Below, in pieces: positions 1-64,000 of a DNA stretch of 64,000 nt; the stretch's first letter is position 1; every line of letters begins with the position of its first letter. Made by a program: the position numbers and the translations under genes. The notes under the pieces were generated by a model. That model searched no databases, had not been told where the DNA came from, and saw only the letters and a list, made by a program, of their open reading frames with translations. Source of the stretch: Actinoplanes sp. M2I2 (GTDB lineage Bacteria; Actinomycetota; Actinomycetes; Mycobacteriales; Micromonosporaceae); assembly GCF_023544445.1 (NCBI RefSeq), contig NZ_JALPVJ010000004.1, positions 186,001 to 250,000 on the forward strand. The letters are read 5' to 3'.

Positions 1-448
1 CGAGAACGAACCAGGCGGCCCACACGCCGCGGGTCAGTTCGGTGTCGGGCACGAAGACCTCGACGACGACCGTCCGGCCGTCGGTGAGCACGGTCGGCTG
101 CAGATAGACCATGCCGTCGGCGACGGGGGCCAGCGCCGAGCGGCGGTCCTCCGCGGCGATCGCGATCTGGGCCGGTGAGGTGTGCGAGACGCCGATCGCG
201 GCGACGTCGGGCAGGTGGACGGCGAGCCGGCTCTCGCTGCCCGCGGTCGTGCTGGCCACCGCGTTGGTCAGCAGGGTCGGGTCGGCGTCGACGCCGAGGA
301 CGGTGACCAGCGACGTGGCCTGCTGGCGGGCGTCGGTCACGGCCCGGTCGTGCGCGATCTGGCGGGTCGCGACGGCCAGCGGCACGAGGAAGGCCAGCGC
401 CACCATCGACGTGATCGCGAGGGCCAGCCGGTTGAGGGCCCACCTCAT
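1..448 (-). CDS. Sensor histidine kinase, N-terminal part (runs off window)
   Basis: The frame opens at an ATG at 448 and stays open to the window edge, giving about 149 residues of the N-terminus. A hydrophobic segment lies at about residues 8-26 (AITSMVALAFLVPLAVA), followed by a polar extracytoplasmic stretch, and a second hydrophobic segment (WAAWFVLA) begins at the edge. This is the usual input module of a membrane histidine kinase; HAMP, HisKA and ATPase parts would lie outside. Its start overlaps the stop of the upstream response regulator by ATGA, so the two are translationally coupled and should be a cognate pair. The kinase identity is inferred from this partner and topology, not from catalytic motifs. 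Confidence 0.75.
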   Translation of the reverse strand, partial: MRWALNRLALAITSMVALAFLVPLAVATRQIAHDRAVTDARQQATSLVTVLGVDADPTLLTNAVASTTAGSESRLAVHLPDVAAIGVSHTSPAQIAIAAEDRRSALAPVADGMVYLQPTVLTDGRTVVVEVFVPDTELTRGVWAAWFVL

Positions 449-1143
449 CGCGGATCGACCATCATGACCCCGACTCCCCGTACGGTGTGCAGGAAGCGCG
501 GCTGGGCGGCGGTCTCCCCGAGCTTGCGACGCAGCCACGAGATGTGCACGTCGATCGTCTGCTCCTCACCGATGCGGGCCTGGTTCCAGACCTCGTTCAT
601 CAGCTCGCGCCGGCTGATCACCTGACCCACCCGCTCGGCCAGGTAGGCCAGCACGTCGAACTCGCGCCGGGTGAGCTGCAGCGGCTCGCCCCGCAGCTCG
701 GCGCGGCGCTGGCGGGGGCTGATGACCAGGTCGCCGACGGTGATCGCGCTCGGCGTCTCGTTGGTCGTGGCGCGGGAGCGGCGCAGCACGGCGGCGATGC
801 GGGCCAGGATGTGGCCGCCCGAGAACGGCTTGGTCACGTAGTCGTCGGCGCCGGCGCTGAGCAGGCTGATGATGTCGGCCTCGGAGCGGCGGGCGGTGGC
901 CACGATGACCGGCACGTCGGACACCGAGCGCATCATCCGCAGCGCGTCGGTGCCGTCGATGTCGGGCAGCCCGAGATCGAGGATGACCAGGTCGGGTCGC
1001 TCGTCGGTGACGATCTTGAGGGCCTCCGCGGCCCGGCCGACCGGTCGCACCACGTGTCCCGCATCGGTCAGCGCGCGGGAGAGCGCCGCCGTGATGATGC
1101 GGTCGTCCTCGACGAGCAGGATCATCGCCATGGCGTACACCAT
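445..1143 (-). CDS. OmpR/PhoB-family response regulator
   Basis: This is a two-domain DNA-binding response regulator of 232 residues. The receiver domain (about residues 7-120) shows the acidic pocket VEDD, the phospho-acceptor aspartate in LVILDLGLPD and the conserved lysine in YVTKPF. The C-terminal winged helix (about 135-230) has LTRREFDVLAYLA and the recognition region VDVHISWLRRKLG-like (IDVHISWLRRKLG). It would be phosphorylated by the coupled membrane kinase downstream. In-frame ATGs at 1131 and 1125 place the start closer to MILLVEDD; no strong ribosome site separates the options. The target genes are not evident. Confidence 0.93.
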   Translation of the reverse strand: MVYAMAMILLVEDDRIITAALSRALTDAGHVVRPVGRAAEALKIVTDERPDLVILDLGLPDIDGTDALRMMRSVSDVPVIVATARRSEADIISLLSAGADDYVTKPFSGGHILARIAAVLRRSRATTNETPSAITVGDLVISPRQRRAELRGEPLQLTRREFDVLAYLAERVGQVISRRELMNEVWNQARIGEEQTIDVHISWLRRKLGETAAQPRFLHTVRGVGVMMVDPR

Positions 1144-1167
1144 AGGGGCAGATGAGACGATGTCCTC

Positions 1168-1770
1168 GTGCGATCTTCTCGGTGGGCGCCGATCGCGGGG
1201 TGGTGCGCCGCCACCGCGACGAGCATCGTGCTGGCCTCGGTGGCTCTGCTGCCCGTTCTGCGCACGTCCTCGCCCGACGACAGGGCGCTCGCGCAGCTGC
1301 CCGCGGCCGACTCGAGCGCCTTTCCGGCGCCGCTGCCCAGCGTGACCACGCCGGCCGGCCCGGCCACGCGAAAGCCGCCGCCGGCCACGACGAGACCCAC
1401 CACCACGAAGCCGGCCACGACCACGACACCGCCGCGGCCGACGACCACGACGCCCCGGCCGGACGCGACCACCACCACCGCACCGGCCACGACCGAGGAC
1501 GGCTGGACGGTCACCACCGACGGTGACGGGAAGCGCACCTATGTGCGGTCGTTCCGGGTCGAGGGCGGGCAGGCGGTCATCCGGACGACCTCGGACGGGG
1601 TGGTGTCACTGGTGACCGCGACCCCGGCCGACGGCTGGTCGGTGCAGAAGGTGCAGGACTCGCCGGGCAACCTCGCGGTGTACTTCAACGAGACCCAGCA
1701 CAGCTTCATCATTCATGCCACCTGGTTCAACGACCGCCCGTTCGTGCAGGTGAGCGAGGTCGGTTCCTGA
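1168..1770 (+). CDS. Secreted or membrane-anchored Thr/Pro-rich protein
   Basis: I do not recognise a named family for this 200-residue protein. It starts with GTG and has an N-terminal hydrophobic segment (about residues 10-30, ATATSIVLASVALLPVL) that would be a signal peptide or anchor. A low-complexity Thr/Pro/Ala linker covers about 60-110 (runs such as TTTTPPRPTTTTP). A compact C-terminal domain of about 85 residues (from EDGWTVTTD) is rich in beta-type residues. The linker suggests an extracellular or wall-spanning position. It is divergent from the two-component system with about 25 bp between starts, so it may be a target of that regulator (inference). Confidence 0.7.
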   Translation: MRSSRWAPIAGWCAATATSIVLASVALLPVLRTSSPDDRALAQLPAADSSAFPAPLPSVTTPAGPATRKPPPATTRPTTTKPATTTTPPRPTTTTPRPDATTTTAPATTEDGWTVTTDGDGKRTYVRSFRVEGGQAVIRTTSDGVVSLVTATPADGWSVQKVQDSPGNLAVYFNETQHSFIIHATWFNDRPFVQVSEVGS

Positions 1771-1821
1771 TTATCCGTCCGATAGGCGGGTAATTGAGCT
1801 CCAGACGAAGGGAGCTCACTG

Positions 1822-2232
1822 ATGACGACGCACACCGAGCAGCAGCCGGTCGGCCAGTTGGTCAGCCAGCTGAGCGAACAGGTTTCGACGCTGGTCCGCG
1901 ACGAACTGACGCTCGCCCGGATCGAGATGGTCGAGAAGGGCAAGCGCGCCGGCGCCGGAGCCGGACTGCTCGGCGGGGCCGGGGTAATCGCCCTGTACGG
2001 GCTCGGCGCCCTGTTCGTGACGATCGGCGCCCTCCTGGCGCTGGTCATGCCGGTCTGGGCAGCCGCCCTGATCGTGACGGTCGTACTGTTCGCCGTGGCC
2101 GGGGTCGCCGCGTTGATCGGCAAGAACCAGGTCAAGAAGGCCGTGCCGCCGGAGCCCGAGGAGGCCATGGCGAGCGGCAAGCGTGACGTGGAGACCGTGA
2201 AGACCGCGATCCGAGAGGGACGGCACTCATGA
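1822..2232 (+). CDS. Actinobacterial holin-X/phage holin superfamily III-type membrane protein
   Basis: The 136-residue protein has an amphipathic N-terminus (VSQLSEQVSTLVRDELTLA) followed by two long hydrophobic segments at about residues 49-75 and 80-105. The pattern 'LVRDE...LAR.E..EKGK' then two membrane spans is that of the small actinobacterial membrane proteins grouped as Phage_holin_3_6. They are chromosomal and not known to lyse cells. A GGGAG-type ribosome site precedes the ATG. It overlaps the following DUF3618 gene by ATGA; this pair is a recurring actinobacterial arrangement, often thought to act at the envelope. The exact role is unknown. Confidence 0.85.
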   Translation: MTTHTEQQPVGQLVSQLSEQVSTLVRDELTLARIEMVEKGKRAGAGAGLLGGAGVIALYGLGALFVTIGALLALVMPVWAAALIVTVVLFAVAGVAALIGKNQVKKAVPPEPEEAMASGKRDVETVKTAIREGRHS

Positions 2233-2750
2233 GCGACACGAGGTCGCGCGAGGAGGTTCGGGCCGACATCGCCGAGACTCGCGCCGAACTGGCCGAGACC
2301 GCGTCGGCCCTGGCCGCCAAGGCGGACGTGAAGGCGCAGGTCAAGCACGCGGTGGCCGACAAGAAGCAGGCCGCCGCGGACAAGGCCGAGCAGGTCAAGC
2401 AGGCCGCCGCGGACAAAACCGAGCAGGTCAAGCAGGCCGCGGCCGAGAAGACCGAGCAGGTCAAGCAGGTCGCGGCGGAGAAGACCGAGCAGGTACGCGA
2501 GAAGGCGGCTCAGGCCAGGACGACGGCGGTCGAAAGCGTCTCGCAAGTCAAGCAAGCGGCCGCCGACCGCAAGGATTCGCTGCTGGGCGGGTCCGACCAC
2601 GGCAAGCATGAGCTCGTGGCCGACCACGGCCGGCACGAGGAGCCCACCAGCGCGAAGGCTCGTGGGCCGATCCCGATCGCGGCGATGGCCGCCGGCGCGG
2701 TGGCCATCGCCGCGGCGGTCATCACGCTCCTGCGGCGACGCCGCCGCTGA
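2229..2750 (+). CDS. DUF3618-domain membrane protein with coiled-coil repeats
   Basis: The 173-residue protein starts with the DUF3618 signature (REEVRADIAETRAELAET) at about residues 6-24. The middle (about 35-110) is an Ala/Lys/Glu-rich helical region made of near-identical 11-residue units of the type KTEQVKQAAAE, likely an extended coiled coil. A single C-terminal transmembrane helix (about 148-168, PIAAMAAGAVAIAAAVITLL) ends in RRRRR, so the protein would be tail-anchored with the helix in the cytoplasm. It is coupled by ATGA to the holin-like gene. The 33-bp DNA repeat behind the 11-residue units (about 2400-2500) suggests expansion by slippage. Function is not established. Confidence 0.88.
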   Translation: MSDTRSREEVRADIAETRAELAETASALAAKADVKAQVKHAVADKKQAAADKAEQVKQAAADKTEQVKQAAAEKTEQVKQVAAEKTEQVREKAAQARTTAVESVSQVKQAAADRKDSLLGGSDHGKHELVADHGRHEEPTSAKARGPIPIAAMAAGAVAIAAAVITLLRRRRR

Positions 2751-2791
2751 GCCGCTGTCCGGCCCTCGAAGAAGAACCTCAAGAAGGATCG

Positions 2792-3775
2792 TCAAGACGC
2801 AACGGCGTCCTGCGGGAAGTGCTTCAGAAGCGCTTCCTCCAGGACGCCGTTCAGCATCCGGGCGTACGTGGCGGTCAGGTGGAACCGATTGCGGTAGACC
2901 GTGATGTTGCCGATGACCGGGGTGCACACGGCCGTGCACAACCACGGCAGCACCGAGATGTAGCCGGAGCCGGTGGCCTCGGCGGCGCCCGCGTCGGCGG
3001 CGTTCCAGGTACGCGCGGTGGCCGCTGTCCGCGAGGTCGAGCACGCCTCGATGTCGTCCGGGTGGGCGGCCAGGCACTCCGGCGCACTCTGGTCGAGCAC
3101 CGGGGTATCGCCCAGCACCACGACCCGGCCGGCGAACCGGCGCAGCGTCCGCAGGGTCGAGGTCAGCCCGGCCTGCCACTCGCCCGGTGAGATCAGCTGT
3201 CCCCGGTCGCGCTTCTGCGAGAAGCTCTCGTTGGTCACGATCACCAGCTCGGGCCGGATCGCCGCCACCCGGTCGGCCACGAAGGCGCGGAACCGGTCGC
3301 ACTCGGTGAAGGGCCGCTGCTCCTGCTGGTTCCAGACGGTGAGGGACAGGCTGGGGCAGGCCGGCTTGCCGAAGAACTGCACCCGCCAGTCGCGTCGCTC
3401 GGCGATCTCGGACAGCGCCGGAAGCCACATCCCCGCGTGCGAGTCGCCGTAGAGCACGACGTCGGTCGCACCGGCCCGGTCCCCGAAGACGCACGGTTCG
3501 ACCCGGTCGGCCGTCGGCCCGGCCTCACACTTCTCGTTGTCGAAGCCGACGTCCTCGCCGCTCGTGGCCAGCGACGGTGTCAGGTCGGCGGGCAGCACCT
3601 TCCGGCCCGGGGCCTCGCGAACGGCGGAGACCACGGCGTCGAGGCCGATGCGTGGCGCCGGCGGAGCGGTCGCCCGTGGGGGTGGCGGGATGGTCGCGGT
3701 ACAGCCGGCGATGACCGTCAGCAGAGCGAGCACGAGCGCGAGACGACACGGGCGGGACAGCTCAGGGCGGGCCAT
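2792..3775 (-). CDS. SGNH-hydrolase-domain lipoprotein, partner of the acyltransferase
   Basis: This 327-residue protein has a lipoprotein-type signal (LALVLALLTVIAGC, lipobox cysteine at about residue 24) and a Pro-rich linker. An SGNH-like domain follows: the block I motif VVLYGDSHAGMW carries the catalytic serine, and the C-terminal NRFHLT carries the histidine. Such domains are usually the C-terminal half of OatA/OafA-type acyltransferases and perform O-acyl transfer or hydrolysis on surface sugars. Here the domain is a separate gene whose start overlaps the end of the acyltransferase gene by 14 bp, so the pair behaves as a split OatA. The substrate is unknown. Confidence 0.85.
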   Translation of the reverse strand: MARPELSRPCRLALVLALLTVIAGCTATIPPPPRATAPPAPRIGLDAVVSAVREAPGRKVLPADLTPSLATSGEDVGFDNEKCEAGPTADRVEPCVFGDRAGATDVVLYGDSHAGMWLPALSEIAERRDWRVQFFGKPACPSLSLTVWNQQEQRPFTECDRFRAFVADRVAAIRPELVIVTNESFSQKRDRGQLISPGEWQAGLTSTLRTLRRFAGRVVVLGDTPVLDQSAPECLAAHPDDIEACSTSRTAATARTWNAADAGAAEATGSGYISVLPWLCTAVCTPVIGNITVYRNRFHLTATYARMLNGVLEEALLKHFPQDAVAS

Positions 3776-4991
3776 GCGGCGCTCCTAGTCGGGGTTGGTA
3801 TTCGGCCCCGGTTCCGGCCTCGGCCCCGGGCGACGTGGACGTCTGCCAGCGGGCGGCCACCAGCGGGGCGACGATCAGCCAGGCGGCCAGCGACAACGTG
3901 AGCACGGGGGAACGCCGCAGGGTCCGGCTGCGCCGCACCGGCTCCTCGACGCCGAAGTACGTGATCACCGCGAGCCCCAGGGCGCCCAGGATCAGCAGCG
4001 CCCGGGTCGAGGCCGGGAGCGGTTCCCCGTACGCCTGCTCGGCGATGATCAGCACCGGCCAGTGCCACAGGTAGAACGAATAGGACAGGCGGCCCAGCCA
4101 GACCAGCGGCCACCGGCCCAGCACCGAGTCGCCCCGCCCGGCCAGCACCAGCACGGTGGCGAGAACGGGCAGCACAGCGGCGTACCCGGGGAAAGGTGTG
4201 GCGTCGTCGAACGTGAGCGCGGCGACCACGATCAGCGCCAGTCCGGTGCCGGCCAGCGCGGTCGCCCACCGGTACGGGATCCGGTCGAGTCGCGGCGCGG
4301 CCAGCGCCAGCAGGCAACCGGCCCCGAGCTCCCAGGCGCGCGTCAGCGGCGAGAAGTACGACCACGTGCCGGTTTCCCAGATCGAGTACGCCAGGGACGC
4401 GACCACCGCGGCGGCCAGCCAGTAGCCGATGGCCCAGCGGAGGCCGAGCCAGATCAGCAGCGCGATCACGGCCGGCCAGACCAGGTAGAACTGTTCCTCG
4501 ACGGCGAGCGACCAGAAGTGCTGCACCGGTGAGGGAGCCCCCTGCGAGGCCAGATAGTCGACCCCTTCGGCCGTGAAGCGGAAGTTCGCGGCGAACAGCG
4601 CGGACCAGACGACGTCCCCGGCGATCTCGTCGCCGCGCAGGAACCCGAGCCAGTGATAGCTCGCGAGCAGCGTGGCGACCAGCACCACCGCCGCCGCGGG
4701 CAGGAGCCGCCGGGCCCGCCGGGCGTAGAAGTCGATCAGGGACAGGTCGCCGGTCCGGCGGACCTCGCGCAGCATCAGCGAGGTGATCAGGAAGCCGGAG
4801 ACGACGAAGAAGACGTCCACGCCGACATAGCCGCCGGCCAGGCCGGGCACGCCGGCGTGGAAGAGGACGACCAGGGTCACCGCGACCGCGCGCAGACCTT
4901 CGACGTCGGGCCGGAACCGCATCGGCGGACCGGCGGCCGGGTGCGCTGCCGGGTGCCGTACGCCGGTTGTCGTCTCTGTCATCGCGCACAC
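3762..4991 (-). CDS. Acyltransferase 3 family membrane protein
   Basis: The 409-residue integral membrane protein has about ten hydrophobic helices and the family's opening signature: FRPDVEGLRAVAV, then LVVLFHAG, then GGYVGVDVFFVVSGFLIT. The histidine in LFHAG and the arginine-rich cytoplasmic loop (FYARRARRLLP) match acyl-CoA-dependent acetyltransferases of the OafA/OatA type, which move acyl groups across the membrane onto extracellular glycans. The usual fused SGNH domain is missing and is supplied by the next gene, which overlaps its 3' end. An in-frame ATG 6 residues downstream of the start (MTETTTG begins at residue 4) is an alternative start. Confidence 0.92.
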   Translation of the reverse strand: MCAMTETTTGVRHPAAHPAAGPPMRFRPDVEGLRAVAVTLVVLFHAGVPGLAGGYVGVDVFFVVSGFLITSLMLREVRRTGDLSLIDFYARRARRLLPAAAVVLVATLLASYHWLGFLRGDEIAGDVVWSALFAANFRFTAEGVDYLASQGAPSPVQHFWSLAVEEQFYLVWPAVIALLIWLGLRWAIGYWLAAAVVASLAYSIWETGTWSYFSPLTRAWELGAGCLLALAAPRLDRIPYRWATALAGTGLALIVVAALTFDDATPFPGYAAVLPVLATVLVLAGRGDSVLGRWPLVWLGRLSYSFYLWHWPVLIIAEQAYGEPLPASTRALLILGALGLAVITYFGVEEPVRRSRTLRRSPVLTLSLAAWLIVAPLVAARWQTSTSPGAEAGTGAEYQPRLGAPHGPP

Positions 4992-5087
4992 GCTAAAGCG
5001 TCGAAAAGCCCCAAACTGCCGATCGTGGCGGATACGGCCCGTTGAGGGAAGCTTTCCTCGTTCGGCCGTGCGCGGGCCGGTGACGTG

Positions 5088-5456
5088 TTACGCGGGCTGG
5101 AAGGTGCAGCCGCTGATCGGGTCGGCGGCCAGGTCGATGACGGCGTCGAGCCGGTCGCGGGCAATCATCAGCTGGGCGATCTGCGTGTTGATGCGGTCGC
5201 GCTCGGCCGCGAGCAGGTCGCGCGACTCGGGCGTGTTGACCTTGGCGTCGACGCTGGGCAGCAGGTCGGCGATCGTCCGGCTGGTGAGCCCGGCGGCGTA
5301 GAGATTTTGGATGAGCTGGACCCGGTCGACGGCCGGCTCGGTGTAGTGCCGGGTACCGCGAGGGCTGCGCTCGGCGACGAGCAGGCCCTGCTCCTCGTAG
5401 TAGCGCAGCGCCCGCACGCTCACGCCGGCCCGCTCGGCCAGCTCGCCGATCCGCAT
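5088..5456 (-). CDS. MerR-family transcriptional regulator
   Basis: The 122-residue protein starts at MRIGELAERAGVSVRALRYY, the classic MerR winged-helix opening, so I reject the longer frame that begins at 5552. After the DNA-binding domain (1-70) a dimerisation helix (about 75-110) leads to a short tail ending SGCTFQPA. There is no long effector domain; the single cysteine could bind a small ligand or metal, but no Cys cluster is seen. A palindrome 26 bp upstream fits autoregulation. No obvious target gene is coupled to it. Confidence 0.9.
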   Translation of the reverse strand: MRIGELAERAGVSVRALRYYEEQGLLVAERSPRGTRHYTEPAVDRVQLIQNLYAAGLTSRTIADLLPSVDAKVNTPESRDLLAAERDRINTQIAQLMIARDRLDAVIDLAADPISGCTFQPA

Positions 5457-5481
5457 CGTGGTCTCCACTCGACACCTCTCC

Positions 5482-5497
5482 CTGACGTCAACGTCAG
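5482..5497. promoter_or_regulatory. Palindromic MerR-type operator
   Basis: The site CTGACGTCAACGTCAG has perfect 7-bp arms (CTGACGT/ACGTCAG) around a 2-bp centre. It lies 26 bp upstream of the merR-like start, where MerR proteins bind between the -35 and -10 elements of their own promoter. The sequence resembles the TGACGT-N-ACGTCA sites of small actinobacterial MerR regulators. Binding is inferred from position and symmetry. Confidence 0.6.
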
Positions 5498-5518
5498 ATG
5501 CCAGATTAGCTCGTTCGC

Positions 5519-7462
5519 TCAGCGGTAGGCACGGACGTCGGCGACCGACCACCAGCTCTCCGCGGCCCCGGTCAGCGTGATCCGGACGTGCCGGACCGGC
5601 CGGCGCCGCAGGTCAGCCTCGGTGAACTGCCCGGTTGTCGACGTCGCGGCCGTCCACCAGCGCCGGCCGTCGGCCGACGCGGTGACGGTGGCACCGCGGG
5701 GGTGGTCGCCGAGGTCGGCGCCGGTGTCGAAGACCACCCGACCGACCGGCTGCACCCGGCCCAGATCGACCTGCAGGAACTGGCCCGGCTGCTGACCCGT
5801 GCCGGTCGTCCACCGGGTGCTCGCGTCGTCGTCGACGGCTGGGGAGGCATCACCCGGCGTGCTCGCGGTCGCCGTCCAGCCGGTCGGCGCGATCGGCCGG
5901 TCGGCGGATTGCCCGCGCCAGACGAAGGTGGCCAGGGCGCCGCCGGGCAGCGTGTATTCCAGCGTGCGACCCCCGTACCGCACGGCGAACGCCTGCGGGT
6001 CGTCGTTCTCGTTGTGCGCGACCAGCACCGTGCTGCCGTCCGGGTTGACGAAGGCGACGTCCATGACGCGGCCGTTCCAGCCGGTCGTGCCGAAGGAGGT
6101 GCTCGCCACCCGTACGGCGCCCGGCTTCACGAAGCGGGCCAGATGACCCAGCGTGTAGAACTCGGCGTTGCGGGTCACCGAGCCGTCGGCGTTCACCGTG
6201 ACGACCCCGGTGCAGGTGCCGCAGCCGCCGTTGTGCGGCCCGTTGTCCTCGTCCAGGGCCAGGTTCCAGTTGATCACCGTCTTGGCCCAGTTCCGGGTGT
6301 TGCCGATGATCAGGTTGCGGGCGTGCCACTTGAGCGTGTCGGAGAACGTGTTCGCCGGGTCGCTCGACCGGCTGCCCGAGCACTCGGTGAAGTAGATGTC
6401 CTTGGCCGGGAACTCGTTGTGCAGCGCGGTCATGGCGCTCGGGTCGCCGTAGTAGCAGTGGTAGGCGGTGCCCGCGATCCACTTGGCGGCCTTCGTGGCC
6501 AGGAGCTCCTGCGGGTAGTGATCGATGTCGTCGACCGAGTCGGGCGGCGTGCCGGCGGCGTCGTTCGGGTGCTCCGACCAGTTGTGGTCGTACCCCAGGA
6601 TCTTGGTCTTCTCGCCGGCCGAGCGCAGCATCGGACCGAGGCGCTCGATCACCTCGGCCGCCTGCCAGGACGGCAGGTCCATGCCGGGATAGCCGGCCGG
6701 CGTACGGTTCTGCGGCTCGTTCTGGATGGTCAGCGTGTCGATCGGCACGCCCTCTTTCCGGTACGCCCGGACGAACGCGACCAGATAGGCCGCGTACGCG
6801 CGGTAGATCGCCGGCGAGTCGATCAGCCGGCCGCCGGCCAGGGCGCCGTTGGTCTTCATCCAGGCCGGCGGACTCCACGGTGTGGCCATGACGCGCAACT
6901 CGGGATTGAGGCGACGGGCCTGACGCAGCAGGGGGAGGATCTGGGCGCGGTCGTGCTCGATGCTGAAGTGCCGCAGCGCGTAGTCGGTCTGGCCGGGCGG
7001 CACGTCGTCGTACGTGTAGGCCGGACCGTCGGTGAAGTCGGAGGCGCCGATGGGCTGACGCAGATAGCTCAAGCCGTTCCGGAAGAGCGACTCCATCGTG
7101 GCGTCGCGGGCGGCCGGCGAGAGCCGGTACAACACCGAGGCCGACGAGTCGGTGATCGAGGCCCCGAACCCGGCCATCGCCTGGAAGCGGCGGTGCGGGT
7201 CGACGACCACGGTCGGCACGTCGGCTCCGGCCGCGCCGAAGGGCACCGTCCCGCGATCGGCCAGGCGGTTCGCGCCGTCCGGCGTGGTGAGCCAGACGCG
7301 CGCGGTCGCGGTGTTACCGGGCTTGTCGTGTGCTGCCGCCGCCTTGCCGTGCGCCGCCGCCTTTTCGTGCGGTGCCGCCTTTTCGTGCGCTGCCGCCGGC
7401 AGAGGCCCGGTGGCCAGGACGGTGGCGCTGATCGCCACCAGGACGGTTCCCAAGCGGGCCAC
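5519..7462 (-). CDS. Secreted GH30 glycoside hydrolase with C-terminal F5/8-type (CBM32-like) domain
   Basis: The protein of about 647 residues starts at a GTG preceded by AGAGGAG; the open frame continues upstream through lacI antisense but that part is a shadow. A signal peptide (LGTVLVAISATVLATGPLPAAA) is followed by a short HEKAA repeat. The GH30 (glucosylceramidase-like) domain carries the acid/base glutamate in TIQNEPQNRT and the nucleophile in IYFTECSGS. A beta-sandwich follows, and the last ~135 residues (ASTRWTTG..., QVDLG, VRITLTG) form a discoidin-type sugar-binding domain. It should cleave beta-linked exopolysaccharide outside the cell; the exact linkage cannot be told. The divergent LacI gene is the probable repressor. 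Confidence 0.93.
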   Translation of the reverse strand: MARLGTVLVAISATVLATGPLPAAAHEKAAPHEKAAAHGKAAAAHDKPGNTATARVWLTTPDGANRLADRGTVPFGAAGADVPTVVVDPHRRFQAMAGFGASITDSSASVLYRLSPAARDATMESLFRNGLSYLRQPIGASDFTDGPAYTYDDVPPGQTDYALRHFSIEHDRAQILPLLRQARRLNPELRVMATPWSPPAWMKTNGALAGGRLIDSPAIYRAYAAYLVAFVRAYRKEGVPIDTLTIQNEPQNRTPAGYPGMDLPSWQAAEVIERLGPMLRSAGEKTKILGYDHNWSEHPNDAAGTPPDSVDDIDHYPQELLATKAAKWIAGTAYHCYYGDPSAMTALHNEFPAKDIYFTECSGSRSSDPANTFSDTLKWHARNLIIGNTRNWAKTVINWNLALDEDNGPHNGGCGTCTGVVTVNADGSVTRNAEFYTLGHLARFVKPGAVRVASTSFGTTGWNGRVMDVAFVNPDGSTVLVAHNENDDPQAFAVRYGGRTLEYTLPGGALATFVWRGQSADRPIAPTGWTATASTPGDASPAVDDDASTRWTTGTGQQPGQFLQVDLGRVQPVGRVVFDTGADLGDHPRGATVTASADGRRWWTAATSTTGQFTEADLRRRPVRHVRITLTGAAESWWSVADVRAYR

Positions 7463-7484
7463 GACATCTCCTCTGTAACAGACG

Positions 7485-7496
7485 GAAACGTTTCTG
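7485..7496. promoter_or_regulatory. LacI-type operator between GH30 gene and lacI-like gene
   Basis: The intergenic palindrome GGAAACGTTTCT has the perfect core GAAACGTTTC with a central CG, the hallmark of LacI/GalR-family operators. It lies about 25 bp upstream of the glycosidase start and about 55 bp upstream of the regulator start, so one bound dimer could control both. Coordinates may be off by one base. Confidence 0.65.
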
Positions 7497-7549
7497 ATAC
7501 ACACAGGTAAGCGCGCCGGTCGACGACTGTCAATGTCTATGCTTCGGGA

Positions 7550-8569
7550 ATGACACAGGGGCCCACCGTCCGCGACATCGCGGCCCACGCGGGCGTCTCG
7601 ATCGCCACCGTCTCGCGGGTGCTGAACGACCAGGAACACGTCTCGCCCGGCACCCGTGACCTGGTGCAACAGGCCATCGACGAGCTGGGCGGCCGCGGCC
7701 CGCGCCGCCGCCCGACCCGCGCCGGCGCCGTCTTCGTCCGCTGCCCCTACGTGCTCACCGACTACTTCGGACTGATCGTCTCGTCGATCGCCGAGACCCT
7801 CGACCTGCACGGCCGCCAGCTGATCCTCAACGCCGGGGAGGCCGCCCAGCACACACCGGTGCTCGGGTCGCTGCCCACCCGGCCCGGCATCGGCGGCGCC
7901 ATCGTGGTGCTGCCCCCCGAGCCGGCCGACGACCTGATCGCCCTGCAGGCCGCGGGCTTCCCCTTCGTCGTCGTCGACCCGCGCGAGGACGTGCCCCGCG
8001 ACATCGCCGCCGTCTCGGCCGCCCACTTCGCGGGCGCCCGCAGCCTCACCGCGCACCTGACCGCGTTCGGTCACCGCCGGATCGGGCTGCTGGCCGGGCC
8101 GGACAACTGGCTGGCCGGCGCGGCCCGGCGGGCCGGGCACGTCTCGGCCCTGGCCGACGCCGGTGTGCTGCTGGATCGTCAGCTGGCCGTGCCCGGCGAA
8201 CCCACCGTCCGGTTCGGATTTCAGGCGGCGCAGCGTCTGCTGGACCTGCGGGACCGGCCGACGGCTCTGGTCTGCTTCAACGACAAGGTCGCGTCGGGGG
8301 CGCTCGCCGCGGCCGTGCAGCTGGGCCTGCGCGTGCCCGAGGACGTCTCCATCGCCGGTTTCGACGACATCGACCTGGCCCAGGCGACCCGGCCGATGCT
8401 CACGACCGTACGGCAGCCACTGGCCGAGATGGGCCGGATAGCCGTGGGCCTGCTGATGCGCATCCTGGACCGGCACCGCCTGGACGCGCTCCACGTCGAG
8501 CTGGCCACCGAGCTGATCATCCGCGACTCGACCGGCCCGGCTCCCGAGGCCGGCCCGGTCGGACGCTGA
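7550..8569 (+). CDS. LacI-family transcriptional repressor
   Basis: The 339-residue protein opens with the LacI HTH (VRDIAAHAGVSIATVSRVLN, residues 6-25) and hinge region, followed by a periplasmic-binding-protein-like ligand domain (about 60-330). Typical signatures are ALVCFNDKVASG, VSIAGFDDID and TTVRQPLAEMG. It would bind a sugar released from the glycan degraded by the divergent GH30 enzyme and release the GAAACGTTTC operator between them. No ribosome site stands out and the ATG lies close to the putative promoter. The ligand is unknown. Confidence 0.93.
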   Translation: MTQGPTVRDIAAHAGVSIATVSRVLNDQEHVSPGTRDLVQQAIDELGGRGPRRRPTRAGAVFVRCPYVLTDYFGLIVSSIAETLDLHGRQLILNAGEAAQHTPVLGSLPTRPGIGGAIVVLPPEPADDLIALQAAGFPFVVVDPREDVPRDIAAVSAAHFAGARSLTAHLTAFGHRRIGLLAGPDNWLAGAARRAGHVSALADAGVLLDRQLAVPGEPTVRFGFQAAQRLLDLRDRPTALVCFNDKVASGALAAAVQLGLRVPEDVSIAGFDDIDLAQATRPMLTTVRQPLAEMGRIAVGLLMRILDRHRLDALHVELATELIIRDSTGPAPEAGPVGR

Positions 8570-8632
8570 GGACCAGCTTGCCCTGGACGTGAATCCTCGA
8601 GCAGCCGGTGCGCCACGGCGATGCGCTCGCGG

Positions 8633-10558
8633 CTACGGACGTTGCTGGTGGCGGGGCGGATCGGTGATGTTGCCCCAGCTGGGCGTGGCCGATTCCGGGG
8701 CGGCCAGCGGCTGTGGCCGCGACACGGTGACCTGGCTGGGATGGTGCTCGGCCGGGATGACCGCCTCGGCCGGGTCGGGCAGCGGCTGCTGCGCGATGGG
8801 CGCCATCGACACCCGGGGCAGCGTCACGATCGCCGGGTCGACCTCGACGGCCTGGACCACCGAGCCCCGCCCCTCGTTCTTGACCAGGATCATCGCGTAC
8901 TCGGGAAGGTCCTGAAGCACCCGCGGCTCCAGCACGTATTCGTAGACGCGCTGGGCCGACGCCGCCTCGCTCCAGTTGGTGCCCTTGGCGGTGGATTCGG
9001 TCTGGCTCCAGTTGCGCGTCTTGCTCCAGTTCGAGGTCGTGTAGCGGCGCAGGCCGTGCCGGGACGCGCGCTCGCCCTTGGAGCCGCCCTTGGTCTCGGA
9101 TTCGCCGGTCGTGTCGGCCAGCGTGTGGGTCTCGTCGCCGCCGAGGGTGCGGGTCAGCTCGCTGAGCACGAACTTGTGCCCCCGCCCGACGAAGTCGGCC
9201 GCCTGCGCCGCCTCCTGGTGGTTGCCCAGGCGCATCAGGGCCACCTCACCGCCGCCGATCGTCTGCAGCGACTCGGCCCGCAGGTGCGAGAAGAAGAGCA
9301 CCAGCCGGATGCCCCGCCGTTCGCACAGGGTGCTGAGCCGTTCCACGGCCCGGTGGTCGATCTCGTCGGCGCCCAGCAGCACCAGCGAGCCGATCGGGGC
9401 GGCGTCCCGGCGCACCTGGTGGCCGAGCCACTGCACCAGCAGGTCTTTGAGCAGTTCGTGCTGCGCCCGCCCGGCCCCGCCCTCGGTCACCAGGCAGGTG
9501 AGGTCGGCCGGCGGGGTCGTCGCGGGGTCGCTGCCCATGGCCTCGAGCGGGTGCAGGAACGCTTCGATGCGCCGCACCCGCGCCTCCTCGGGGCGCATCG
9601 CGAGCAGCCGGCTCTCGAGATCGGCCGGCAGCAGTCCGCCCTGACCGGAGAGGGTGCGCAGGGCGGCGAGCAACCGCGCCATGGTCAGGTCGGGCGCCAG
9701 CACGGCCGCGATCCGGTTGAGCAGCAGCGCGTCCTGCGACCGCTCGGCCCGGTTGCCGCCACCGGGCGCGTCGCCGTACATGGCCTCGACCAGCCCGTCG
9801 ACCAGCTCCCCCGGCTCCAGCCCGGCGACCAGGTCGAACGAGGCCAGGTCGGCGGGCAGCACGACCTCCCGGACCGTGCGGCCGGTGCCGAGGGCGAGCT
9901 GCATCAGCTCCCCGGACAGCGCTTCCCCAGTGAAGTCGGCCAGCACCATCCGCCCCCGGGACGCCAGCAGCGACCCGCCGAAGACGGTCAGGACCGCTTC
10001 CCACCCGTACGACGTACCACCCACGATGTCGACCCGGCGGGCCCCCGGCGAGGGGCTGGCCGCCGACCACTCCGGCAGCGCGTCGACGGCGTGCTGTTGC
10101 TGCTGGTCGTGCCATTGCCGGCGGCTGTCCCAGGACGCGTGCGCGATCGCGTGCTCAGCCTGGGCCCGGCGCTCCGCCTCGTCCACCGACCGGCGGGCCA
10201 GCGACGGCAGGAGACCGGCCAGGATCGCCCCCGCGACCCCGCCGACGGCGAACAACCCGGCCAGGAACAGCACCAACCCCCGCGCGCCTTCGGAGTCCCG
10301 GGTGAGCACCCCACCGCAGCACCCGATCAGCACGGCCGCCCCGAGCCCGGCGCCCAGCGAGATCAGGATGCGCTTGACCATCCCGCTCCGGGCCCGGGTG
10401 AGCCGCTCCCGCAGGTCGGGCGGGACGGGCGCGGGCTGCGGCGGCGGCTCCAGGAATTTCCGCCGGTACAGGTTCCGGTCGTTGAAGATCCACCCCAGCC
10501 GCTCACCCTCGGTGGCGAGCTGCTCGAGCGGTCTCGGGGCGGGAACGGGGCTCGTCAT
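8633..10558 (-). CDS. Membrane protein with a degenerate VirD4/TraG-like domain
   Basis: I do not recognise a named gene. The 641-residue form starting at MTSPVPAPRPL (GGAG upstream) is preferred to the longer frame from 10630. Two transmembrane helices lie at about residues 65-82 and 95-115, then a cytoplasmic region. The order of elements recalls type IV coupling ATPases: DIVGGTSYGWEAVLT where Walker A would be (no GK[ST]), VLADFTGE in place of DPKGE, SLVLLGADEID as a Walker B-like strand, and RLVLFFSHLRAESLQTIGGG like the TraG/TraD sensor region. A curious SNWSKTRNWSQTES repeat precedes a conserved-looking RVYEYVLEPRVLQ segment. It is probably non-catalytic or uses another nucleotide site. 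Role unknown. Confidence 0.75.
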   Translation of the reverse strand: MTSPVPAPRPLEQLATEGERLGWIFNDRNLYRRKFLEPPPQPAPVPPDLRERLTRARSGMVKRILISLGAGLGAAVLIGCCGGVLTRDSEGARGLVLFLAGLFAVGGVAGAILAGLLPSLARRSVDEAERRAQAEHAIAHASWDSRRQWHDQQQQHAVDALPEWSAASPSPGARRVDIVGGTSYGWEAVLTVFGGSLLASRGRMVLADFTGEALSGELMQLALGTGRTVREVVLPADLASFDLVAGLEPGELVDGLVEAMYGDAPGGGNRAERSQDALLLNRIAAVLAPDLTMARLLAALRTLSGQGGLLPADLESRLLAMRPEEARVRRIEAFLHPLEAMGSDPATTPPADLTCLVTEGGAGRAQHELLKDLLVQWLGHQVRRDAAPIGSLVLLGADEIDHRAVERLSTLCERRGIRLVLFFSHLRAESLQTIGGGEVALMRLGNHQEAAQAADFVGRGHKFVLSELTRTLGGDETHTLADTTGESETKGGSKGERASRHGLRRYTTSNWSKTRNWSQTESTAKGTNWSEAASAQRVYEYVLEPRVLQDLPEYAMILVKNEGRGSVVQAVEVDPAIVTLPRVSMAPIAQQPLPDPAEAVIPAEHHPSQVTVSRPQPLAAPESATPSWGNITDPPRHQQRP

Positions 10559-10833
10559 CGCGGCGGACTCCGGGGGCCGGGGGCGGTGTTTCCCTGACCG
10601 TACCCGCCAGGCCATCTCGTGAAGCGACACGACAGACGTCCCCTGAGGACCGCGGATCGAGAGCCCATCCCGAGACTCGGCCGGAGATCACCAGTCCGCC
10701 GGAGGCCGACGTGAATCCGAGTTCATCCAAAGTTCAGGCGGCTCACGGGGGCGTGCGACGCCGACCGGGTTCTAACCTGACACCTCGAACACCTGACAGC
10801 TCGGAAAACAGCGGGTAACGGAAGGTACAAGCG

Positions 10834-11160
10834 ATGACCGCAACGGTCGACGTCGACACCACCGACGGCACCATGGTGATCCAGCCCCACGGCGCGCTCG
10901 GCGCCGAGGAGGCCGCTGAGCTGCGCCGCACGCTGGTCCACGCGCTTCGTCACCTGCGCCCGCTCCGGTTGATCCTCGACCTGCACGACGTGCACGAGGT
11001 CGACCCGATCACGCTGGGCACCCTGGCCGCCGCCTGCCACCTCGGCGACGATCACCAGGTCGCGGTGTTCCTCGACCGTACGTCCGAGTCGATCGCCGTC
11101 CGGCTGAGCGCGGCCGGGGTGGCGACCCACCGGTTACGAAACGTCGGCCGGGCTGCCTGA
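10834..11160 (+). CDS. STAS-domain protein (anti-sigma factor antagonist-like)
   Basis: This 108-residue single-domain protein has the STAS pattern: beta strands MVIQPHGALG and LRLILDLHDVHEVDPITLGTL, then an alpha/beta tail. In SpoIIAA-type antagonists a Ser/Thr in the 'D-x-S/T-G' turn is phosphorylated by an anti-sigma kinase; here the turn reads VDPITLG, so a threonine could serve, but the consensus is weak. A GGAAGG ribosome site precedes the ATG. It converges with another STAS gene and the two reading frames overlap by 27 bp at their 3' ends. Confidence 0.82.
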   Translation: MTATVDVDTTDGTMVIQPHGALGAEEAAELRRTLVHALRHLRPLRLILDLHDVHEVDPITLGTLAAACHLGDDHQVAVFLDRTSESIAVRLSAAGVATHRLRNVGRAA

Positions 11161-11532
11161 GAGCCACACCGGGGCGTACAGGGTCTCGCCGGCGTACAGG
11201 GTGTCGGCGTACAGCTTCTCGTCGGAGCGTCGCAGGTACAGCCTGGTCGCCTCGAGCAGAAGCTGTACGGGCCCGTGCGCGTTCGTCACCTCGAAGCCGT
11301 AGCCGCCGCGCAACGCGTTGGTGTAGCCGGTCAGCAGCACCTCGAGGCACTCGCTGCCGATGTCCTCGACCCCGGCGACGTCGAGCACGACCCGTCCCCG
11401 GCGTGTCCGGGCGAAGGCATCCCGCAGGGCCCGCCGCAGATCACGGTGCGCGGCGCGGTCGAAGGTCCCGCCCAGCAGCAGATAGGTCGTCTTGCCGGTG
11501 CGGTCGGTGTCCCTCTCGATGGAGAAGCTCAT
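11134..11532 (-). CDS. STAS-domain protein with C-terminal extension
   Basis: The 132-residue protein carries a STAS fold (VVLDVAGVEDIGSECLEVLL) with a serine at the position usually phosphorylated (DIGSE). An N-terminal beta strand (TTYLLLGGTFD) agrees. The last 35 residues contain a Tyr-rich repeat (LYADTLYAGETLYAPV) not needed by the fold. It converges on and overlaps the STAS gene on the other strand, so expression of one may dampen the other by antisense transcription (inference). The partner kinase or sigma factor is not in the window. Confidence 0.75.
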   Translation of the reverse strand: MSFSIERDTDRTGKTTYLLLGGTFDRAAHRDLRRALRDAFARTRRGRVVLDVAGVEDIGSECLEVLLTGYTNALRGGYGFEVTNAHGPVQLLLEATRLYLRRSDEKLYADTLYAGETLYAPVWLSGSPADVS

Positions 11533-11703
11533 GAGCCCGGTCTATCCAGCGCAGGTGGACGGCGGCCGAACCGCGGATGTCAGCGCCCGGAAAACCCGCA
11601 TCCGGCTCGGCTGGGAGGTGCCGGAAGATCCTGATACGGGTTGTTGACGGCTTACCGCACGTTTTTCAGGACCCGGATACGCGACAGTGGATCATCATTC
11701 CGT

Positions 11704-11725
11704 GTTTACCTGATGTTCATCAATG
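11704..11725 (+). promoter_or_regulatory. PHO-box-like direct repeat upstream of first phoX
   Basis: Two contiguous 11-nt units, GTTTACCTGAT and GTTCATCAATG, match the form of Streptomyces PhoP sites (repeats of G-T-T-C-A-C-C plus 4 nt). They end 16 bp before the phoX start, overlapping the expected promoter-leader region. The same arrangement occurs before the second phoX, which strengthens the call. Confidence 0.6.
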
Positions 11726-11741
11726 TCGATGGAGGTCAACG

Positions 11742-13862
11742 ATGCCCGATCCCGTACGCCGACTGTTACCGCTGCTCCAGCGTCACAGCGGCGGTCGCGA
11801 CGCGATGACCTGCCAATACCGCTGTGGCAACGCCTGCGATCACCCGGCGCCCAACCGGTCGGACAACGCCTATCTCGGGGACATCGTCCGCGCCACCCTG
11901 AGCCGTCGCGGGCTGCTCCGTGCGAGCGGCGCCGGCGCCCTGGTGCTCGGCGCGGGCGGCGTCTCGGCGACCGCCGCGACCCCGGCGACCGCAGCGCCCG
12001 CACCACCGGCAGCGCCCGCACCACCGGCACCGTCCGCACCACCGGCAGCGTCCGCACCGCCTCCGGGCGGCGGCGCGCTCACCTTCAAGCCGATCCCGCC
12101 GAACGAGATCGACTCCGTGATCGTCCCGAACGGCTACGACCACGCCGTCGTGATCCGCTGGGGCGACCCGGTGGTGCCGGGCGCGCCCGCCTTCGACCTC
12201 GGGCGCCAGACCGGCGAGAGCCAGTCGAAGCAGTTCGGCTACAACAACGACTTCCTCTGCGTGGTGCCGTTCCCCGGCAGCGACCGCCGGGCCCTGCTCG
12301 TGTCCAACCACGAGTACACCAACGAGGAGCTGATGTTCCCGGGCTTCACCACCCAGGAGGCGCTGAGCGTCGACCAGGTGCGGGCCGCGATGGCCGCCCA
12401 CGGCATGTCGGTGCTGGAGATCGAGCGGGTCGATCGCACCGGCCGGTGGCAACCGGTCCGATCCCGGCGGCTGCCCTACAACAAGCGGCTCACCATGCTG
12501 GCCACGCCGTTCCGGGCGGACGGCCCGGCCGCCGGGTCGCCCCCGTTGCGCACGGCGGCCGACCCGGCCGGCACGACCATCATCGGCACGCTCAACAACT
12601 GCGCGGGCGGGCTGACGCCGTGGGGGACGGCGCTGTCCGGCGAGGAGAACTTCAACCAGTACTTCGTGGGCGGCGACGCCGTCCCCGAGGCGGCCAAGGC
12701 CCGGCTCAACCGGTACGGCATCCTCACCACCGCCCGGTACCCGAGCGGGTCGCGGCGGTGGGAGCGGGCGCAGGAGCGCTTCGACCTGGCCAAGCACCCG
12801 AACGAGGCCAACCGCTTCGGCTGGATCGTCGAGGTCGACCCGTTCGAGCCGGACGCGCCGCCCCGCAAGCACACCGCGATGGGCCGCTTCAAGCATGAGG
12901 GCGCCAACGTCATCGTGGCCCGCAACGGTCAAGTGGCCGCATACCTGGGTGACGACGAGCGCTTCGAGTACCTCTACAAGTTCGTATCGAGCCGGCGCTA
13001 CCGCCCGGGCGACCGCAAGCACAACCTCACCCTGCTCGAGTCGGGCACGCTCTACGTCGCGAAGCTCAGCGGGGACAGCCCGCCGGCCGAGATCGACGGC
13101 ACCGGCAAGCTCCCGGCCGACGGCGCCTTCGACGGTACGGGTGCGTGGATCAAGCTCGTCTCCGGGAACACCTCGTTCGTCCCCGGCATGACCGCGATCG
13201 AGGTGCTGACCTTCACCCGCGAGGCCGGCGACAAGGTCGGCGCGACCAGGATGGACCGGCCCGAGGACGTCCAGCCCAGCCTGCGGAGCGGCAAGATCTA
13301 TGCCGCGCTGACCAACAACACGAACCGCGGCGTCGGCACCTATCCCGGCGTCGACGAGGCGAACCCGCGTACCGCCAACCGGCACGGCCAGATCTTCGAG
13401 CTCGTCGAGGACGGGGGCGACCACACCGGCGAGACCTTCACCTGGTCGTTGCCGATCGTGTGCGGCGACCCGAACGACCCCGGCACGTATTTCGCGGGCT
13501 ACGACAAGAGCAAGGTGTCCCCGATCTCGTGTCCGGACAACGTCGCCTTCGACAGCGCCGGGAACCTCTGGATCTCCACCGACGGCAACGCGCTGGGCAG
13601 CAACGACGGGCTCTTCGCCACGGCGATCGAAGGCCCGGAGCGCGGTCACCTCAAGCAGTTCCTCACGGTGCCGCCCGGCGCGGAGACCTGCGGCCCGTTC
13701 ATCACCGGCGACGACCGCTCGGTCTTCGTCGCCGTGCAGCATCCGGGGGAGGTCACCGGCGCGACCGTCGACAACCCGGCGTCCACCTGGCCCGACGGCG
13801 ACTACGCCAAACCGGCGGTCGTGGTCACCTGGCGGCTCGACGGCGGACGGATCGGCAGCTAG
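11742..13862 (+). CDS. phoX: PhoX-family alkaline phosphatase (DUF839), first copy
   Basis: The 706-residue protein starts at ATG 11742 behind GGAGG; the open frame further upstream has no support. A PhoX-type leader of about 50 residues contains CQYRCGNACDHPAPN, then a Tat signal (SRRGLLRASGAGALVLG, twin arginines at about residues 54-55) and an Ala/Pro linker. The mature domain carries PhoX family blocks such as NDFLCVVPF, LVSNHEYTNEELMFPG, SGEENFNQYF, GRFKHEGANVIV and CPDNVAFDSAGNLWISTDG. PhoX enzymes are Ca/Fe-dependent secreted phosphomonoesterases that release phosphate from organic esters. A near-identical paralogue follows 108 bp downstream. The PHO-box-like repeat upstream implies phosphate control. 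Confidence 0.93.
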   Translation: MPDPVRRLLPLLQRHSGGRDAMTCQYRCGNACDHPAPNRSDNAYLGDIVRATLSRRGLLRASGAGALVLGAGGVSATAATPATAAPAPPAAPAPPAPSAPPAASAPPPGGGALTFKPIPPNEIDSVIVPNGYDHAVVIRWGDPVVPGAPAFDLGRQTGESQSKQFGYNNDFLCVVPFPGSDRRALLVSNHEYTNEELMFPGFTTQEALSVDQVRAAMAAHGMSVLEIERVDRTGRWQPVRSRRLPYNKRLTMLATPFRADGPAAGSPPLRTAADPAGTTIIGTLNNCAGGLTPWGTALSGEENFNQYFVGGDAVPEAAKARLNRYGILTTARYPSGSRRWERAQERFDLAKHPNEANRFGWIVEVDPFEPDAPPRKHTAMGRFKHEGANVIVARNGQVAAYLGDDERFEYLYKFVSSRRYRPGDRKHNLTLLESGTLYVAKLSGDSPPAEIDGTGKLPADGAFDGTGAWIKLVSGNTSFVPGMTAIEVLTFTREAGDKVGATRMDRPEDVQPSLRSGKIYAALTNNTNRGVGTYPGVDEANPRTANRHGQIFELVEDGGDHTGETFTWSLPIVCGDPNDPGTYFAGYDKSKVSPISCPDNVAFDSAGNLWISTDGNALGSNDGLFATAIEGPERGHLKQFLTVPPGAETCGPFITGDDRSVFVAVQHPGEVTGATVDNPASTWPDGDYAKPAVVVTWRLDGGRIGS

Positions 13863-13865
13863 AGC

Positions 13866-13887
13866 GTTAACGTCCCGTTCACCGGCA
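13866..13887 (+). promoter_or_regulatory. PHO-box-like direct repeat upstream of second phoX
   Basis: GTTAACGTCCC is followed directly by GTTCACCGGCA, two 11-nt units, the second carrying a perfect GTTCACC heptamer as in Streptomyces PhoP boxes. The site starts 4 bp after the first phoX stop and about 84 bp before the second phoX start, so the second copy probably has its own phosphate-responsive promoter. Confidence 0.6.
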
Positions 13888-13970
13888 ACCGGTGGATCCG
13901 TCGGTGTCGGCTCTCCTAGCGTTCGGCTCAGCCCACCCACGGGTGCGGCCATGACGAACTAGGAGAGCCG

Positions 13971-16064
13971 ATGCGTCGACTTTTACCCCTGCTGGGCCAC
14001 AGTGGTGGCTCGCGGGACGCCATGACCTGCCTCTATCGCTGCGGCAACGCTTGTGACCACCCCGCGCCGAACGAGTCGGACAACCCGTACCTCGGCGATG
14101 TGGTGAACACGGCGATGAGCCGGCGGGGTGTGATGCGCGCGGGCGCCGCCGGCGCGCTCGTCCTCGGTGTGAGCGCCTCGGCTGCCGCGGCGGCCCCGGC
14201 AGCCGCCGCGCCGGCTCCGGCCGCCGTTCCGCAGCCCCTCGGCAAGCCCGCGGCCGGGCCCACCGGCAAGGCCGGCAAGATCGGCTTCAAGGCGATCCCG
14301 CCGAACACGCTCGACAACCTGATCGTGCCCAACGGCTACGACTCGGCCGTCGTGCTGCGCTGGGGCGACCCCGTGGTGGCCGGCGCGCCCGAGTTCGACC
14401 TGGGCAAGCAGACCGCCAAGCGGCAGTCGCAGCAGTTCGGCTACAACAACGACTTCGTCGGCGTGCTGCCGTTCGGCAACTCGGGCGACCGCGCGCTGCT
14501 CGTGGTCAACCACGAGTACACCAACGAGGAGCTGATGTTCCCGGGCTTCACCAGCCTGGACGCGCTCAGCGTCGAGCAGGTCAAGGTCGCGATGGCGGCG
14601 CACGGCCTGTCGGTGGTCGAGATCGAGCGGGTCGGCCGCACCGGCCAGTGGAAGCCGGTCGAGTCCCGTCGCCTGCCCTACAACAAGCGCATCACCGCGC
14701 TCGAGACCGTGTTCAAGCTGACCGGCCCGGTGGCCGGGACGGCGGCGGTGAAGACCGCGGCCGATCCCAAGGGCCAGTGGGTCATCGGCACGCTGAACAA
14801 CTGTGCCGGCGGCGTCACGCCGTGGGGCACCGTGCTCTCCGGCGAGGAGAACTTCAACCAGTACTTCGTCGGTGGCGACGCCGTTGCCGAGGCCGACAAG
14901 CCGAAGTTCAACCGCTACGGCATCACGACCACGGCGCGCTACCCGAGCGGCTCGCGCAAGTGGGAGCGGGCGCAGGAGCGCTTCGACCTGGCCAAGCACC
15001 CGAACGAGGCCAACCGCTTCGGCTGGATCGTCGAGGTCGACCCGTTCGACCCGGACGCCCCGCCGCGCAAGCACACCGCCATGGGCCGCTTCAAGCACGA
15101 GGGCGCCAACGTCATCGTGGCCAAGAGCGGGCACGTCGTCGCGTACATGGGCGACGACGAGCGGTTCGACTACCTCTACAAGTTCGTCTCCGAGAAGAAG
15201 TACCGGCCCGGCGACCGCAAGCACAACCTGACGCTGCTCGAGTCGGGCACTCTCTACGTCGCCCAGGTCACCGGGGACAGCCCGGCGGCCGAGATCGACG
15301 GCACCGGCAAGCTCCCGTCCGACGGCGCCTTCGACGGTACGGGCAAGTGGATCAAGCTGGTCTCGGGGAACAAGTCGTTCGTCCCCGGCATGACGGTGGC
15401 CGACATCCTGACCTTCACCCGGCTGGCCGGCGACGCGGTCAAGGCGACCAAGATGGACCGCCCCGAGGACGTCCAGCCCAGCCTGCGTACCGGCAAGATC
15501 TACGCGGCGATGACCAACAACACGAACCGGGCCGTCGGCACCAACCCGGGCGTGGACGAGGCCAACCCGCGCAGCGCCAACAAGCACGGCCACATCTTCG
15601 AGCTCGTCGAGGACAAGGGCGACCACACCGGCGAGACCTTCACCTGGTCGCTGCCCATCGTGTGCGGCGACCCGGCCGCCGCCGACACCTACTTCGGCGG
15701 ATACGACAAGACGGCCGTCTCGCCGATCTCCTGCCCCGACAACGTCGCCTTCGACAGCGCCGGGAACCTCTGGATCTCCACCGACGGCAACGCCCTGGGC
15801 ACCAACGACGGCCTGTTCGCCACCCCGATCGAGGGTTCCGAACGCGGCCACCTGCGGCAGTTCCTCACGGTGCCGCGCGGCGCCGAGACCTGCGGCCCGT
15901 TCATCACCGGCGACGACCGCTCGGTCTTCGTCGCCGTGCAGCACCCCGGCGAGATCTCCGGCGCCACCGTCGACAAGCCGGTCTCCACCTGGCCCGACGG
16001 CGACTACGCCAAGCCCGCCGTCGTGGTCACCTGGCGCCTCGACGGCGGACCGATCGGCAGCTGA
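13971..16064 (+). CDS. phoX: PhoX-family alkaline phosphatase (DUF839), second copy
   Basis: The 697-residue protein starts behind AGGAGAG and is collinear with the preceding PhoX from the leader (CLYRCGNACDHPAPN) through the Tat motif (SRRGVMRAGAAGALVLG, about residues 48-64) to the shared C-terminus (VVTWRLDGGPIGS). All PhoX blocks are kept: HEYTNEELMFPG, SGEENFNQYF, GRFKHEGANVIV and CPDNVAFDSAGNLWISTDG. It differs in the linker and in scattered residues that would alter surface and metal-site surroundings. Tandem duplication is the simplest origin. Both copies look intact, so dosage or divergent substrate or metal preference may explain retention. Confidence 0.93.
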   Translation: MRRLLPLLGHSGGSRDAMTCLYRCGNACDHPAPNESDNPYLGDVVNTAMSRRGVMRAGAAGALVLGVSASAAAAAPAAAAPAPAAVPQPLGKPAAGPTGKAGKIGFKAIPPNTLDNLIVPNGYDSAVVLRWGDPVVAGAPEFDLGKQTAKRQSQQFGYNNDFVGVLPFGNSGDRALLVVNHEYTNEELMFPGFTSLDALSVEQVKVAMAAHGLSVVEIERVGRTGQWKPVESRRLPYNKRITALETVFKLTGPVAGTAAVKTAADPKGQWVIGTLNNCAGGVTPWGTVLSGEENFNQYFVGGDAVAEADKPKFNRYGITTTARYPSGSRKWERAQERFDLAKHPNEANRFGWIVEVDPFDPDAPPRKHTAMGRFKHEGANVIVAKSGHVVAYMGDDERFDYLYKFVSEKKYRPGDRKHNLTLLESGTLYVAQVTGDSPAAEIDGTGKLPSDGAFDGTGKWIKLVSGNKSFVPGMTVADILTFTRLAGDAVKATKMDRPEDVQPSLRTGKIYAAMTNNTNRAVGTNPGVDEANPRSANKHGHIFELVEDKGDHTGETFTWSLPIVCGDPAAADTYFGGYDKTAVSPISCPDNVAFDSAGNLWISTDGNALGTNDGLFATPIEGSERGHLRQFLTVPRGAETCGPFITGDDRSVFVAVQHPGEISGATVDKPVSTWPDGDYAKPAVVVTWRLDGGPIGS

Positions 16065-16069
16065 CCATC

Positions 16070-16105
16070 CCTGGGCGGGCCGCTCACCCGAGCGACCCGC
16101 CCAGG
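16070..16105. terminator. Bidirectional hairpin between phoX2 and the convergent secreted-protein gene
   Basis: CCTGGGCGGG pairs perfectly with CCCGCCCAGG across a 16-nt loop. It lies 5 bp after the phoX2 stop and 2 bp beyond the stop of the convergent gene. There is no T-tract, which is common for actinobacterial hairpin terminators. Confidence 0.65.
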
Positions 16106-16107
16106 CC

Positions 16108-17136
16108 TCACTTGGTGAACGTGAAGTACTTGTACGGGGCGTACGTCGTGTAGTTGACGCTGTCGCCCGAGGTGCCGGGCAGGTAGGCGGCCCGGACGCG
16201 GTAGAACACACCGGTCGAGTGGCTGCCGGTCAGCGTGTAGTACGACTTGCCCACGGTGTTGAGCGGCAGGTCGACGTTCTTCCAGGGCTTCCACGCGCCG
16301 CCGGAGTGGACCTGGAACTGCAGCCGCTGCTTGCGGTGGGGATACGGCGTCATCGTGGTGGTGAAGTACGGGTGCACGGTCTTGCGGAAGTGCGCGTAGG
16401 ACACCGTGCCGAGGTTGGCGGTCTTGTACTGCCTGGTGCTGACCGTCGAGACCGCGACCCGGGTCTGCACGACGGTCTTGGCCGAGGTGGGGGCAAACCG
16501 GGTCGTACCGAGGAACTTGGCGGTCAGGCTGAGACTGTGAACCGCCCGCACCTGAACGCTCGACTGCCCGGTCCGCAGGGTGATCCGTCGGGCCGGTTCG
16601 GGACCGTACGGGTCGGCATGGATCTCGATGACCCCGCCCGGGTAGGCGACGTTGCTGAGACGGGCCGTGACGGACACCCCCGAGTTGTACGGAGTCGTCG
16701 TCGGGTTCGCCTCGATGCTCAGGCGCACCGGCGTCAGCGGGACCTTGATCGTCGCCGTCGCGGTGGCCGGGGCGAGGACGTCGCTCCCGGCATACGACAC
16801 CCGGTACACCAGGTCGCCACCGGACACCATCGTGTCGGCGATGAAGAACGCGCCCTTGGCGTCGACCGTGGACGGGCGTAGGGCAACGCCGGCGGGCGAC
16901 TCCGGATCGGTACGGGTCACGGCGAGCAGTGTTCCGGCCGGCACCGGCCGCGTGGCGGTGATCGTGCCCAGGATCTTGGTCGAGGTGTTCCGCGGGAGGG
17001 TGGCCGGAGCGACCAGCGAGATCGTCGGCGCCTCGAGAGCCGGCTCGTCGTCGGCCGCGGCGGGACCGGCTCCCACCACGACGACGGCCGACGCCGCGAC
17101 GGCCAGGACAGTGAGAGCGGCACGGACCTTTTGCAT
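16108..17136 (-). CDS. Secreted Ig-like-repeat protein of unknown function
   Basis: The 342-residue form from MQKVRAALTVLAV is chosen because it begins exactly at the signal peptide (cleavage near AAADDEP). The mature part has two or three beta-rich Ig-like segments: TISLVAPATLPR..., TPVRLSIEANPTT... and SLTAKFLGTTRFAPTS..., each with the 'FXGTTRFAPTSA' style of bacterial Ig folds. A C-terminal region of about 110 residues is Tyr/His/Lys-rich (YFTTTMTPYPHRKQRLQFQ, VFYRVRAAYLPGT). It looks like an exported structural or binding protein. Convergent with phoX2 and upstream of the GDPD gene's 3' end; no function is assigned. Confidence 0.75.
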   Translation of the reverse strand: MQKVRAALTVLAVAASAVVVVGAGPAAADDEPALEAPTISLVAPATLPRNTSTKILGTITATRPVPAGTLLAVTRTDPESPAGVALRPSTVDAKGAFFIADTMVSGGDLVYRVSYAGSDVLAPATATATIKVPLTPVRLSIEANPTTTPYNSGVSVTARLSNVAYPGGVIEIHADPYGPEPARRITLRTGQSSVQVRAVHSLSLTAKFLGTTRFAPTSAKTVVQTRVAVSTVSTRQYKTANLGTVSYAHFRKTVHPYFTTTMTPYPHRKQRLQFQVHSGGAWKPWKNVDLPLNTVGKSYYTLTGSHSTGVFYRVRAAYLPGTSGDSVNYTTYAPYKYFTFTK

Positions 17137-17224
17137 GGGGTACTCCCGGTTCCTCGCGCTCGGCATGATCACGGCGCGGCCGGCACAGCGTACGTGAAAG
17201 ATCATCACGCCGGAGGCCGGGCGC

Positions 17225-18259
17225 TCAGCGGATCCGGTACGCCTTCGGCAGCTTGTAGCCGCGGGCGGCCAGCAGGGTGCGCAGGCGGTCGGGGTAGTCG
17301 GTGATCAGACCGTCCACACCGTCGTCGAGCAGTTTGGTCATCGTCGGCACGTCGTCCACCGTCCAGGGCACGACCTTGATCCCGTACGCGTGCGCGTGCC
17401 TGACCATCTCGCGGGTGAGGTAGGGCTGGTAACCGGGGTCGGTGACCGTGCCGTTCTGCGGGAAGCCGTGCACCGGCGAGAACGTCGAGGCGCCGACCGT
17501 ACGGATGGCCCGGATCGGGTCTCCGCCGAAGTCGTCGATGTCGAGGCCGCCCAGCCACGGCGACGCGCCCGGCAGTCCGACCTGCAGGAAGTCGTAGTTG
17601 GTCAGGGCGACCAGCGGCAGCCGCGGCTCGACCTGGCGCATCCGCCGGAGCGCGCCCCAGTCGAAGCTCTGGATCGTGACCTGGCGCAGCAGCCCGGCCC
17701 GGCGGATCTCGGCCGCGGTCACCCGCACGAACTGCTCGCGCGGCGCCGTCTCGGTGGGCGCGCCGGCCTCGACCTTGGTTTCCACGTTGAGCTTCACACC
17801 GTGCGCGCGGTAGCGCTTGACCAGACCGAACACGTCGCGCAGGAGCGGCATCCGCGCGCCCGGCACGGCGACCTGGCCGGGCTTGTCGGGCAGCGTCCGC
17901 GACCCGCAGTCGAGCGTGCGGACCTGCGCCACGGTCAGCGTGTTGACGTACTTGCCGACGTACGGGAACTCCGGGTCACCGGTCGTGACCGGTGCAGTGT
18001 CCGCGCATTTCGCGCCCGACACCCGGCGGTCGTGGGTGACCACCGCCTGGCCGTCCTCGGTGATCTGCACGTCCAGCTCGAGGGTGCTGACCCCCAGCTC
18101 GAGCGCCGTGCCGAACGCGGCGAGCGTGTTCTCGACCGTCAGCCCGAGGCCACCGCGGTGGGCCTGCAGGTCGAACGGCTTGCCGCCGGCGACGGCCGGG
18201 CCGGGCGCGACGAGCGTGCTCGCCAGGATGCCGGCCGCGAGGAGGGCTGTGCCCTTCAT
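17225..18259 (-). CDS. glpQ: Secreted glycerophosphodiester phosphodiesterase
   Basis: The 344-residue protein starts at MKGTALLAAGILAST (signal peptide, cleavage near AVAGGKP); a longer frame from 18319 adds an Arg-rich stretch without merit. The GDPD TIM-barrel signature is complete: AHRGGLG with the catalytic histidine, VENTLAAF with a glutamate, LELDVQITEDG with the metal ligands and VVTHDRR with the second histidine. The C-terminal strand VVPWTVDD and GLITDYPD agree. It releases glycerol 3-phosphate from phospholipid or teichoic-acid diesters outside the cell and fits the phosphate-scavenging context of the two PhoX genes. The family name is sure; the exact symbol is by analogy. Confidence 0.92.
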   Translation of the reverse strand: MKGTALLAAGILASTLVAPGPAVAGGKPFDLQAHRGGLGLTVENTLAAFGTALELGVSTLELDVQITEDGQAVVTHDRRVSGAKCADTAPVTTGDPEFPYVGKYVNTLTVAQVRTLDCGSRTLPDKPGQVAVPGARMPLLRDVFGLVKRYRAHGVKLNVETKVEAGAPTETAPREQFVRVTAAEIRRAGLLRQVTIQSFDWGALRRMRQVEPRLPLVALTNYDFLQVGLPGASPWLGGLDIDDFGGDPIRAIRTVGASTFSPVHGFPQNGTVTDPGYQPYLTREMVRHAHAYGIKVVPWTVDDVPTMTKLLDDGVDGLITDYPDRLRTLLAARGYKLPKAYRIR

Positions 18260-18586
18260 GGACTGTCTCCCTTCGTTGTCCGGCCAGCCTCGGCGGCGCG
18301 CGCGGCGAGCAAGCGACATCCATGTGAACCGATGCCGACGACCGGCTCAGGTATTCGTGAATGAATGCACATATGCACAATTGAACGGCCATCCGGAAGG
18401 GTGCTGAATCAACGACAAACTATTGACATGCTTTTTCCCGGCGGCCGGAACGTTGAATGAATCGATTCCCTCTGGCGGGTCGTCCGGCCATCGGTTACGT
18501 TGAGGAAACGCATCTCGAAGATGAGATCCGGGCTTGTCGACCCTGCCGCACTGACCTGCTCAAACGGCCATCCGGGGAGTCGTCCT
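18260..18586. promoter_or_regulatory. Divergent intergenic region with a duplicated 13-bp element
   Basis: This 327-bp gap lies between the GDPD gene and the PLP-enzyme operon and contains no convincing ORF. It is locally AT-richer. The 13-mer AACGGCCATCCGG occurs at 18384-18396 and again at 18563-18575, the second just before the operon's ribosome site. A TTGACA hexamer lies at 18423-18428 but no good -10 follows at 17 bp. The direct repeat ATGCACAT/ATGCACAA sits near 18364-18379. Confidence 0.35.
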
Positions 18587-20041
18587 GTGCCTGCCTCACC
18601 GCCACTCCTGCTCACCCCCAGAATAGAGCCGATCACCCAATCGGTTCTCGACGCGAGCGCACTGCTGCGACAGCTCGCCGACGGCCTCGGGTCCCCCCTC
18701 AACATCGTGGTACCGGAAGCGCTCGACGCCAATGTGGAGGCTTTCCGGGCGGTCTACCGGCGGCACCGGCTGCGCGGTCACATCTATTTCGCGCACAAGG
18801 CCAACCGTTCCGCGGCGTTGCTGCGCCACCTCGCCGCCACGGACGCCGGTGTCGATGTCGCCTCGCTCGCCGAATTGCAGCACGCGCTCGGCGCCGGGTT
18901 CGAACCCCGGCGGATCATGGCGACCGGCCCGAAGAGCCGCGAGTTCCTCTGGCTGGCCGCGCGCAGCGGGATCACCGTGAACGCGGACTCCCTGGACGAG
19001 CTGAGTGAGCTGGCCGGCCTGGTCGCCGCCCGCCGGCTTCCCCGCGTACGCGTCCTGGTGCGGCTGGCCGAGTTCGCCTCGCGCGGCGTCCGGCTGGTCA
19101 GCCGGCGCAGCCGCTTCGGGGTGCCCTTCGACATGCTGTCCGAGGCGCTCGACCGGGTGGACAAGCACGCCGACCAGCTCGAACTCGTCGGCGTGGCCTA
19201 CCACCTGGACACGATCGGCCTGCCCGAGAAGGCCGTCGCGCTGGAGGGCTGCCTGGCCGCGCTGGACGAGTGCCGGCGCCGTGACGTGCCGGCCTGGTCG
19301 ATCGACATCGGCGGCGGGTTCGGCGTGAACTACCTGGCCGACGGTGAGCAGTGGGACCGGTACACGTCCGAGCTGGCCCAGTCGGTGCTCGGGCGGCGGC
19401 CGCCGCTCACCTGGAACGGGCACGGCTACGGGCTGCGCAACGAGGCGGGGACCCTGCGCGGAACGCTCGGCCTCTACCCCGCGCACCGGCCGGTCTCGGG
19501 TCCGGCCTACCTCGACCAGCTGCTCTCGACCACGGCGCCCGAGCAGCGCCGGCCGCTCGGCACGCTGCTGCTCGACAGCATGGGCGACCTCGACATCGAA
19601 CCGGGCCGGGCGCTGCTCGACCAGTGCGGTCTCGTGCTCGCCCGCGTGCTCGAGGTGCGGGAAGGGGCCGACACTCTCGTACGGCTCGACCTCAACGCGA
19701 GGGATGTGAGCCTCGAAGAGCACGGGGTGTTGATGGATCCGGTCATCATCCCGGGGGACTCCGCCGGCATTGCCGGGCCGGCGGAGGTCTTCCTGCTGGG
19801 CAACCTGTGCCTGGAATCCGATCTGATCACCCGGCGCAAGGTGGTCCTGCCCGTCCGGCCCCGGCCCGGCGACCTGCTGGCCTTCGTCAACACGGCCGGC
19901 TACTTCATGGACTTCAGCGCCACTCATGCGCTGCGTCAGCCCATCGGCCGCAAGGTCGCCCTCTTCCGGCGGGGGGACGCCTGGAGCTGGTGCCTCGACG
20001 AGCAGTACTGGCCCGTCCCCGAGCGCACGGAGGCAGCATGA
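18587..20041 (+). CDS. Fold-type III PLP decarboxylase, Y4yA-like
   Basis: The 484-residue protein starts at a GTG behind GGGGAG; the longer frame from 18500 lacks a ribosome site. It is an alanine-racemase/ornithine-decarboxylase fold enzyme: IYFAHKANRS holds the PLP lysine (about residue 68), IDIGGGFGVNY is the phosphate-binding glycine loop, and NLCLESDLI matches the decarboxylase C-E-S-x-D motif with the catalytic cysteine. It resembles the family annotated Y4yA after the Rhizobium NGR234 protein, and is related to DAP/ornithine decarboxylases and SbnH. It is coupled by ATGA to a cysteine-synthase-like gene. The substrate is unknown; a carboxylated diamine or cysteine-derived amino acid is plausible. 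Confidence 0.85.
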   Translation: MPASPPLLLTPRIEPITQSVLDASALLRQLADGLGSPLNIVVPEALDANVEAFRAVYRRHRLRGHIYFAHKANRSAALLRHLAATDAGVDVASLAELQHALGAGFEPRRIMATGPKSREFLWLAARSGITVNADSLDELSELAGLVAARRLPRVRVLVRLAEFASRGVRLVSRRSRFGVPFDMLSEALDRVDKHADQLELVGVAYHLDTIGLPEKAVALEGCLAALDECRRRDVPAWSIDIGGGFGVNYLADGEQWDRYTSELAQSVLGRRPPLTWNGHGYGLRNEAGTLRGTLGLYPAHRPVSGPAYLDQLLSTTAPEQRRPLGTLLLDSMGDLDIEPGRALLDQCGLVLARVLEVREGADTLVRLDLNARDVSLEEHGVLMDPVIIPGDSAGIAGPAEVFLLGNLCLESDLITRRKVVLPVRPRPGDLLAFVNTAGYFMDFSATHALRQPIGRKVALFRRGDAWSWCLDEQYWPVPERTEAA

Positions 20042-21345
20042 GATTCGACGACATGACCGAGGCCGTCGGCAACACCCCGCTGGTCCGCATCGACCCGGCG
20101 GTGCACGGCCTGCGCAACATCGACCTCTACGCCAAGATGGAGCTGCTCAACCCGTTCGGCTCGCTCAAGGACCGGGCCGCGTTGCAGATGATCCGCCCGC
20201 TGCTGGCCGGCGCCGTCGAGCGCGGCGACACGGTGGTCGAGCTCTCCAGCGGCAACACGGCCAAGGCGCTCGCGATGATCGCCGGTATGCACGGGCTGCG
20301 CTTCAAGAGCGTCACCAACCGGATGAAGGTGCCCGAGGTCAAGGACCTTCTGCTGCTGCTCGGCGCCGAGATCGACGAGCTGCCCGGTCAGGCCGAGTGT
20401 CTCGACCCGAGCGACACCGAGGACCCGCTGTCGCGCATGCACCGCACGCTGACCAGCAACGGCAGCGGCTATGTGCACACCGACCAGTACTTCAACGAGC
20501 GCAACGTCGAGGCCCATCTGCACGGCACCGGTCCCGAGATCATCAAGGACCTGGACGGCCGGGCGCCCGACTACTTCGTGGCCTGCGTCGGCACCGCCGG
20601 GTCGTCGACCGGTGTGGCCCGGGCGCTGCGCCAGCACGACCCCGACGTACGCGTCATCGGCCTGGTCGCCGCCAAGAGCGACTTCATCCCCGGCATCCGC
20701 ACCATCGACGAGGTGCACGAGGTCGGGCTGTTCGAGCCCGGCGTCTACGACGCCATCGAGACGATCACCGCCGACGAGGCCATCGACGGCCTGCTCACCC
20801 TGGTGCGCCGATGCGGTACGCCGGCCGGCCCCACCGGCGGCGGCGCGTTCCAGGGCGCGGTCCGTCACCTGCGCGCGATCGACGCCGACCTGACCGAACG
20901 CCGCACCGCCGTCTTCATCGTCTGCGACCGGATGGAGAGCTACCTGTCATATCTGCGCGAGCGGCGGCCCGCGCTGTTCGGCCGTCCGCCCCGGCGCAAC
21001 GACCCGCGCGACCTGACCGAGGACGACATCGCCGCGGCCCCCACGGTCGAGATCGAGGAGGCCCAGCGGTGGCCCGGCCTCGTCGTCGACCTGCGCAGCC
21101 CGTACGCGTTCCAGGCCCTGCACATCGACGGTTCGATCAACATCGTCGACGAGCTGTTCGCCGAGACGCTCCACGGTGGACTGCCGTTCAGCCGCCGCCG
21201 GCCCGTGCTGCTGGTCTGCCCGGTCGGCGAGAAGTCGGCCCGCTACGCGGCTCTGCTCACCCGGATGGGCCACCCGTCGGTCCGGTCGCTGGCCGGCGGC
21301 ATCATCGCCTGGCGCGACGCCGGCGCGCGGCTGGTACGTGACTGA
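20038..21345 (+). CDS. Cysteine-synthase-family PLP enzyme fused to a rhodanese domain
   Basis: The 435-residue protein overlaps the upstream gene by ATGA. Residues 1-300 form a fold-type II PLP enzyme: GNTPLVRI, the PLP lysine in NPFGSLKDRAA (about residue 43) and the substrate loop ELSSGNTAKALAM. PTGGGAFQGAV fills the position near the phosphate-binding end. From about residue 335 a rhodanese domain follows: VVDLRSPYAFQALHIDGS, then LLVCPVGEKSARYAA with the active-site cysteine in a CxxGxxS loop, and LAGGIIAWRDAG. The fusion suggests sulfur (persulfide) delivery to or from a beta-replacement reaction, with O-acetyl- or O-phosphoserine as the acceptor (inference). SbnA-type enzymes, which make diaminopropionate precursors, are the alternative. 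Confidence 0.87.
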   Translation: MRFDDMTEAVGNTPLVRIDPAVHGLRNIDLYAKMELLNPFGSLKDRAALQMIRPLLAGAVERGDTVVELSSGNTAKALAMIAGMHGLRFKSVTNRMKVPEVKDLLLLLGAEIDELPGQAECLDPSDTEDPLSRMHRTLTSNGSGYVHTDQYFNERNVEAHLHGTGPEIIKDLDGRAPDYFVACVGTAGSSTGVARALRQHDPDVRVIGLVAAKSDFIPGIRTIDEVHEVGLFEPGVYDAIETITADEAIDGLLTLVRRCGTPAGPTGGGAFQGAVRHLRAIDADLTERRTAVFIVCDRMESYLSYLRERRPALFGRPPRRNDPRDLTEDDIAAAPTVEIEEAQRWPGLVVDLRSPYAFQALHIDGSINIVDELFAETLHGGLPFSRRRPVLLVCPVGEKSARYAALLTRMGHPSVRSLAGGIIAWRDAGARLVRD

Positions 21346-22532
21346 TGACCCTCGACCTCGACCCGGCCCTCGACCCGGCCCTCGACTTGGACGTCCGCTC
21401 GCAGTTCCCCCAGCTGGTGCGCAACCCCGGCGTCGCCTACCTCGACAGCGCCGCGACCGCCCAGAAGCCACAGGCCGTCCTCGACGCGGTGACCGACTAT
21501 CTGACCAGCGAGAACGCCAATGCCGCACGCGGCACCTATCCGTGGGCCAACCGCACCACCACGCGCATCTCCGACACGCGCGACCAGATCCGCCGGTTCC
21601 TGGACGACCCGTCACCGGCGACGTCCGGCGTGCACTTCGTCAGCGGCACGACCGAGGGCCTGCGGACGGTAGCGCTCGACTGGCTGCCTCAGGTGCTGCG
21701 CGACGGCGACGAGATCATCGTGCCGTTCGCCGACCACAACGCGAACGTCGTACCCTGGCTGGACGCGGTCGAGCTGCTACAGCGCCAGGGCACCCGGGTC
21801 GTCGTGCGCGCCCTGCCGTACGACTCGGCGCACGACTACGACGCGGCGCGCCTGCCCGTCGGCCCCCGCACCCGGCTGATCGCCGCCACCCACGTGCATC
21901 ACGTCTACGGCAACGACATGAACGTGCACCGGCTGCGCGCCGCGGCCGGCCCGGACATCCCGATCTGCCTGGACGCGGCGCAGAGCTTCGGCCACCTGCC
22001 GATCTCCGTACGCGATCTCGACGTGGACTTCGTGGTCTTCTCAGGCCACAAAGCGATGGCGCTGCCCGGGATCGGCGCAGTCTGGGCCCGCAACCGACGT
22101 GGACCCGCGTTCACCCCCGCCGGGTGGAGCGGGTCGCCGAACACCGCCGGGATCGTGAGTCTGGCAGCCGCGATGGACTGGCTCTCGTCCGTCGGGCTGG
22201 ACCGGATCGCCACCCACGCGGTGTCCCTGGCGACCCGCCTCACCACCGGGCTGGCCGGCCTGCCCAGCTACGAGGTGCTCGGCTGCCGGACCAGCCTGAC
22301 GGCCGACTCCCCGGTGCAGCGCCGCCAGGGCATCGTGACGTTCCGCCACCGAGACATCAGCTCCAACGACCTGGGCTTCATCCTGGCGTCCGACAACCTG
22401 CTCGTCCGAGCCGACGGCCACTGCCAGGCCCCCGAAGGCGAGAAGACCGAGTCCGTACGGGTGAGCGTCCACGCCTACAACTCCGCCAACGAAATCGACC
22501 GACTCCTGGCCACACTGTCCGCACTCGACTGA
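21345..22532 (+). CDS. Class V aminotransferase/SufS-like cysteine desulfurase
   Basis: The 395-residue protein starts with TGATG overlap on the previous stop. It has the SufS/CsdA layout: QFPQLVRNPGVAYLDSAAT opens the fold, the PLP lysine sits in VVFSGHKAMALPG (about residue 230), and the late RADGHCQAPEGEK loop keeps the cysteine that accepts the persulfide in group II desulfurases (RAGHHCA in SufS). It differs from housekeeping SufS in lacking nearby suf scaffold genes. With the rhodanese fusion upstream it could hand sulfur from cysteine to the cysteine-synthase-like enzyme (inference). It could instead be an aminotransferase or lyase of the same fold. Confidence 0.87.
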   Translation: MTLDLDPALDPALDLDVRSQFPQLVRNPGVAYLDSAATAQKPQAVLDAVTDYLTSENANAARGTYPWANRTTTRISDTRDQIRRFLDDPSPATSGVHFVSGTTEGLRTVALDWLPQVLRDGDEIIVPFADHNANVVPWLDAVELLQRQGTRVVVRALPYDSAHDYDAARLPVGPRTRLIAATHVHHVYGNDMNVHRLRAAAGPDIPICLDAAQSFGHLPISVRDLDVDFVVFSGHKAMALPGIGAVWARNRRGPAFTPAGWSGSPNTAGIVSLAAAMDWLSSVGLDRIATHAVSLATRLTTGLAGLPSYEVLGCRTSLTADSPVQRRQGIVTFRHRDISSNDLGFILASDNLLVRADGHCQAPEGEKTESVRVSVHAYNSANEIDRLLATLSALD

Positions 22533-22575
22533 CCGCGCACGTGGACAACCAGCCCAACAAACCAACCAGCCCCCA

Positions 22576-22710
22576 GCGACGCCACCCGCACCCGATCGAC
22601 CGCGCCCGTCAACAACTCGCCGACCAAACCGGCCAGTTCCGGCGACGCCATCCGCACCCGATAGACCGTGTCCGTCTACGACTCGCCCGACCAAACCGGC
22701 CAGCCCCGGA
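22576..22710. repeat. Imperfect tandem repeat, 66-bp unit
   Basis: Two adjacent copies begin GCGACGCCACCCGCACCCG and GCGACGCCATCCGCACCCG and each ends ACCAAACCGGCCAG plus a few bases. A third, decayed partial copy (ACAACCAGCCCAACAAACC) precedes them after the desulfurase stop. The gap to the methyltransferase (22533-22808) has no convincing ORF. Confidence 0.7.
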
Positions 22711-22808
22711 GACGCGGTCCGCGCTGGATTCGTGGGGTCGCCGCGACAGCCGACCACTTCGCCTGTTAGAAATGGTTGTCGTTTCCGCTCCCTCTGAAGG
22801 ATGGGCAG

Positions 22809-23537
22809 ATGCCGTCGACCGCCCTCGACCACGCCCGCTGGCGCACAGCCTGGGATGAGGTGATGGCCGGCTTCGTCCCCGGGCTGGACAGCCTGGAGGC
22901 CTCCATCGGCACCACAGCCGAGACCGTTCTGGGCCGCCCGCCCACCCGAGTCCTCGACCTGGGCGGCGGCCCCGGCGTGGTGGCCGCCCGCATGGCCGAG
23001 CGCTGGCCCGGCACCCGCGTGACCCTGATCGACATCGACCCGGTGCTCCTGACCCTGGCCCGCGACGGCGTCCCCCCGTCCGTGACAGTTCTGGACGCCG
23101 ACCTGGGCGAGCCCGGTTGGACCGAAGCCGCCGGCACCGGCTACGACCTCGTCACCGCCGTCATGACCGTCCACTACCTACGACCGGAGAGCATCCGGGC
23201 CCTGTACCGCCACTGCCGCCAGGCCATGTCCCCCGGCGGCCTGCTGGTAGTGGCCGACCTGATCCCCGACGACAACCTCCCCACCATCACAGAGGCCCTC
23301 AACCCGGCCCCCGGCGAAGCCGCCGCCGAACTAGCCTGGACCCAATGGTGGGGCGAAGCAGCCCAAGCCTTCCCCCCACTCATGGCCGCCCGCGCCGACG
23401 TCTTCCGCCACCGCCCACCCGCGAACTTCGCCGGCGACACCACCTGGCACGCAGCCGCTTGCCGAGCCGCTGGCTTCCACGAGGCCGGCCTCCTCTGGCG
23501 CAACGGCCGCCACGCAGCCCTGGCCGCCCTCGCCTGA
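22809..23537 (+). CDS. SAM-dependent methyltransferase (class I)
   Basis: The 242-residue protein starts at ATG 22809 behind GAAGG. The Rossmann-type SAM site is clear: VLDLGGGPGVVAARMAE (motif I), VTLIDIDPVLL (acidic residue for ribose) and DLVTAVMTVHYL (motif IV), followed by MSPGGLLVVADL. Small-molecule methyltransferases of the UbiE/BioC-like type share this layout. It lies 276 bp after the PLP-enzyme operon on the same strand, so it may modify the operon's product or be independent. The region between carries only tandem repeats. Confidence 0.85.
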   Translation: MPSTALDHARWRTAWDEVMAGFVPGLDSLEASIGTTAETVLGRPPTRVLDLGGGPGVVAARMAERWPGTRVTLIDIDPVLLTLARDGVPPSVTVLDADLGEPGWTEAAGTGYDLVTAVMTVHYLRPESIRALYRHCRQAMSPGGLLVVADLIPDDNLPTITEALNPAPGEAAAELAWTQWWGEAAQAFPPLMAARADVFRHRPPANFAGDTTWHAAACRAAGFHEAGLLWRNGRHAALAALA

Positions 23538-23579
23538 TCCACCAACCGGCCCCCGGCAACCCGGCGCCAACCGAGGGTC

Positions 23580-23890
23580 GGGTCCGGCCCGTCAGCCCGA
23601 TCCAGTCCGTCAGCCCGATCCGGCCCGTCAGCCCGATCCGGCCCGCCGGGTCCGTCGGTCCGGTCGTCGGTCGAATCAGGTCTGTCGGTCGAGTCCGGTT
23701 CGGTCGGTTCCGTCGGGTCCGGTCCAGTCGGATCGGGTCCGGTCCAGTCGGGTCCGGTCCGGTCCGGTCGGGTCCGGTCCGGTCCGGTCGGTCGGTCGGG
23801 TCGGGTCGGGTTCAGTTGGGTCGGGTCCAGTTGAGTCCAATCGGGTCGGGTTCAGTCCGGTCCATTGAGTCGGGTCCAGCCGGGTCGGGT
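23580..23890. repeat. Low-complexity short tandem repeats (GGTCCGGTC/GTCAGCCCGATCC type)
   Basis: The stretch begins with 19-bp-like units (GTCAGCCCGATCCGGCCC, about 23590-23645) and changes into runs of 5-10-bp words such as GGTCCGGTCC, GGTCGGGTCC and GGGTCGGGTT. Reading frames through it are open in several frames only because of the bias, and give Gly/Pro/Ser-Arg strings, so I call no gene. The remaining 23891-24116 holds nothing I can identify. Confidence 0.8.
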
Positions 23891-24116
23891 CGGGGATCAT
23901 GATCGCCGGGTGGGTACATTTCGGCCACGTCTGGTTATTCGGGAAGCGTTTGCGTGCCCGCACGGGACGGCGGAACCGGACGTCTCTTGGCTCTGGGGCG
24001 TTGGTCGGGTAACTGACTTTGTGGATCTCGACGTGAGCTCAGGGAGGGCACGGACTCGGCTCAGGCGTTGGTCCTAAGCCGGATGATCCGGGGGCTACTC
24101 GTTCGGCGGTAGGCAG

Positions 24117-26357
24117 CTATTGGCGTCGGTGGTAGAGGTTGCGCCGCGGTCGTCGCAGTGGGTCGACGGTCGGGGGCGGGTAGAAGTCCGGGCACTGGTC
24201 GGGACCGAGGCGGATCTGCCAGCCGCCACCCGGGTGGTGGACGAGGCGATGGTGATGTCGGCAGAGCAGCACCAGGTTGTCCAGGCTGGTGGGACCACCG
24301 TTGCTCCAGGCGGTGAGGTGATGGGCGTCGGTCCAGCGCGGCGGCCGATCACAGTCGGGGAAAGCGCAGCCCCGGTCGCGCACGTGCAGGGCGCGGCGCA
24401 GCGGGCCGGTGGCTAGTCGGCGGGCACGCCCTGTGTCGAGGATTTGCCCGGCCCCGCCTAAAACGAACGGCAGGACTCGAGCGTCACAGGCGAGCCGACG
24501 CATCGTGGCGGCCGACAGGCGCAGCCCACTGTCGGTGGTGCCGATCCCCAGGGTTCCGGGGGTCGGCGTCCCATGGCCCTGGACGCCGTTGCCCATAGTG
24601 ACGGTGTGCGGGGTGCAGCTGCCCGAAGTCTCGGTGTGCGTGAGGCCGTTGCCCAGAAACTCGGTGTGCGGGGCGCCGGCGTTCGAAGTGCCGATGTGCG
24701 GGAGGCCGCTGCCCGAACTCCTGGTGCCCGCGGCGCCAGCATGCGAAGTGCCAGTGCTCGAACTGCCGATGCCCGGGAGGCCGCTGCCCACAGTTTCGAT
24801 GCCCGACGCGCCGCCATTCGAGGTACCGGTGCTCGAAGTGCCGATGCGCGAGGTACCGGTGCTCGAAGTGCCGATGCGCGAGGTACCGGTGCTCGAAGTG
24901 CCGATGCGCGAGGTACCGGTGCTCGAAGTGCCGATGCGCGAGGTACCGGTGCTCGAAGTGCCGGTGCGTGAGGTACCGGTGCTCGAAGTGCCGATGCGCG
25001 AGGTACCGGTGCTCGAAGTGCCGGTGCGTGAGGTACCGGTGCTCGAAGTGCCGGTGCGTGAGGTGCTGACGAACGGGATGCCGGTGACCGGCATGCGGGT
25101 GAGCAAGTCGTAGGCGACGGTGACGGCCAGCTGGGGTGGTTCGCCGCCGTCGGCGGGCAGCTCGCCGGTGCGCAGGGCCAGTCGGCAGATGTCGATCAGG
25201 GCGTCGGCGCGGCGGTGCTCTGCGGTGCGGTCGTCGCCCGGCATTGGGGTGCACAGCGGGTGCAGGGCGGCGTGCATGATGGCGGCGTCTTCGGTGCCGA
25301 GCAGGCCGGAGACGCGGACCAGGCCGTCGGATGGCAGCGACAAGGTGAACTTGCGACGGCGGTGGGCGCGGGCTTCCTGACGGGCCAGGGCTGCTTCGTC
25401 GGCTCGTTCGGCCAGCTCCGGGGCGACGTGGGCCAGGATGCGTTCGCCCACTCGGCGTAGTTGGTAGGCCGGTAGCCGCTCGGCCATGCCGATCATCGTG
25501 GTCTGGGCCAGCTCAACCAGTCGCGACACATGGCTCGGACTTAGCTCCCCGCCATGGCCAACGCCGTGGTTGCTGCAGCCGCCACCCTGCTCGTGGCCGT
25601 CGCCTCCACCATGCTCAGGGCTGTCGCAGCCGTGGCCGTGGCAGCCGTGGTCATCGCCACCGTGGTGGCAATCATGGCCATCGCCTCGGCCGTAAGAGCA
25701 GTCGCCGCTACGGTCGCTGTCGCCGCCATGGTCGCTGTCGTCGCTCTGGTCGCCGGGGCCGCAATCATGGTCATTGCTCTGGCCGCTGCAGCCGCCATGG
25801 CCGTGGCCGCAAGCTCTGCGGCAGTCGTTGCTGACGTCGGCGTCGCCGTCGTGGTGGGCGTCGCCGTCGTGGTGGGCATCGCCGTCGTGGTGGGCATCGC
25901 CGTCGTGGTGGGCGCGGGCATCGCCGCCGAGGTGGGCGTGCGCATCGTCGTCGTGGTGGGCGTCGCCGTAGTTGTGGGGGGCCAGGTCGCTGGGGAGGGC
26001 GTCGAGGGTTTCGGCGATCGCGGTGGACTGGCGGAGGTTGAGGTGGCCTTCGAGCACCGCCTGTTCCACCGCGGGGTGCCGGCTCAGTGCGGCGGCCTGC
26101 GCGGCCAGCTCGCGGGCCGGTTGCGGATCTAGCAACAGCAAGCTGCGCAGCCAACCTGCGGTGGTGCGGTGGCCCTGCGCGGCGGGCAGACCGCCAGTGA
26201 CGGCCTGCTGTACCAGCCGCGCCTGCAACGCCGCGGCGCACTGCTCCAGACGATGCGCCGCCTTCAGTGACGCGGTCAGCTCATCGTCAGCAAGCGGCCA
26301 CAACAAGCACGCGGCGAGTTTCGCCACGTCCTCACTGAGCTGCTCCACGTCCGCCAT
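24117..26357 (-). CDS. DUF222-HNH endonuclease-domain protein (13E12-repeat-family type) with internal repeats
   Basis: The 746-residue form from MADVEQLSEDVAKLAA is preferred, leaving the LexA-like box just outside the gene. Residues 1-125 and 260-400 form the split DUF222 domain (QAVLEGHLNLRQSTAIAETL; AHRRRKFTLSLPSDGLVRVSG). A His/Asp/Gly-rich insert with DGDAHH repeats lies at about 130-250, and a Ser/Thr/Gly insert of 10-residue units (TSRIGTSSTG) plus decayed copies lies at about 425-610. The C-terminal HNH nuclease motif is intact: DRGCAFPDCDRP, DAHHLTAW, NLVLLCRHHH. Relatives in mycobacteria are multi-copy and LexA-linked. Their cellular role is unknown; mobile or repair-associated nucleases are suggested. 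Confidence 0.88.
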   Translation of the reverse strand: MADVEQLSEDVAKLAACLLWPLADDELTASLKAAHRLEQCAAALQARLVQQAVTGGLPAAQGHRTTAGWLRSLLLLDPQPARELAAQAAALSRHPAVEQAVLEGHLNLRQSTAIAETLDALPSDLAPHNYGDAHHDDDAHAHLGGDARAHHDGDAHHDGDAHHDGDAHHDGDADVSNDCRRACGHGHGGCSGQSNDHDCGPGDQSDDSDHGGDSDRSGDCSYGRGDGHDCHHGGDDHGCHGHGCDSPEHGGGDGHEQGGGCSNHGVGHGGELSPSHVSRLVELAQTTMIGMAERLPAYQLRRVGERILAHVAPELAERADEAALARQEARAHRRRKFTLSLPSDGLVRVSGLLGTEDAAIMHAALHPLCTPMPGDDRTAEHRRADALIDICRLALRTGELPADGGEPPQLAVTVAYDLLTRMPVTGIPFVSTSRTGTSSTGTSRTGTSSTGTSRIGTSSTGTSRTGTSSTGTSRIGTSSTGTSRIGTSSTGTSRIGTSSTGTSRIGTSSTGTSNGGASGIETVGSGLPGIGSSSTGTSHAGAAGTRSSGSGLPHIGTSNAGAPHTEFLGNGLTHTETSGSCTPHTVTMGNGVQGHGTPTPGTLGIGTTDSGLRLSAATMRRLACDARVLPFVLGGAGQILDTGRARRLATGPLRRALHVRDRGCAFPDCDRPPRWTDAHHLTAWSNGGPTSLDNLVLLCRHHHRLVHHPGGGWQIRLGPDQCPDFYPPPTVDPLRRPRRNLYHRRQ
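24821..25060. repeat. Eight 30-bp in-frame tandem repeats
   Basis: AGGTACCGGTGCTCGAAGTG followed by CCGATGCGCG or CCGGTGCGTG repeats eight times without spacer. Each unit encodes ten residues (TSRIGTSSTG-like) of the DUF222-HNH protein on the minus strand. Single-base differences alternate between two unit types, which suggests expansion by unequal exchange. Degenerate 30-bp relatives continue down to about 24560. Confidence 0.92.
25840..25935. repeat. In-frame GTCGTGGTGGGC repeats encoding an Asp/His-rich stretch
   Basis: Copies of about 15 bp (GTCGCCGTCGTGGTGGGC with variants) lie within the DUF222-HNH gene and encode (DGDAHH)-type units on the minus strand. The encoded density of His and Asp could bind divalent metal, but low-complexity drift is as likely. 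Confidence 0.8.
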
Positions 26358-26371
26358 CACAGCAACCATAA

Positions 26372-26387
26372 TCGAACATACGTACGA
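26372..26387. promoter_or_regulatory. LexA (SOS)-box-like palindrome
   Basis: TCGAACATACGTACGA matches the actinobacterial LexA consensus TCGAAC-N4-GTTCGA with one mismatch (T to A in the right arm). It lies 15 bp upstream of the chosen DUF222-HNH start and would cover its promoter. LexA boxes near 13E12-family genes are established in mycobacteria, which supports DNA-damage control here. Confidence 0.7.
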
Positions 26388-26890
26388 CACTTTTGGAGCT
26401 CGGTCCGCCGCCAAAAGATCGACATTCACCATCTGAAGCGGATCATCAATGTGCCTCGACCCCCGAGGGCAGCACCCGCTTCGGCCGGGGGCACACGGGC
26501 GTCGTCGCGGCGGCCGAGGCCAAGACAAGTGGCTTAAGTTGCCTCGCGCACATGCGGTCACGGCAAACATGACAACAAAGCTGCCCACGCCATCGCTCGG
26601 CCGCGCCGAAGCCGAGATACGCGACTCCAAGCCGACCTACAGGCCGAGCCGACCTACCAGGCCGAGCCGACCTACCAGGCCGAGCCGACCTACCAGGCCG
26701 AGCCGACCTACCAGGCCGAGCCGACCTACCAGGCCGAGCCGACCTACAGGCCGATAAGTGAAGCGCCCGAACCATCCACGGAGAGCCTGACGAACTCGAG
26801 CCGAAGGTTCGCCAAGGACGTTGCGATCGACGACCGCGCACCCCGTAAACCAAGAGGCAGGTGCCAGAGTCGCTGAGGCCGCGTCCACAG
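26388..26890. other. Intergenic region with hexapeptide-coding 18-bp repeats; possible gene remnant
   Basis: No gene with a normal start is visible. Six head-to-tail copies of AGGCCGAGCCGACCTACC fill 26641-26748. In the plus frame through 26643 they read AEPTYQ per unit, and the frame stays open from about 26538 to a TGA at about 26879, ending in a protein-like tail (SEAPEPSTESLT, KDVAIDDRAPRKPRGR). There is no ATG, GTG or TTG ahead of the repeats, so this may be a 5'-truncated remnant or chance. Confidence 0.4.
26641..26748. repeat. Six 18-bp tandem repeats
   Basis: The unit AGGCCGAGCCGACCTACC is repeated six times, perfectly except in the last position of the final copy. The unit length is a multiple of three, so a translated frame would keep phase (AEPTYQ). 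Confidence 0.92.
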
Positions 26891-26928
26891 TGAAGCCCCC
26901 ACCTCCACGATCGGAGACGGGGGCTTCA
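26891..26928 (-). terminator. Hairpin terminator after the nuclease/nucleotidase gene
   Basis: TGAAGCCCCC pairs perfectly with GGGGGCTTCA; the loop contains an inner CTCC/GGAG pair that extends the stem. It begins 14 bp beyond the stop of the minus-strand nuH-like gene at 26942. No strong T-tract follows. Confidence 0.75.
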
Positions 26929-26941
26929 CGCGAACCACGTA

Positions 26942-29900
26942 CTACTTGGTGACCTTGACCGTGTAGGTCTGGGCCGACGCGGTGTTACCCGCGCGGTCCG
27001 TCGCCTTGTAGGTGACCTTCAGGGTGCCCTTCTCGACGCCCTTCACCGCGACGCTCCACCGGCCCAGCAGCAGCGACGGCGTGTCGGTCAGCACCTTGGC
27101 CCGGGCCGCCGCGTCGCCCTGCGACGACGCCTTGACCCACTTGCCGCCGTCGTAGAAGTGCCACTTGCCGGACCGCTCCTGGATCAGCGTGACCTGGACC
27201 TTGTCGGCGCCCACGCCCTTGTCGGCGGCGAAGCCCGACACCGCGCGCCACGACGACGCCGACGCCGGGTTTCGCGGCGCATCGAGCGTCACGACCGGCG
27301 CGTACGTGTCGGCCGTGACCTTCACCGAGCCGGCCGTGACGGCCTGCCCGGCGCCCGCCGCGTTGTACGGCGTCACCTTGACCGCGTACGTGCCGGCCCG
27401 GGGATAGGTGTGGGCGACCAGCGCGCCGTTCGCCGACATGGTGGCGGTCGCGCCGTCACCCCAGTCGACGACGAGCTTGCCGGCGCCGTCCACCTTGCTC
27501 ACGGCCAGGACGACGAACTGCGAGGCCCAGATCGACTTGGGCTCGAGCACGTACTTGCCCGGCTGCGGCTTGACCGTGACGACCGCGGCGCCTTCGAACG
27601 TGGCCGCTGCGGTGTTGCCGGCCTGGTCGGTCAGTTGCACCGACACCGTGTACGAGCCGGGGGCGGCGTACGTGTGGGTCGCGGTGCCGGCGGTCAGCGT
27701 GACCGGCGCGGAGCCGTCACCCCAGTCGACCACCCGCTTGGCCACATCGTCGGCCACCGCGACCTGCGTCAGCGTCGCGGCCTGGCCCGGCCACAATGCC
27801 GTCGTCCCGAGCTTGTACGACCCGGTCGGCGGCGTGCTGTCGGCGACCCCGGCAGTGCTGCGCGGGGTGGCGTCGGCCGTGATGGGGGAGTTGGCGGCGA
27901 AGTAGTTGACCAGCATCGTGAGGTCGTTGTCGCCGGTCGTGACGCGGTTGTTGCCCTCGCCGAGCGTCCGGAAGTTGTCGCCTCCCGCGGCCAGGAACGA
28001 GTTCGACGTCACGCGGTAGGTGCCCGTCGGGCTCAGCACGGCGCCGTTCAGCTTGAGGGTCGACGCGATGATGCGCGAGCCCCGGGGCTGGCTGACGTCG
28101 TACGAGTAGGTGAGCCCCTTGGACGAGCCCAGGTGCAGCACCGGCCGGGACGCCCCGTCCGGCTGCCACTGCTCCTCGAGCACCTGCTTGATCTGCGCGC
28201 CGGTCAGGGTCTGGGTGACCACGTCGTTGGCGAACGGCTGCACCGCGAAGGCGTCGGCGTAGGTCACCGTGCCGTCGGTGCGGTAGAGCAGGTCGGCCCG
28301 CAGTCCGCCCGGGTTCATGAAGGCGATCTGAGCGCCTCCGCGGCCCGGCGCGCTGGTCTGGTCGAGCTGCACGTCGGCGATGAAGTTGCCCAGCACCGAC
28401 TCGGCGCCCCGGTCCTCGGCCCCGGCGGCGCTGTAGGCCCGCTTGACGTCCGCCGTGATCTTGCCGAGCGGCTGCTTGCCGAGCTCGCTGGCGGTCTCCT
28501 TGGCCTTGGCCACGATGGCCGCGACCTCGGCGTCGGCCGGGTAGCCGTTGACGTCGAGCAGTTCGGCCGTCGACTTCGTGACCGACTTGGTCGCCGGGTC
28601 GTAGGTCAGCACGGCCTTGCCCAGCCGCAGTCCGTAGTCCTCGGCCTGGATCACCGGACGGGTCCGGTCGGTGCCGGGGACGGGAACCTCGAACGCGTAC
28701 GGCTGGTGGGTGTGCCCGCTGAAGATGGCGTCGATCTCGGCGCTCACCCGGGTGAAGTCGCCGAAGACCGGGTCGGCCTGCAGCGCGGCCGCGGAGCCGA
28801 TGTTCTCGGTGGCCGCGCCCTCGTGGGCCAGCAGCACCAGGACGTCGGCCTCGCCGTTGGCCGCGTTGCCGTCGGAGAGCTGCGTGGCCAGGGTGTTCGC
28901 CTCGGCCACCGGGTCACGGAACTCGACCCCGGCGATGCCGTCCGGGCTGACCAGCGACGCGGTCTGCTCGGTGACCACGCCGATGTAGCCGACCTGGACT
29001 CCGCCCAGCGCCTGCACGCTGTAGCCGGGCAGCACCCGCTCGCCGTTCTTGTAGACGTTGGCGGCCAGGAAGGGGAACTCGGCCCGTGACGACACCCGGC
29101 CCTGCAGGTCGGCCAGTCCCTTGTCGAACTCGTGGTTGCCGACTGCCGAGACGGCCAGGCCGCCGGCGTTGAGCGCGTCGATCGTGGGGTTGTCGCCGTC
29201 GATCGCCGAGATGAAGGTGGACGCGCCGATGTTGTCGCCGGCCGAGATCCACGCCGTGTTCGGGTTGGCCGCGCGCAGCTGGTTCACCATCCCGACGAGC
29301 TGCGCCGCGCCGCCGTTGCCGGCCGACGGCTGCTCGAGCCGGCCGTGGAAGTCGTTGATGCTCAGCAGCTGCAGGTCGACCGGTCCGGTGGCCTTGGTCG
29401 ACAGTCCGACCACCACCGGGTCGTGGTCGCTCGCCCGGTACGGGCCGTCGTCGTAGAACGGGGCGTAGCCGTCGTACTCGTAGGCGAACGACTCGACCGA
29501 GTTGATGTTCCAGACGTCCACGCCGGTCACCCGCGAGGCGAGCGGGGCCGAGGCCAGGGCGTGGTCCAGCGAGCCGGACTCGCCCCCGAAGACGTACGAC
29601 GCGTCGCCGGCGTCGGCGACGTTGGTGTAACCGGCGTCGGCCAGGACCTGGATCGGGTCCTCCCGGCTGTACGCGTTGAAGTCGCCCAGCAGGAGGACCT
29701 CGTCGCTGCCGCTGGAGGTCTTGAGCTGCTGAACGAAGGTGGCCAGCGCGGCGGCCTGCCGCTTGCGGTCCCCGTTGTACGCGCCCTGCCCGTCACCGGT
29801 GTCCACGTTGTCACCGGTGGGCTCGACCGAGGCGCTCTTGGACTTGAGGTGGTTGGCGACCACGGTGAAGGTGGCCGAGCCGGCGGTGAAGGTCTGCGCG

Positions 29901-31705
29901 ATCGGCTCGCGCGCGTTCGCCCACACCGACTCGTCGTTCACCGACCGGGCGGCGCCCTTCGGCGTGACCGCGGCCGGCTTGAAGATGATCGCCGTCGTGA
30001 TGAAGTCCTGCTGCGCCGCCGCCGGCAGGTCGGCCGGCGAGCGTACGTAATCCCAGGTGCCCGCGCCGTCCTCGGCGTTCAGCGCCGCGACCAGCGTCTT
30101 CAGCGCGACCTGAGGATCATTCGGCTCGAAGCGGACCGAGTTCTCGATCTCCATGAGCGCGACCACGTCGGCGTCCAGCGCGGTGATCGCCGAAACGATC
30201 TTGGCCTGCTGCTTGGCCAGCGCCGCGGCGTCGGTGGCGCCCCGCGCCTCGCCACCGAAGTGGACGAAGTAGTTGAGCACGTTGAAGCTGGCCACCCGCA
30301 GGTCGCCACCGACGTCGGCCGGACCCGCCGTACGCGGGTTGGTGTCCTTGAACGTCGTCTGGAGCGAAGCCGGGTCGGTCGGCTGGAGGCGCCACTCGCT
30401 GAAGCCGAAGCTCAGCACGCTCGGGCCGAACTTCTCCACGGTGTCGCCCACCCGGACCGGGTTGTCCTTGGTCAGGTAGGTCGGCGGCAGACCGGCGGTG
30501 GCGAGGTTGGTGGTCCGGCCGTCGTCGACCAGGACGCGGCGGGCCTTGTTGCCGGCCTTGATCTGGCCGGCCTCGGCCGAGCCGGGACGGGCCAGGTCGG
30601 TCGGGATCCGCGCGACCTCGTTGCCGGCGGCCAGGATGATCTCGCCGAACCGGTTGGCGTTGTAGACGTCCGAGACCGTGTACGCGCCGACCGGCGCCAC
30701 CAGCATCGACTCGACCGACTCACGGCCGGCGTCGTCGAGCGGCAGGCCCAGCGGCACCGGGGCGGGCAGCGCGACACCCGTCGCGCAGACCTGGGTGTCG
30801 GTCTTGGCCGCGGTGGTGATCTCGGTGAGCCCGTTGGACTCGCTGACCGTGCCGGTCACGCGCACCTGGTCGCCGATCGCCACCGAAGGCTGGTTGGGGC
30901 CGAAGAAGACGAAGACCGCGTCCGAGGCGGTGCCGGACGCGACCGGGCGGTCGCCACCGGTGCCTGCCGTCTGCACGTAGACGCCGTTGTAGCCGCCGGT
31001 GCGGTGGTCCGCGGTCACGACGCCCTCGACGGTGACCTTGGCCCCGGCCACCGGAGTGCCGGCACCGGTGCCCTGCACCTGGGCGATCGTGTGGGTGACG
31101 GTCGCGGCGCAGTCGGCCGGCGGTTCCTCGGGCTCCTCGGGCGTCGCCGAGTTGATCGTCCCGAAGCTGGCCGCGGCCGGGGCACGCCAGGTGCCGTCGA
31201 TCTTCTGCAGGGAGGACCCCACCGCCGTCGAGTCGAGCTCGGCAACTCCGAGGTCCACGCTGGCCCGCCCGGAGGCCGGCCCGCCGGAGGCGGTCAGCAC
31301 GCCCTCGTAGCTGACGAACTCGGCGACCGAGCCGTCCGGCTTCACCAGGGCGACCCCGTCGGGCGAGCCGTTCTGGAGGCCGTTGGCCGGGTACGTCTGC
31401 ACGACCACACCGGCCGCCGGCACAGCGCCGCTGAGCGTTGCCGTGTTGTAGACCGCGCCGCCGCTGCCGTTGTAGAGGACGATCTGCCAGCCGGTCAGGT
31501 CGAAGCCGGACGGGGCCTGCACCTCGACGGCCTCGCCGCTGTCGGCGCCGGCGTTGTCGTAGTGGATCTCACTGAGGAATGGGTCGCCGGGCTCGGCGGC
31601 CACGGCCGGTCCGGCCAGGCTCAAGCCGACGGCGGTGGCGAGGGCCGCCGCGCCGATCGCTCGTAACGCGGCCGCGGACGGACCCCGGCGCAGATATCGA
31701 TGCAT
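26942..31705 (-). CDS. Giant secreted ExeM/NucH-type nuclease fused to 5'-nucleotidase and PKD domains
   Basis: The 1587-residue protein starts behind GGAGG. Order: signal peptide (1-37); lamin-tail domain (FLSEIHYDNAGAD, about 43-160); OB-fold YhcR-like domain (about 205-320); endonuclease/exonuclease/phosphatase domain (about 465-770) with FNVLNYF, LMEIENS, LLLGDFNAYS and SDHDPVVVG; then a complete UshA-like 5'-nucleotidase (about 775-1270) with LSINDFHGR, SAGDNIG, GNHEFDKG and FSGHTHQPY. Two PKD domains (VDWGDGSAPV, VDWGDGATAT) and a beta-rich tail ending VKVTK follow. It should degrade extracellular DNA to nucleotides and strip phosphate from them, giving nucleoside and phosphate. PKD and LTD domains suggest binding to surfaces. 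Confidence 0.93.
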   Translation of the reverse strand: MHRYLRRGPSAAALRAIGAAALATAVGLSLAGPAVAAEPGDPFLSEIHYDNAGADSGEAVEVQAPSGFDLTGWQIVLYNGSGGAVYNTATLSGAVPAAGVVVQTYPANGLQNGSPDGVALVKPDGSVAEFVSYEGVLTASGGPASGRASVDLGVAELDSTAVGSSLQKIDGTWRAPAAASFGTINSATPEEPEEPPADCAATVTHTIAQVQGTGAGTPVAGAKVTVEGVVTADHRTGGYNGVYVQTAGTGGDRPVASGTASDAVFVFFGPNQPSVAIGDQVRVTGTVSESNGLTEITTAAKTDTQVCATGVALPAPVPLGLPLDDAGRESVESMLVAPVGAYTVSDVYNANRFGEIILAAGNEVARIPTDLARPGSAEAGQIKAGNKARRVLVDDGRTTNLATAGLPPTYLTKDNPVRVGDTVEKFGPSVLSFGFSEWRLQPTDPASLQTTFKDTNPRTAGPADVGGDLRVASFNVLNYFVHFGGEARGATDAAALAKQQAKIVSAITALDADVVALMEIENSVRFEPNDPQVALKTLVAALNAEDGAGTWDYVRSPADLPAAAQQDFITTAIIFKPAAVTPKGAARSVNDESVWANAREPIAQTFTAGSATFTVVANHLKSKSASVEPTGDNVDTGDGQGAYNGDRKRQAAALATFVQQLKTSSGSDEVLLLGDFNAYSREDPIQVLADAGYTNVADAGDASYVFGGESGSLDHALASAPLASRVTGVDVWNINSVESFAYEYDGYAPFYDDGPYRASDHDPVVVGLSTKATGPVDLQLLSINDFHGRLEQPSAGNGGAAQLVGMVNQLRAANPNTAWISAGDNIGASTFISAIDGDNPTIDALNAGGLAVSAVGNHEFDKGLADLQGRVSSRAEFPFLAANVYKNGERVLPGYSVQALGGVQVGYIGVVTEQTASLVSPDGIAGVEFRDPVAEANTLATQLSDGNAANGEADVLVLLAHEGAATENIGSAAALQADPVFGDFTRVSAEIDAIFSGHTHQPYAFEVPVPGTDRTRPVIQAEDYGLRLGKAVLTYDPATKSVTKSTAELLDVNGYPADAEVAAIVAKAKETASELGKQPLGKITADVKRAYSAAGAEDRGAESVLGNFIADVQLDQTSAPGRGGAQIAFMNPGGLRADLLYRTDGTVTYADAFAVQPFANDVVTQTLTGAQIKQVLEEQWQPDGASRPVLHLGSSKGLTYSYDVSQPRGSRIIASTLKLNGAVLSPTGTYRVTSNSFLAAGGDNFRTLGEGNNRVTTGDNDLTMLVNYFAANSPITADATPRSTAGVADSTPPTGSYKLGTTALWPGQAATLTQVAVADDVAKRVVDWGDGSAPVTLTAGTATHTYAAPGSYTVSVQLTDQAGNTAAATFEGAAVVTVKPQPGKYVLEPKSIWASQFVVLAVSKVDGAGKLVVDWGDGATATMSANGALVAHTYPRAGTYAVKVTPYNAAGAGQAVTAGSVKVTADTYAPVVTLDAPRNPASASSWRAVSGFAADKGVGADKVQVTLIQERSGKWHFYDGGKWVKASSQGDAAARAKVLTDTPSLLLGRWSVAVKGVEKGTLKVTYKATDRAGNTASAQTYTVKVTK

Positions 31706-31940
31706 GGAAAATTTTCCTCCGAAACAAGGTGACCCGCCGGAGGCTATGGAGTCTGCATGACGATCGATTCTCGATCGGGTAACGGTTAAGCATTGGGCCA
31801 GGTGAATGCCGAGTGGACAAAGCCTGATCGATCGTTTTTGGCCACGCTTGCCGAACGTTTCTCACCGGCGCGGTCAGCCGGCTCAGTCTCGCAGGATTGT
31901 TGACCTTTGTCCGGCAAAAACGGTGGAACTCGTCCCAGCA

Positions 31941-31989
31941 AAAAGGACGAACGCCCCGCCTCCGCTCGATCAGCGGGGACGGGGCGTTC
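31941..31989 (-). terminator. Intrinsic terminator after the MFS exporter gene
   Basis: On the minus strand GAACGCCCC pairs with GGGGCGTTC across a loop that itself contains pairing CCGC/GCGG, and the stem is followed by TCCTTTTTG. It starts 15 bp after the exporter stop. The rest of 31706-32003 is the promoter side of the nuclease gene, where I see no ORF and only weak single PHO-like words. Confidence 0.85.
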
Positions 31990-32003
31990 GCAGCGCCGGA
32001 AGA

Positions 32004-33578
32004 TCAGTGCATCATGATCGGCGTGTCGACGGCGGGTTCGCCCGGCGCGCCGGGCGCGGCGCCCTGACGGCGCTTGCGCGGCAGGAACGCGATCGGGATG
32101 AACGTCGCCAGCACCAGACCGAAGCCGACCCAGAACGTGGTCGCGAACGAGTCGGCCGCGAACTGCAGACCTCGCGCGAGGATCTCCGGAGGAAGCGGGA
32201 TCTGGGCTCCCTGCTGGCTCGCGATCGCCGCACCGGCCTCGGTGATCGGCTCGCCGGTCTGCGGGTTGTTCAGCCCCGGCACCGGAGTGGAGCCGTTCAG
32301 CTGGCTGGTCAGGATCACGGACATGATGGCCGTGCCGATCGAGCCGCCGATCTGCTGGAGGATGTTGACCAGCGTGGACCCGCGAGCCACCTCGACCGGC
32401 TGCAGCGTCCGCAGCGCCGAGGTCATGATCGGCATCATCGTGCCGCCCATGCCGAGACCCATCACGAACAGCGATCCGCACAGGAACAGGTACGACGTGT
32501 CGGTGTCGACCTGGGTGAAGCCGAAGAAGCCGACGGCGATCAGCGCCATCGCGAACGGCACCGTGCGGCCGACCGGGATCTTGTCGGCCAGCATGCCGGC
32601 GATCGGCATGGTCAGCACCGCGCCGATGCCCTGCGGCGCCATCAGCAGACCGGCGTCGAGCGTTCCCTCACCCCGGATCTGCAGGAAGTAGCTGGGGAAC
32701 AGCAGCCCGGCGCCCATGAACGCGATCACGAAGACGAACAGCGAGACGGTGGCGACCGACAGGTTGCGGTTGCGCAGCAGCCGCAGGTCGAGCAGCGGGT
32801 GCTTCGGCTTGAACGAGTAGAACACGAAGCCGATCACCAGCAGCGCGCCGACCAGCATGGTCACCCACACCTTGGTCGCCGTGATCGTGCCCGTCTCGGG
32901 CAGCGACGAGACGCCGTACAGGAACAGGGCCAGCCCCGGCGAGAGCATCAGCATGCCGACGAAGTCGAACCGCTCGGCCGGGTGGGCCTCGTCCTTGGGC
33001 AGCGCGAAGTACGCGTAGACGAGCGCGGCCGCGCCGATCGGCAGGTTGATCAGGAAGACCCAGTGCCAGCTGGCCACCTCGATCAGCCAGCCGCCCAGGA
33101 TCGGGCCGCCGATCGGGCCGAGCAGCATCGGGACGCCCAGCACGGCCATCAGCCGGCCGATCCGCTCCGGGCCGGCCGCGCGGGTCATGATCGTCATGCC
33201 GATCGGCATCAGCATGCCGCCGCCGAGTCCCTGCAGGACGCGGTACGTGACCAGCTGCTCGATCGAGCCGGCGGTGGCGCAGAGCACCGAGCCGAGCGTG
33301 AACAGCAGCAGAGCCATCATGTAGAGCCGCTTGGTGCCGAACCGGTCGGCGGCCCAGCCGCTCAGCGGGATCACCGTGGCCAGCGCCAGGGTGTACCCGG
33401 TCATCGTCCAGGCGACCTGGGCGTACGTCGCGTTGAACTCGGTCTGGAAGGTCGGTAGGGCGACGCTCACGACGGTGATGTCGAGGATCGACATGATCGC
33501 CCCGAGCACCACCACCCCGGCGATCTTGAGCACCGCGGCGTCGAGCTTGGCCGGAGGCGCGGCGGTTTGGTCGGTCAC
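32004..33578 (-). CDS. MFS drug exporter, DHA2 (EmrB/QacA, 14-helix) type
   Basis: The 524-residue protein is taken from a GTG behind GGGGGAG; the longer frame from 33716 is Arg/Gly-rich and unsupported. It has about 14 hydrophobic helices and DHA2 signatures: LDITVVSVALP in helix 1, GWAADRFGTKRLY (motif A), RVLQGLGGGMLMP (motif B) and GPIGGPILGGWLI (motif C). These drug/H+ antiporters export amphiphilic compounds. A BlaI-type repressor gene lies 147 bp upstream on the same strand and could control it. A strong terminator follows. Confidence 0.94.
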   Translation of the reverse strand: MTDQTAAPPAKLDAAVLKIAGVVVLGAIMSILDITVVSVALPTFQTEFNATYAQVAWTMTGYTLALATVIPLSGWAADRFGTKRLYMMALLLFTLGSVLCATAGSIEQLVTYRVLQGLGGGMLMPIGMTIMTRAAGPERIGRLMAVLGVPMLLGPIGGPILGGWLIEVASWHWVFLINLPIGAAALVYAYFALPKDEAHPAERFDFVGMLMLSPGLALFLYGVSSLPETGTITATKVWVTMLVGALLVIGFVFYSFKPKHPLLDLRLLRNRNLSVATVSLFVFVIAFMGAGLLFPSYFLQIRGEGTLDAGLLMAPQGIGAVLTMPIAGMLADKIPVGRTVPFAMALIAVGFFGFTQVDTDTSYLFLCGSLFVMGLGMGGTMMPIMTSALRTLQPVEVARGSTLVNILQQIGGSIGTAIMSVILTSQLNGSTPVPGLNNPQTGEPITEAGAAIASQQGAQIPLPPEILARGLQFAADSFATTFWVGFGLVLATFIPIAFLPRKRRQGAAPGAPGEPAVDTPIMMH

Positions 33579-33725
33579 GAGAGAACTCCCCCAATTTCTG
33601 CCTTGTTCAGGCCGCGCGCTTTCTCGAACCCCCACGCGCACAGAAGCGTCCATGCTGCCATTGCTTGGTTTCCGGCAGCATCCCGTTTTCGGCATGCCCT
33701 CAGGAAAGGACGTCACCCGGGGGTT

Positions 33726-34112
33726 TCAGTCGCCCGGGGGATCCTGCTCCAGAAGTTCCCGCAGCAGACGCTCGTCGTCGGGGCTGAGGTTGCTCACGAA
33801 TCGGCGCAAAACGGTTGCCCTGTCGGGTTCTACCTCCATCAGGCGGCTCATCCGGTCGGCGACGAGACCGGCGGGGGCGCTCAAGGCCCCGTACCGGAAA
33901 GCTCTTCCGTCCCGATGACGGGCCACCGCGCCCTTGTCGAAAAGGCGCGTGAGAGTCGTCACAACGGTGCTGTAGGAGATCGAACCGGCCGGCTCGAGGC
34001 GGTCGCGGACCTCGCCCGGCGTCAGCGGCCGGACCGCGGAGTCGAGGACCGTCATGATCTCGATCTCCAGCTGGCCGGGCCGGCGCCGGCCACCCCCCGT
34101 CGGCGTGATCAC
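33726..34112 (-). CDS. BlaI/MecI/CopY-family repressor
   Basis: The protein of about 128 residues shows the winged-helix pattern of BlaI: LEIEIMTVLDSAVRPLTPGEV, then YSTVVTTLTRLFDKGAV (recognition helix) and HRDGRAFRYGA. A C-terminal dimerisation helix ends in DDERLLRELLEQ. The start may be GTG 34112 or the adjacent TTG 34115. Classic BlaI repressors are cleaved by a BlaR1 peptidase encoded next door; no such gene is present, so another signal must act, or the partner is elsewhere. The downstream exporter on the same strand is the likeliest target. Confidence 0.9.
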   Translation of the reverse strand: MITPTGGGRRRPGQLEIEIMTVLDSAVRPLTPGEVRDRLEPAGSISYSTVVTTLTRLFDKGAVARHRDGRAFRYGALSAPAGLVADRMSRLMEVEPDRATVLRRFVSNLSPDDERLLRELLEQDPPGD

Positions 34113-34185
34113 CAAGCGACCCTATCGATTCCTGTGAGGTCCTGTGCACCTGAGCCCGGTGCACCGCGGCGCCATGCGACGAGCT

Positions 34186-35418
34186 CTACGCGAACAGCGA
34201 GCGGCCCCAGAAGTCGTCGGCCGCCCGCAGCCCCGGCGGGCACGCGAAGACGCCGCTCGACACGTGCCGGATGTATTCGTTCAGGACGTCGTGGCGCGCG
34301 AGCTTCTCCTGGACGGGCACGAACTGACGGCGAGGATCCCTCTGGTACGAGATGAAGAACAGCCCGGCGTCGAGCCGGCCCAGCCCGTCGGAGCCGTCGA
34401 CGAAGTTGTACCCGCGCCGCAGCATGCGCGCGCCGCCGTTCTCGCTCGGGTGGGCCAGCCGTACGTGCGCGACCTTGGCGATCAACGGCTGGCCCTCGCC
34501 GTCCACCGCCGCGAAGTCGGGCTCGTCGAACTCGGCCGAGCCGCTCAGCGGGGCGCCCTCGCCCTTGTTGCGCCCGACGATCGTCTCCTGCTCGACCAGC
34601 GACGTCCGGTCCCAGGTCTCGACGATCATGCGGATCTTGCGAGTGACCAGGTAGGACCCGCCGGTCATCCAGCCCGGTCCGTCGCCCTCACGGACCCACA
34701 GGTGCTCGTCGAGCAGCGCGGGCTCCTCGGCCTTGAGGTTCGCGGTGCCGTCCTTGAAGCCGAAGAGGTTGCGCGGGGTGGCCTGCGCGGTCGAGGTCGA
34801 CGACGTACGCCCGAAGCCGAGCTGCGACCACCGGACGCTCACCACGCCCATGCCGATCCGCGCCAGGTTGCGGATGGCGTGCACCGCCACTTGAGGGTCG
34901 TTGGCGCAGGCCTGGATGCAGATGTCGCCACCCGAGATCTTCGGGTCGATCGTGTCGCCGGGGAACTTGGGCAGCTCGGCCAGCGCGTCGGGCTTCTTGC
35001 CGGCCAGCCCGAAGCGGGCGTTCTGGAACAGGCTCGGCCCGAAGCCGATGGTCAGCGTGAGATCCGCCGCCGGCAGGCCGAGCGCCTCGCCCGTGTCGTC
35101 GGGCGGCGCCTCGGGGATGCCGCCGATCGCGCCCATCGTCCCGGCCTCGAGCCCCGCGGTCATCCGGGCCGCCGCGGCCGTCCACGACTCGAGCATGCCG
35201 ACCAGCGCCGCGCGGTCCTTGGTGATCACGTCGAACGCGACGAAGTGCAGTCTGTCCTGGGCGGGCGTGACGATGCCGGCCTGCCGCTCGCCGTAGAAGG
35301 CCGTCGCCGGGCTCGCCGCGGCCGGTTCGCCGCCGCCTCCGCGCATCGCCACCGCGCCGGCCGTGGCCGCGCCGATCACGCCCGCGCCGGCCAGTCCGAT
35401 CACCTTGCGCCGCTGCAT
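34186..35418 (-). CDS. efeB: Dye-decolorizing-type haem peroxidase EfeB
   Basis: The 410-residue protein starts at MQRRKVIGLAGAGVIGA behind AGGAG and carries a Tat signal (RRKVIGLAG), as expected for EfeB, which is exported folded with haem. The DyP signature GFKDGTAN holds the distal aspartate, and RLAHPSENG holds the proximal haem histidine. EfeB oxidises Fe(II) or takes iron from haem at the cell surface and passes it to EfeO. It is the last gene of efeU-efeO-efeB, all on the minus strand with 66-70-bp gaps. Confidence 0.95.
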   Translation of the reverse strand: MQRRKVIGLAGAGVIGAATAGAVAMRGGGGEPAAASPATAFYGERQAGIVTPAQDRLHFVAFDVITKDRAALVGMLESWTAAAARMTAGLEAGTMGAIGGIPEAPPDDTGEALGLPAADLTLTIGFGPSLFQNARFGLAGKKPDALAELPKFPGDTIDPKISGGDICIQACANDPQVAVHAIRNLARIGMGVVSVRWSQLGFGRTSSTSTAQATPRNLFGFKDGTANLKAEEPALLDEHLWVREGDGPGWMTGGSYLVTRKIRMIVETWDRTSLVEQETIVGRNKGEGAPLSGSAEFDEPDFAAVDGEGQPLIAKVAHVRLAHPSENGGARMLRRGYNFVDGSDGLGRLDAGLFFISYQRDPRRQFVPVQEKLARHDVLNEYIRHVSSGVFACPPGLRAADDFWGRSLFA

Positions 35419-35483
35419 TCTCCTCAGACCCTTTCCGACGTACGCCGATGGAGCCGGGCCCACGACGGGCCCGGCGTCCCCAC

Positions 35484-36614
35484 CTACTTGCCGGCGACCA
35501 GCCCGGCGACCTTGCTGATCGGCTCGGCCAGCGCGTTGATCTCGTCGCTGAGCACCTTGAGGTCGGCCTGGCCGAGCTCGTTGTGCAGCTTCCAGCCGTC
35601 CCCGTCACGGTGCTTCTCGAGCGCCGCCTCGGTCGACGCGAACCGCTGGTCCAGCGTCTTGACCAGTGCGGCGTCCTTCTCCTCGAGCGCCGGGCGCAGC
35701 GCCGCGATCGCCGCCTGGGAACCCTCCACGTTGGCCGCGAAGTCCCACAGGTCGGTGTGCGAGTAGCGGTCCTCCTCGCCGGTGATCTTGCCGGTGGCCA
35801 CCTCGTCGAGCAGTTCCTTGGCCCCGTTGGCCAGCTGCACCGGCGAGAGCGTGGCCTTGTTGGCCTCGTCGACGATCTTCTGCACGTTCACCAGCAGCTC
35901 GTCGGCCATCGGGCCGGACTTGCTGATGTCCTTGGTGACCCACAGGTCCTTCTCGATGCGGTGGAACCCGGTGAACTCCTGGCCCGGCTCCTGGTCGCCC
36001 TCGCGTCCGTCGATCTTGGGGTCGAGGTCGCCGAAGATCTCCGCGACCGGCTCGATGCGCTCCCAGTAGGTGCGCGCGACCGGGAACAGCGCCTTGGCCT
36101 TCTCGGCGTCGCCGCCCTTGACCGCGTTCACGAACTCGGTGGTCTTGTCGATCAGCGCGCCGGTCTGGCTCTTCACGTACCGCTGGTAGTCGGCCGTGGC
36201 CTGGGCCAGCTTGGCGTCCTCGGTGAGCGGCGCGGCCGAACCACTGACCTTGAAGCCGTTGCGGATGCCCTTGCCGATCATGCCGGGCTTGCAGGCGGTC
36301 TCGTACGTGCCGGCGGAGAGCTCCACGATCAGCTCGCGCGACAGGCCGGGCGCGATGTTCTCGACCTCGCCCATCACCCGGTCACCGGGGGCGTAGACGT
36401 AGAACTCGGTCACCTTGTTGCCCTTGTTGGCCACGGCGAACTTGACCGTGCCGGCGTCCGACTCGGACGACGCGACCTTGCACTCGGTGTCCGAGGCGTC
36501 GACGGTGATCTTGTCGCTCGACGCGGCGTCCGACCCTTCGTTGCCACCGCAGGCGGCGAGCGGGACGGCCGCCGCGGTGGCGGCGACGAGGGCGAGCAGG
36601 CGAGGGGTACGCAA
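35484..36614 (-). CDS. efeO: Iron-uptake protein EfeO (cupredoxin plus M75/imelysin-like domain)
   Basis: The 376-residue protein has a lipoprotein-type signal ending LAAC (cysteine at about residue 22). Residues 35-125 form the EfeO cupredoxin-like domain (SDTECKVASSESDAGTVKF). From about 135 to 375 comes the all-helical M75 domain with the HxxE metal motif in GFHRIEKDLW. EfeO binds iron in the extracytoplasmic space and feeds the EfeU channel. It lies between efeU and efeB, so the operon is complete. Confidence 0.95.
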   Translation of the reverse strand: MRTPRLLALVAATAAAVPLAACGGNEGSDAASSDKITVDASDTECKVASSESDAGTVKFAVANKGNKVTEFYVYAPGDRVMGEVENIAPGLSRELIVELSAGTYETACKPGMIGKGIRNGFKVSGSAAPLTEDAKLAQATADYQRYVKSQTGALIDKTTEFVNAVKGGDAEKAKALFPVARTYWERIEPVAEIFGDLDPKIDGREGDQEPGQEFTGFHRIEKDLWVTKDISKSGPMADELLVNVQKIVDEANKATLSPVQLANGAKELLDEVATGKITGEEDRYSHTDLWDFAANVEGSQAAIAALRPALEEKDAALVKTLDQRFASTEAALEKHRDGDGWKLHNELGQADLKVLSDEINALAEPISKVAGLVAGK

Positions 36615-36683
36615 CGGGTCTCCTATGTCATTTCAGCGATCAGGTGTTCCGGTGACGTGCGCGGCGGTGCGCCCGGGGGCGGG

Positions 36684-37541
36684 TCAGGAAGTGGCGGGAG
36701 CCGGCGCGGGCTCCGGGGCACGATCGGGCGTTTCCGACCGCTTCGGCCGGCTCGGCCACAGGAAGATCACCAGGACCGGGATGCCGTACGCGAGCCAGGC
36801 GATCGTCTCGATGACGGTGGGCGCGGGCGTGAAATTGACCATGCCGCGCAGCAGTTCGGCGTACCAGGCCCCGGGCGGCCAGGACGCGCTGACGTCGAAG
36901 GCCGTGGTGTTGAGGCCGGGCAGGATGCCGGCCTCCTGCAGGTCGTGGACGCCGTACTTGAGGATCCCGGCCGCCACGAGCACGAGCAGGGCCCCGGTCC
37001 AGGTGAAGAAGCGGCTCAGGTTGATCCGCAGGGCGCTGAGATAGAGGAGCCAGCCGAGCGCGACCGCGGTGAGCAGGCCCAGTGAGACGCCGATCAGCGG
37101 GCGCACGCTGTCGGTGGTGCCCTGCGCGGCGGCGTAGAACAGGATCGAGGTCTCGAGCCCCTCACGGACCACGGCGAGGAACGCGACGCCGACGATGGCG
37201 AGCGGCCCCACCCCGATCGCGTCCTCCATCCGGCCGCGCAGCTCGCGGCCCATGTGCCGGGCCATCCGCCGCATCCAGAAGATCATCCAGGTCACGAAGG
37301 TGACGGCGACGATCGAGGCGACCGCCTCGAACAGCTCCTGGTGCGTGAACGAGAGCCGGGCGACCCCGAACTGCAGCAGCGCCGCGAACCCGATCGACAG
37401 GACCGCGGCCACGGCGACACCGGCCCAGACCCATCGGAGGAGCGGCTTGCGATCCGACTTGACGAGGAACGCCACGAGGATCGAGACCACGAGCGTGATC
37501 TCGAGCCCCTCACGCAGCCCGATCAGGTAGATGGCCGTCAT
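36684..37541 (-). CDS. efeU: FTR1-family iron permease EfeU
   Basis: The 285-residue protein starts at MTAIYLIGLREGLEITL; seven upstream codons in the longer frame would overlap the iron box. It has seven hydrophobic helices and both RExxE motifs of the Ftr1/EfeU family, REGLEITL (about residues 10-17) and REGLETSIL (about 134-142), which pass Fe(III) through the membrane. A Pro-rich cytoplasmic tail ends the protein. As first gene of efeUOB it lies directly under an IdeR/DtxR-like operator. Confidence 0.95.
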   Translation of the reverse strand: MTAIYLIGLREGLEITLVVSILVAFLVKSDRKPLLRWVWAGVAVAAVLSIGFAALLQFGVARLSFTHQELFEAVASIVAVTFVTWMIFWMRRMARHMGRELRGRMEDAIGVGPLAIVGVAFLAVVREGLETSILFYAAAQGTTDSVRPLIGVSLGLLTAVALGWLLYLSALRINLSRFFTWTGALLVLVAAGILKYGVHDLQEAGILPGLNTTAFDVSASWPPGAWYAELLRGMVNFTPAPTVIETIAWLAYGIPVLVIFLWPSRPKRSETPDRAPEPAPAPATS

Positions 37542-37549
37542 CGAACTCC

Positions 37550-37568
37550 TCAGGTAAGCCAACCCTTA
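37550..37568. promoter_or_regulatory. IdeR/DtxR-type iron box upstream of efeUOB
   Basis: On the minus strand TAAGGGTTGGCTTACCTGA matches the 19-bp IdeR/DmdR consensus TWAGGTWAGSCTWACCTWA at 16 of 19 positions by my alignment. It ends 9 bp before the efeU start, so iron-loaded repressor would block the operon promoter or leader. Iron repression of efe genes by IdeR-like proteins is established in actinobacteria. Confidence 0.75.
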
Positions 37569-37813
37569 CTACACTGAGGCTCACTTTCTTTTATTCGCTT
37601 GTAGAAGTCAACTCACGTCGAATGAATCACGCCGGCTCCTGACCAGCTCGCTGCCCGAGCCGCTCGGCAGGACGGTGCCGAAGCGGAGCACAGCGAAAAA
37701 TCACCCGGCAGCAGACCGGCATCAGTCGACTACGCTAGGTTCACTGGCCGCCAGAGGCCGCTCGTCGGGCCCGCCCGGCCGCGGCAGTCGAGTCGTGGAC
37801 GGGGTTCGAGGCT

Positions 37814-39700
37814 ATGCGGGTTCAGCCACGCCAGCAGTTGCTGGACATCTGGGAGGCCATCGCACGATCCTCCTGGAGAAATGGCGAGTGGGTCTCCGGC
37901 GGACGACTCGGCGGCAACTCGATCAGCGATGCCGAGCAGTTGCTGTGCCTGCTTCTCCCGGCCACCCAGATCGAGACGTTCAACCTGGACCGTCCCGATC
38001 AGACAGCCGACCGAATGGTTCATGCGCTGCGCCGGATGGGAACCGCGACCGATATCCCGCGCATCGTCACCAAGATCCTGAACGACTATTTCGAGCGGTA
38101 CACCGAGGAAGGCGCCCCGATTTTCTCGGGCGGCGGCTACTACGAGCTGCTCGACACCGAGGACGCCGACAAGACGGCCCCCGCAGAGCTGACGACGTTG
38201 CCGATAGTCGACTCCTACGCGCTCTCGATCACGCTCTCGCTGGCCACTCTGGGTTTCGTCCGGGTCTATCGCCGCTCGGTGACGCGCGAGGACGTGCGCG
38301 CGGCCATCGGTCAGCTCGAGGCGGCGGCCAGCGTCCGGCTCAGCGCGGCCATGGTCGGCCTGCTGCGCAGCTTCTCGGTGAACGTCTTCGCCGTCGACTC
38401 CGACGAGGGCAACCGGCTCTGCACGACCGTCAACCAGAACGGTCTGCCCCGGCGGTCGGTGGTCGCCCAGTTGCACAACAAGCTCCGGCAGACGATCGCC
38501 AGCTTCCGCGAGGTGCTCATCGGCTCCGGTCAGACCTCCGACCTGGAACTGCCGGACCGGCTCTTCGAGTGCGGCTGGTCGTGGACCGTGGTCCGGGACG
38601 CTCCCCAGGTCGAGACGTCGGAGAAGATCGGCGAGCAGGAGCTCGGCGTCGGCCAGGACCAGCCCTATCTCTACTTCACGGTCATCGCGCTGAACGCGGT
38701 CGAGGACCTGTTCTCCGAGCGCACCCGCATCCTGGGCCTGCTCAACGAGGAACAGCAGCGCCTGGCCCGTGCGCTCCAGCTCCGGTCCGACCTGACCCGC
38801 ACCTACTGGGCGACGGTCGCGACCTTCGGCGAGGGCGGCAAGTGGCCGCTGGAGAACATCCCGTGGCGCACCACCAACGGGGAACAGTCGGACTACTTCA
38901 CGCTTCAGGTGACGGCCCTCGCGGTGAAGGGGCTGGAGCAGCTCCGGGGCAGCGACGCCGAGCTCGCCCGGGTCGGCCGCGTCCTCGCCACCCTGGCCGA
39001 GCGCGCCCGCATCACCAGCCGCGCCGTCGCAAACGACCCCAACCTGGTCATGCACTACCCGGGCGTACGGCTGGCTCTGGTCGGCAGCGACGAGCCGGCG
39101 CTCGACACCGACGAGAAACGACCGCTGCTGGCCTGGTCGGTGCCGGAATTCGCGGCCTTGCTCCTGCTCCGGTCGGCCAACGTCGCCAACCTCATCAACG
39201 ACCCGGACGAACGGTCGCGCCTGCTCGACCTGGGTGACGAGGTGTGGGACCACCTCGCCCGGCGGCGGCTGGGCCGGGGCGACGGCGCCGGGCTGTGGGA
39301 CGACCCGTTCCGGGTCTTCTCCGACCTGGCCGAGGTCTTCCCCGAGGCGGCCCACGCCGAGCGGGGCGCGTCCTGGTATTACACCGAGCGTGTCGTCGAG
39401 GCGCTGGTGGCGGTGGCCAAAGTGCTCGATCAGCCGCCCACCCGCGACGATGGCCTGACGCAGTACGCGGTCGACCTGCTGCGCGAGGCGGAACAGATCT
39501 ACGACCGCGAGCTACTCAGCGGCAGCGCCGAGGGCGGCCCCCAGCTCCGCAACACCTTGCAGAAGGTCGAGAGCACGCTGCGCCGGGCCCGGGAGATCTT
39601 GGCCGAGCGTCCGGGCACCGCGGCCGCACTGGCCATCGACATCCTGCGGGAGCTCGATCGGCTCGAAGCCGCCCGGGACGACCTCGCCACGGAGGTCTGA
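37814..39700 (+). CDS. SCO2524-like protein, first gene of an uncharacterised module
   Basis: The 628-residue soluble protein lacks a signal peptide or membrane span and I see no catalytic motif. It resembles the Streptomyces SCO2524 family in length and in opening (QPRQQLLDIWEAIARSSW, then GGRLGGNSISDAEQLLCLL). The middle is alpha-helical (LHNKLRQTIASFREVL; RILGLLNEEQQRLARAL), and Trp/Tyr patches such as RTYWATVATFGEGGKWPLE recur. The C-terminal ~60 residues form a likely coiled coil (NTLQKVESTLRRAREILAE). It is followed after 3 bp by the variant P-loop gene and probably forms a complex with it. The family match is from memory and no function is known. Confidence 0.7.
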   Translation: MRVQPRQQLLDIWEAIARSSWRNGEWVSGGRLGGNSISDAEQLLCLLLPATQIETFNLDRPDQTADRMVHALRRMGTATDIPRIVTKILNDYFERYTEEGAPIFSGGGYYELLDTEDADKTAPAELTTLPIVDSYALSITLSLATLGFVRVYRRSVTREDVRAAIGQLEAAASVRLSAAMVGLLRSFSVNVFAVDSDEGNRLCTTVNQNGLPRRSVVAQLHNKLRQTIASFREVLIGSGQTSDLELPDRLFECGWSWTVVRDAPQVETSEKIGEQELGVGQDQPYLYFTVIALNAVEDLFSERTRILGLLNEEQQRLARALQLRSDLTRTYWATVATFGEGGKWPLENIPWRTTNGEQSDYFTLQVTALAVKGLEQLRGSDAELARVGRVLATLAERARITSRAVANDPNLVMHYPGVRLALVGSDEPALDTDEKRPLLAWSVPEFAALLLLRSANVANLINDPDERSRLLDLGDEVWDHLARRRLGRGDGAGLWDDPFRVFSDLAEVFPEAAHAERGASWYYTERVVEALVAVAKVLDQPPTRDDGLTQYAVDLLREAEQIYDRELLSGSAEGGPQLRNTLQKVESTLRRAREILAERPGTAAALAIDILRELDRLEAARDDLATEV

Positions 39701-39703
39701 CCC

Positions 39704-40624
39704 GTGCTCATCTTCGCCGCGTCCGACAAGGGCGGCACCGGCCGCTCGGTGACCAGCAGCAACGTGGTCTATCGCAGCGCGCTGCAGGGCAACGACGTCT
39801 GCTACCTCGACTTCGACTTCGGCTCGCCGACCTCCGGCGCCGTCTTCGACCTGGTCTCCGCCGAACGCGGCATCAAGGGCGCGTCCGGACTGCATTCCTA
39901 TTTCCAGGGGCTCGCGGCCGAGCCGCAGCGGTTGGAGATCTGGGAGGAGTCCGACCGCCGGGAGCTGCGCGGCCGTCCGGGCGGCGCCGGCCGGATGGTG
40001 TTGATGCCGGGCGACGTCGACGGCGGGGAGTTCGCGGCCACCAACGAGATGATCGAGCGGTGCCGGGCGCTCTTCCTCCGGCTGGACGAGGAGTTCGACC
40101 TCTGCCTGGTCGACCTGAGCGCCGGCCGGTCGCACGCGCTCGAGATGGTGCTGGCGGCCACAGCCCACCCTTCGCTGCAGGCCGTCAAGTGCCGCTGGCT
40201 GATCTACCACCGCTGGACCCGGCAGCACGTGATCGCGGCGTCCGGCCTGGTCTACGGCGACAGCGGCATCCTCAACACCGGCACGCACCTCGGTCACGTC
40301 GCCCGCGATCTCAAGGAGTCGCTCCGGTTCGTTCACACGGCGGTCGTCGATCCGGATTCGACCGAGCTGTCCGGGCTGCAACCGCAGCAGGTCGCCTGGC
40401 TGCGGGCCTGTGACGCCAACCTCAAGGAGCTGGCCGGCCAGCTGCGGGTCGGGCGCTCGCTCCAGCTGGGCTCGGTGCCCCTCGACCCGGTCCTGCAGTG
40501 GCGCGAGCAGCTCATCTCCGACGGCGATGTGCTGATGCGGGGCATCGCCAACGAGGCGACCAGGGACGCGTTCGAGACCCTGGCCAAGAAGATCGTGGAC
40601 GACTCAGCCTGGGAGCCGCAATGA
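39704..40624 (+). CDS. SCO2523-like variant P-loop (ParA/MinD-like) protein
   Basis: The 306-residue protein starts at GTG with GGAGG in the end of the previous gene. It opens like a SIMIBI ATPase: LIFAASDKGGTGRSVTSSN, where the deviant Walker A reads KGGTGRS instead of KGG-GKT/S, so the second lysine is arginine. A switch-like strand YLDFDFGSPTSGAVFD and DLCLVDLSAGRSHALE match the Walker A' and B positions of the fold. Later LKCRWLIYHRWTRQH-type (VKCRWLIYHRW) and LNTGTHLGHVARDLKE are family-specific. Such proteins bind nucleotide or only mimic the fold. It overlaps the next gene by ATGA and belongs to the SCO2521-2525-like block. Confidence 0.78.
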   Translation: MLIFAASDKGGTGRSVTSSNVVYRSALQGNDVCYLDFDFGSPTSGAVFDLVSAERGIKGASGLHSYFQGLAAEPQRLEIWEESDRRELRGRPGGAGRMVLMPGDVDGGEFAATNEMIERCRALFLRLDEEFDLCLVDLSAGRSHALEMVLAATAHPSLQAVKCRWLIYHRWTRQHVIAASGLVYGDSGILNTGTHLGHVARDLKESLRFVHTAVVDPDSTELSGLQPQQVAWLRACDANLKELAGQLRVGRSLQLGSVPLDPVLQWREQLISDGDVLMRGIANEATRDAFETLAKKIVDDSAWEPQ

Positions 40625-41595
40625 CGAGTCCCTGGTCAGTGGACGCCACCGAGTCGGTGGCACAGCGCCGCGCGCAATCGACTCCCCTGTCCCACCTCTC
40701 GATCGAGCTGGGCCATCTCTACTCCGAGGAGTTCCGGAACGGCCCGGAGAGCCTGGCCCGCTACTTCGAGCGGATCATTCCGTGGATCGAGGCGGCTTCG
40801 AGCATCCTGCGTCAGCGGGTGCCGCGCGGGCGGCCCCGCATCAGCACCTGCTTCCTGGTCGACGACTACTTCGCGCGGTTCAGCTCGCCGGCCGAGGTGC
40901 TGCCTCAGCTGATCAAGGCAGCCGAGACCCAGAACATCACCATCGACTACATCGCCCGCGAGTCCGGCTGCGCCGTGGCCGACGGCGTTCCCCTGGCCGA
41001 CCTCGTCCTCAGCCGGATCGTCCCCGACCCGTCACCGGACAGCACCGGCGTCCGGCCGCCGGTGACGGTGAGCGGGTGGCTGTGCAACGGCCGGCGCGGG
41101 CCGGAGGTCTCCAGTGGTCAAGCGATGGCCGCTCCCAGCCGGCAATGGCACCCGCCGGCCGAGAACGGCGCCCTGAACAGCCACTCGATCTTCGTCGACG
41201 TCCAGCTCTGGGACGAGGAGGCCGGCGCCCGGACGTGGTCGTGCCCCTACCTCGCGGCGATCTGGCAGTTGCTCCGGCTCGGCCTGATCCGGCACCACGG
41301 CGGCGTGGTCGCCGCGCCGGTCACGATGGAGCGGTTCCCCGAGGAGTGGGACCGTCTCCCGGCGATCGTGCAGGTCAATCCCCGGGCCGAGGCGTTCAGC
41401 GCCTACTCCACCTTCTCGGTGCTGGGCAACCGGTTCCTCAACGTCGAACATGCGGTCCGCACCATCCTGCAACAGGTCAACGTCGAGCAGGTGATCACCG
41501 ACCAGGTCCGCTCCCGCAGTGAACGCGAGGGCATGCCCCTGCCCGCCGAGTTGTGGCAGCGCATCGAATACCTCTTCGTGGCCGACCGCGACTGA
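40621..41595 (+). CDS. SCO2522-like protein
   Basis: The 324-residue protein overlaps the P-loop gene by ATGA and has no signal peptide. I recognise the SCO2522 family by context and by segments such as LSHLSIELGHLYSEEF, STCFLVDDYFARF and YLAAIWQLLRLGLI. The D-D-Y in LVDDYF and the W-rich AAPSRQWHPPAENG look conserved, yet no enzyme motif is evident. The C-terminal part has NRFLNVEHAVRTILQQV. Coupled expression with the SCO2524-like and P-loop proteins suggests a three-protein complex. The following gene converges on it with 4 bp between the stops. Confidence 0.68.
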   Translation: MTSPWSVDATESVAQRRAQSTPLSHLSIELGHLYSEEFRNGPESLARYFERIIPWIEAASSILRQRVPRGRPRISTCFLVDDYFARFSSPAEVLPQLIKAAETQNITIDYIARESGCAVADGVPLADLVLSRIVPDPSPDSTGVRPPVTVSGWLCNGRRGPEVSSGQAMAAPSRQWHPPAENGALNSHSIFVDVQLWDEEAGARTWSCPYLAAIWQLLRLGLIRHHGGVVAAPVTMERFPEEWDRLPAIVQVNPRAEAFSAYSTFSVLGNRFLNVEHAVRTILQQVNVEQVITDQVRSRSEREGMPLPAELWQRIEYLFVADRD

Positions 41596-41599
41596 CCGC

Positions 41600-42643
41600 T
41601 CAGGCCGCCGCTGGGGGCGGGCCCGGTCGGGCCGACGTGAACGTCGCCTGTTCCCTGGGGATGGCCGTCCCCTCCGGCGCCCTCGCCGCCTCCAGCAGCG
41701 CCATGGTGCGCAGGTTGAGGTGGTCGCGGATCCGGCCGACCGAGGTCCGCCACTGCTCGGAGAGTTTGGCCCGGCCGTCCAGGCTTTCCGACAGAGGCAG
41801 CAGCGCCGGGTCGAGACGGGCGCCGGGCATCCACAGATGCAGCAGGAACTCCACGGCGAGCCGCAGCCAGGTGGAGTCGGATCGGCCGGCCGGCGCGTCG
41901 AGACTGCGGTCGAGCAGGGTCAGCACGGTCGTCAGGAGCCAGTCGTGCAGGGCGAGCTCCTCGCACAGCGTCAGGATGGCCTGGACGGGAGCCGGGCCGC
42001 CGGTCCCGTGGCCGAGGTGGATCAGGAGCGTACGGACCGTCTTCGACTCGATGCTGAACGACGCGCTGTTGGAGCCGGCGGGGGCCGGCAGCACAGCCCA
42101 CCGCATGACCGTCCGGCTGCTGGTGAACGGCCGCCGGCGGTCGAGCACCCGCGACGCCTGGATCGTGTCGATGCCGCGGCTGCTGATCGCCCCGACGTCG
42201 ATCGTGGCGGCTGTCCGGACGCCCTCCAGAAAGCCCTCGGCGACGTCGAGCGGCTTCACCCGCCCGATCGGCTCCACGGTGCCCGGCCGGGCCAGGTAGT
42301 GCGACCAGGGCAGGCGCAGTCCGTGCTGATGGGCCGGGCCGACCGTCGTGTAGGCCGAACCCTGCACCAGATGGCCGCCGGTCACGGAGAAGTGGCTGGT
42401 GACCGTGCCGATGCTGCGGGTGCTGCGACGCGAGGACGAGGGCAGCAGACAGTCCACACCGGTCAGCTGGTCCGGCGACACGGCATGGGCTATCGGACGC
42501 TCGAAGCGGCGTACGCGTTCGCCGACGACAAGGTCCAGGAGGGCGGAGACACGGTCGCTCGACAACGCGGCCGAGTTCTGCAGGAGTCCGGTGTGGATCT
42601 CGCCGAAGGTCAGCACGCCGGCGCGCGCCGGTGCGGCACTCAC
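41600..42643 (-). CDS. SCO2521-like protein
   Basis: The protein of about 347 residues starts at GTG (adjacent TTG at 42646 possible) behind GGAGAGG. It matches my recollection of the SCO2521 family: VLTFGEIHTGLLQNSAAL near the N-terminus, IAHAVSPDQLTGVDCLLP, FSVTGGHLVQGSAY and a helical C-terminus (SEQWRTSVGRIRDHL). There is no membrane segment or recognised catalytic motif. It lies opposite to the other module genes, between the SCO2522-like gene (convergent) and the NACHT gene (divergent), with a 20-bp dyad in the shared promoter region. Confidence 0.66.
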   Translation of the reverse strand: MSAAPARAGVLTFGEIHTGLLQNSAALSSDRVSALLDLVVGERVRRFERPIAHAVSPDQLTGVDCLLPSSSRRSTRSIGTVTSHFSVTGGHLVQGSAYTTVGPAHQHGLRLPWSHYLARPGTVEPIGRVKPLDVAEGFLEGVRTAATIDVGAISSRGIDTIQASRVLDRRRPFTSSRTVMRWAVLPAPAGSNSASFSIESKTVRTLLIHLGHGTGGPAPVQAILTLCEELALHDWLLTTVLTLLDRSLDAPAGRSDSTWLRLAVEFLLHLWMPGARLDPALLPLSESLDGRAKLSEQWRTSVGRIRDHLNLRTMALLEAARAPEGTAIPREQATFTSARPGPPPAAA

Positions 42644-42751
42644 CAATCCCCTCTCCGATCATCTGTTATGGCGATTCCATCGCATTGCCCGGTCTTTTCA
42701 CAACCACCCGCCGGGTCATGTCGTTCTTCGACGCTGATCAATTGCCTTCGC

Positions 42752-42771
42752 CTGGTACGTTGAGTTACCAG
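42752..42771. promoter_or_regulatory. Dyad in the divergent promoter of the module
   Basis: CTGGTA and TACCAG form 6-bp inverted arms around an 8-nt centre. The site lies about 28 bp upstream of the NACHT gene and about 110 bp from the SCO2521-like start, suitable for a regulator acting on both. No regulator is encoded within the module. Confidence 0.4.
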
Positions 42772-42799
42772 ACGAGCGCGTTCGGCATGGGGGCGGGTG

Positions 42800-45700
42800 A
42801 TGACTCGGGCTTACCTGTCCTCCACCTACTCTGACCTGCGAGATTGCCGCGCCGCGGTCCGCATGGCCCTGGCCCGCCAGTCGGTCGAGCTCATCGCGAT
42901 GGAGGACTACACCGCCGACAACGCCCGCCCGCTCGACAAATGTCTGGCCGACGTGGCCAAATGCGATCTCTATATCGGCATCTTCGCGTGGCGTTACGGC
43001 TTCGTCCCCCAGGGGCACGACAAGTCGATCACCGAACTCGAATACCGCGAGGCCCGGCAGCGGGGCATCCCGTGCCTGATCTTCCTGCTGGACGACGACG
43101 CGCCCTGGCCCAAACCCGTGATCGACGTCGGCCGGCCCGGGAAGCGGATCGAGGCTCTGCGCGCCGAGCTCAAGCACGAGCACATGGTCAGCTTCTTCAC
43201 CGGCCCGGCCGACCTGCAGAGCGTGGCCGCCGCGGCGATCGGCAACCTGCGCGACGAGCGGTCGGTGCAGCCCCCGAAAGAGACCCTCAGCGTCGAGCGC
43301 CTGCGCCGGTACTACGACCGTCTCGCGCTGGCCTACGGGGGCCTCGACCTCGAGTCGCTGACCCCGCCCACCGAGGAATACCTGCACGTCAAGCTGACCT
43401 CGGTCTTCGTCGAGCCGCACGTGCGGGCCGATCCGCCACCGGCCGAGCTGCCGCGGGAGTGGCTCGAGCGGCTGCGCGATCGCGGTGAGCTCGACCCGGG
43501 CGACGTGCCCGGCCCCGTCGACCCGATCGAGCTGGCCAACCTGCACCAGTCGTACCGGGCCCGGCCGCTCCAACGGCTGTTCGACGTGATCGCCGCACCC
43601 GGCGAGCGGGCGACCGTCGTGCTCGGCGATCCGGGTTCGGGCAAGTCGACGGTGTCGCGCTATCTGGCCCTGAGCCTCACCGACGGCCGCAGCCGCCGGC
43701 TCCCGGCCGATCTCGCCGAGCACGTGCCGGTCCTGATCGAACTGCGGGCGTACGTCACCCTGGCCGCCGAGAAGCGATGCTCCGACTTTCTCGGCTACCT
43801 CGATCACCGCAGCCGCACCGACGGGCTCGGCCTCGAGCGCGGCGCCCTGGAGAACTATCTGCAGTCCGGCGGCCGGGCCCTGTTCATCTTCGACGGCCTC
43901 GACGAGGTGTTCGACCAGGGTGACCGCACCGAGATCGCGGAACGGATCGTCGAGTTCCGGGCGCGCAACCCGGGCATCCGGGTCGTCGTCACCTCGCGCA
44001 TTGTCGGCTACTCCCGGCGCGTCTTCACCGAGGCGAAATTCGACCACTACACCTTGCAGGATCTCGACCAGGATCAGATCGACGAGTTCCTGCGGCGGTG
44101 GTATCCTGGCCGGTCGCCGGAAAGCGCCGACCCGGCCGACGTCGACCGGGTCCGCAACCGGCTGGTCGAGGCGATGCGACAGTCACCGGCCCTGCGCGAG
44201 CTCGCCGGCAACCCGTTGTTGCTGACCATCCTGGCCATCATCGGGCGGCATCGGGTGCTGCCCCGCGACCGCCGCGCCCTCTACGACCACGCGACCACTG
44301 TGCTGGTCGAGAGCTGGGACGTGCACCGGCAGGTCGGCCTGCCCAACCAGCCCGACTACATCGACCTCGAGGACAAGAAGGCTTTGCTCCGGCAGCTCGC
44401 CTTCCACATGCAATCGTCGGACCGCACGCTCAGCGCCAACTACATCGAGCAGGTCGATCTGCAGAAGGTCTTCGAGAGCTACCTGCGCAGTCGTTACGAC
44501 ATGCGCGTCCGGGACGCTCGGCCCGCGGCCCGGAAGATGATCGAGCAGTTCCGCTCCCGCAACTTCATCCTGAGCCGCTACGGCCTGGACATCTACGGCT
44601 TCGTGCACCGCACGTTCCTGGAGTACTTCTGCGCCGAGGCGATTGTCGCCAAGTTCCAGCACGATCAGCAGTGGCGGATGCCGGAGATCAGCCGCCAGTT
44701 CCTCGACCACTGGGCCGACCCCTCGTGGCGCGAGGTGCTGCGGCTGGTGGTCAGCTCGCTGCACGAGGCGCACACCGCCGAGGTGGTCAGGCTCCTGGTC
44801 GATGAGATCAACACCGAGTGGCCGCCGGGCCGGTTCAGCCCGCTGCCGTGGAACCTGGCCCTCGCCGTGCAGTGCCTGGGTGAGGCCAAGACCCTGCACG
44901 GCGCGCTGGCCGGCCCGGCCGAGGCGGTGCTCAAGAAGGTCATCCTCCTGCTGGAGCACAGCGCCGGCCGCCACGACCCCGATCTGGCCGCTCTGCTGGC
45001 CGACGAGATCCTGCCCGCCGCCCGGTCGATCGGGGCTCGGTGGCCGGGCCGGCAGAAATACCTCAAGTGGTACAGACGTCGCGGCGTACGGCTGGTCTGG
45101 AGTCCGACGATGAGCCTGGCCGCCCAGCTCGCGGCCATCCTGGCCGTGCCCGCCGATCACCTCGAGGAGCTCTTCGACGGCGAGCTGGCCCAGATCGGCG
45201 ACCACCGGGCGGCCTACGCGGCCGTCGTCGGCCTGGCCGACCTGGCCGGGCCCCGACCGGCCGAGTCCCCGGCCCGCGAGCTGCTCATCCGCCGCGTCTC
45301 GGCCGACCGGCACAAGGCCGTACGCCTCGCCGCCGTGCAGGCGCTCGGTGAACGTTTCGGCGTCGACGACGGGCTCGCTCAGGTTCTGATCGAGCGGGCG
45401 GTGCAGGACCCGTCCGGCGGGGTCCGGCAGGCGGCGGTGCGAGCGCTGGGCGAGCGGCACGAACCATCGCCCCGGGTCCGTGCCCTGCTGAGCGGTCGCG
45501 CGATCGACGATCCGGCCGCCGCCGTGCGCCGCGAGGCCGTACAGCTCCTGGCCCGGCGGTTCCCGAGTGACGCGGAGCTCAAGGACGTCCTGCTCGAGGT
45601 GCTCGAGGAGGATCCGGACGCCGATGTGGTGACCGCGGCCGCGCAGGCCCTGGTCGACCAGTTCGACACCCGCGACGACGTGTGGTTGTTGCTCATGGTG

Positions 45701-47152
45701 CGGGCCGGGGACGACGCCGAGGGGGCGGTGCGGCGGGCGGCCGTGGGGCTGCTCGGCGAGCGGTGGTCCGGTGATCGAGCGGTGGTCGATCTGCTGCTGG
45801 CCGCCCTGACCGACGAGAAGGACGCGGCGGCTCTGCGCGAGACGGCCCGCTGCTTCCTGTCCCGCGCGCTCGAGTCGGAACGGCGGACCGCCCGCACCAA
45901 GCTCATCTCACGACTGTCCCAGGACCCGAACGAGGACATCCGCCTCGCCGCTGTGCAGGCACTTACCGAGCAGTTCCCCGACGACCCGGAGACGCGGGCC
46001 GCCACCTTGGAGCGGGCCGCGTCGGACAGCGACGCCGACGTCCGGCTGGCCGCGGTCACCGCTCTGGTCCGGTGGGCGCCGGGCGACGACGACGCGATCC
46101 TCACCGCGCTCGAAAGCCGAGCGATCGAGGACCGGGACAGGACGGTGCGTGGCGCCGCCCTGAACGGGCTTGTCGCGGCCCGGTGGGAGGGCGCGGGCGC
46201 CCACGCACTGCTGAGCCGCGTCGCCGTGGAGGACATCGAAGCGCCGCTGCGGGAACAGGCCGTCCGGGTGCTGGCCGAACGGCACGGCGGTAACAGCGCG
46301 GCCCAGCAGCTGATCGCCGACCGGTGCCGCAACGACCACAACCGCGACGTACGCCTGGCCGCCGCCCAGGTGCTGGCCCAGCTCGACGACGTCGTCGACA
46401 CCGCGTCGGCAACCCTGATCGACCGGGTGCACAACGACAAGAGCGGCCGGGTCTTCGCCTGCGCGGCCGAGGCGGTCAGCGACTGGCTCGGGGCCGGCGG
46501 CGCCGGACGGGCCGCCCTGATCCGGCGAGCCGGCGAGGACAGCACCGCCCACGTCCGTTCCGCGGCCGCCCGGTTCCTGGGCCGGCTGTACGCCGACGAC
46601 GCCGAGGTCCGTGAGGTGCTGATCAGGCTGGTCCGCGACGACCTGGACGCCGACGTGGTCGAGACCGCCGGTACCGCGCTGGCCGCGTCGGCCGAGGAGG
46701 ACCCGGACGCGTCGGCCGAGCAGGTGACCGCTCTGATCGAGCGGGCCGAAGGTGCCGATCCCAGCGTTCAGCTGGCCGCGATGCGGGTACTAGGAGAGTG
46801 CTACGCGCATGAGCGGGAGTCGTTCACCACGCTTCTGCGCGCGGCCCGCCGCGATGAGGAGACTCTCGTCCGGCGGGAAGCCCTGAGTCTCCTGGTGCGG
46901 AAGTTCACCCATCGGAGGGGTGTACGTGAGGCCCTGACCGCCGGTCTGCACGACCCGGACTGGTCGGTCCGCGAGGCGGCGGTACGGCTCCTGGCGGAGC
47001 ACTTCCGCGCCGACAGCCGCACCTGGCGGCAGCTCGCTGCGTTGGCCGCGGACACCGCGGACGTCCGGCTCAGCCTGCTTGCCGGGCAGACCCTCAGCCG
47101 GCTCCCGGACGCGGAGCCCGACCGCATGCCGACCCTGCGGCGGTCCGGCTGA
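42800..47152 (+). CDS. STAND NTPase: DUF4062-NACHT-HEAT-repeat protein
   Basis: The 1450-residue protein starts at ATG 42800 (GTG 42797 also fits). Residues 1-100 are a DUF4062 domain (RAYLSSTYSDLRDCR, ECDLYIG-like KCDLYIGIFAWRYG, SITELEYREA), a flavodoxin/TIR-like N-terminal effector or adaptor. The NACHT module has Walker A GDPGSGKST (about 276-284), Walker B ALFIFDGLDEVFD (about 358-370) and sensor region VVVTSRIVGYSR. From about 770 to the end run some 15 HEAT-like repeats of roughly 35-40 residues (VRLAAVQALGERF, VRREAVQLLARRF and similar). STAND proteins are off-state switches that sense a ligand with repeats and oligomerise. The trigger and output are unknown; phage defence or developmental control are possible. 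Confidence 0.9.
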   Translation: MTRAYLSSTYSDLRDCRAAVRMALARQSVELIAMEDYTADNARPLDKCLADVAKCDLYIGIFAWRYGFVPQGHDKSITELEYREARQRGIPCLIFLLDDDAPWPKPVIDVGRPGKRIEALRAELKHEHMVSFFTGPADLQSVAAAAIGNLRDERSVQPPKETLSVERLRRYYDRLALAYGGLDLESLTPPTEEYLHVKLTSVFVEPHVRADPPPAELPREWLERLRDRGELDPGDVPGPVDPIELANLHQSYRARPLQRLFDVIAAPGERATVVLGDPGSGKSTVSRYLALSLTDGRSRRLPADLAEHVPVLIELRAYVTLAAEKRCSDFLGYLDHRSRTDGLGLERGALENYLQSGGRALFIFDGLDEVFDQGDRTEIAERIVEFRARNPGIRVVVTSRIVGYSRRVFTEAKFDHYTLQDLDQDQIDEFLRRWYPGRSPESADPADVDRVRNRLVEAMRQSPALRELAGNPLLLTILAIIGRHRVLPRDRRALYDHATTVLVESWDVHRQVGLPNQPDYIDLEDKKALLRQLAFHMQSSDRTLSANYIEQVDLQKVFESYLRSRYDMRVRDARPAARKMIEQFRSRNFILSRYGLDIYGFVHRTFLEYFCAEAIVAKFQHDQQWRMPEISRQFLDHWADPSWREVLRLVVSSLHEAHTAEVVRLLVDEINTEWPPGRFSPLPWNLALAVQCLGEAKTLHGALAGPAEAVLKKVILLLEHSAGRHDPDLAALLADEILPAARSIGARWPGRQKYLKWYRRRGVRLVWSPTMSLAAQLAAILAVPADHLEELFDGELAQIGDHRAAYAAVVGLADLAGPRPAESPARELLIRRVSADRHKAVRLAAVQALGERFGVDDGLAQVLIERAVQDPSGGVRQAAVRALGERHEPSPRVRALLSGRAIDDPAAAVRREAVQLLARRFPSDAELKDVLLEVLEEDPDADVVTAAAQALVDQFDTRDDVWLLLMVRAGDDAEGAVRRAAVGLLGERWSGDRAVVDLLLAALTDEKDAAALRETARCFLSRALESERRTARTKLISRLSQDPNEDIRLAAVQALTEQFPDDPETRAATLERAASDSDADVRLAAVTALVRWAPGDDDAILTALESRAIEDRDRTVRGAALNGLVAARWEGAGAHALLSRVAVEDIEAPLREQAVRVLAERHGGNSAAQQLIADRCRNDHNRDVRLAAAQVLAQLDDVVDTASATLIDRVHNDKSGRVFACAAEAVSDWLGAGGAGRAALIRRAGEDSTAHVRSAAARFLGRLYADDAEVREVLIRLVRDDLDADVVETAGTALAASAEEDPDASAEQVTALIERAEGADPSVQLAAMRVLGECYAHERESFTTLLRAARRDEETLVRREALSLLVRKFTHRRGVREALTAGLHDPDWSVREAAVRLLAEHFRADSRTWRQLAALAADTADVRLSLLAGQTLSRLPDAEPDRMPTLRRSG

Positions 47153-47213
47153 TCCGTTCGGCCACCCTCGTAAAGGCAGCCGACGATCACATCGTTTCCC
47201 GTAAAGTTGTTGA

Positions 47214-48080
47214 ATGGAGTTGTTCGAAGGTTGGCCTAGGTTTCGAAGGTATGATCAGGCGACGCAGCACGGCACGGTGGCGCAGATCGCCGACCCGCCT
47301 GCGGTCACCATGGCTCTGAACTGGGACGCCTTCCAACCCGAGCTGTACTGGAGGCAAAACTACGCCTTCTTCCGGGCCGACGACCGGCGCTTCCTCGAAC
47401 TGCTCCGGGAATTCTTCGGCGCCGAGTCGCCTCGTACCGACATGAAGCGTCTGGGCATCGATGTCGGCGCCGGCGCCAATCTCTATCCGACACTGGCTAT
47501 GCTTCCGCTGTGCGACGAGATCACGCTTATGGAGTACGGCGCCAAGAATTGCGAGTGGCTGCATAACGAGGTGCAGGGCTATTCGTCGCACTGGAATCAG
47601 TTCTGGCGCCTGCTACGCGAAAAGCCGGAGTATGCGAAGTTCGGCGCCAATGTCCGACGTCGGCTCGCGCGCACCGCGAAAGTGCGGCAGGGCAGCCTTT
47701 TCACCCTGCCCGAGCAGGAAGAGCGCTACCACGTCGGAACGATGTTCTTCGTGGCCGAGTCGATCACCGACAACGCCGAGCAGTTCTACGGAGCCCTCGA
47801 CGCGTTCCTCGCCAGCCTGGCGCCCGGCGCTCCCTTCGCGGCCGCCTTCATGCGCAACTCGGATGGCTACGTCGTGGGCGACCAGAAATTCCCGGCGTTC
47901 CAGATCGACGAGAGCGACATCAGCGACTATCTCAGCGGCGCCGCTCGCGATCACCGATGCGTGGCGGTCGACCAGCGGGGGCAGTTCATCAACGGCGACA
48001 ACGTTCCCGACAAAGCCAACACGTGGACGCTGCGAGCCGGATACGACGGCATGATTTTAGCGCTGGGACACGCCAAGTAG
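47214..48080 (+). CDS. SCO2525-like SAM-dependent methyltransferase (NNMT/PNMT/TEMT type)
   Basis: The 288-residue protein lies 61 bp after the NACHT gene with little ribosome-binding signal; two TCGTAAAG/CCGTAAAG words precede the ATG and leaderless expression is possible. The opening WDAFQPELYWRQNYAFF recalls the YxxxYL N-terminal region of amine methyltransferases related to NNMT. LGIDVGAGANLYPTLAM is SAM motif I, ITLMEYGAKNCEWL supplies the acidic ribose contact, and MFFVAESITDNAEQF resembles the post-II/III region. It probably methylates a small amine or nicotinamide-like substrate. I place it in the SCO2525 family from memory. Confidence 0.8.
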   Translation: MELFEGWPRFRRYDQATQHGTVAQIADPPAVTMALNWDAFQPELYWRQNYAFFRADDRRFLELLREFFGAESPRTDMKRLGIDVGAGANLYPTLAMLPLCDEITLMEYGAKNCEWLHNEVQGYSSHWNQFWRLLREKPEYAKFGANVRRRLARTAKVRQGSLFTLPEQEERYHVGTMFFVAESITDNAEQFYGALDAFLASLAPGAPFAAAFMRNSDGYVVGDQKFPAFQIDESDISDYLSGAARDHRCVAVDQRGQFINGDNVPDKANTWTLRAGYDGMILALGHAK

Positions 48081-48171
48081 GGGGCAGGCGCCACTGACGC
48101 ATTGATCATCATGAGCGTGCGACGGGTTCCGGATATTCACGGATGCCGGGGTATGCCGTTACGCTCAGCTC

Positions 48172-49137
48172 ATGAATCGCCGCTCCCGGGACGCCATTGT
48201 GGTCGGCGGTGGCGTATCCGGCCTGACCACAGCCTTGTGTCTGGCCGAGACGGGCTACTCGGTACGGGTCTGGGCAGCCGACCAGGCGACCGATACGACG
48301 TCCTACGCCGCCGGCGCCATCTATTCGCCGTTCCTGGTCGACGACGATCGCACCTCGACGTGGGCCGAGCAGACGTTCGTCGAGCTGGAAACCCTGGCCC
48401 ACGACCGCGACCAGGAAACCGGCGTGACGATGGTCCCCGGGCTCCAAGTCTGCCGGGGCCCAGCTCAGCCGCCCGACGGGGCGACCAAGGTGCCCAGCTT
48501 CCGGCAGTGCGAGCGACCGGAACTGCCGGCCGGTTTCGTGAGCGGCTGGAGCTACACGGTCCCTCTCGTCGACATGCCGCTCTATTTGCGCTATCTGCAG
48601 AACGTTCTGGTCGAGAAGTACGGCGGAACCGTCGAGCAACGGCGCATCTCCACACTGGAGGAACCGGCCTCGGCCGCTTCCGTGGTCGCCAATTGCACCG
48701 GCATGGGAGCACGGGAGTTAGTGCCGGATCCGGCGCTGCACCCCATTCGCGGCGAGCTCGTCGTCGTCAGCAATCCGGGCATCACGCGCTTCGTGGCCGA
48801 GCATTCCAAAACGGATCGCGAACTGACCTACCTCCTTCCGCACCGTGATGTGGTCGTGCTGGGCGGCACCGCCGACGAGGAACGCTGGGATCTCGCGCCC
48901 GACGAGGCGGTGGCGGAGGGCATCATCGCCCGGTGCGCCGAGATCGAGCCGAGCGTGCGGGACGCCAAGGTCCTGGCCCACCGCGTAGGCATCCGTCCGG
49001 CCCGCGACCGGGTCCGGGCCGAACGCGCGAGCCTCAACGGCGACGGCACCGTGGTGCTGCACAACTACGGGCACGGCGGCTCGGGCGTGAGCATCTCGTG
49101 GGGTTGCGCGCGCTACGTGGTCGGCCTGCTCGACTGA
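48172..49137 (+). CDS. D-amino-acid-oxidase-like FAD oxidoreductase
   Basis: The 321-residue protein has the FAD Rossmann site IVVGGGVSGLTTALCLAE (residues 9-26) and the DAO layout: NCTGMGARELVPD, HPIRGELVVV, VGIRPARDRVR (substrate-carboxylate arginine) and NYGHGGSGVSISWGCA (C-terminal FAD motif). It would oxidise D-amino acids or related imino acids to keto acids, ammonia and peroxide. No export signal is seen. It follows the methyltransferase gene by 91 bp on the same strand and may share its transcript, but whether it belongs to the SCO252x-like module is uncertain. Confidence 0.88.
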   Translation: MNRRSRDAIVVGGGVSGLTTALCLAETGYSVRVWAADQATDTTSYAAGAIYSPFLVDDDRTSTWAEQTFVELETLAHDRDQETGVTMVPGLQVCRGPAQPPDGATKVPSFRQCERPELPAGFVSGWSYTVPLVDMPLYLRYLQNVLVEKYGGTVEQRRISTLEEPASAASVVANCTGMGARELVPDPALHPIRGELVVVSNPGITRFVAEHSKTDRELTYLLPHRDVVVLGGTADEERWDLAPDEAVAEGIIARCAEIEPSVRDAKVLAHRVGIRPARDRVRAERASLNGDGTVVLHNYGHGGSGVSISWGCARYVVGLLD

Positions 49138-49239
49138 CCGCCCGCCTTCCCTCGGCCCTCGGCCGCGCCGGCCGGTAAGCCGCGTGACAACCTCCGGAGA
49201 GCGGGTATCCGACTCGTCAGACACCGGCGAGAGGTCACC

Positions 49240-50184
49240 ATGAGCACTCTGGGCAGCAGCGGCATCGAGGTGTTCCCGCTCAACCTCGGCGGCAACGTCT
49301 TCGGCTGGACCAGCGACGAAGCGACCTCGCACCGGGTTCTGGACGCCTACACCGAGGGCGGGGGCAACTTCCTCGACACCGCGGACGGCTATTCGGCCTG
49401 GGTGCCGGGCAACTCCGGGGGCGAGTCCGAGACGATCATCGGCACCTGGCTGGCGGCCCGCGGGCACCGTGACCGCGTCGTTCTGGCCACCAAGGTCAGC
49501 CAGCACCCGCAGTTCCGGGGACTGTCCGCGGCCACCGTCGCGGCCGCCGCCGACGCGTCGCTCACCCGTCTCCGGACGGATTACATCGACCTGTACTACG
49601 CGCACTACGACGATGAGAACACCCCGCTCGAGGAGACCGCCGGCGCCTTCGACGCCCTGGTCAAGGCGGGCAAGGTACGGGCCGTCGGCGTCTCGAACTA
49701 CACCGCCGACCGGATCCGGGAGTGGTTCGAGGTCGCGCGGCGCAACGGCTTTGTGCTGCCTGTCGCTGTACAGCCGCACTACAACCTGGTCGCCCGTCGG
49801 GCCTACGAGCAGAACATCGCCCCGGTCGCGACCGACGAGAACCTGGCCGTGCTGCCCTACTACGCGCTGGCGAGCGGCTTCCTCACCGGTAAGTACCGGA
49901 CGACCGAGGACCTCAGCCACGGATCCCGCGGCGGGGGTGCCCGGGCCTACCTGACCGAGGACGGCCTGGCCGTGATCAAGGTGCTGAGCGACGTCGCCGA
50001 CGCCCACGGCGTCGAGCCCGCGTCGGTGGCGCTCGCCTGGTTGCGTACGCGGCCGGGGGTTGCCGCCCCGATCGCGAGCGCCCGCACCGTCGAGCAGCTG
50101 CCGGCGCTGCTCGCCTCGGCGACGCTCGAGTTGACCGCCGACGAGACCGCCGCGCTCGACGAAATCTCCGGCCGGGCCTTCTGA
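49240..50184 (+). CDS. Aldo/keto reductase
   Basis: The 314-residue TIM-barrel oxidoreductase keeps the AKR tetrad: D and Y in FLDTADGYSAW, K in VVLATKVSQ and H in LYYAHYDDE. The NADPH-binding end is seen in VAPIASARTVEQL. The ATG follows GAGAGGTCACC. It most resembles the AKR11/12-like group with sugar or aldehyde substrates. No operon partner is evident and the gene is followed by a hairpin terminator. Confidence 0.93.
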   Translation: MSTLGSSGIEVFPLNLGGNVFGWTSDEATSHRVLDAYTEGGGNFLDTADGYSAWVPGNSGGESETIIGTWLAARGHRDRVVLATKVSQHPQFRGLSAATVAAAADASLTRLRTDYIDLYYAHYDDENTPLEETAGAFDALVKAGKVRAVGVSNYTADRIREWFEVARRNGFVLPVAVQPHYNLVARRAYEQNIAPVATDENLAVLPYYALASGFLTGKYRTTEDLSHGSRGGGARAYLTEDGLAVIKVLSDVADAHGVEPASVALAWLRTRPGVAAPIASARTVEQLPALLASATLELTADETAALDEISGRAF

Positions 50185-50190
50185 GCCGAA

Positions 50191-50224
50191 CCGCCGCGCC
50201 TCAGCCTGAGCTGCGGCGCGGCGG
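50191..50224. terminator. Hairpin between aldo/keto reductase gene and convergent small gene
   Basis: CCGCCGCGCC pairs perfectly with GGCGCGGCGG over a 14-nt loop, 6 bp after the reductase stop and 24 bp from the stop of the convergent small gene. It can serve both strands. Confidence 0.7.
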
Positions 50225-50248
50225 CTGTGGCGACGTCGCGTCCGGTGC

Positions 50249-50443
50249 TCAGCCGCTGCGCCGGTTGCCGTACTGACGAGGGCTCTGGACGTTGCCGGAA
50301 CGGAGCTGACGTTGCCCGCCGGAGCCCTGGGCGGGCTTGCCCGACGCCTTGCCCTTGGCCCGGCGCGCGGCCCGGTTGGCGAAGGGCTCGGGGGTCTCCT
50401 CGGCTTCCGGCTCGGATCCGGCGTCGGCGGGGGAATCAGTCAT
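50249..50443 (-). CDS. Small basic actinobacterial protein
   Basis: The 64-residue protein follows AAGGAGA with ideal spacing, which makes it credible in spite of its size. An acidic N-terminus (EPEAEETPEPF) leads into a basic core (NRAARRAKGKASGK) and a Gln/Arg/Gly-rich tail. Short proteins with an RAARRAKGK core are found in related genera, but I know of no function; nucleic-acid or ribosome binding is a guess. It lies convergent to the reductase, with the GSDH-type gene upstream on the same strand. Confidence 0.7.
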   Translation of the reverse strand: MTDSPADAGSEPEAEETPEPFANRAARRAKGKASGKPAQGSGGQRQLRSGNVQSPRQYGNRRSG

Positions 50444-50558
50444 GATGTCTCCTTGAGCTGTTCGCGACGTCCGCGATACGGAGACGGTAGCCCAGCCACC
50501 GTCCCCGCATGTTCAGACTGCCCGACGCGGCCGGGCCGAGGACCACGATGGTGGCGGC

Positions 50559-52640
50559 TCAGCCCAGCGTGACGTGCAGGACCCGGCCGTCGGTGTTGTT
50601 GGGGACGCTGTCCTTGTCGCCGCCGTTCGTGGTGGTCAGCCACAGGCCGCCGTCGCGCGCCGGCTCCACCGTACGAAAGCGGCCGTACTGACCGGTGAGG
50701 TACGACTGGAGCCCGGTCAGGTCACCGTTCGCGGTGATCGTCAGCCGGTTCAGACGCTCGCCCCGGGCGCAGGCGATGTAGACGGCGTTCCCGACCACGG
50801 TGAGGCCGGAGCAGGAGCCGTTCGCGGTGCTGTAGGTCTGTTTCGGAGCGATGTAGCCGGAGACGCCGCACGTGCCGGAGGTGCCCTCGCAGGCCGGCCA
50901 GCCGTAGTTGCCGCCCCTGGTGATCAGGTTCGTCTCGTCCATGACGGAATTGCCGAACTCCTGCTCCCACAGCCGCCCGTTGGCGTCGAAGGCGATCCCC
51001 TGCGGGTTGCGGTGACCGTAGCTCCAGACGTAGTTGCCGAACGGGTTGTCGGAGGGCACGCTGCCGTCCGGGTTCAGCCGCAGGATCTTGCCGTTGAGGC
51101 TGTCGCGGTTCTGGGCGTAGTCGCCGTTCTGCGCGTCACCGGTGGCGGCGTAGAGCTTGCCGTCCGGGCCGAAGCGGAGCCGGCCACCGTCGTGGAACTT
51201 GTTGCGCAGGATGCCGGTCAGCAAGGTCTGCCGGGTGGTCAGGTCGAGACGGCCGCCCTCGAGCTTGATCCGGACGATCCGGTTGTCCGTCGGCGACGTG
51301 TGCATGATGTAGAGCCAGTGGTCGGTCTCGAAGGTCGGCGCGACGGCCAGGCCCATCAGCCCACCCTCGCCGTCGGTGCTCTCCACACCGGGTACGGAGC
51401 CGAGAGTCGTACGGGTGCCGGTGGCCGGGTCGAGGCGGACGATGTCGTGGGCGTCCCGGCGGTTGTAGAGGACCGTGCCGTCCGCCAGGGCGACCAGGCC
51501 CCACGGGATGTCCGTGTCCCGATACACCTCGGTCACCTGGCAGATCGCGGTCGAACAGGCGGCGCCGGTCGTCACGCTGACGGCGTTGCTGAGTCCCGAG
51601 GCGTTGTTCTGAGCGTCACGGGCCAGCACCTGATACCGGTACGCGGTGGCGCCGCGCAGCCCGCTGTCGATGAAGGTCGTCGCCGGCGGGGAGCCGCTGA
51701 CCGTCGCGACCCGGGTGCCGTCGCGGGAGATCTCGTACGCGCGGACACCGACGTTGTCCGTGGCTGCGGTCCACCGCAGCGTCACGGCGGTGCCGCTGAC
51801 CGCCGCCGCGAGGTCCCGCGGCGCGGTCGGCGCCTGCGTGTCGGGCTGACACTGCGGCGCGGTGATCGGCACGGTCGTGCTGGCCTGGGAGACGTTGCCG
51901 GCCGAGTCCCGGGCGTTGACGTACAGGCCCCACTGGGCGCCGGGCACAACCGTCAGCCGGGTGGACAGCGTGGTGCCGCTCACCGAGGTCATCTGCTGAC
52001 CGTCGTGATAGATGTCGTAGAACGCCACGCCCACGTTGTCGGTCGACGCGTCCCAGGCGAGGGTGACCGCGTCACAGGTCAGGTCGCTCACCCGCGGTCG
52101 TCCCGGCACGGTGGGCGGCTGGGTGTCGGCCCCGCCGAGGGTGGTCCGCCACTTCTGGTTGTCCTGCCCGTTGCAGGTCCACAGGTTCACCGGGACGCTG
52201 TTGGCCGTTCCGGCCTGGTCCACGTCCAGGCAGAGACCGGACTGGATCCCGACGATCGTGCCGGCGGCGGTGATCCGCCACTTCTGGTTCGCCTGGCCGG
52301 TGCAGCCGAAGATCTGGGCCCGCGCCGGAGCGGTGGTCTTCTGCCCCTCCACGTCGAGGCACATCCGGCCGTCGAAGACCCGCAACTCGCCGGCCGGGGT
52401 GAAGGTCCACCCCTGGTTCGCCTGTCCCTGACAGTCGAAGAGGTTGACTCCCGTCTTCGCGGTCTCGACATTGCCGGTCACGTCGAGGCAGCGTCCGGAG
52501 GCGACGCCGACGATCGCCTCACCGCTCGCCGCCGAGGCGCTCGGTGTACCCGCTGTCAGGGCCGTGACCAGCATCGCCAGGATCACCCCCACGGCGGTGA
52601 CGGCAGTGCGGCCTGTTCTCCAGCGGGTGGCTGTTCTCAT
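50559..52640 (-). CDS. Secreted ricin-lectin/FN3/glucose-sorbosone dehydrogenase-type protein
   Basis: The 693-residue protein has a signal peptide (AVTAVGVILAMLVTALTAG). A ricin-type beta-trefoil follows (about 40-165) with repeated QxW-like motifs (GQANQGWTF, GQANQKWRI, GQDNQKWRT). Two fibronectin III domains (about 172-262 and 268-360; LAWDASTDNVGV, LRWTAATDNVGV) connect to a six-bladed GSDH/PQQ-dehydrogenase-like propeller (about 370-690) with WGLVALADGTVLYN, FHDGGRLRFGPDGKLY, GHRNPQGIAFD and RGGNYGWPACEG. It should oxidise sugars at carbohydrate surfaces bound by the lectin domain. PQQ dependence is inferred from the family. Confidence 0.92.
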   Translation of the reverse strand: MRTATRWRTGRTAVTAVGVILAMLVTALTAGTPSASAASGEAIVGVASGRCLDVTGNVETAKTGVNLFDCQGQANQGWTFTPAGELRVFDGRMCLDVEGQKTTAPARAQIFGCTGQANQKWRITAAGTIVGIQSGLCLDVDQAGTANSVPVNLWTCNGQDNQKWRTTLGGADTQPPTVPGRPRVSDLTCDAVTLAWDASTDNVGVAFYDIYHDGQQMTSVSGTTLSTRLTVVPGAQWGLYVNARDSAGNVSQASTTVPITAPQCQPDTQAPTAPRDLAAAVSGTAVTLRWTAATDNVGVRAYEISRDGTRVATVSGSPPATTFIDSGLRGATAYRYQVLARDAQNNASGLSNAVSVTTGAACSTAICQVTEVYRDTDIPWGLVALADGTVLYNRRDAHDIVRLDPATGTRTTLGSVPGVESTDGEGGLMGLAVAPTFETDHWLYIMHTSPTDNRIVRIKLEGGRLDLTTRQTLLTGILRNKFHDGGRLRFGPDGKLYAATGDAQNGDYAQNRDSLNGKILRLNPDGSVPSDNPFGNYVWSYGHRNPQGIAFDANGRLWEQEFGNSVMDETNLITRGGNYGWPACEGTSGTCGVSGYIAPKQTYSTANGSCSGLTVVGNAVYIACARGERLNRLTITANGDLTGLQSYLTGQYGRFRTVEPARDGGLWLTTTNGGDKDSVPNNTDGRVLHVTLG

Positions 52641-52799
52641 CGATCCTCCGGCGCATCGTTCGAACGTACGGAGGAAGGGTGGCAGGACGGCCGGCCGCTG
52701 TCATCCGGAACGGTCGATGTTTCCCCGGAAGCCGCCTGCTGTCAGCCCGAAGCGTCGTAGACCGCGGCGACGGACGGCCCGGCGCTGACGCGGTTGCCG

Positions 52800-52821
52800 T
52801 TTTACCAAACGTTCGGTAAAA
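52800..52821. promoter_or_regulatory. TetR-type palindromic operator
   Basis: TTTTACC and GGTAAAA are perfect inverted arms around AAACGTTC; the full 22-bp site departs from symmetry at only one base pair (AAACGTTC versus GAACGTTT). It ends 7 bp before the TetR-like start, the usual place for autorepression. Confidence 0.75.
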
Positions 52822-52828
52822 ATAAAGG

Positions 52829-53386
52829 ATGGGTAGAGCGGTCAGCGTCGACGACGAACAGATCCATGCGCGGCTCGGCGAGGTGTTCCGGGCCAACGGC
52901 TACGCGGGCGCCTCCCTCTCGGCCCTCTCGGAAGCGGTCGGGCTGCAGCGGGCGAGCCTGTACCACCGGTTTCCCACCGGCAAGCACGCCATGGCGACCG
53001 CCGTGCTCACCAGCGTCGAGGCCCGGCTCCGGCAGGCCCTCGAACCGCTGACCTCTGATCTCGACGTGGCCGACGCCGTCGCCGAGATGTGCACGCGCCT
53101 GGCCGGCGACTACCGCGACGGTCGCCTGTCCTGCGTCCTGGACACGATGACCCTGACCGGGGCGCCGGACGACATCAGAGCCCAGGCCGGCCGTCTCGCC
53201 CAGTACTGGATCGAGGCCATGGCCGCCGCGGCGGTCCGAGCCGGGGCCACCGAAGCCGAGGCCGCACGCCGCGCCCGGGCCGCCCTGGTCCGCATCGAGG
53301 GTGCTCTCGTGGTCGCCCGGGCCCTGAACGACCCGTCGGTCTTCGACCAGATGCTCGCCGAACTACCCGGGCTGCTCGCGGCCTGA
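52829..53386 (+). CDS. TetR-family transcriptional regulator
   Basis: The 185-residue protein has the TetR HTH at residues 12-50 (EVFRANGYAGASLSALSEAVGLQRASLYHRF) followed by an all-helical ligand domain that contains two cysteines (EMCTRL, RLSCVLDTM). The AAAGG before the ATG is very close, so leaderless translation or a start slightly downstream is possible. The palindrome directly upstream implies autoregulation. A flavin-binding PNPOx-like gene follows by 52 bp on the same strand and is the probable co-regulated target. Confidence 0.92.
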   Translation: MGRAVSVDDEQIHARLGEVFRANGYAGASLSALSEAVGLQRASLYHRFPTGKHAMATAVLTSVEARLRQALEPLTSDLDVADAVAEMCTRLAGDYRDGRLSCVLDTMTLTGAPDDIRAQAGRLAQYWIEAMAAAAVRAGATEAEAARRARAALVRIEGALVVARALNDPSVFDQMLAELPGLLAA

Positions 53387-53438
53387 GCAGCCGCATCACC
53401 AGCCTTGCCGATGACGGAACCCACCAGGGGAGCATCAG

Positions 53439-54380
53439 ATGGCGCCACCCGTAGGACAGCAAAGGCAGTCCCGCACGACTGCGACCCATGCCGGCGAACA
53501 GGCGGTCCAGGAACGGGCCGGGGAGGGTGGTCCCGGCTGGGGGTCGCCGATGTTCGGCCCGGAGATCCCGCTCGGCTTCTTCCCGTTCCTGCGCGCCCAG
53601 CGCATGGTGATCATCGGGGCGCCCGACGACAACGGCGCGATGTGGTCGACGATCCTCACCGGGCCACCCGGCTTCACCCGGCCGGCCGATGATCGGACCA
53701 TCGTCGTCGACGCCCGGCCCGCACCCGGCGACCCGTTGCGTGACGCCTTCGAGGAGGAGCGCGACATCGGCGTCCTCGCGCTGCAACCGCAGACCCGCCG
53801 GCGGATCCGGGCCAACGGGCGGGCCCGGCGGCAGGACAATCACCTGCTGATGCGCACCGAGCAGGTGCTCGGCAACTGCCCGAAATACCTGCAGACCCGC
53901 GTCATCACGTCGACGGACGACTCCCGGCTGCCCGGAGCACCGCTGATCAGCAGCGAACTCGACGCCGGTCAGCGGCGCTGGATCGCCGACGCCGACACGT
54001 TCTTCATCGCCAGCCGGTCACCGGAGCACGGCGCCGACTCGTCCCATCGCGGCGGCCGGCCGGGCTTCGTCAGCGTCACCGGGCCTCGCACGCTCCGCTG
54101 GCCCGACTACGCCGGAAACCAGTTCTACATGACGCTCGGCAACCTGCACGACGACCCGGCCTGCGGTCTGCTGTTCGTGGACTGGGAGAACGGCCACACC
54201 CTGCAACTGACCGGCCGGGCTTCGATCGACTGGGATCCCGGGAAGGCCGCGGCCTACCCGGGCGCACTGCGCGTCGTGGAGTTCACCGTCGACGCCGTGG
54301 TGCAGATCGACCACGTGAGCCCCCTGCGCTGGGACCTCCAGGAGTACTCGCGGGTCAACCCGCCGGTGAGGCGCGACTGA
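53439..54380 (+). CDS. Pyridoxamine-5'-phosphate-oxidase-like FMN-binding split-barrel protein
   Basis: The 313-residue protein is longer than simple PNPOx enzymes. Split-barrel segments include FFPFLRAQRMVIIGAPDDNG (first strands), TFFIASRSPEHGADSSHRGG (the phosphate/flavin loop, Arg and Ser-rich) and FVSVTGPRTLRWPDYAGN, with QFYMTLGNLHDDPACGLLFVD completing the second half. The paired barrel halves recall FMN- or F420-binding oxidoreductases that reduce small electrophiles. It lies directly after the TetR gene, a common detoxification arrangement. Substrate unknown. Confidence 0.85.
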   Translation: MAPPVGQQRQSRTTATHAGEQAVQERAGEGGPGWGSPMFGPEIPLGFFPFLRAQRMVIIGAPDDNGAMWSTILTGPPGFTRPADDRTIVVDARPAPGDPLRDAFEEERDIGVLALQPQTRRRIRANGRARRQDNHLLMRTEQVLGNCPKYLQTRVITSTDDSRLPGAPLISSELDAGQRRWIADADTFFIASRSPEHGADSSHRGGRPGFVSVTGPRTLRWPDYAGNQFYMTLGNLHDDPACGLLFVDWENGHTLQLTGRASIDWDPGKAAAYPGALRVVEFTVDAVVQIDHVSPLRWDLQEYSRVNPPVRRD

Positions 54381-54401
54381 ATCGCGCCTCACCGGCCGGG
54401 A

Positions 54402-55607
54402 TCAGGCCGCGTTCTTGGTGGTGAGACGCCACAGCCGGGCCTGGTTGTCGGCGCCGGCGGTGATCAGCCGCTTGCCGTCCGGGCTGATCCGCAGCGCCCA
54501 CACCGGTCCGTCGTGCCCGGTCAGCGGCGAGCCCTGGAGGTTGCCGGTCGCCGCGTCCCACAGCCGTACGGTCCCGTCGTCGCTGCCGGTGGCCAGCAGC
54601 TTGCCGTTCGGGCTGAACCGCATGGCCCGCACCGGCCCGGTGTGCCCGGCGAGGGGCTCGGCGGCCGGCTGCCGGGTCGCCACGTTCCACAGCTGTACGG
54701 TGTTGTCGCCGCCGGAGGAGGTGGCCAGCAGCTTGCCGCCGCGGTTGAACGTGAGGGCGTACACGGGGCCGGAACTGCTGGTCAGCGCCTTGCCCGCGGG
54801 CTTGCCGGTGGCCGCGTTCCACAGTCGTACGACGTCGCCGCCGCCCGAGGTGGCCAGCAACCGCCCGTTGGGGCTGAAGCTCATCGCGTACACCGGGCCG
54901 GGGGTCACGGTCAGCGCCTTGCCGATCGGCTCGCCGGTGCCGGTCTGCCACAGCCGTACGGTGTCGTCCTCGGCGCCGACGCTCGCGAGGCGCCGGCCGT
55001 TCGGGCTGAACACGACCAGACGCACCGTGCCACGGTGACCGGTCAGGGTGTGCACCGACGACCCGGTGCCGGAGTTCCACAGCCGGACCGTGCCGTCGTC
55101 GCCGGCGGTGGCGATCAGCGGCCCGGCCGGACTGAAGGCCACCGACCGCACGGGCCCGACGTGGCCGGTCAGCGACAGATCCGACCGCTGCCCGGTGGCG
55201 GTGTCCCAGAGCGACACGCCGCGCTGGCCGGCCACACCCAGCACGTCGCCGTCGGCGCTGAACGCGACGGAGTGGATGGTCCCGACCCCGGCGGCGATGG
55301 GCGCTCCGGCCCGGCGCCCGGTCGCCGTGCTCCACTGCCGCACCGTCCCGCGGCTGACGGTGGCGAAGACCTTCCCGTCGGGGCGAACGGCGATGATCCC
55401 GGCCGAGCCGGGCACGACGCTGCGGGCGGCGGCGGGCGCGGCCGCGCCCTGAGGGGCGGGAGGCGGGCCGGCGTGCGCGACGGTGGCGGCGACCGTGGGG
55501 GCCAGCAGCCCGATCATGGCCACGGCAACGGCCCGGCCGGCGCGACGCCGGAGGCCGCCGAACGCAGAGCCACTGCGAGTGTCTTTACGATCTCTCTCGG
55601 TAGTCAC
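54402..55607 (-). CDS. Exported WD40-repeat beta-propeller protein
   Basis: The 401-residue form starts at GTG 55607 (VTTERDRKD); the frame continues upstream to 55730 in Arg-rich sequence without ribosome site. A hydrophobic segment (AVAVAMIGLLAPTVAATVAHA, about residues 25-45) acts as signal peptide or anchor. From about 60 to the end run at least seven WD40 units of some 43 residues, each with a GH...D..VRLW pattern (TGHVGPVRSVAFSP, DDGTVRLWDAATG). Cytoplasmic partners are excluded if it is exported; it may scaffold envelope proteins. Convergent with the preceding flavoprotein gene, 21 bp between stops. Confidence 0.85.
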   Translation of the reverse strand: MTTERDRKDTRSGSAFGGLRRRAGRAVAVAMIGLLAPTVAATVAHAGPPPAPQGAAAPAAARSVVPGSAGIIAVRPDGKVFATVSRGTVRQWSTATGRRAGAPIAAGVGTIHSVAFSADGDVLGVAGQRGVSLWDTATGQRSDLSLTGHVGPVRSVAFSPAGPLIATAGDDGTVRLWNSGTGSSVHTLTGHRGTVRLVVFSPNGRRLASVGAEDDTVRLWQTGTGEPIGKALTVTPGPVYAMSFSPNGRLLATSGGGDVVRLWNAATGKPAGKALTSSSGPVYALTFNRGGKLLATSSGGDNTVQLWNVATRQPAAEPLAGHTGPVRAMRFSPNGKLLATGSDDGTVRLWDAATGNLQGSPLTGHDGPVWALRISPDGKRLITAGADNQARLWRLTTKNAA

Positions 55608-55778
55608 CCCCGCACCGTAACGAGCGCGTTCGGGGCGTGTTCGGGCTGTTTGCCCCGGTTCATCCGGCCGGGTGGCGTCCCGGCCCTCCGACGGCAGCGT
55701 CACGGCCGGCCGCTCCGACATTGGTGCCATCCTGCGATGGCCGGGTCAGCCGGTCCGTTCGGCGGGAAAGGGGTCATC

Positions 55779-57014
55779 ATGCTCGACAGCGACGTGACGC
55801 GAGCGAATCCGGAAGACGCCCGGCGACAGTTGGTCGACGGCCTGACCAGCCGCGGCTGGATCACTCAGCCCCAGGTGGCAGCGGCCTTCGCGGCGGTTCC
55901 GCGGCACCTGTTCACACCGGCCGGCACGAGCCTGGAGACGGCGTACGCCGACACGGTGGTAATCACCCGGCGAGGCCCCGACGGCAAGGCCACCAGCTCG
56001 ATCTCCGCACCGTGGCTGCAGGCGCACATGCTCGAGGCCGCCCGGCTCCGCCCCGGCGCCCGCGTCCTGGAGATCGGGTCCGGCGGCTACAACGCCGCGC
56101 TGATCGCCGAGATCGTCGGCCCGGCCGGCACGGTGGTCAGCGTCGACATCGATCCGCAGGTCGTCGCCAACGCGCAGGACGCGCTGTCCCGGACGGGGTA
56201 CGACCGGGTCCGCGCGGTCCACGCCGACGGCGAGCACGGATTTCCGCCCGACGGCCCGTACGACGCGGTGATCGTCACGGTCGAGGCCGGCGACATCCCA
56301 CCGGCCTGGAACGGCCAACTCACAGCCGGAGGGGTGCTCGTCGTTCCGCTGCGGCTGCGCGGCCACACCCGCTGCCTCACGCTCGTCCGCCGCGACGACC
56401 ACCTGATCGCGACGGCCTCGGTGCAGTGCGGCTTCGTGCCGATGCAGGGCGACGGCCGCGATCCGGTGCGCCGCGTGCCGGTGCGCGGTGACGACGCCAT
56501 CCTGAGCCTGGACGATCCGACCACGCAGGTCAGTGCCGACGCGCTACGGGCGGCACTCGACGGGCCACGGGTCGAGATGTGGTCACCGGTCACGCTGGCG
56601 ATGAGCATGGGAGCGGCGTTCGAGGCCCTGCACCTGTTCCTGGCCAGTCAGCCCCGGCCGTACGGCATTCTGACCGTCGACCGGGACCGCACGGCCGGGC
56701 TGCTGGATCCACAGGACCGGTTCTGCTGCCCGACCCTGCTCACCGCCGACAGCCTCGCCTACCTCACCCTGCGGCGGCACGACGACGAGGCCTGGCAGTT
56801 CGGCGCGCACGGTTTCGGCCCGGACGCCACCACACTGGTGCGGGACCTGCTCGAGCTGCTGACCGTCTGGGATCAGCACCATCGGGACAACGGAAGTCCG
56901 TGCATCACCGTGCATCCGGCCGGCACGCGCCTGCCCGACACCGAACGCCTGCGGCTGCTCGTTCCGCGCCGCCACACGCTGACCGCGATCACGTGGCCGG
57001 GCGGCCGTCGATGA
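55779..57014 (+). CDS. PCMT-like peptide methyltransferase, FxLD-system type
   Basis: The 411-residue protein starts behind GGGAAAGGGG. The first ~220 residues are protein-L-isoaspartate methyltransferase-like: FAAVPRHLFTPAG, TSSISAPWLQAHMLEAA, VLEIGSGGYNAALIAEI (SAM motif I) and GTVVSVDIDPQVV. A C-terminal extension of about 190 residues (FVPMQGDGRDPVRRVPV, DRFCCPTLLTADSLAYLTL) is what sets apart the methyltransferases of FxLD-type and related lanthipeptide or ATP-grasp RiPP systems. No lanthionine synthetase or precursor is visible in the window, so it is an orphan or acts on a distant peptide. It overlaps the next gene by ATGA. Confidence 0.82.
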   Translation: MLDSDVTRANPEDARRQLVDGLTSRGWITQPQVAAAFAAVPRHLFTPAGTSLETAYADTVVITRRGPDGKATSSISAPWLQAHMLEAARLRPGARVLEIGSGGYNAALIAEIVGPAGTVVSVDIDPQVVANAQDALSRTGYDRVRAVHADGEHGFPPDGPYDAVIVTVEAGDIPPAWNGQLTAGGVLVVPLRLRGHTRCLTLVRRDDHLIATASVQCGFVPMQGDGRDPVRRVPVRGDDAILSLDDPTTQVSADALRAALDGPRVEMWSPVTLAMSMGAAFEALHLFLASQPRPYGILTVDRDRTAGLLDPQDRFCCPTLLTADSLAYLTLRRHDDEAWQFGAHGFGPDATTLVRDLLELLTVWDQHHRDNGSPCITVHPAGTRLPDTERLRLLVPRRHTLTAITWPGGRR

Positions 57015-57583
57015 CCGCGCCCGCACCGACGTTGGTGATCCTCCGCGGGAACAGCGGCAGCGGAAAGTCGACCACCGCGCGGGAGGTCCGGCGCCGGTAC
57101 GGCCGGGGTTGCGCCCTCATCGAGCAGGACTACCTGCGCCGGATGGTCCTCCGCGAGCACGGTGGTGACAGCACGACGCCCGCGGTCGCGCCGGGCTTCG
57201 TCGTGGCGACGACCCGCGCGGCGCTGACCGCGGGCTATCACGTCGTGCTGGAAGGGATCCTGCACACCGGCCAGTACGGAACGCCGTTGCGGGAGCTCAT
57301 CGCCGAGCATCCCGGGCCGGCGTTCACCTTCTGGATGGACGTCTCGCTGGAGGAAACCCTGCGCCGGCACGCCGGTCGGCCGGAGCTCGCCCACGTCACG
57401 GCGGAGATGATGCGCTCCTGGTACAGCCCACTCGACCTGCTCGGCGTCGAGGGGGAACGGGTCATCGAGGAAGCGTCCGGCTTGGAGGACACCGTCGCAA
57501 GGATCCTGGGGAATAGCGGCCTCACCGATGCCCCCGCACTCACACCATGCCCGGTGACGTGCCCGCATTGCGCGAGGGGTTGA
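57011..57583 (+). CDS. Small P-loop kinase (zeta-toxin/chloramphenicol-phosphotransferase-like)
   Basis: The 190-residue protein overlaps the methyltransferase by ATGA. Walker A is LRGNSGSGKSTTAREV (about residues 11-26), ALIEQDYLRRM gives an acidic substrate-site residue, and GYHVVLEGILHTG the Walker B-like strand. A lid follows with arginines (LEETLRRHAGRPE). The tail has a C-P-x-x-C-P-x-C cluster (PCPVTCPHCARG) that might bind metal. It probably phosphorylates a small molecule or peptide; tight coupling suggests it serves the methyltransferase pathway (inference). Confidence 0.85.
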   Translation: MTAPAPTLVILRGNSGSGKSTTAREVRRRYGRGCALIEQDYLRRMVLREHGGDSTTPAVAPGFVVATTRAALTAGYHVVLEGILHTGQYGTPLRELIAEHPGPAFTFWMDVSLEETLRRHAGRPELAHVTAEMMRSWYSPLDLLGVEGERVIEEASGLEDTVARILGNSGLTDAPALTPCPVTCPHCARG

Positions 57584-57610
57584 ACCAGGAGCCGTCGGCA
57601 GCTCCGGGAC

Positions 57611-57958
57611 TCATGAGGGCTTGAAGCGGCGCACCTCCTGCGGCCAGCCGCACGCTTCGGCGATCTTGCCGGCCCACATTCTGGCCGTCTCCTCGTCGGG
57701 CACGTCCACAATGGTCAAACCGCCGAGGAATTCCTTGGTCTCGACGTACGGGCCGTCGGAGAACAGCACCGTGCCGCTGGTGGCGTCGGCGCTGAAGACC
57801 GGGCCGTCCTCTTCCTCGAGGCCGCCGGCGAAAACGAAGGCTCCGGCATCCTTGATCTCGTCGACGACGGCCCGGGCCAACGGCCCGCGGCCGCCGAACC
57901 ACTCCTCGGTGTGGTCGCCCACCCACTGCTGGTTGAAGTAGATGAGGTATCTGGGCAT
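57611..57958 (-). CDS. YCII-related (DGPF-type) domain protein
   Basis: The 115-residue protein begins at MPRYLIYFNQQWVG; the longer frame from 58033 lacks support. It has the YCII/PhnB-like dimeric alpha-beta barrel pattern with the hallmark LFSDGPYVETKEFLGG (DGP motif, about residues 66-81), plus WAGKIAEACG near the end. Such proteins are often encoded next to extracytoplasmic-function sigma factors; here it stands between a kinase and an HTH regulator and has no coupled partner. Biochemical role unknown. Confidence 0.88.
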   Translation of the reverse strand: MPRYLIYFNQQWVGDHTEEWFGGRGPLARAVVDEIKDAGAFVFAGGLEEEDGPVFSADATSGTVLFSDGPYVETKEFLGGLTIVDVPDEETARMWAGKIAEACGWPQEVRRFKPS

Positions 57959-58104
57959 GGTCGCTCCCTCTGCTCGGCCGGCCCGGTGTCGGGCTTCACC
58001 TACGCTACGAACGGCCACCGGCGGATCCGACACTCCCCGGTCAAGAATTTGAGAGCGCTTTGAACGGCTCTAGCGACAATCCGCGTTGGCAATACGCTGG
58101 AGGT

Positions 58105-58749
58105 GTGACGACTCCCGAAGGCCTGCGCGACCTCGACGCCGTGAACAGCCTCGCCGACCCGGTGCGGCGGCGAGCGTACGAGGTGGTCGCCGCCGGCGCC
58201 GGGCCGATCGGGCGGGACGATGTCGCCGAGGCGCTCGGGGCGGGCCGGACGCTGGCCGCGTTCCACCTGGACAAGCTGGTGGCGGCCGGGCTTCTCGAGG
58301 TGTCGTACGCCCGGCGGTCGGGACGGACCGGGCCCGGCGCCGGGCGCCCCGCCAAGCTGTACCGGGCGGTCGCGGCCGAGCGGGCGGTGAGCGTGCCCCC
58401 GCGGGCCTACCGCACCGCCGCCGAGCTGCTCGCGGAGGCGTTGGAGCTGGCCGGGGCCGAGGAGACCCTGTACGAGGTGGCCCGGCGCCACGGCTCCGGC
58501 GGGCCCCCGAGCGCCGACGTGACCGAGACGCTGACGGCGCGGGGCTACGCGCCCGTACCGGAGCCGGAGCGGATCGTGCTGGGCAACTGCCCGTTCCACC
58601 GGCTGGCCGAGCAGTTTCCACCCCTGATCTGCGGGATGAACCTGGCGATGATCACCGGCCTGCTGGAAGGCGCGGGGCACGACGGTGAGTGGACGGCCCG
58701 GATGGACGCGGCGCCCGGCCGCTGTTGCGTGACGATCTGTAAAACGTAA
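58105..58749 (+). CDS. HTH regulator with C-terminal cysteine set (SufR-like)
   Basis: The 214-residue protein is taken from GTG in GGAGGTGTGACG, where the ribosome site is too close and leaderless expression seems likely. The winged helix (about 8-85: VNSLADPVRRRAYEVV, LAAFHLDKLVAAGLLEV) resembles ArsR/SufR regulators. The C-terminal domain has LGNCPFHRLAEQFPPLICG and, near the end, PGRCCVTI: a C-x13-C spacing followed by two more cysteines, like the Fe-S ligands of SufR. It may sense iron-sulfur or redox state. The DUF3291 gene follows by 40 bp. Confidence 0.82.
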   Translation: MTTPEGLRDLDAVNSLADPVRRRAYEVVAAGAGPIGRDDVAEALGAGRTLAAFHLDKLVAAGLLEVSYARRSGRTGPGAGRPAKLYRAVAAERAVSVPPRAYRTAAELLAEALELAGAEETLYEVARRHGSGGPPSADVTETLTARGYAPVPEPERIVLGNCPFHRLAEQFPPLICGMNLAMITGLLEGAGHDGEWTARMDAAPGRCCVTICKT

Positions 58750-58789
58750 TCTCGTTGACTTTAGAAGCTGGAGCTGATGGTCTGGTGTC

Positions 58790-59323
58790 ATGGACGCCTT
58801 TCACCTGGCTCAGGTCAACACCGCCCGACTCCGCGCCCCGATGGAAGATCCCATGATCGCCGGGTTCGCCGAGGGCCTCGCCCTGATGAACGCGCTCGCC
58901 GATCGCTCACCCGGCTTCGTCTGGCGACTGGAGGGCGAGAACGCGGACGGCACGTTCTCCCGACCGGTCGACCCGAGCCGGATCTACACGCTCTCGGTCT
59001 GGGAGTCGCCCGAACACCTGCGGGCGTTCGCCTACCAGTCCGAGCACCTCGACTACCTGCGCCGCCGCCGTGAGTGGTTCCACCCGAACGGCCAGGACGC
59101 CGCCCTGGCGCTGTGGTGGATCCCGGCCGGCACGATTCCCACGCTGGACGAAGGCATCGAACGGCTCGAACGGCTGCGGTCGGTAGGACCCAGCGCCGAG
59201 GCGTTCACCTTCCGCCAGACGTTCCCCGCCCCCCGAATCACGGCCAACGGTCAGGACGAGGTGATCGCCGGGTCGACGGCGGCACCGGACGGATCCGCTC
59301 GTCAGCGCTTCGCCTGGAGATAG
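58790..59323 (+). CDS. DUF3291-domain protein
   Basis: The 177-residue protein opens LAQVNTARLRAPMEDP and continues with FVWRLEGENADG, YTLSVWESPEHLRAF and WFHPNGQDAALALWW, the usual blocks of DUF3291 proteins, which have an antibiotic-monooxygenase-like alpha-beta barrel without assigned activity. It lies 40 bp downstream of the Cys-containing regulator on the same strand. A hairpin terminator follows 8 bp after the stop. Confidence 0.85.
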   Translation: MDAFHLAQVNTARLRAPMEDPMIAGFAEGLALMNALADRSPGFVWRLEGENADGTFSRPVDPSRIYTLSVWESPEHLRAFAYQSEHLDYLRRRREWFHPNGQDAALALWWIPAGTIPTLDEGIERLERLRSVGPSAEAFTFRQTFPAPRITANGQDEVIAGSTAAPDGSARQRFAWR

Positions 59324-59331
59324 CGACGGCA

Positions 59332-59367
59332 AGGTCGTGACCTGCCTGTCGGCAGATCACGACCTTT
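59332..59367. terminator. Hairpin terminator between convergent genes
   Basis: AAGGTCGTGA pairs perfectly with TCACGACCTT around a 16-nt loop. It separates the DUF3291 gene and the convergent aldo/keto reductase gene and can act in both directions; only short T-runs flank it. Confidence 0.75.
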
Positions 59368-59400
59368 CGTTCACGCTGCGCCGGAAAGGACCGGTGTCGG

Positions 59401-60255
59401 TCAGCTCTTGGCGCCGTAGTTCATCGTGTCCGGGTTCGCACCTGTGCGACCCTTTTCGCCGCGGTCGAGGGCGGTGATGCTGCCCATCGCGCCGCCGTCG
59501 AGCTCGAAGTCGAAGATCTCGAAGTTCTCCCGGACCCGCTCGGCCGTCTTCGACTTGGGGAAGATGATGTCGCCGCGCTGAATGTGCCAGCGCAGGACGA
59601 CCTGCGCCGGGCTCTTGCCCACCTGGCGGGCGATCTCGGTGATGACCGGGTCGGTGAGGACCTCGCCCTGAGCGATCGGGGAGTACGCCTCCGTCGCGAT
59701 CTCGTTGTCGGCGTTGTACGCCCGCAGATCGTCGTTGGTCAGGTACGGGTGCACTTCGATCTGGTTGACCGCCGGGCGGACCTGGGTCTCGGCGCGCAGC
59801 CGGCCCAGATGGTGCTGGGTGAAGTTCGAGACGCCGATCGAGCGGGCCCGGCCCTCGCGGTAGAACTCCTCGAGGGTGTTCCAGGTCTGCACGAAGTCAC
59901 CGCCGTAGCTGCCCGGCATCGGCCAGTGGATCAGGAACAGGTCGACGTAGTCGGTGCCGAGCGCCTTGAGGGTGTCGTCGAACGCGCTGCGGGCGTCGTC
60001 GGGCTCGTGGAAGCCGTTGTTGAGCTTGCTGGTGATGAAGAACTCGCTGCGGTCCAGGCCGGAGTTGTTCACGGCCTCACCCACGCCGGCCTCGTTGCCG
60101 TACATCTGGGCGGTGTCGATGTGCCGGTAACCGATCTCGATGGCCGTCCCGACCGCCGCGCGGGTCTCCTCCGGCGGCACCTGGAAGACGCCGAAACCCA
60201 GCTGCGGAATGGTACGGCCGTCGTTGAGCGAGATGGTGGGGATTGCGGAACTCAT
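59401..60255 (-). CDS. Aldo/keto reductase (2,5-diketo-D-gluconate-reductase-like, AKR5 type)
   Basis: The 284-residue enzyme starts behind GAGGAGAACT. The tetrad is intact: D and Y in HIDTAQMYGNE, K in FFITSKLNN and H in LFLIHWPMPG. The phosphate-binding end reads IIFPKSKTAERVREN with the family K-S-R-like motif. It reduces keto or aldehyde groups with NADPH; the AKR5 group accepts diketogluconate and methylglyoxal. The adjacent WYL regulator, 92 bp upstream on the same strand, may co-transcribe with it. Confidence 0.94.
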   Translation of the reverse strand: MSSAIPTISLNDGRTIPQLGFGVFQVPPEETRAAVGTAIEIGYRHIDTAQMYGNEAGVGEAVNNSGLDRSEFFITSKLNNGFHEPDDARSAFDDTLKALGTDYVDLFLIHWPMPGSYGGDFVQTWNTLEEFYREGRARSIGVSNFTQHHLGRLRAETQVRPAVNQIEVHPYLTNDDLRAYNADNEIATEAYSPIAQGEVLTDPVITEIARQVGKSPAQVVLRWHIQRGDIIFPKSKTAERVRENFEIFDFELDGGAMGSITALDRGEKGRTGANPDTMNYGAKS

Positions 60256-60347
60256 AGTTCTCCTCGTGCTCGTCAGAAGTGCCGTACCTCAGCCATACCC
60301 GCTGAGCGGGCGATTCACCGATCGTCGCGCTCCTTGTCGGGGGGACG

Positions 60348-61043
60348 TCAGAAGTCGGTGATCGCTTTCGCGGTTGCGGGCGGGGTACCGATGTCCTCGA
60401 CGGGGATCGCGGCGGACGGTTCGGTGGTCAGCCGGGCAGACGTCATGCGGTCGAGGCGGAACCAGCGGATCGCTTCGCGGGTTCGGCAATGTCCTACGAG
60501 ATACCACTGCCCGGCGGTACGGGCGAGGGCTATGGGGTCGATCCGCCGCTTCGTCTGCTTGTCGTCTCGGTCGAGGTAGTCCACGACGAGGACGCGCTGT
60601 TCGTGGAGCCCACGGTCGATGGCGTGGCGGGTCCGAACGTCGCCCGGCGGCTCGGTGTGGTCGATCCAGACGCGGTCGTTGATCACGGTGGCGCGCTCTC
60701 GAGCTGGTGTGTCCATGACGCTGAGAACCTTGACCAGGGCCGCGCGGGCGTAACCGTCGAAGGGCTGTCCCCGGTGGGCTGCCACGGCCGCGGCGAGCCC
60801 CGCGACCTCGGCGCTCGTGAAGTTGATCGGCGGCAGGGTGGCGGCCTTGTCGACAACGTAGCCTCCACCGGGCCCAGGACGAGCCCAGACCGGGAAGCCC
60901 CCGTGCTGCAGGGTCGAGATGTCACGTTTGATCGTCCGTGCGCTGACGCCGAAGGACTCGGCGAGGCGTTCGGCGGTGCGCCCGCCGCTGCCGGCCCGCC
61001 GTAGTTCTTCCCTGAGCGCGTAGAGCCGGTCCGTACGGTTCAT
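60348..61043 (-). CDS. HTH/WYL-domain transcriptional regulator
   Basis: The 231-residue protein starts at MNRTDRLYALREELRRAG; the longer frame from 61109 crosses the divergent promoter. The DeoR-like HTH (about 1-60: LAESFGVSARTIKRDISTL) is followed by a WYL ligand domain (about 125-215; DPIALARTAGQWYLVGHCR and RWFRLDRMTSARL). WYL proteins sense nucleic-acid-like or small ligands. The divergent hydrolase gene is the likely target; short dyads lie in the 49-bp shared gap. Confidence 0.92.
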   Translation of the reverse strand: MNRTDRLYALREELRRAGSGGRTAERLAESFGVSARTIKRDISTLQHGGFPVWARPGPGGGYVVDKAATLPPINFTSAEVAGLAAAVAAHRGQPFDGYARAALVKVLSVMDTPARERATVINDRVWIDHTEPPGDVRTRHAIDRGLHEQRVLVVDYLDRDDKQTKRRIDPIALARTAGQWYLVGHCRTREAIRWFRLDRMTSARLTTEPSAAIPVEDIGTPPATAKAITDF

Positions 61044-61050
61044 CAAAAAA

Positions 61051-61072
61051 TGGTGACATACCAGTGACACTG
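61051..61072. promoter_or_regulatory. Short dyads in the WYL-regulator/hydrolase divergent promoter
   Basis: CAGTGACACTG (61062-61072) is a perfect 5-bp inverted repeat around A, overlapping TGGTGACATACCA (61051-61063), a second dyad. GTGACA occurs twice as a direct repeat. The whole divergent gap is only 49 bp, so a bound regulator would affect both genes. Confidence 0.4.
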
Positions 61073-61092
61073 CCGTTGGGCAGGATGCAGTC

Positions 61093-61842
61093 ATGAGCAC
61101 CCACCACACGATCTTGTGCCTCAGCGGCGCCGGCCTGCCGGCGTGGATCTGGGATGACGTCCAGCAGCTGCTGGGCGGGTCCGACCACGTCGCGGTCGCC
61201 GCTCGACCGACGCGTATCGCCGGGGCCGGCTTGCGGGACTACGCCGAGGCTGCCCTCGGTTCAGCGCCGGCCGGCCGGTTCGCGGTCGTCGCGCATTCGG
61301 CAGGCGGTGTGGTCGGCGCTGAGATCGCCCGGCTCGCGCCCGACCGCGTCAGCGCGTTCCTGGCCGTGACCGCGGTGATCCCTGAGCCGGGAGGGTCGTT
61401 CCTCTCGACGGTGCCGGCACCGAACCGGTGGGTGCTGCGTGCGGCGATGCGGTTCGCCGGAACCCGGCCGCCGGACGCGGCGATCCGGCGCGGTCTCGCG
61501 TACGGCCTTGAAAACCGGACCACCGACCGCATCATCGCGGACTTCGCACCCGAATCAGCCGCCCTGTACAGCGACAAGGTCGCCCGCCGACCCTGGAACG
61601 TCCGGCGCGGATACGTGTTCACCGAAGCGGACCGCGAACTGCCGATGGCCATGCAGCGACGATCTGCTCAGCGACTCGGCCCGGAATGGACCAACCAGCT
61701 CGACACCGGGCATTTGCCCATGATCGAGAACCCACGTGCTCTCGCCGGCTCGATCACCGAATTCCTCGCCGCCGACCCCGACGTGGATCAGACGGGTCAC
61801 GCCGACCAACGCCCGTCCGGCCTCCGCCGACGTCACGATTGA
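61093..61842 (+). CDS. Alpha/beta hydrolase
   Basis: The 249-residue protein has the hydrolase fold landmarks: oxyanion region ILCLSGAGLPAWIWDD, nucleophile elbow VVAHSAGGVVGAE with the serine (about residue 75), and the late histidine in LDTGHLPMIENP. The acid is probably in FTEADRELP. It belongs to the esterase/MenH-like group; the substrate cannot be predicted. Divergent from a WYL regulator that probably controls it. No gene is evident in the 243 bp downstream. Confidence 0.9.
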   Translation: MSTHHTILCLSGAGLPAWIWDDVQQLLGGSDHVAVAARPTRIAGAGLRDYAEAALGSAPAGRFAVVAHSAGGVVGAEIARLAPDRVSAFLAVTAVIPEPGGSFLSTVPAPNRWVLRAAMRFAGTRPPDAAIRRGLAYGLENRTTDRIIADFAPESAALYSDKVARRPWNVRRGYVFTEADRELPMAMQRRSAQRLGPEWTNQLDTGHLPMIENPRALAGSITEFLAADPDVDQTGHADQRPSGLRRRHD

Positions 61843-62085
61843 GCGCAGCACAGGGCTGACCCGCCGCGCCTGTTTCCTACCGTGAGATCGCGCGGCTATT
61901 GAGGATAAAATCCAGGAGTTGCCACTCGTCGTAGCGGACGTCCGACGCCGCCTTGGTCAACTCACTCAGGACCGCTCAACATTTGCTCACCTGCTTCGCC
62001 TGGCGACAGCAAGGCGACCGCTTGAGCGGGCGTCGCGGCCGGTCGATACACGCGGCGCCCACTCTTCTGTTGTTTGAGCAGGGTC

Positions 62086-62874
62086 TTACAGGCCGACTTT
62101 CTTCACACCGTAGGCGGCCTGCGCGGAGCTGAATCCTTCGAACTTGAGCTGGCGGACCAGCCCGGAACGAGAGAAAGAGCTGGTCTCCAGGTACTCCTCG
62201 GCCTTCTTGGCGGCCTGCTCATTCCAGTTGGCTTTTTGGGCGTCCACGCCGATGGTGGCGTCCTTGGTGGAGAAGCCTTCGAACTTCAGCTGCTTGATCA
62301 GCCCGGAGCGGGAGAACGACGTAAAGGACAGGTAGTCGGCAGCCTTGTCGACGGCGTTCTGCTGCGAGACGGTCAGCTTCTTGGCGGGCTCGGCCTCGTC
62401 CACGGGCTCGGCCTCGTCCACGGGTTCGGCTGGTGCTGCCGTGGTGGGCTTGGCGACCTGCTTGGTCGCGGGCGCGGGGGACGCCTTCTTCGTCGCGGTG
62501 GCGACCACCTTGGCGGGTGCCGCCGCCTCGGGCTTGTCGTCACTGCCACCGGCCAGGGCCGCCCCTATGCAGACCAGCAGGAGCAGGGCTCCGGCACCGC
62601 CGCCGATAAGGCCGATCTTCGCGCCTCGGCCCATCTTCTTCTTGGTGGGCTCGGGGGCGAACGGCGGCGGCCCGTACTGCTGCGGGGGCAGCTGCTGGCC
62701 GTACTGCGGAGGCTGCTGGCCGTACTGCTGGGGCTGCTGGCCGTACTGCTGGGGCTGCTGGCCGTACTGCTGGGGCGGCCCGTACTGCTGCGGCGGAGGC
62801 TGTTGGCCGTACTGCGGCGGCTGTTGGCCGGACTGCGGCCGAGGATCATCCGGCGGCTGGTAGGGCGAACTCAT
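62086..62874 (-). CDS. Membrane protein with two Ltp (phage-lipoprotein-like) repeats
   Basis: The 262-residue protein has a Gln/Pro/Tyr-rich N-terminal tail (repeats of QQYGQQP, about 15-72), a transmembrane helix (about 88-108, IGLIGGGAGALLLLVCIGAAL), a Lys/Pro/Ala linker and two copies of a 48-residue helical repeat (DYLSFTSFSRSGLIKQL and EYLETSSFSRSGLVRQL). These repeats are the 'host cell surface-exposed lipoprotein' domain known from the superinfection-exclusion protein Ltp of phage TP-J34. The protein is not a lipoprotein here: the domain would be outside, the QQYG tail inside. Role in actinobacteria is unknown. Confidence 0.85.
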   Translation of the reverse strand: MSSPYQPPDDPRPQSGQQPPQYGQQPPPQQYGPPQQYGQQPQQYGQQPQQYGQQPPQYGQQLPPQQYGPPPFAPEPTKKKMGRGAKIGLIGGGAGALLLLVCIGAALAGGSDDKPEAAAPAKVVATATKKASPAPATKQVAKPTTAAPAEPVDEAEPVDEAEPAKKLTVSQQNAVDKAADYLSFTSFSRSGLIKQLKFEGFSTKDATIGVDAQKANWNEQAAKKAEEYLETSSFSRSGLVRQLKFEGFSSAQAAYGVKKVGL

Positions 62875-63089
62875 TCTTGCTTCTCCTTGAGGCGGTGCAC
62901 ATCGACCGAGACGATCTTTACGCGAGCTTGGAATTTGGGTTCAGCGCCGCACGCCGCGCTTGGATCCGTAAGCCTGCCTTTTTCAATAGCCGCTCGGTAC
63001 ACCCGAACGGACGCTTGCGGCTTTCTCGTCCTTCGGTTCCTTGCTGCGGAGCGATGCGGTGGGTCGACACAGGTCAACGAATTGGACAT
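62871..63089 (-). CDS. Possible small Arg-rich protein upstream of the Ltp gene
   Basis: A 72-codon frame (MSNSLTCVDPPHRS start) ends with TGA inside the ATGA overlap of the Ltp gene, the arrangement of translationally coupled genes. The product is basic, with AAIEKGRLTDPSAACG and KIVSVDVHRLKEKQE in the second half, and shows no domain. Low length and atypical composition make it doubtful; it may be an upstream leader frame. Confidence 0.3.
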   Translation of the reverse strand: MSNSLTCVDPPHRSAARNRRTRKPQASVRVYRAAIEKGRLTDPSAACGAEPKFQARVKIVSVDVHRLKEKQE

Positions 63090-63660
63090 TGTTCGGGCTT
63101 CTTGCCGCCGTGGGCGCACTGGCGGCTACCCGTCCGTATTGGGGAAGGACACACCGCAAGGCCGGAATTCGGGCAGTTTTCGGTCAACTGCCCCGTAGGA
63201 CCAAGGTCTGCCAGAAAATCCGTACCCTCGTCGCATAACCCCGAAGGAATTGCGCAGGGCCATTAGGGTCGCATCTACGACTATTGCCGGTTTCCGCCGT
63301 ACCTTGGCTGACTTCCATCGCCTTCTGCCAGCGTGACAGCGTCGGCCTGAACGGCGGCGCTTGAACGGTGTGCGCGGACTTGGGGTCGTCGGCGGCCCCG
63401 CTGAGCAAGGCGAGCGCTTCCTGGCGTAACGCAGGGCGGTAGCGATGCCGAACTCGATGCCGGCGGCCAAGCGCGTGTAGGCGCCGGCGTTGCGCAGGTA
63501 AGCCAAGGCGGGCAGTGCCTGCGGGCCCGGGTTCAGCCGCCGCCATCGAGATCCGCGGTGCCGGCGGGTCGCGAACGAGGCCCATCATCTTTTCTTTCCC
63601 GGTCGTGCAACCTTTTGGTGGGACGGCACCGTTCCACCTCCGTCATGAGGAGGCAGCCGA
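63090..63660. other. Gene-poor region containing a transposase relic and the sigma-factor leader
   Basis: No intact gene is visible. Part of a decayed IS5-type transposase lies in the middle (separate entry). Directly before the sigma-factor TTG lies GAGGAGG with 7-nt spacing. GC content is lower and more irregular than in neighbouring genes. Confidence 0.5.
63200..63510 (-). pseudogene. Degraded IS5-family-type transposase fragment
   Basis: The minus-strand frame starting near 63506 reads MAYLRNAGAYTRLAAGIEFG then IATALRYARK, very like the HTH part of actinobacterial IS5-type transposases ('LAYLRxGxTYxRLAAGFGIGxATAxRY'). Downstream the match breaks into other frames (RKPAIVVDATLMALRN may correspond to the DDE strand), so frameshifts and deletions are present. 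No terminal inverted repeats or target duplication were found. Confidence 0.45.
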
Positions 63661-64000
63661 TTGAGAGCCGACGACGAGCAGGCGTTCCGGGAGTTCGTCA
63701 CGTCCCAGATGGCGTCGCTGCGCAAGCTGGCGTACCTGACCTGCGGGGACTGGCACGCGGCGGAGGACGCCGTGGCCAACACGCTGGTCAAGCTCTATCC
63801 GCGCTGGCGCAAGCTGGACCGGCCCGACCTGTACGCCAAGACCATGGTCTACCGGGCCGCGATCGACGAGAGACGCCGTCCGTGGCGGCGGGAACGCTCG
63901 GCGGGCGACGCCCTGCCGGAGGTCGCGCAGAGCGACGCGAGCAACCTGACCGCCGAGCGGATGCGCCTGCGGTCCGCGCTCGCGACGGTGCCTGCCCGCC
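63661..64000 (+). CDS. SigE-family (ECF-like) RNA polymerase sigma factor, N-terminal part
   Basis: The frame starts at TTG behind a near-perfect GAGGAGG and runs off the window after 113 codons. Region 2 is clear: FREFVTSQMASLRKLAYL, then GDWHAAEDAVANTLVKLY and the promoter-recognition helix RWRKLDRPDLYAKTMVYR. The first part of the linker and region 4 (RMRLRSALATVPAR) follow. This pattern (LRKLAYLTCGD..AEDAV..) is that of the small SigE-family ECF sigma factors common in actinomycetes, usually paired with an anti-sigma protein, which would lie outside. Confidence 0.88.
   Translation, partial: MRADDEQAFREFVTSQMASLRKLAYLTCGDWHAAEDAVANTLVKLYPRWRKLDRPDLYAKTMVYRAAIDERRRPWRRERSAGDALPEVAQSDASNLTAERMRLRSALATVPAR

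What the first reader, a model, noticed from the sequence alone, without database searches (positions are those of the whole stretch)
37814..49137. SCO2521-SCO2525-like module with an embedded STAND NTPase: candidate undescribed system
Four proteins without known function (SCO2524-, SCO2523-, SCO2522- and SCO2521-like) and an NNMT-like methyltransferase (SCO2525-like) lie together with a DUF4062-NACHT-HEAT protein and a D-amino-acid-oxidase-like enzyme. Three genes are translationally coupled, one is divergent. The mixture of a variant P-loop switch, a STAND sensor and a small-molecule methyltransferase looks like a regulated signalling or conflict system. To my knowledge no function has been assigned to this neighbourhood; the family names are from memory.
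Basis: partly seen in the sequence, partly recalled or inferred. Interest (0 to 1): 0.88.

Follow-up and report, generated by a model that had tools for sequence, protein, structure and literature searches.

The report
NLR-like gene in conserved actinobacterial module
A set of five little-studied genes, conserved in many filamentous soil bacteria, carries in this genome and some relatives a large protein built like an animal or plant immune receptor with a predicted NAD-destroying head, in a place where other species mostly keep a small membrane protein instead.

Summary
All five SCO252x names hold above NCBIfam's curated cut-offs; the large protein is DUF4062-NACHT-HEAT. The module is conserved: in 150 Micromonosporaceae genomes, 84 of 86 SCO2524 loci have SCO2521 within 15 kb. 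The STAND gene is an optional but not a chance member: 25 of 30 DUF4062-NACHT relatives found lie within 15 kb of SCO2524. It sits at SCO2521, where most other loci have a predicted membrane DUF6879 protein; no locus examined has both (28 intact and 1 broken STAND versus 58 of 95; 25 versus 40 of 86). On the SCO2524 tree this needs one exchange. DUF4062 is reported as a TIR-like NADase of phage defence and human TEP1 (preprint PMC13174449); the likely catalytic Glu is kept in 28 of 28 intact copies. Best reading: an immune-type NADase receptor replaced the membrane output protein of this module. NADase activity, sensing and coupling to the module are inferred. 'No function assigned' is partly wrong: SCO2525 is cited for a developmental phenotype.

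The parts
37814..39700 (+). SCO2524-family protein, 628 aa; mostly helical model, weakly like alpha/alpha-barrel enzymes
   Evidence: NCBIfam NF040567, 846 bits; AlphaFold2 pLDDT 88.9; Foldseek: no hit at E<=0.001; among the first hits two designed proteins (0.015, 0.018), GH76 mannanase 6shm (0.021), endocellulase CelF (0.031), cellobiose 2-epimerase (0.056)
39704..40624 (+). SCO2523-family variant P-loop NTPase, MinD/ParA/Mrp-like, KGGTGRSVT motif
   Evidence: NF040564, 483 bits; motif invariant in 22 of 22 aligned; PDB profile hit Mrp-type 2ph1 1.3e-5
40621..41595 (+). SCO2522-family protein, no recognisable fold match; start overlaps the SCO2523 stop (ATGA)
   Evidence: NF040566, 427 bits; no PDB sequence hit at E<=1; AlphaFold2 pLDDT 81.5; no Foldseek hit at E<=0.001; overlap read
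41600..42646 (-). SCO2521-family protein, inverted relative to SCO2522
   Evidence: NF040565, 338 bits; no PDB sequence hit at E<=1
42647..42796 (.). shared intergenic region between divergent SCO2521 and STAND genes
   Evidence: sequence read; no sigma-70-type promoter match found in 37500-49300
42797..47152 (+). DUF4062-NACHT-HEAT STAND protein, 1451 aa
   Evidence: Pfam; 28 intact copies, this one included, at SCO2521 in the 95 loci
42809..43054 (+). DUF4062, predicted TIR-like NADase domain
   Evidence: PF13271; PDB profile hits KpSwz 10wc E 1.6e-7, TEP1 11gz 6.3e-5
43040..43042 (+). codon of Glu82, candidate catalytic glutamate
   Evidence: E in 28 of 28 intact STAND copies; the KpSwz chain 10wc has Ala in this column, read as the E97A mutant of PMC13174449 (inference)
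43610..44104 (+). NACHT NTPase domain, P-loop GDPGSGKST and DGLDE motif
   Evidence: PF05729; G277, G282, K283, D366, D369, E370 invariant in 11 of 11 aligned
45347..47056 (+). HEAT repeat region (approximate bounds), likely sensor
   Evidence: PF13646, 10 stretches; least conserved part, 0.36 mean identity versus 0.64 for DUF4062 among 12 representatives
47214..48080 (+). SCO2525-family NNMT/PNMT-like methyltransferase
   Evidence: NF040568, 285 bits, cut-off 240; PDB NNMT 9e-9, PNMT 1.6e-7
48172..49137 (+). D-amino-acid-oxidase-like FAD enzyme
   Evidence: PF01266 2.7e-37; a relative lies in 36 of 95 fetched stretches

Best explanation
The window holds a derived type of the SCO2521-SCO2525 module. 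SHOWN by sequence comparison: the core SCO2524-2523-2522-2521 is conserved as a cluster; in most loci examined it is accompanied by a predicted membrane DUF6879 protein beside SCO2521; in one lineage of Micromonosporaceae that place is taken by a STAND protein with DUF4062, NACHT and HEAT parts, and the two were not found together there. INFERRED: the STAND protein works like an NLR-type immune receptor. [quoted passage not shown] FURTHER INFERRED: the core, with its variant MinD-like P-loop protein SCO2523 as switch and SCO2525 as a small-molecule methyltransferase, controls or licenses whichever output protein fills the place, the membrane DUF6879 protein in one type and the NADase receptor in the other.
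For: Cluster conservation and linkage. Exclusive occupancy: 28 intact + 1 broken STAND versus 58 DUF6879 of 95 loci, none with both at SCO2521; 25 versus 40 of 86, none with both within 15 kb of SCO2524, Fisher p 3e-9 without correction for kinship. One exchange on the SCO2524 tree when loci with neither are left out; the STAND lineage is one clade of 33 rows, SH-aLRT 99. STAND distances follow those of SCO2524/2523/2522/2521, r 0.98-0.99 for 28 loci, 0.90-0.96 for 14 representatives. DUF4062 NADase and antiphage activity: PMC13174449 (abstract, part 1 of Results, legends and passages read). Homology to KpSwz and TEP1 and conserved Glu82. DUF4062 most conserved, HEAT least, as in a receptor with fixed effector and diversifying sensor. 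Three unlinked relatives have a further C-terminal P-loop ATPase plus TIR region (two by Pfam; the third by its similar tail); the TIR of the one scanned against PADLOC matches ThsB, 3.8e-16.
Against: Linked genes inherited together co-diverge whatever they do, so argues against repeated independent insertion, not for a joint function; the DUF6879 protein itself follows the core less closely (r 0.85 to SCO2524, 0.65 to SCO2521, 48 loci). The exchange is seen only once, so exclusivity rests on one event plus its retention. 5 of 30 DUF4062-NACHT relatives are not near SCO2524, the four read lack the core, and L035 keeps the core without STAND, so neither part strictly needs the other. 21 of 86 family loci have neither output protein. 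In PMC13174449 the human DUF4062-NACHT proteins NWD1, NWD2 and NPHP3 showed no NADase activity, only TEP1 did. PADLOC gives only weak hits to the seven proteins (best 6.4e-5, OloA, on the HEAT region). The cited phenotype of SCO2525 is developmental, not defence.
Confidence: 0.45

Rival explanations
1. Passenger: the STAND gene is a self-contained NADase defence receptor that once inserted beside SCO2521 and has been inherited with a developmental or metabolic locus without working with it. Loss of the DUF6879 gene in that lineage is coincidental.
For: Single exchange on the tree; relatives without the core exist; single-gene DUF4062 systems suffice for defence in PMC13174449.
Against: Kept at SCO2521 in 28 intact loci of several genera although gene order and orientation around it vary; no locus examined keeps both output genes there.
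Confidence: 0.3
2. Development module: SCO2521-2525 controls hyphal growth and differentiation, and the STAND protein is a developmental cell-death or checkpoint protein rather than an antiviral one.
For: SCO2525 cited as required for normal growth and morphogenesis, operon sco2521-sco2526 in the HupS regulon; SCO2524_fam is found in only 16 of 158 class genomes, and the named hosts are largely mycelial genera (habit recalled).
Against: The HEAT region diverges more than the other parts and relatives carry a TIR domain, both common in immunity (recalled).
Confidence: 0.3
3. Small-molecule pathway: SCO2524, the methyltransferase and the FAD oxidase make or modify a metabolite, and the STAND protein is its regulator.
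For: Methyltransferase and DAO families; SCO2524 model resembles carbohydrate-active enzymes weakly.
Against: No Foldseek match at E<=0.001 for SCO2524; SCO2525 and DAO are optional, 62 and 36 of 95 fetched stretches; the STAND protein has a NADase-type head and no DNA-binding domain among its Pfam hits.
Confidence: 0.12

Closest known systems
SCO2521-SCO2525 families (NCBIfam NF040564 to NF040568), named after Streptomyces coelicolor
   Same: All five families present above curated cut-offs.
   Different: The S. coelicolor locus itself was not fetched; its order is inferred from the gene numbers. Against the commonest orders: SCO2525 moved downstream, DUF6879 partner absent from the locus, STAND gene in its place; inverted SCO2521 and a DAO gene occur in other Micromonosporaceae too.
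Swarozyc, DUF4062 NADase defence (PMC13174449, preprint 2026)
   Same: N-terminal DUF4062 with the candidate catalytic Glu.
   Different: KpSwz has a short winged-helix auxiliary domain that binds the phage portal; here NACHT and HEAT parts follow, and the gene sits in a conserved chromosomal module.
Human TEP1 / NWD1 / NWD2 / NPHP3 (DUF4062-NACHT proteins)
   Same: DUF4062 next to NACHT; TEP1 DUF4062 is hit.
   Different: Several have WD40 repeats, here HEAT; TEP1 acts in the vault particle.
Bacterial NLR-like receptors (bNACHT, Avs)
   Same: N-terminal effector-type domain, central STAND NTPase, C-terminal repeats (layout of the class recalled); NACHT motifs intact.
   Different: Linked to the SCO252x core; no bNACHT or Avs model among the PADLOC hits.

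Membership tests
SCO2521-SCO2525 module | All five NCBIfam equivalogs in one cluster | tested here: met
   all between 37814 and 48080
SCO2521-SCO2525 module | A DUF6879 gene next to SCO2521 and SCO2525 upstream of SCO2524, as in the commonest orders | tested here: not met
   window order 2524> 2523> 2522> 2521< STAND> 2525> DAO>; no DUF6879 relative in the window
Swarozyc (DUF4062 NADase defence) | DUF4062 TIR-like domain | tested here: met
Swarozyc (DUF4062 NADase defence) | Catalytic glutamate | tested here: met
   Glu82, 28 of 28 intact STAND copies; 16 of 17 plus-strand DUF4062 domains (one of them the window itself), the 17th match stops before this column. Equivalence to E97 of KpSwz is inferred
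Swarozyc (DUF4062 NADase defence) | Short winged-helix portal-binding auxiliary domain | tested here: not met
   NACHT and HEAT instead
Swarozyc (DUF4062 NADase defence) | NAD+ hydrolysis and phage protection | not testable with these tools
   needs experiment
NLR-like STAND receptors | Intact Walker A and B of NACHT | tested here: met
   GDPGSGKST and DGLDE; G277, G282, K283, D366, D369, E370 invariant in 11 of 11
NLR-like STAND receptors | C-terminal repeat sensor | tested here: inconclusive
   repeats present, 10 HEAT_2 stretches; that they sense anything is not tested
NLR-like STAND receptors | Trigger-dependent oligomerisation | not testable with these tools
   needs experiment
Nicotinamide N-methyltransferase | NNMT/PNMT/TEMT homology | tested here: met
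   PF01234 1.6e-8; NNMT chains 9e-9
Nicotinamide N-methyltransferase | Nicotinamide-contacting residues (Asp197, Ser201, Tyr204, Ser213 of human NNMT, numbers and roles recalled) | tested here: inconclusive
   In the alignment Ser201 and Tyr204 face invariant Ser216 and Tyr219, but Asp197 faces Phe (17 of 19 sequences) and Ser213 faces invariant Ala228: substrate may not be nicotinamide
MinD/ParA NTPases | KGGxGK[ST] deviant Walker A (recalled) | tested here: not met
   KGGTGRS, the second Lys is Arg in 22 of 22; the family is reached only weakly

The most novel reading that the evidence does not exclude
SCO2521-2524 is a general control core with an exchangeable output: a membrane DUF6879 protein in most actinobacterial loci, and in one Micromonosporaceae lineage a TEP1/NLR-like NAD-destroying receptor. 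A developmental control module would then have been rewired to immune-type NADase death, and the core would be the licensing or guarding device for both outputs.
Probability: 0.3. Interest if true: 0.85.

Novelty: new variant of a known kind. Interest (0 to 1): 0.62.

Why it matters
For SCO2521 to SCO2524 no function was found in the searches made here. A natural exchange between a membrane protein and a predicted NADase receptor at one position gives a testable handle: whatever the core does should be readable through two different outputs. It also offers bacterial DUF4062-NACHT proteins of the layout seen in human TEP1, NWD1, NWD2 and NPHP3, of which only TEP1 showed NADase activity in PMC13174449.

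Tried and rejected
Chance neighbourhood: rejected. STAND as a fixed member: rejected, 29 of 95 and 25 of 86. Nicotinamide clearance by SCO2525 as partner of the NADase: attractive, but SCO2525 is present in 42 of the 66 loci without STAND (62 minus 20), and two nicotinamide contacts are not kept. SCO2522 as relative of DUF6879, SCO2521 or SCO2523: profile comparison gave probabilities of 1.3, 1.2 and 0.2 percent. SCO2522 fold: no match at E<=0.001. SCO2524 fold: only weak matches. A third occupant of the place: of the 21 family loci with neither output protein 13 belong to one small-genome genus (code g94); in the two of these that were read (L148, L149) the gene next to SCO2521 has a C-terminal glyoxalase-like domain by Pfam and hydrophobic stretches by eye, and L150 of another genus (g97) has a similar-looking neighbour that was not scanned; not pursued. 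L154 and L155 have an unassigned frame between SCO2522 and SCO2521; L151 lacks SCO2522 and SCO2521. Plasmids: no tblastn match of SCO2524 in 72,556 PLSDB records, though one locus (L098) bears 'plasmid' in its title; the STAND protein has 7 partial matches under 60 percent identity, none covering 80 percent. Paper searches for gene and family names gave no functional study of SCO2521-2524 (open-access PMC only).

Limits: the 80 loci are the best of 431 relatives, thus biased towards the window. One search scored at most 7 candidates per genome and used E<=1e-60, so unlinked STAND relatives are undercounted; 14 further NACHT-only hits, none near SCO2524, were counted apart. For one search split pieces of one SCO2524 or SCO2521 gene were counted once; the 30 DUF4062-NACHT hits include one partial (G219) and one split copy (G276). 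In one search minus-strand DUF4062 loci were read on the wrong strand and are left out of the counts. An earlier arrangement table used HMMs built on over-extended frames and was replaced. L107 was dropped before counting as identical to L019. Absence of SCO2525 or DAO means absence from the fetched stretch, some of which are short. The membrane prediction of the DUF6879 protein is a hydropathy scan: two segments in P0012, at least one in 61 of 63 members, two or more in 29 of 63.
Full report
OBSERVATION. The window lies in a 9.58 Mb genome whose closest SCO2524 relatives in GTDB contigs are Actinoplanes/Paractinoplanes species (81-84 percent identity). The seven genes are present at the stated coordinates, and all five SCO252x names hold above NCBIfam's own cut-offs. 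The large protein has DUF4062, NACHT and HEAT repeats. SCO2523 and SCO2522 overlap as ATGA, SCO2524 and SCO2523 are 3 bases apart, SCO2521 is reversed and shares 150 bp upstream with the STAND gene.

CONSERVATION. SCO2524_fam occurs in 16 of 158 genomes drawn from the class and 84 of 150 from the family; none of the 14 control genomes has it. The 15 class loci taken out at 20 kb all hold 2524-2523-2522-2521, and none holds a STAND or DAO relative at the threshold used. A scan of GTDB genome contigs gave 431 relatives, of which the best 80 were kept. Of 95 loci (15 + 80 + window, minus one duplicate), 94 have SCO2523, 92 SCO2522, 92 SCO2521, 62 SCO2525, 36 DAO, 29 STAND and 58 a DUF6879 protein in the fetched stretch. 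In the family sample, which was not chosen by likeness to the window, 84 of 86 SCO2524 loci have SCO2521 within 15 kb, and 84 of 86 SCO2521 loci have SCO2524.

THE EXCHANGEABLE PLACE. In loci without STAND, the gene beside SCO2521 (after it when co-directional, between SCO2522 and SCO2521 when SCO2521 is inverted) is usually a protein with N-terminal hydrophobic segments and a C-terminal DUF6879. In 28 loci with an intact copy and one with a broken copy (L034) a STAND relative is there: directly next to SCO2521 in 25 of these 29, with a DAO gene between in 4 (L044, L045, L049, L050). No locus has both at SCO2521; L067 has STAND in the place and a distant DUF6879 relative upstream. In the family sample, 25 SCO2524 loci have STAND within 15 kb, 40 DUF6879, none both, 21 neither. 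Of the 21, 13 belong to one small-genome genus; the two read have another kind of neighbour. On the SCO2524 tree the STAND/DUF6879 difference needs one change when loci with neither are left out; the STAND lineage (28 intact, L034 broken, L035 without, L036, L080 and L081 with degenerate clusters) is one clade of 33 rows, SH-aLRT 99. Root direction is not proven; DUF6879 as the older state is inferred from its wider spread. STAND distances follow the core (r 0.98-0.99), which is what joint descent predicts; DUF6879 distances follow it less closely (0.85 and 0.65).

THE STAND PROTEIN. Of 30 family-sample hits that begin in DUF4062 and reach into NACHT, 25 are within 15 kb of SCO2524. Of the five others, four were read: no core gene lies in the 18-20 kb taken. 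Three of them (L144-L146) carry a further C-terminal P-loop ATPase and TIR domain (two by Pfam; L145 by its similar tail) and nest inside the Plantactinospora part of the linked tree; the fourth, L147, has more HEAT repeats and no TIR hit. DUF4062 itself matches in 18 of 158 class genomes, 17 over the cut-off; apart from the window none of these matches is within 15 kb of a SCO2524 place. The DUF4062 part matches KpSwz and TEP1 chains in the PDB. PMC13174449 (preprint; abstract, part 1 of Results, legends and passages read) reports that DUF4062 is a TIR-like NADase, gives phage defence in E. coli, and is active in human TEP1 but not in NWD1, NWD2 or NPHP3. The glutamate at window residue 82 is kept in 28 of 28 intact copies; the neighbouring Glu80 is His in three. 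The deposited KpSwz chain has Ala at the Glu82 column, which I read as the E97A mutant named in the paper. NACHT motifs are intact. Conservation falls from DUF4062 (0.64) over NACHT (0.52) to HEAT (0.36) among 12 representatives.

THE CORE. SCO2524 gives a confident, mostly helical model with only weak matches to alpha/alpha-barrel, sugar-active enzymes and to designed proteins. SCO2523 is a MinD/Mrp-like P-loop protein with an invariant KGGTGRSVT motif whose usual second lysine is arginine. SCO2522 and SCO2521 have no sequence relative in the PDB at E<=1; the SCO2522 model has an unordered middle (residues 134-181) that holds invariant residues, and no fold match. SCO2525 is NNMT/PNMT-like.

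KNOWN FUNCTION. PMC6344877 and PMC11472566 (passages only) cite Gehring et al. 2004 (not held, not read) for SCO2525 as a methyltransferase with a role in growth and morphogenesis; PMC11472566 lists operon sco2521-sco2526 in the HupS regulon; PMC3017869 (passage) mentions mutagenesis of SCO2525. Name searches found no functional study of SCO2521-2524.

CONCLUSION. The step from this pattern to a mechanism is inference; the passenger and developmental readings remain open.

Noticed in passing
L144:9610-15774, L145:1774-7803, L146:9086-15433: Relatives of the STAND protein away from the module with a further C-terminal P-loop ATPase plus TIR domain, so DUF4062 and TIR in one chain (L144 and L146 by Pfam; L145 by its similar tail).
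   Followed up: partly
L148:8386-9972, L149:9883-11691: In one small-genome Micromonosporaceae genus the neighbour of SCO2521 has a C-terminal glyoxalase-like domain; L150:9921-11489 of another genus looks similar but was not scanned.
   Followed up: partly
G000 contig C66:2770-3693: The window's genome holds a DUF6879-protein relative away from the module (286 bits).
   Followed up: no
window 36684-37562 and 49240-50184: EfeU iron permease and aldo-keto reductase flank the cluster; EfeU also in L034, L035, L037 and the reductase in L034, L035.
   Followed up: partly
window 26942-31705, minus strand: 1587-aa open frame; an open frame of the same length lies upstream of the degenerate cluster in L036.
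   Followed up: no
L044 and L047: Dactylosporangium vinaceum has two diverged STAND-type clusters in one chromosome.
   Followed up: no
L113: Paractinoplanes toevensis has further copies of SCO2525, SCO2524, DUF6879 and DAO relatives at one locus.
   Followed up: no
window 50559-52640, minus strand: Ricin-type lectin, fn3 and glucose/sorbosone dehydrogenase domains in one protein.
   Followed up: no
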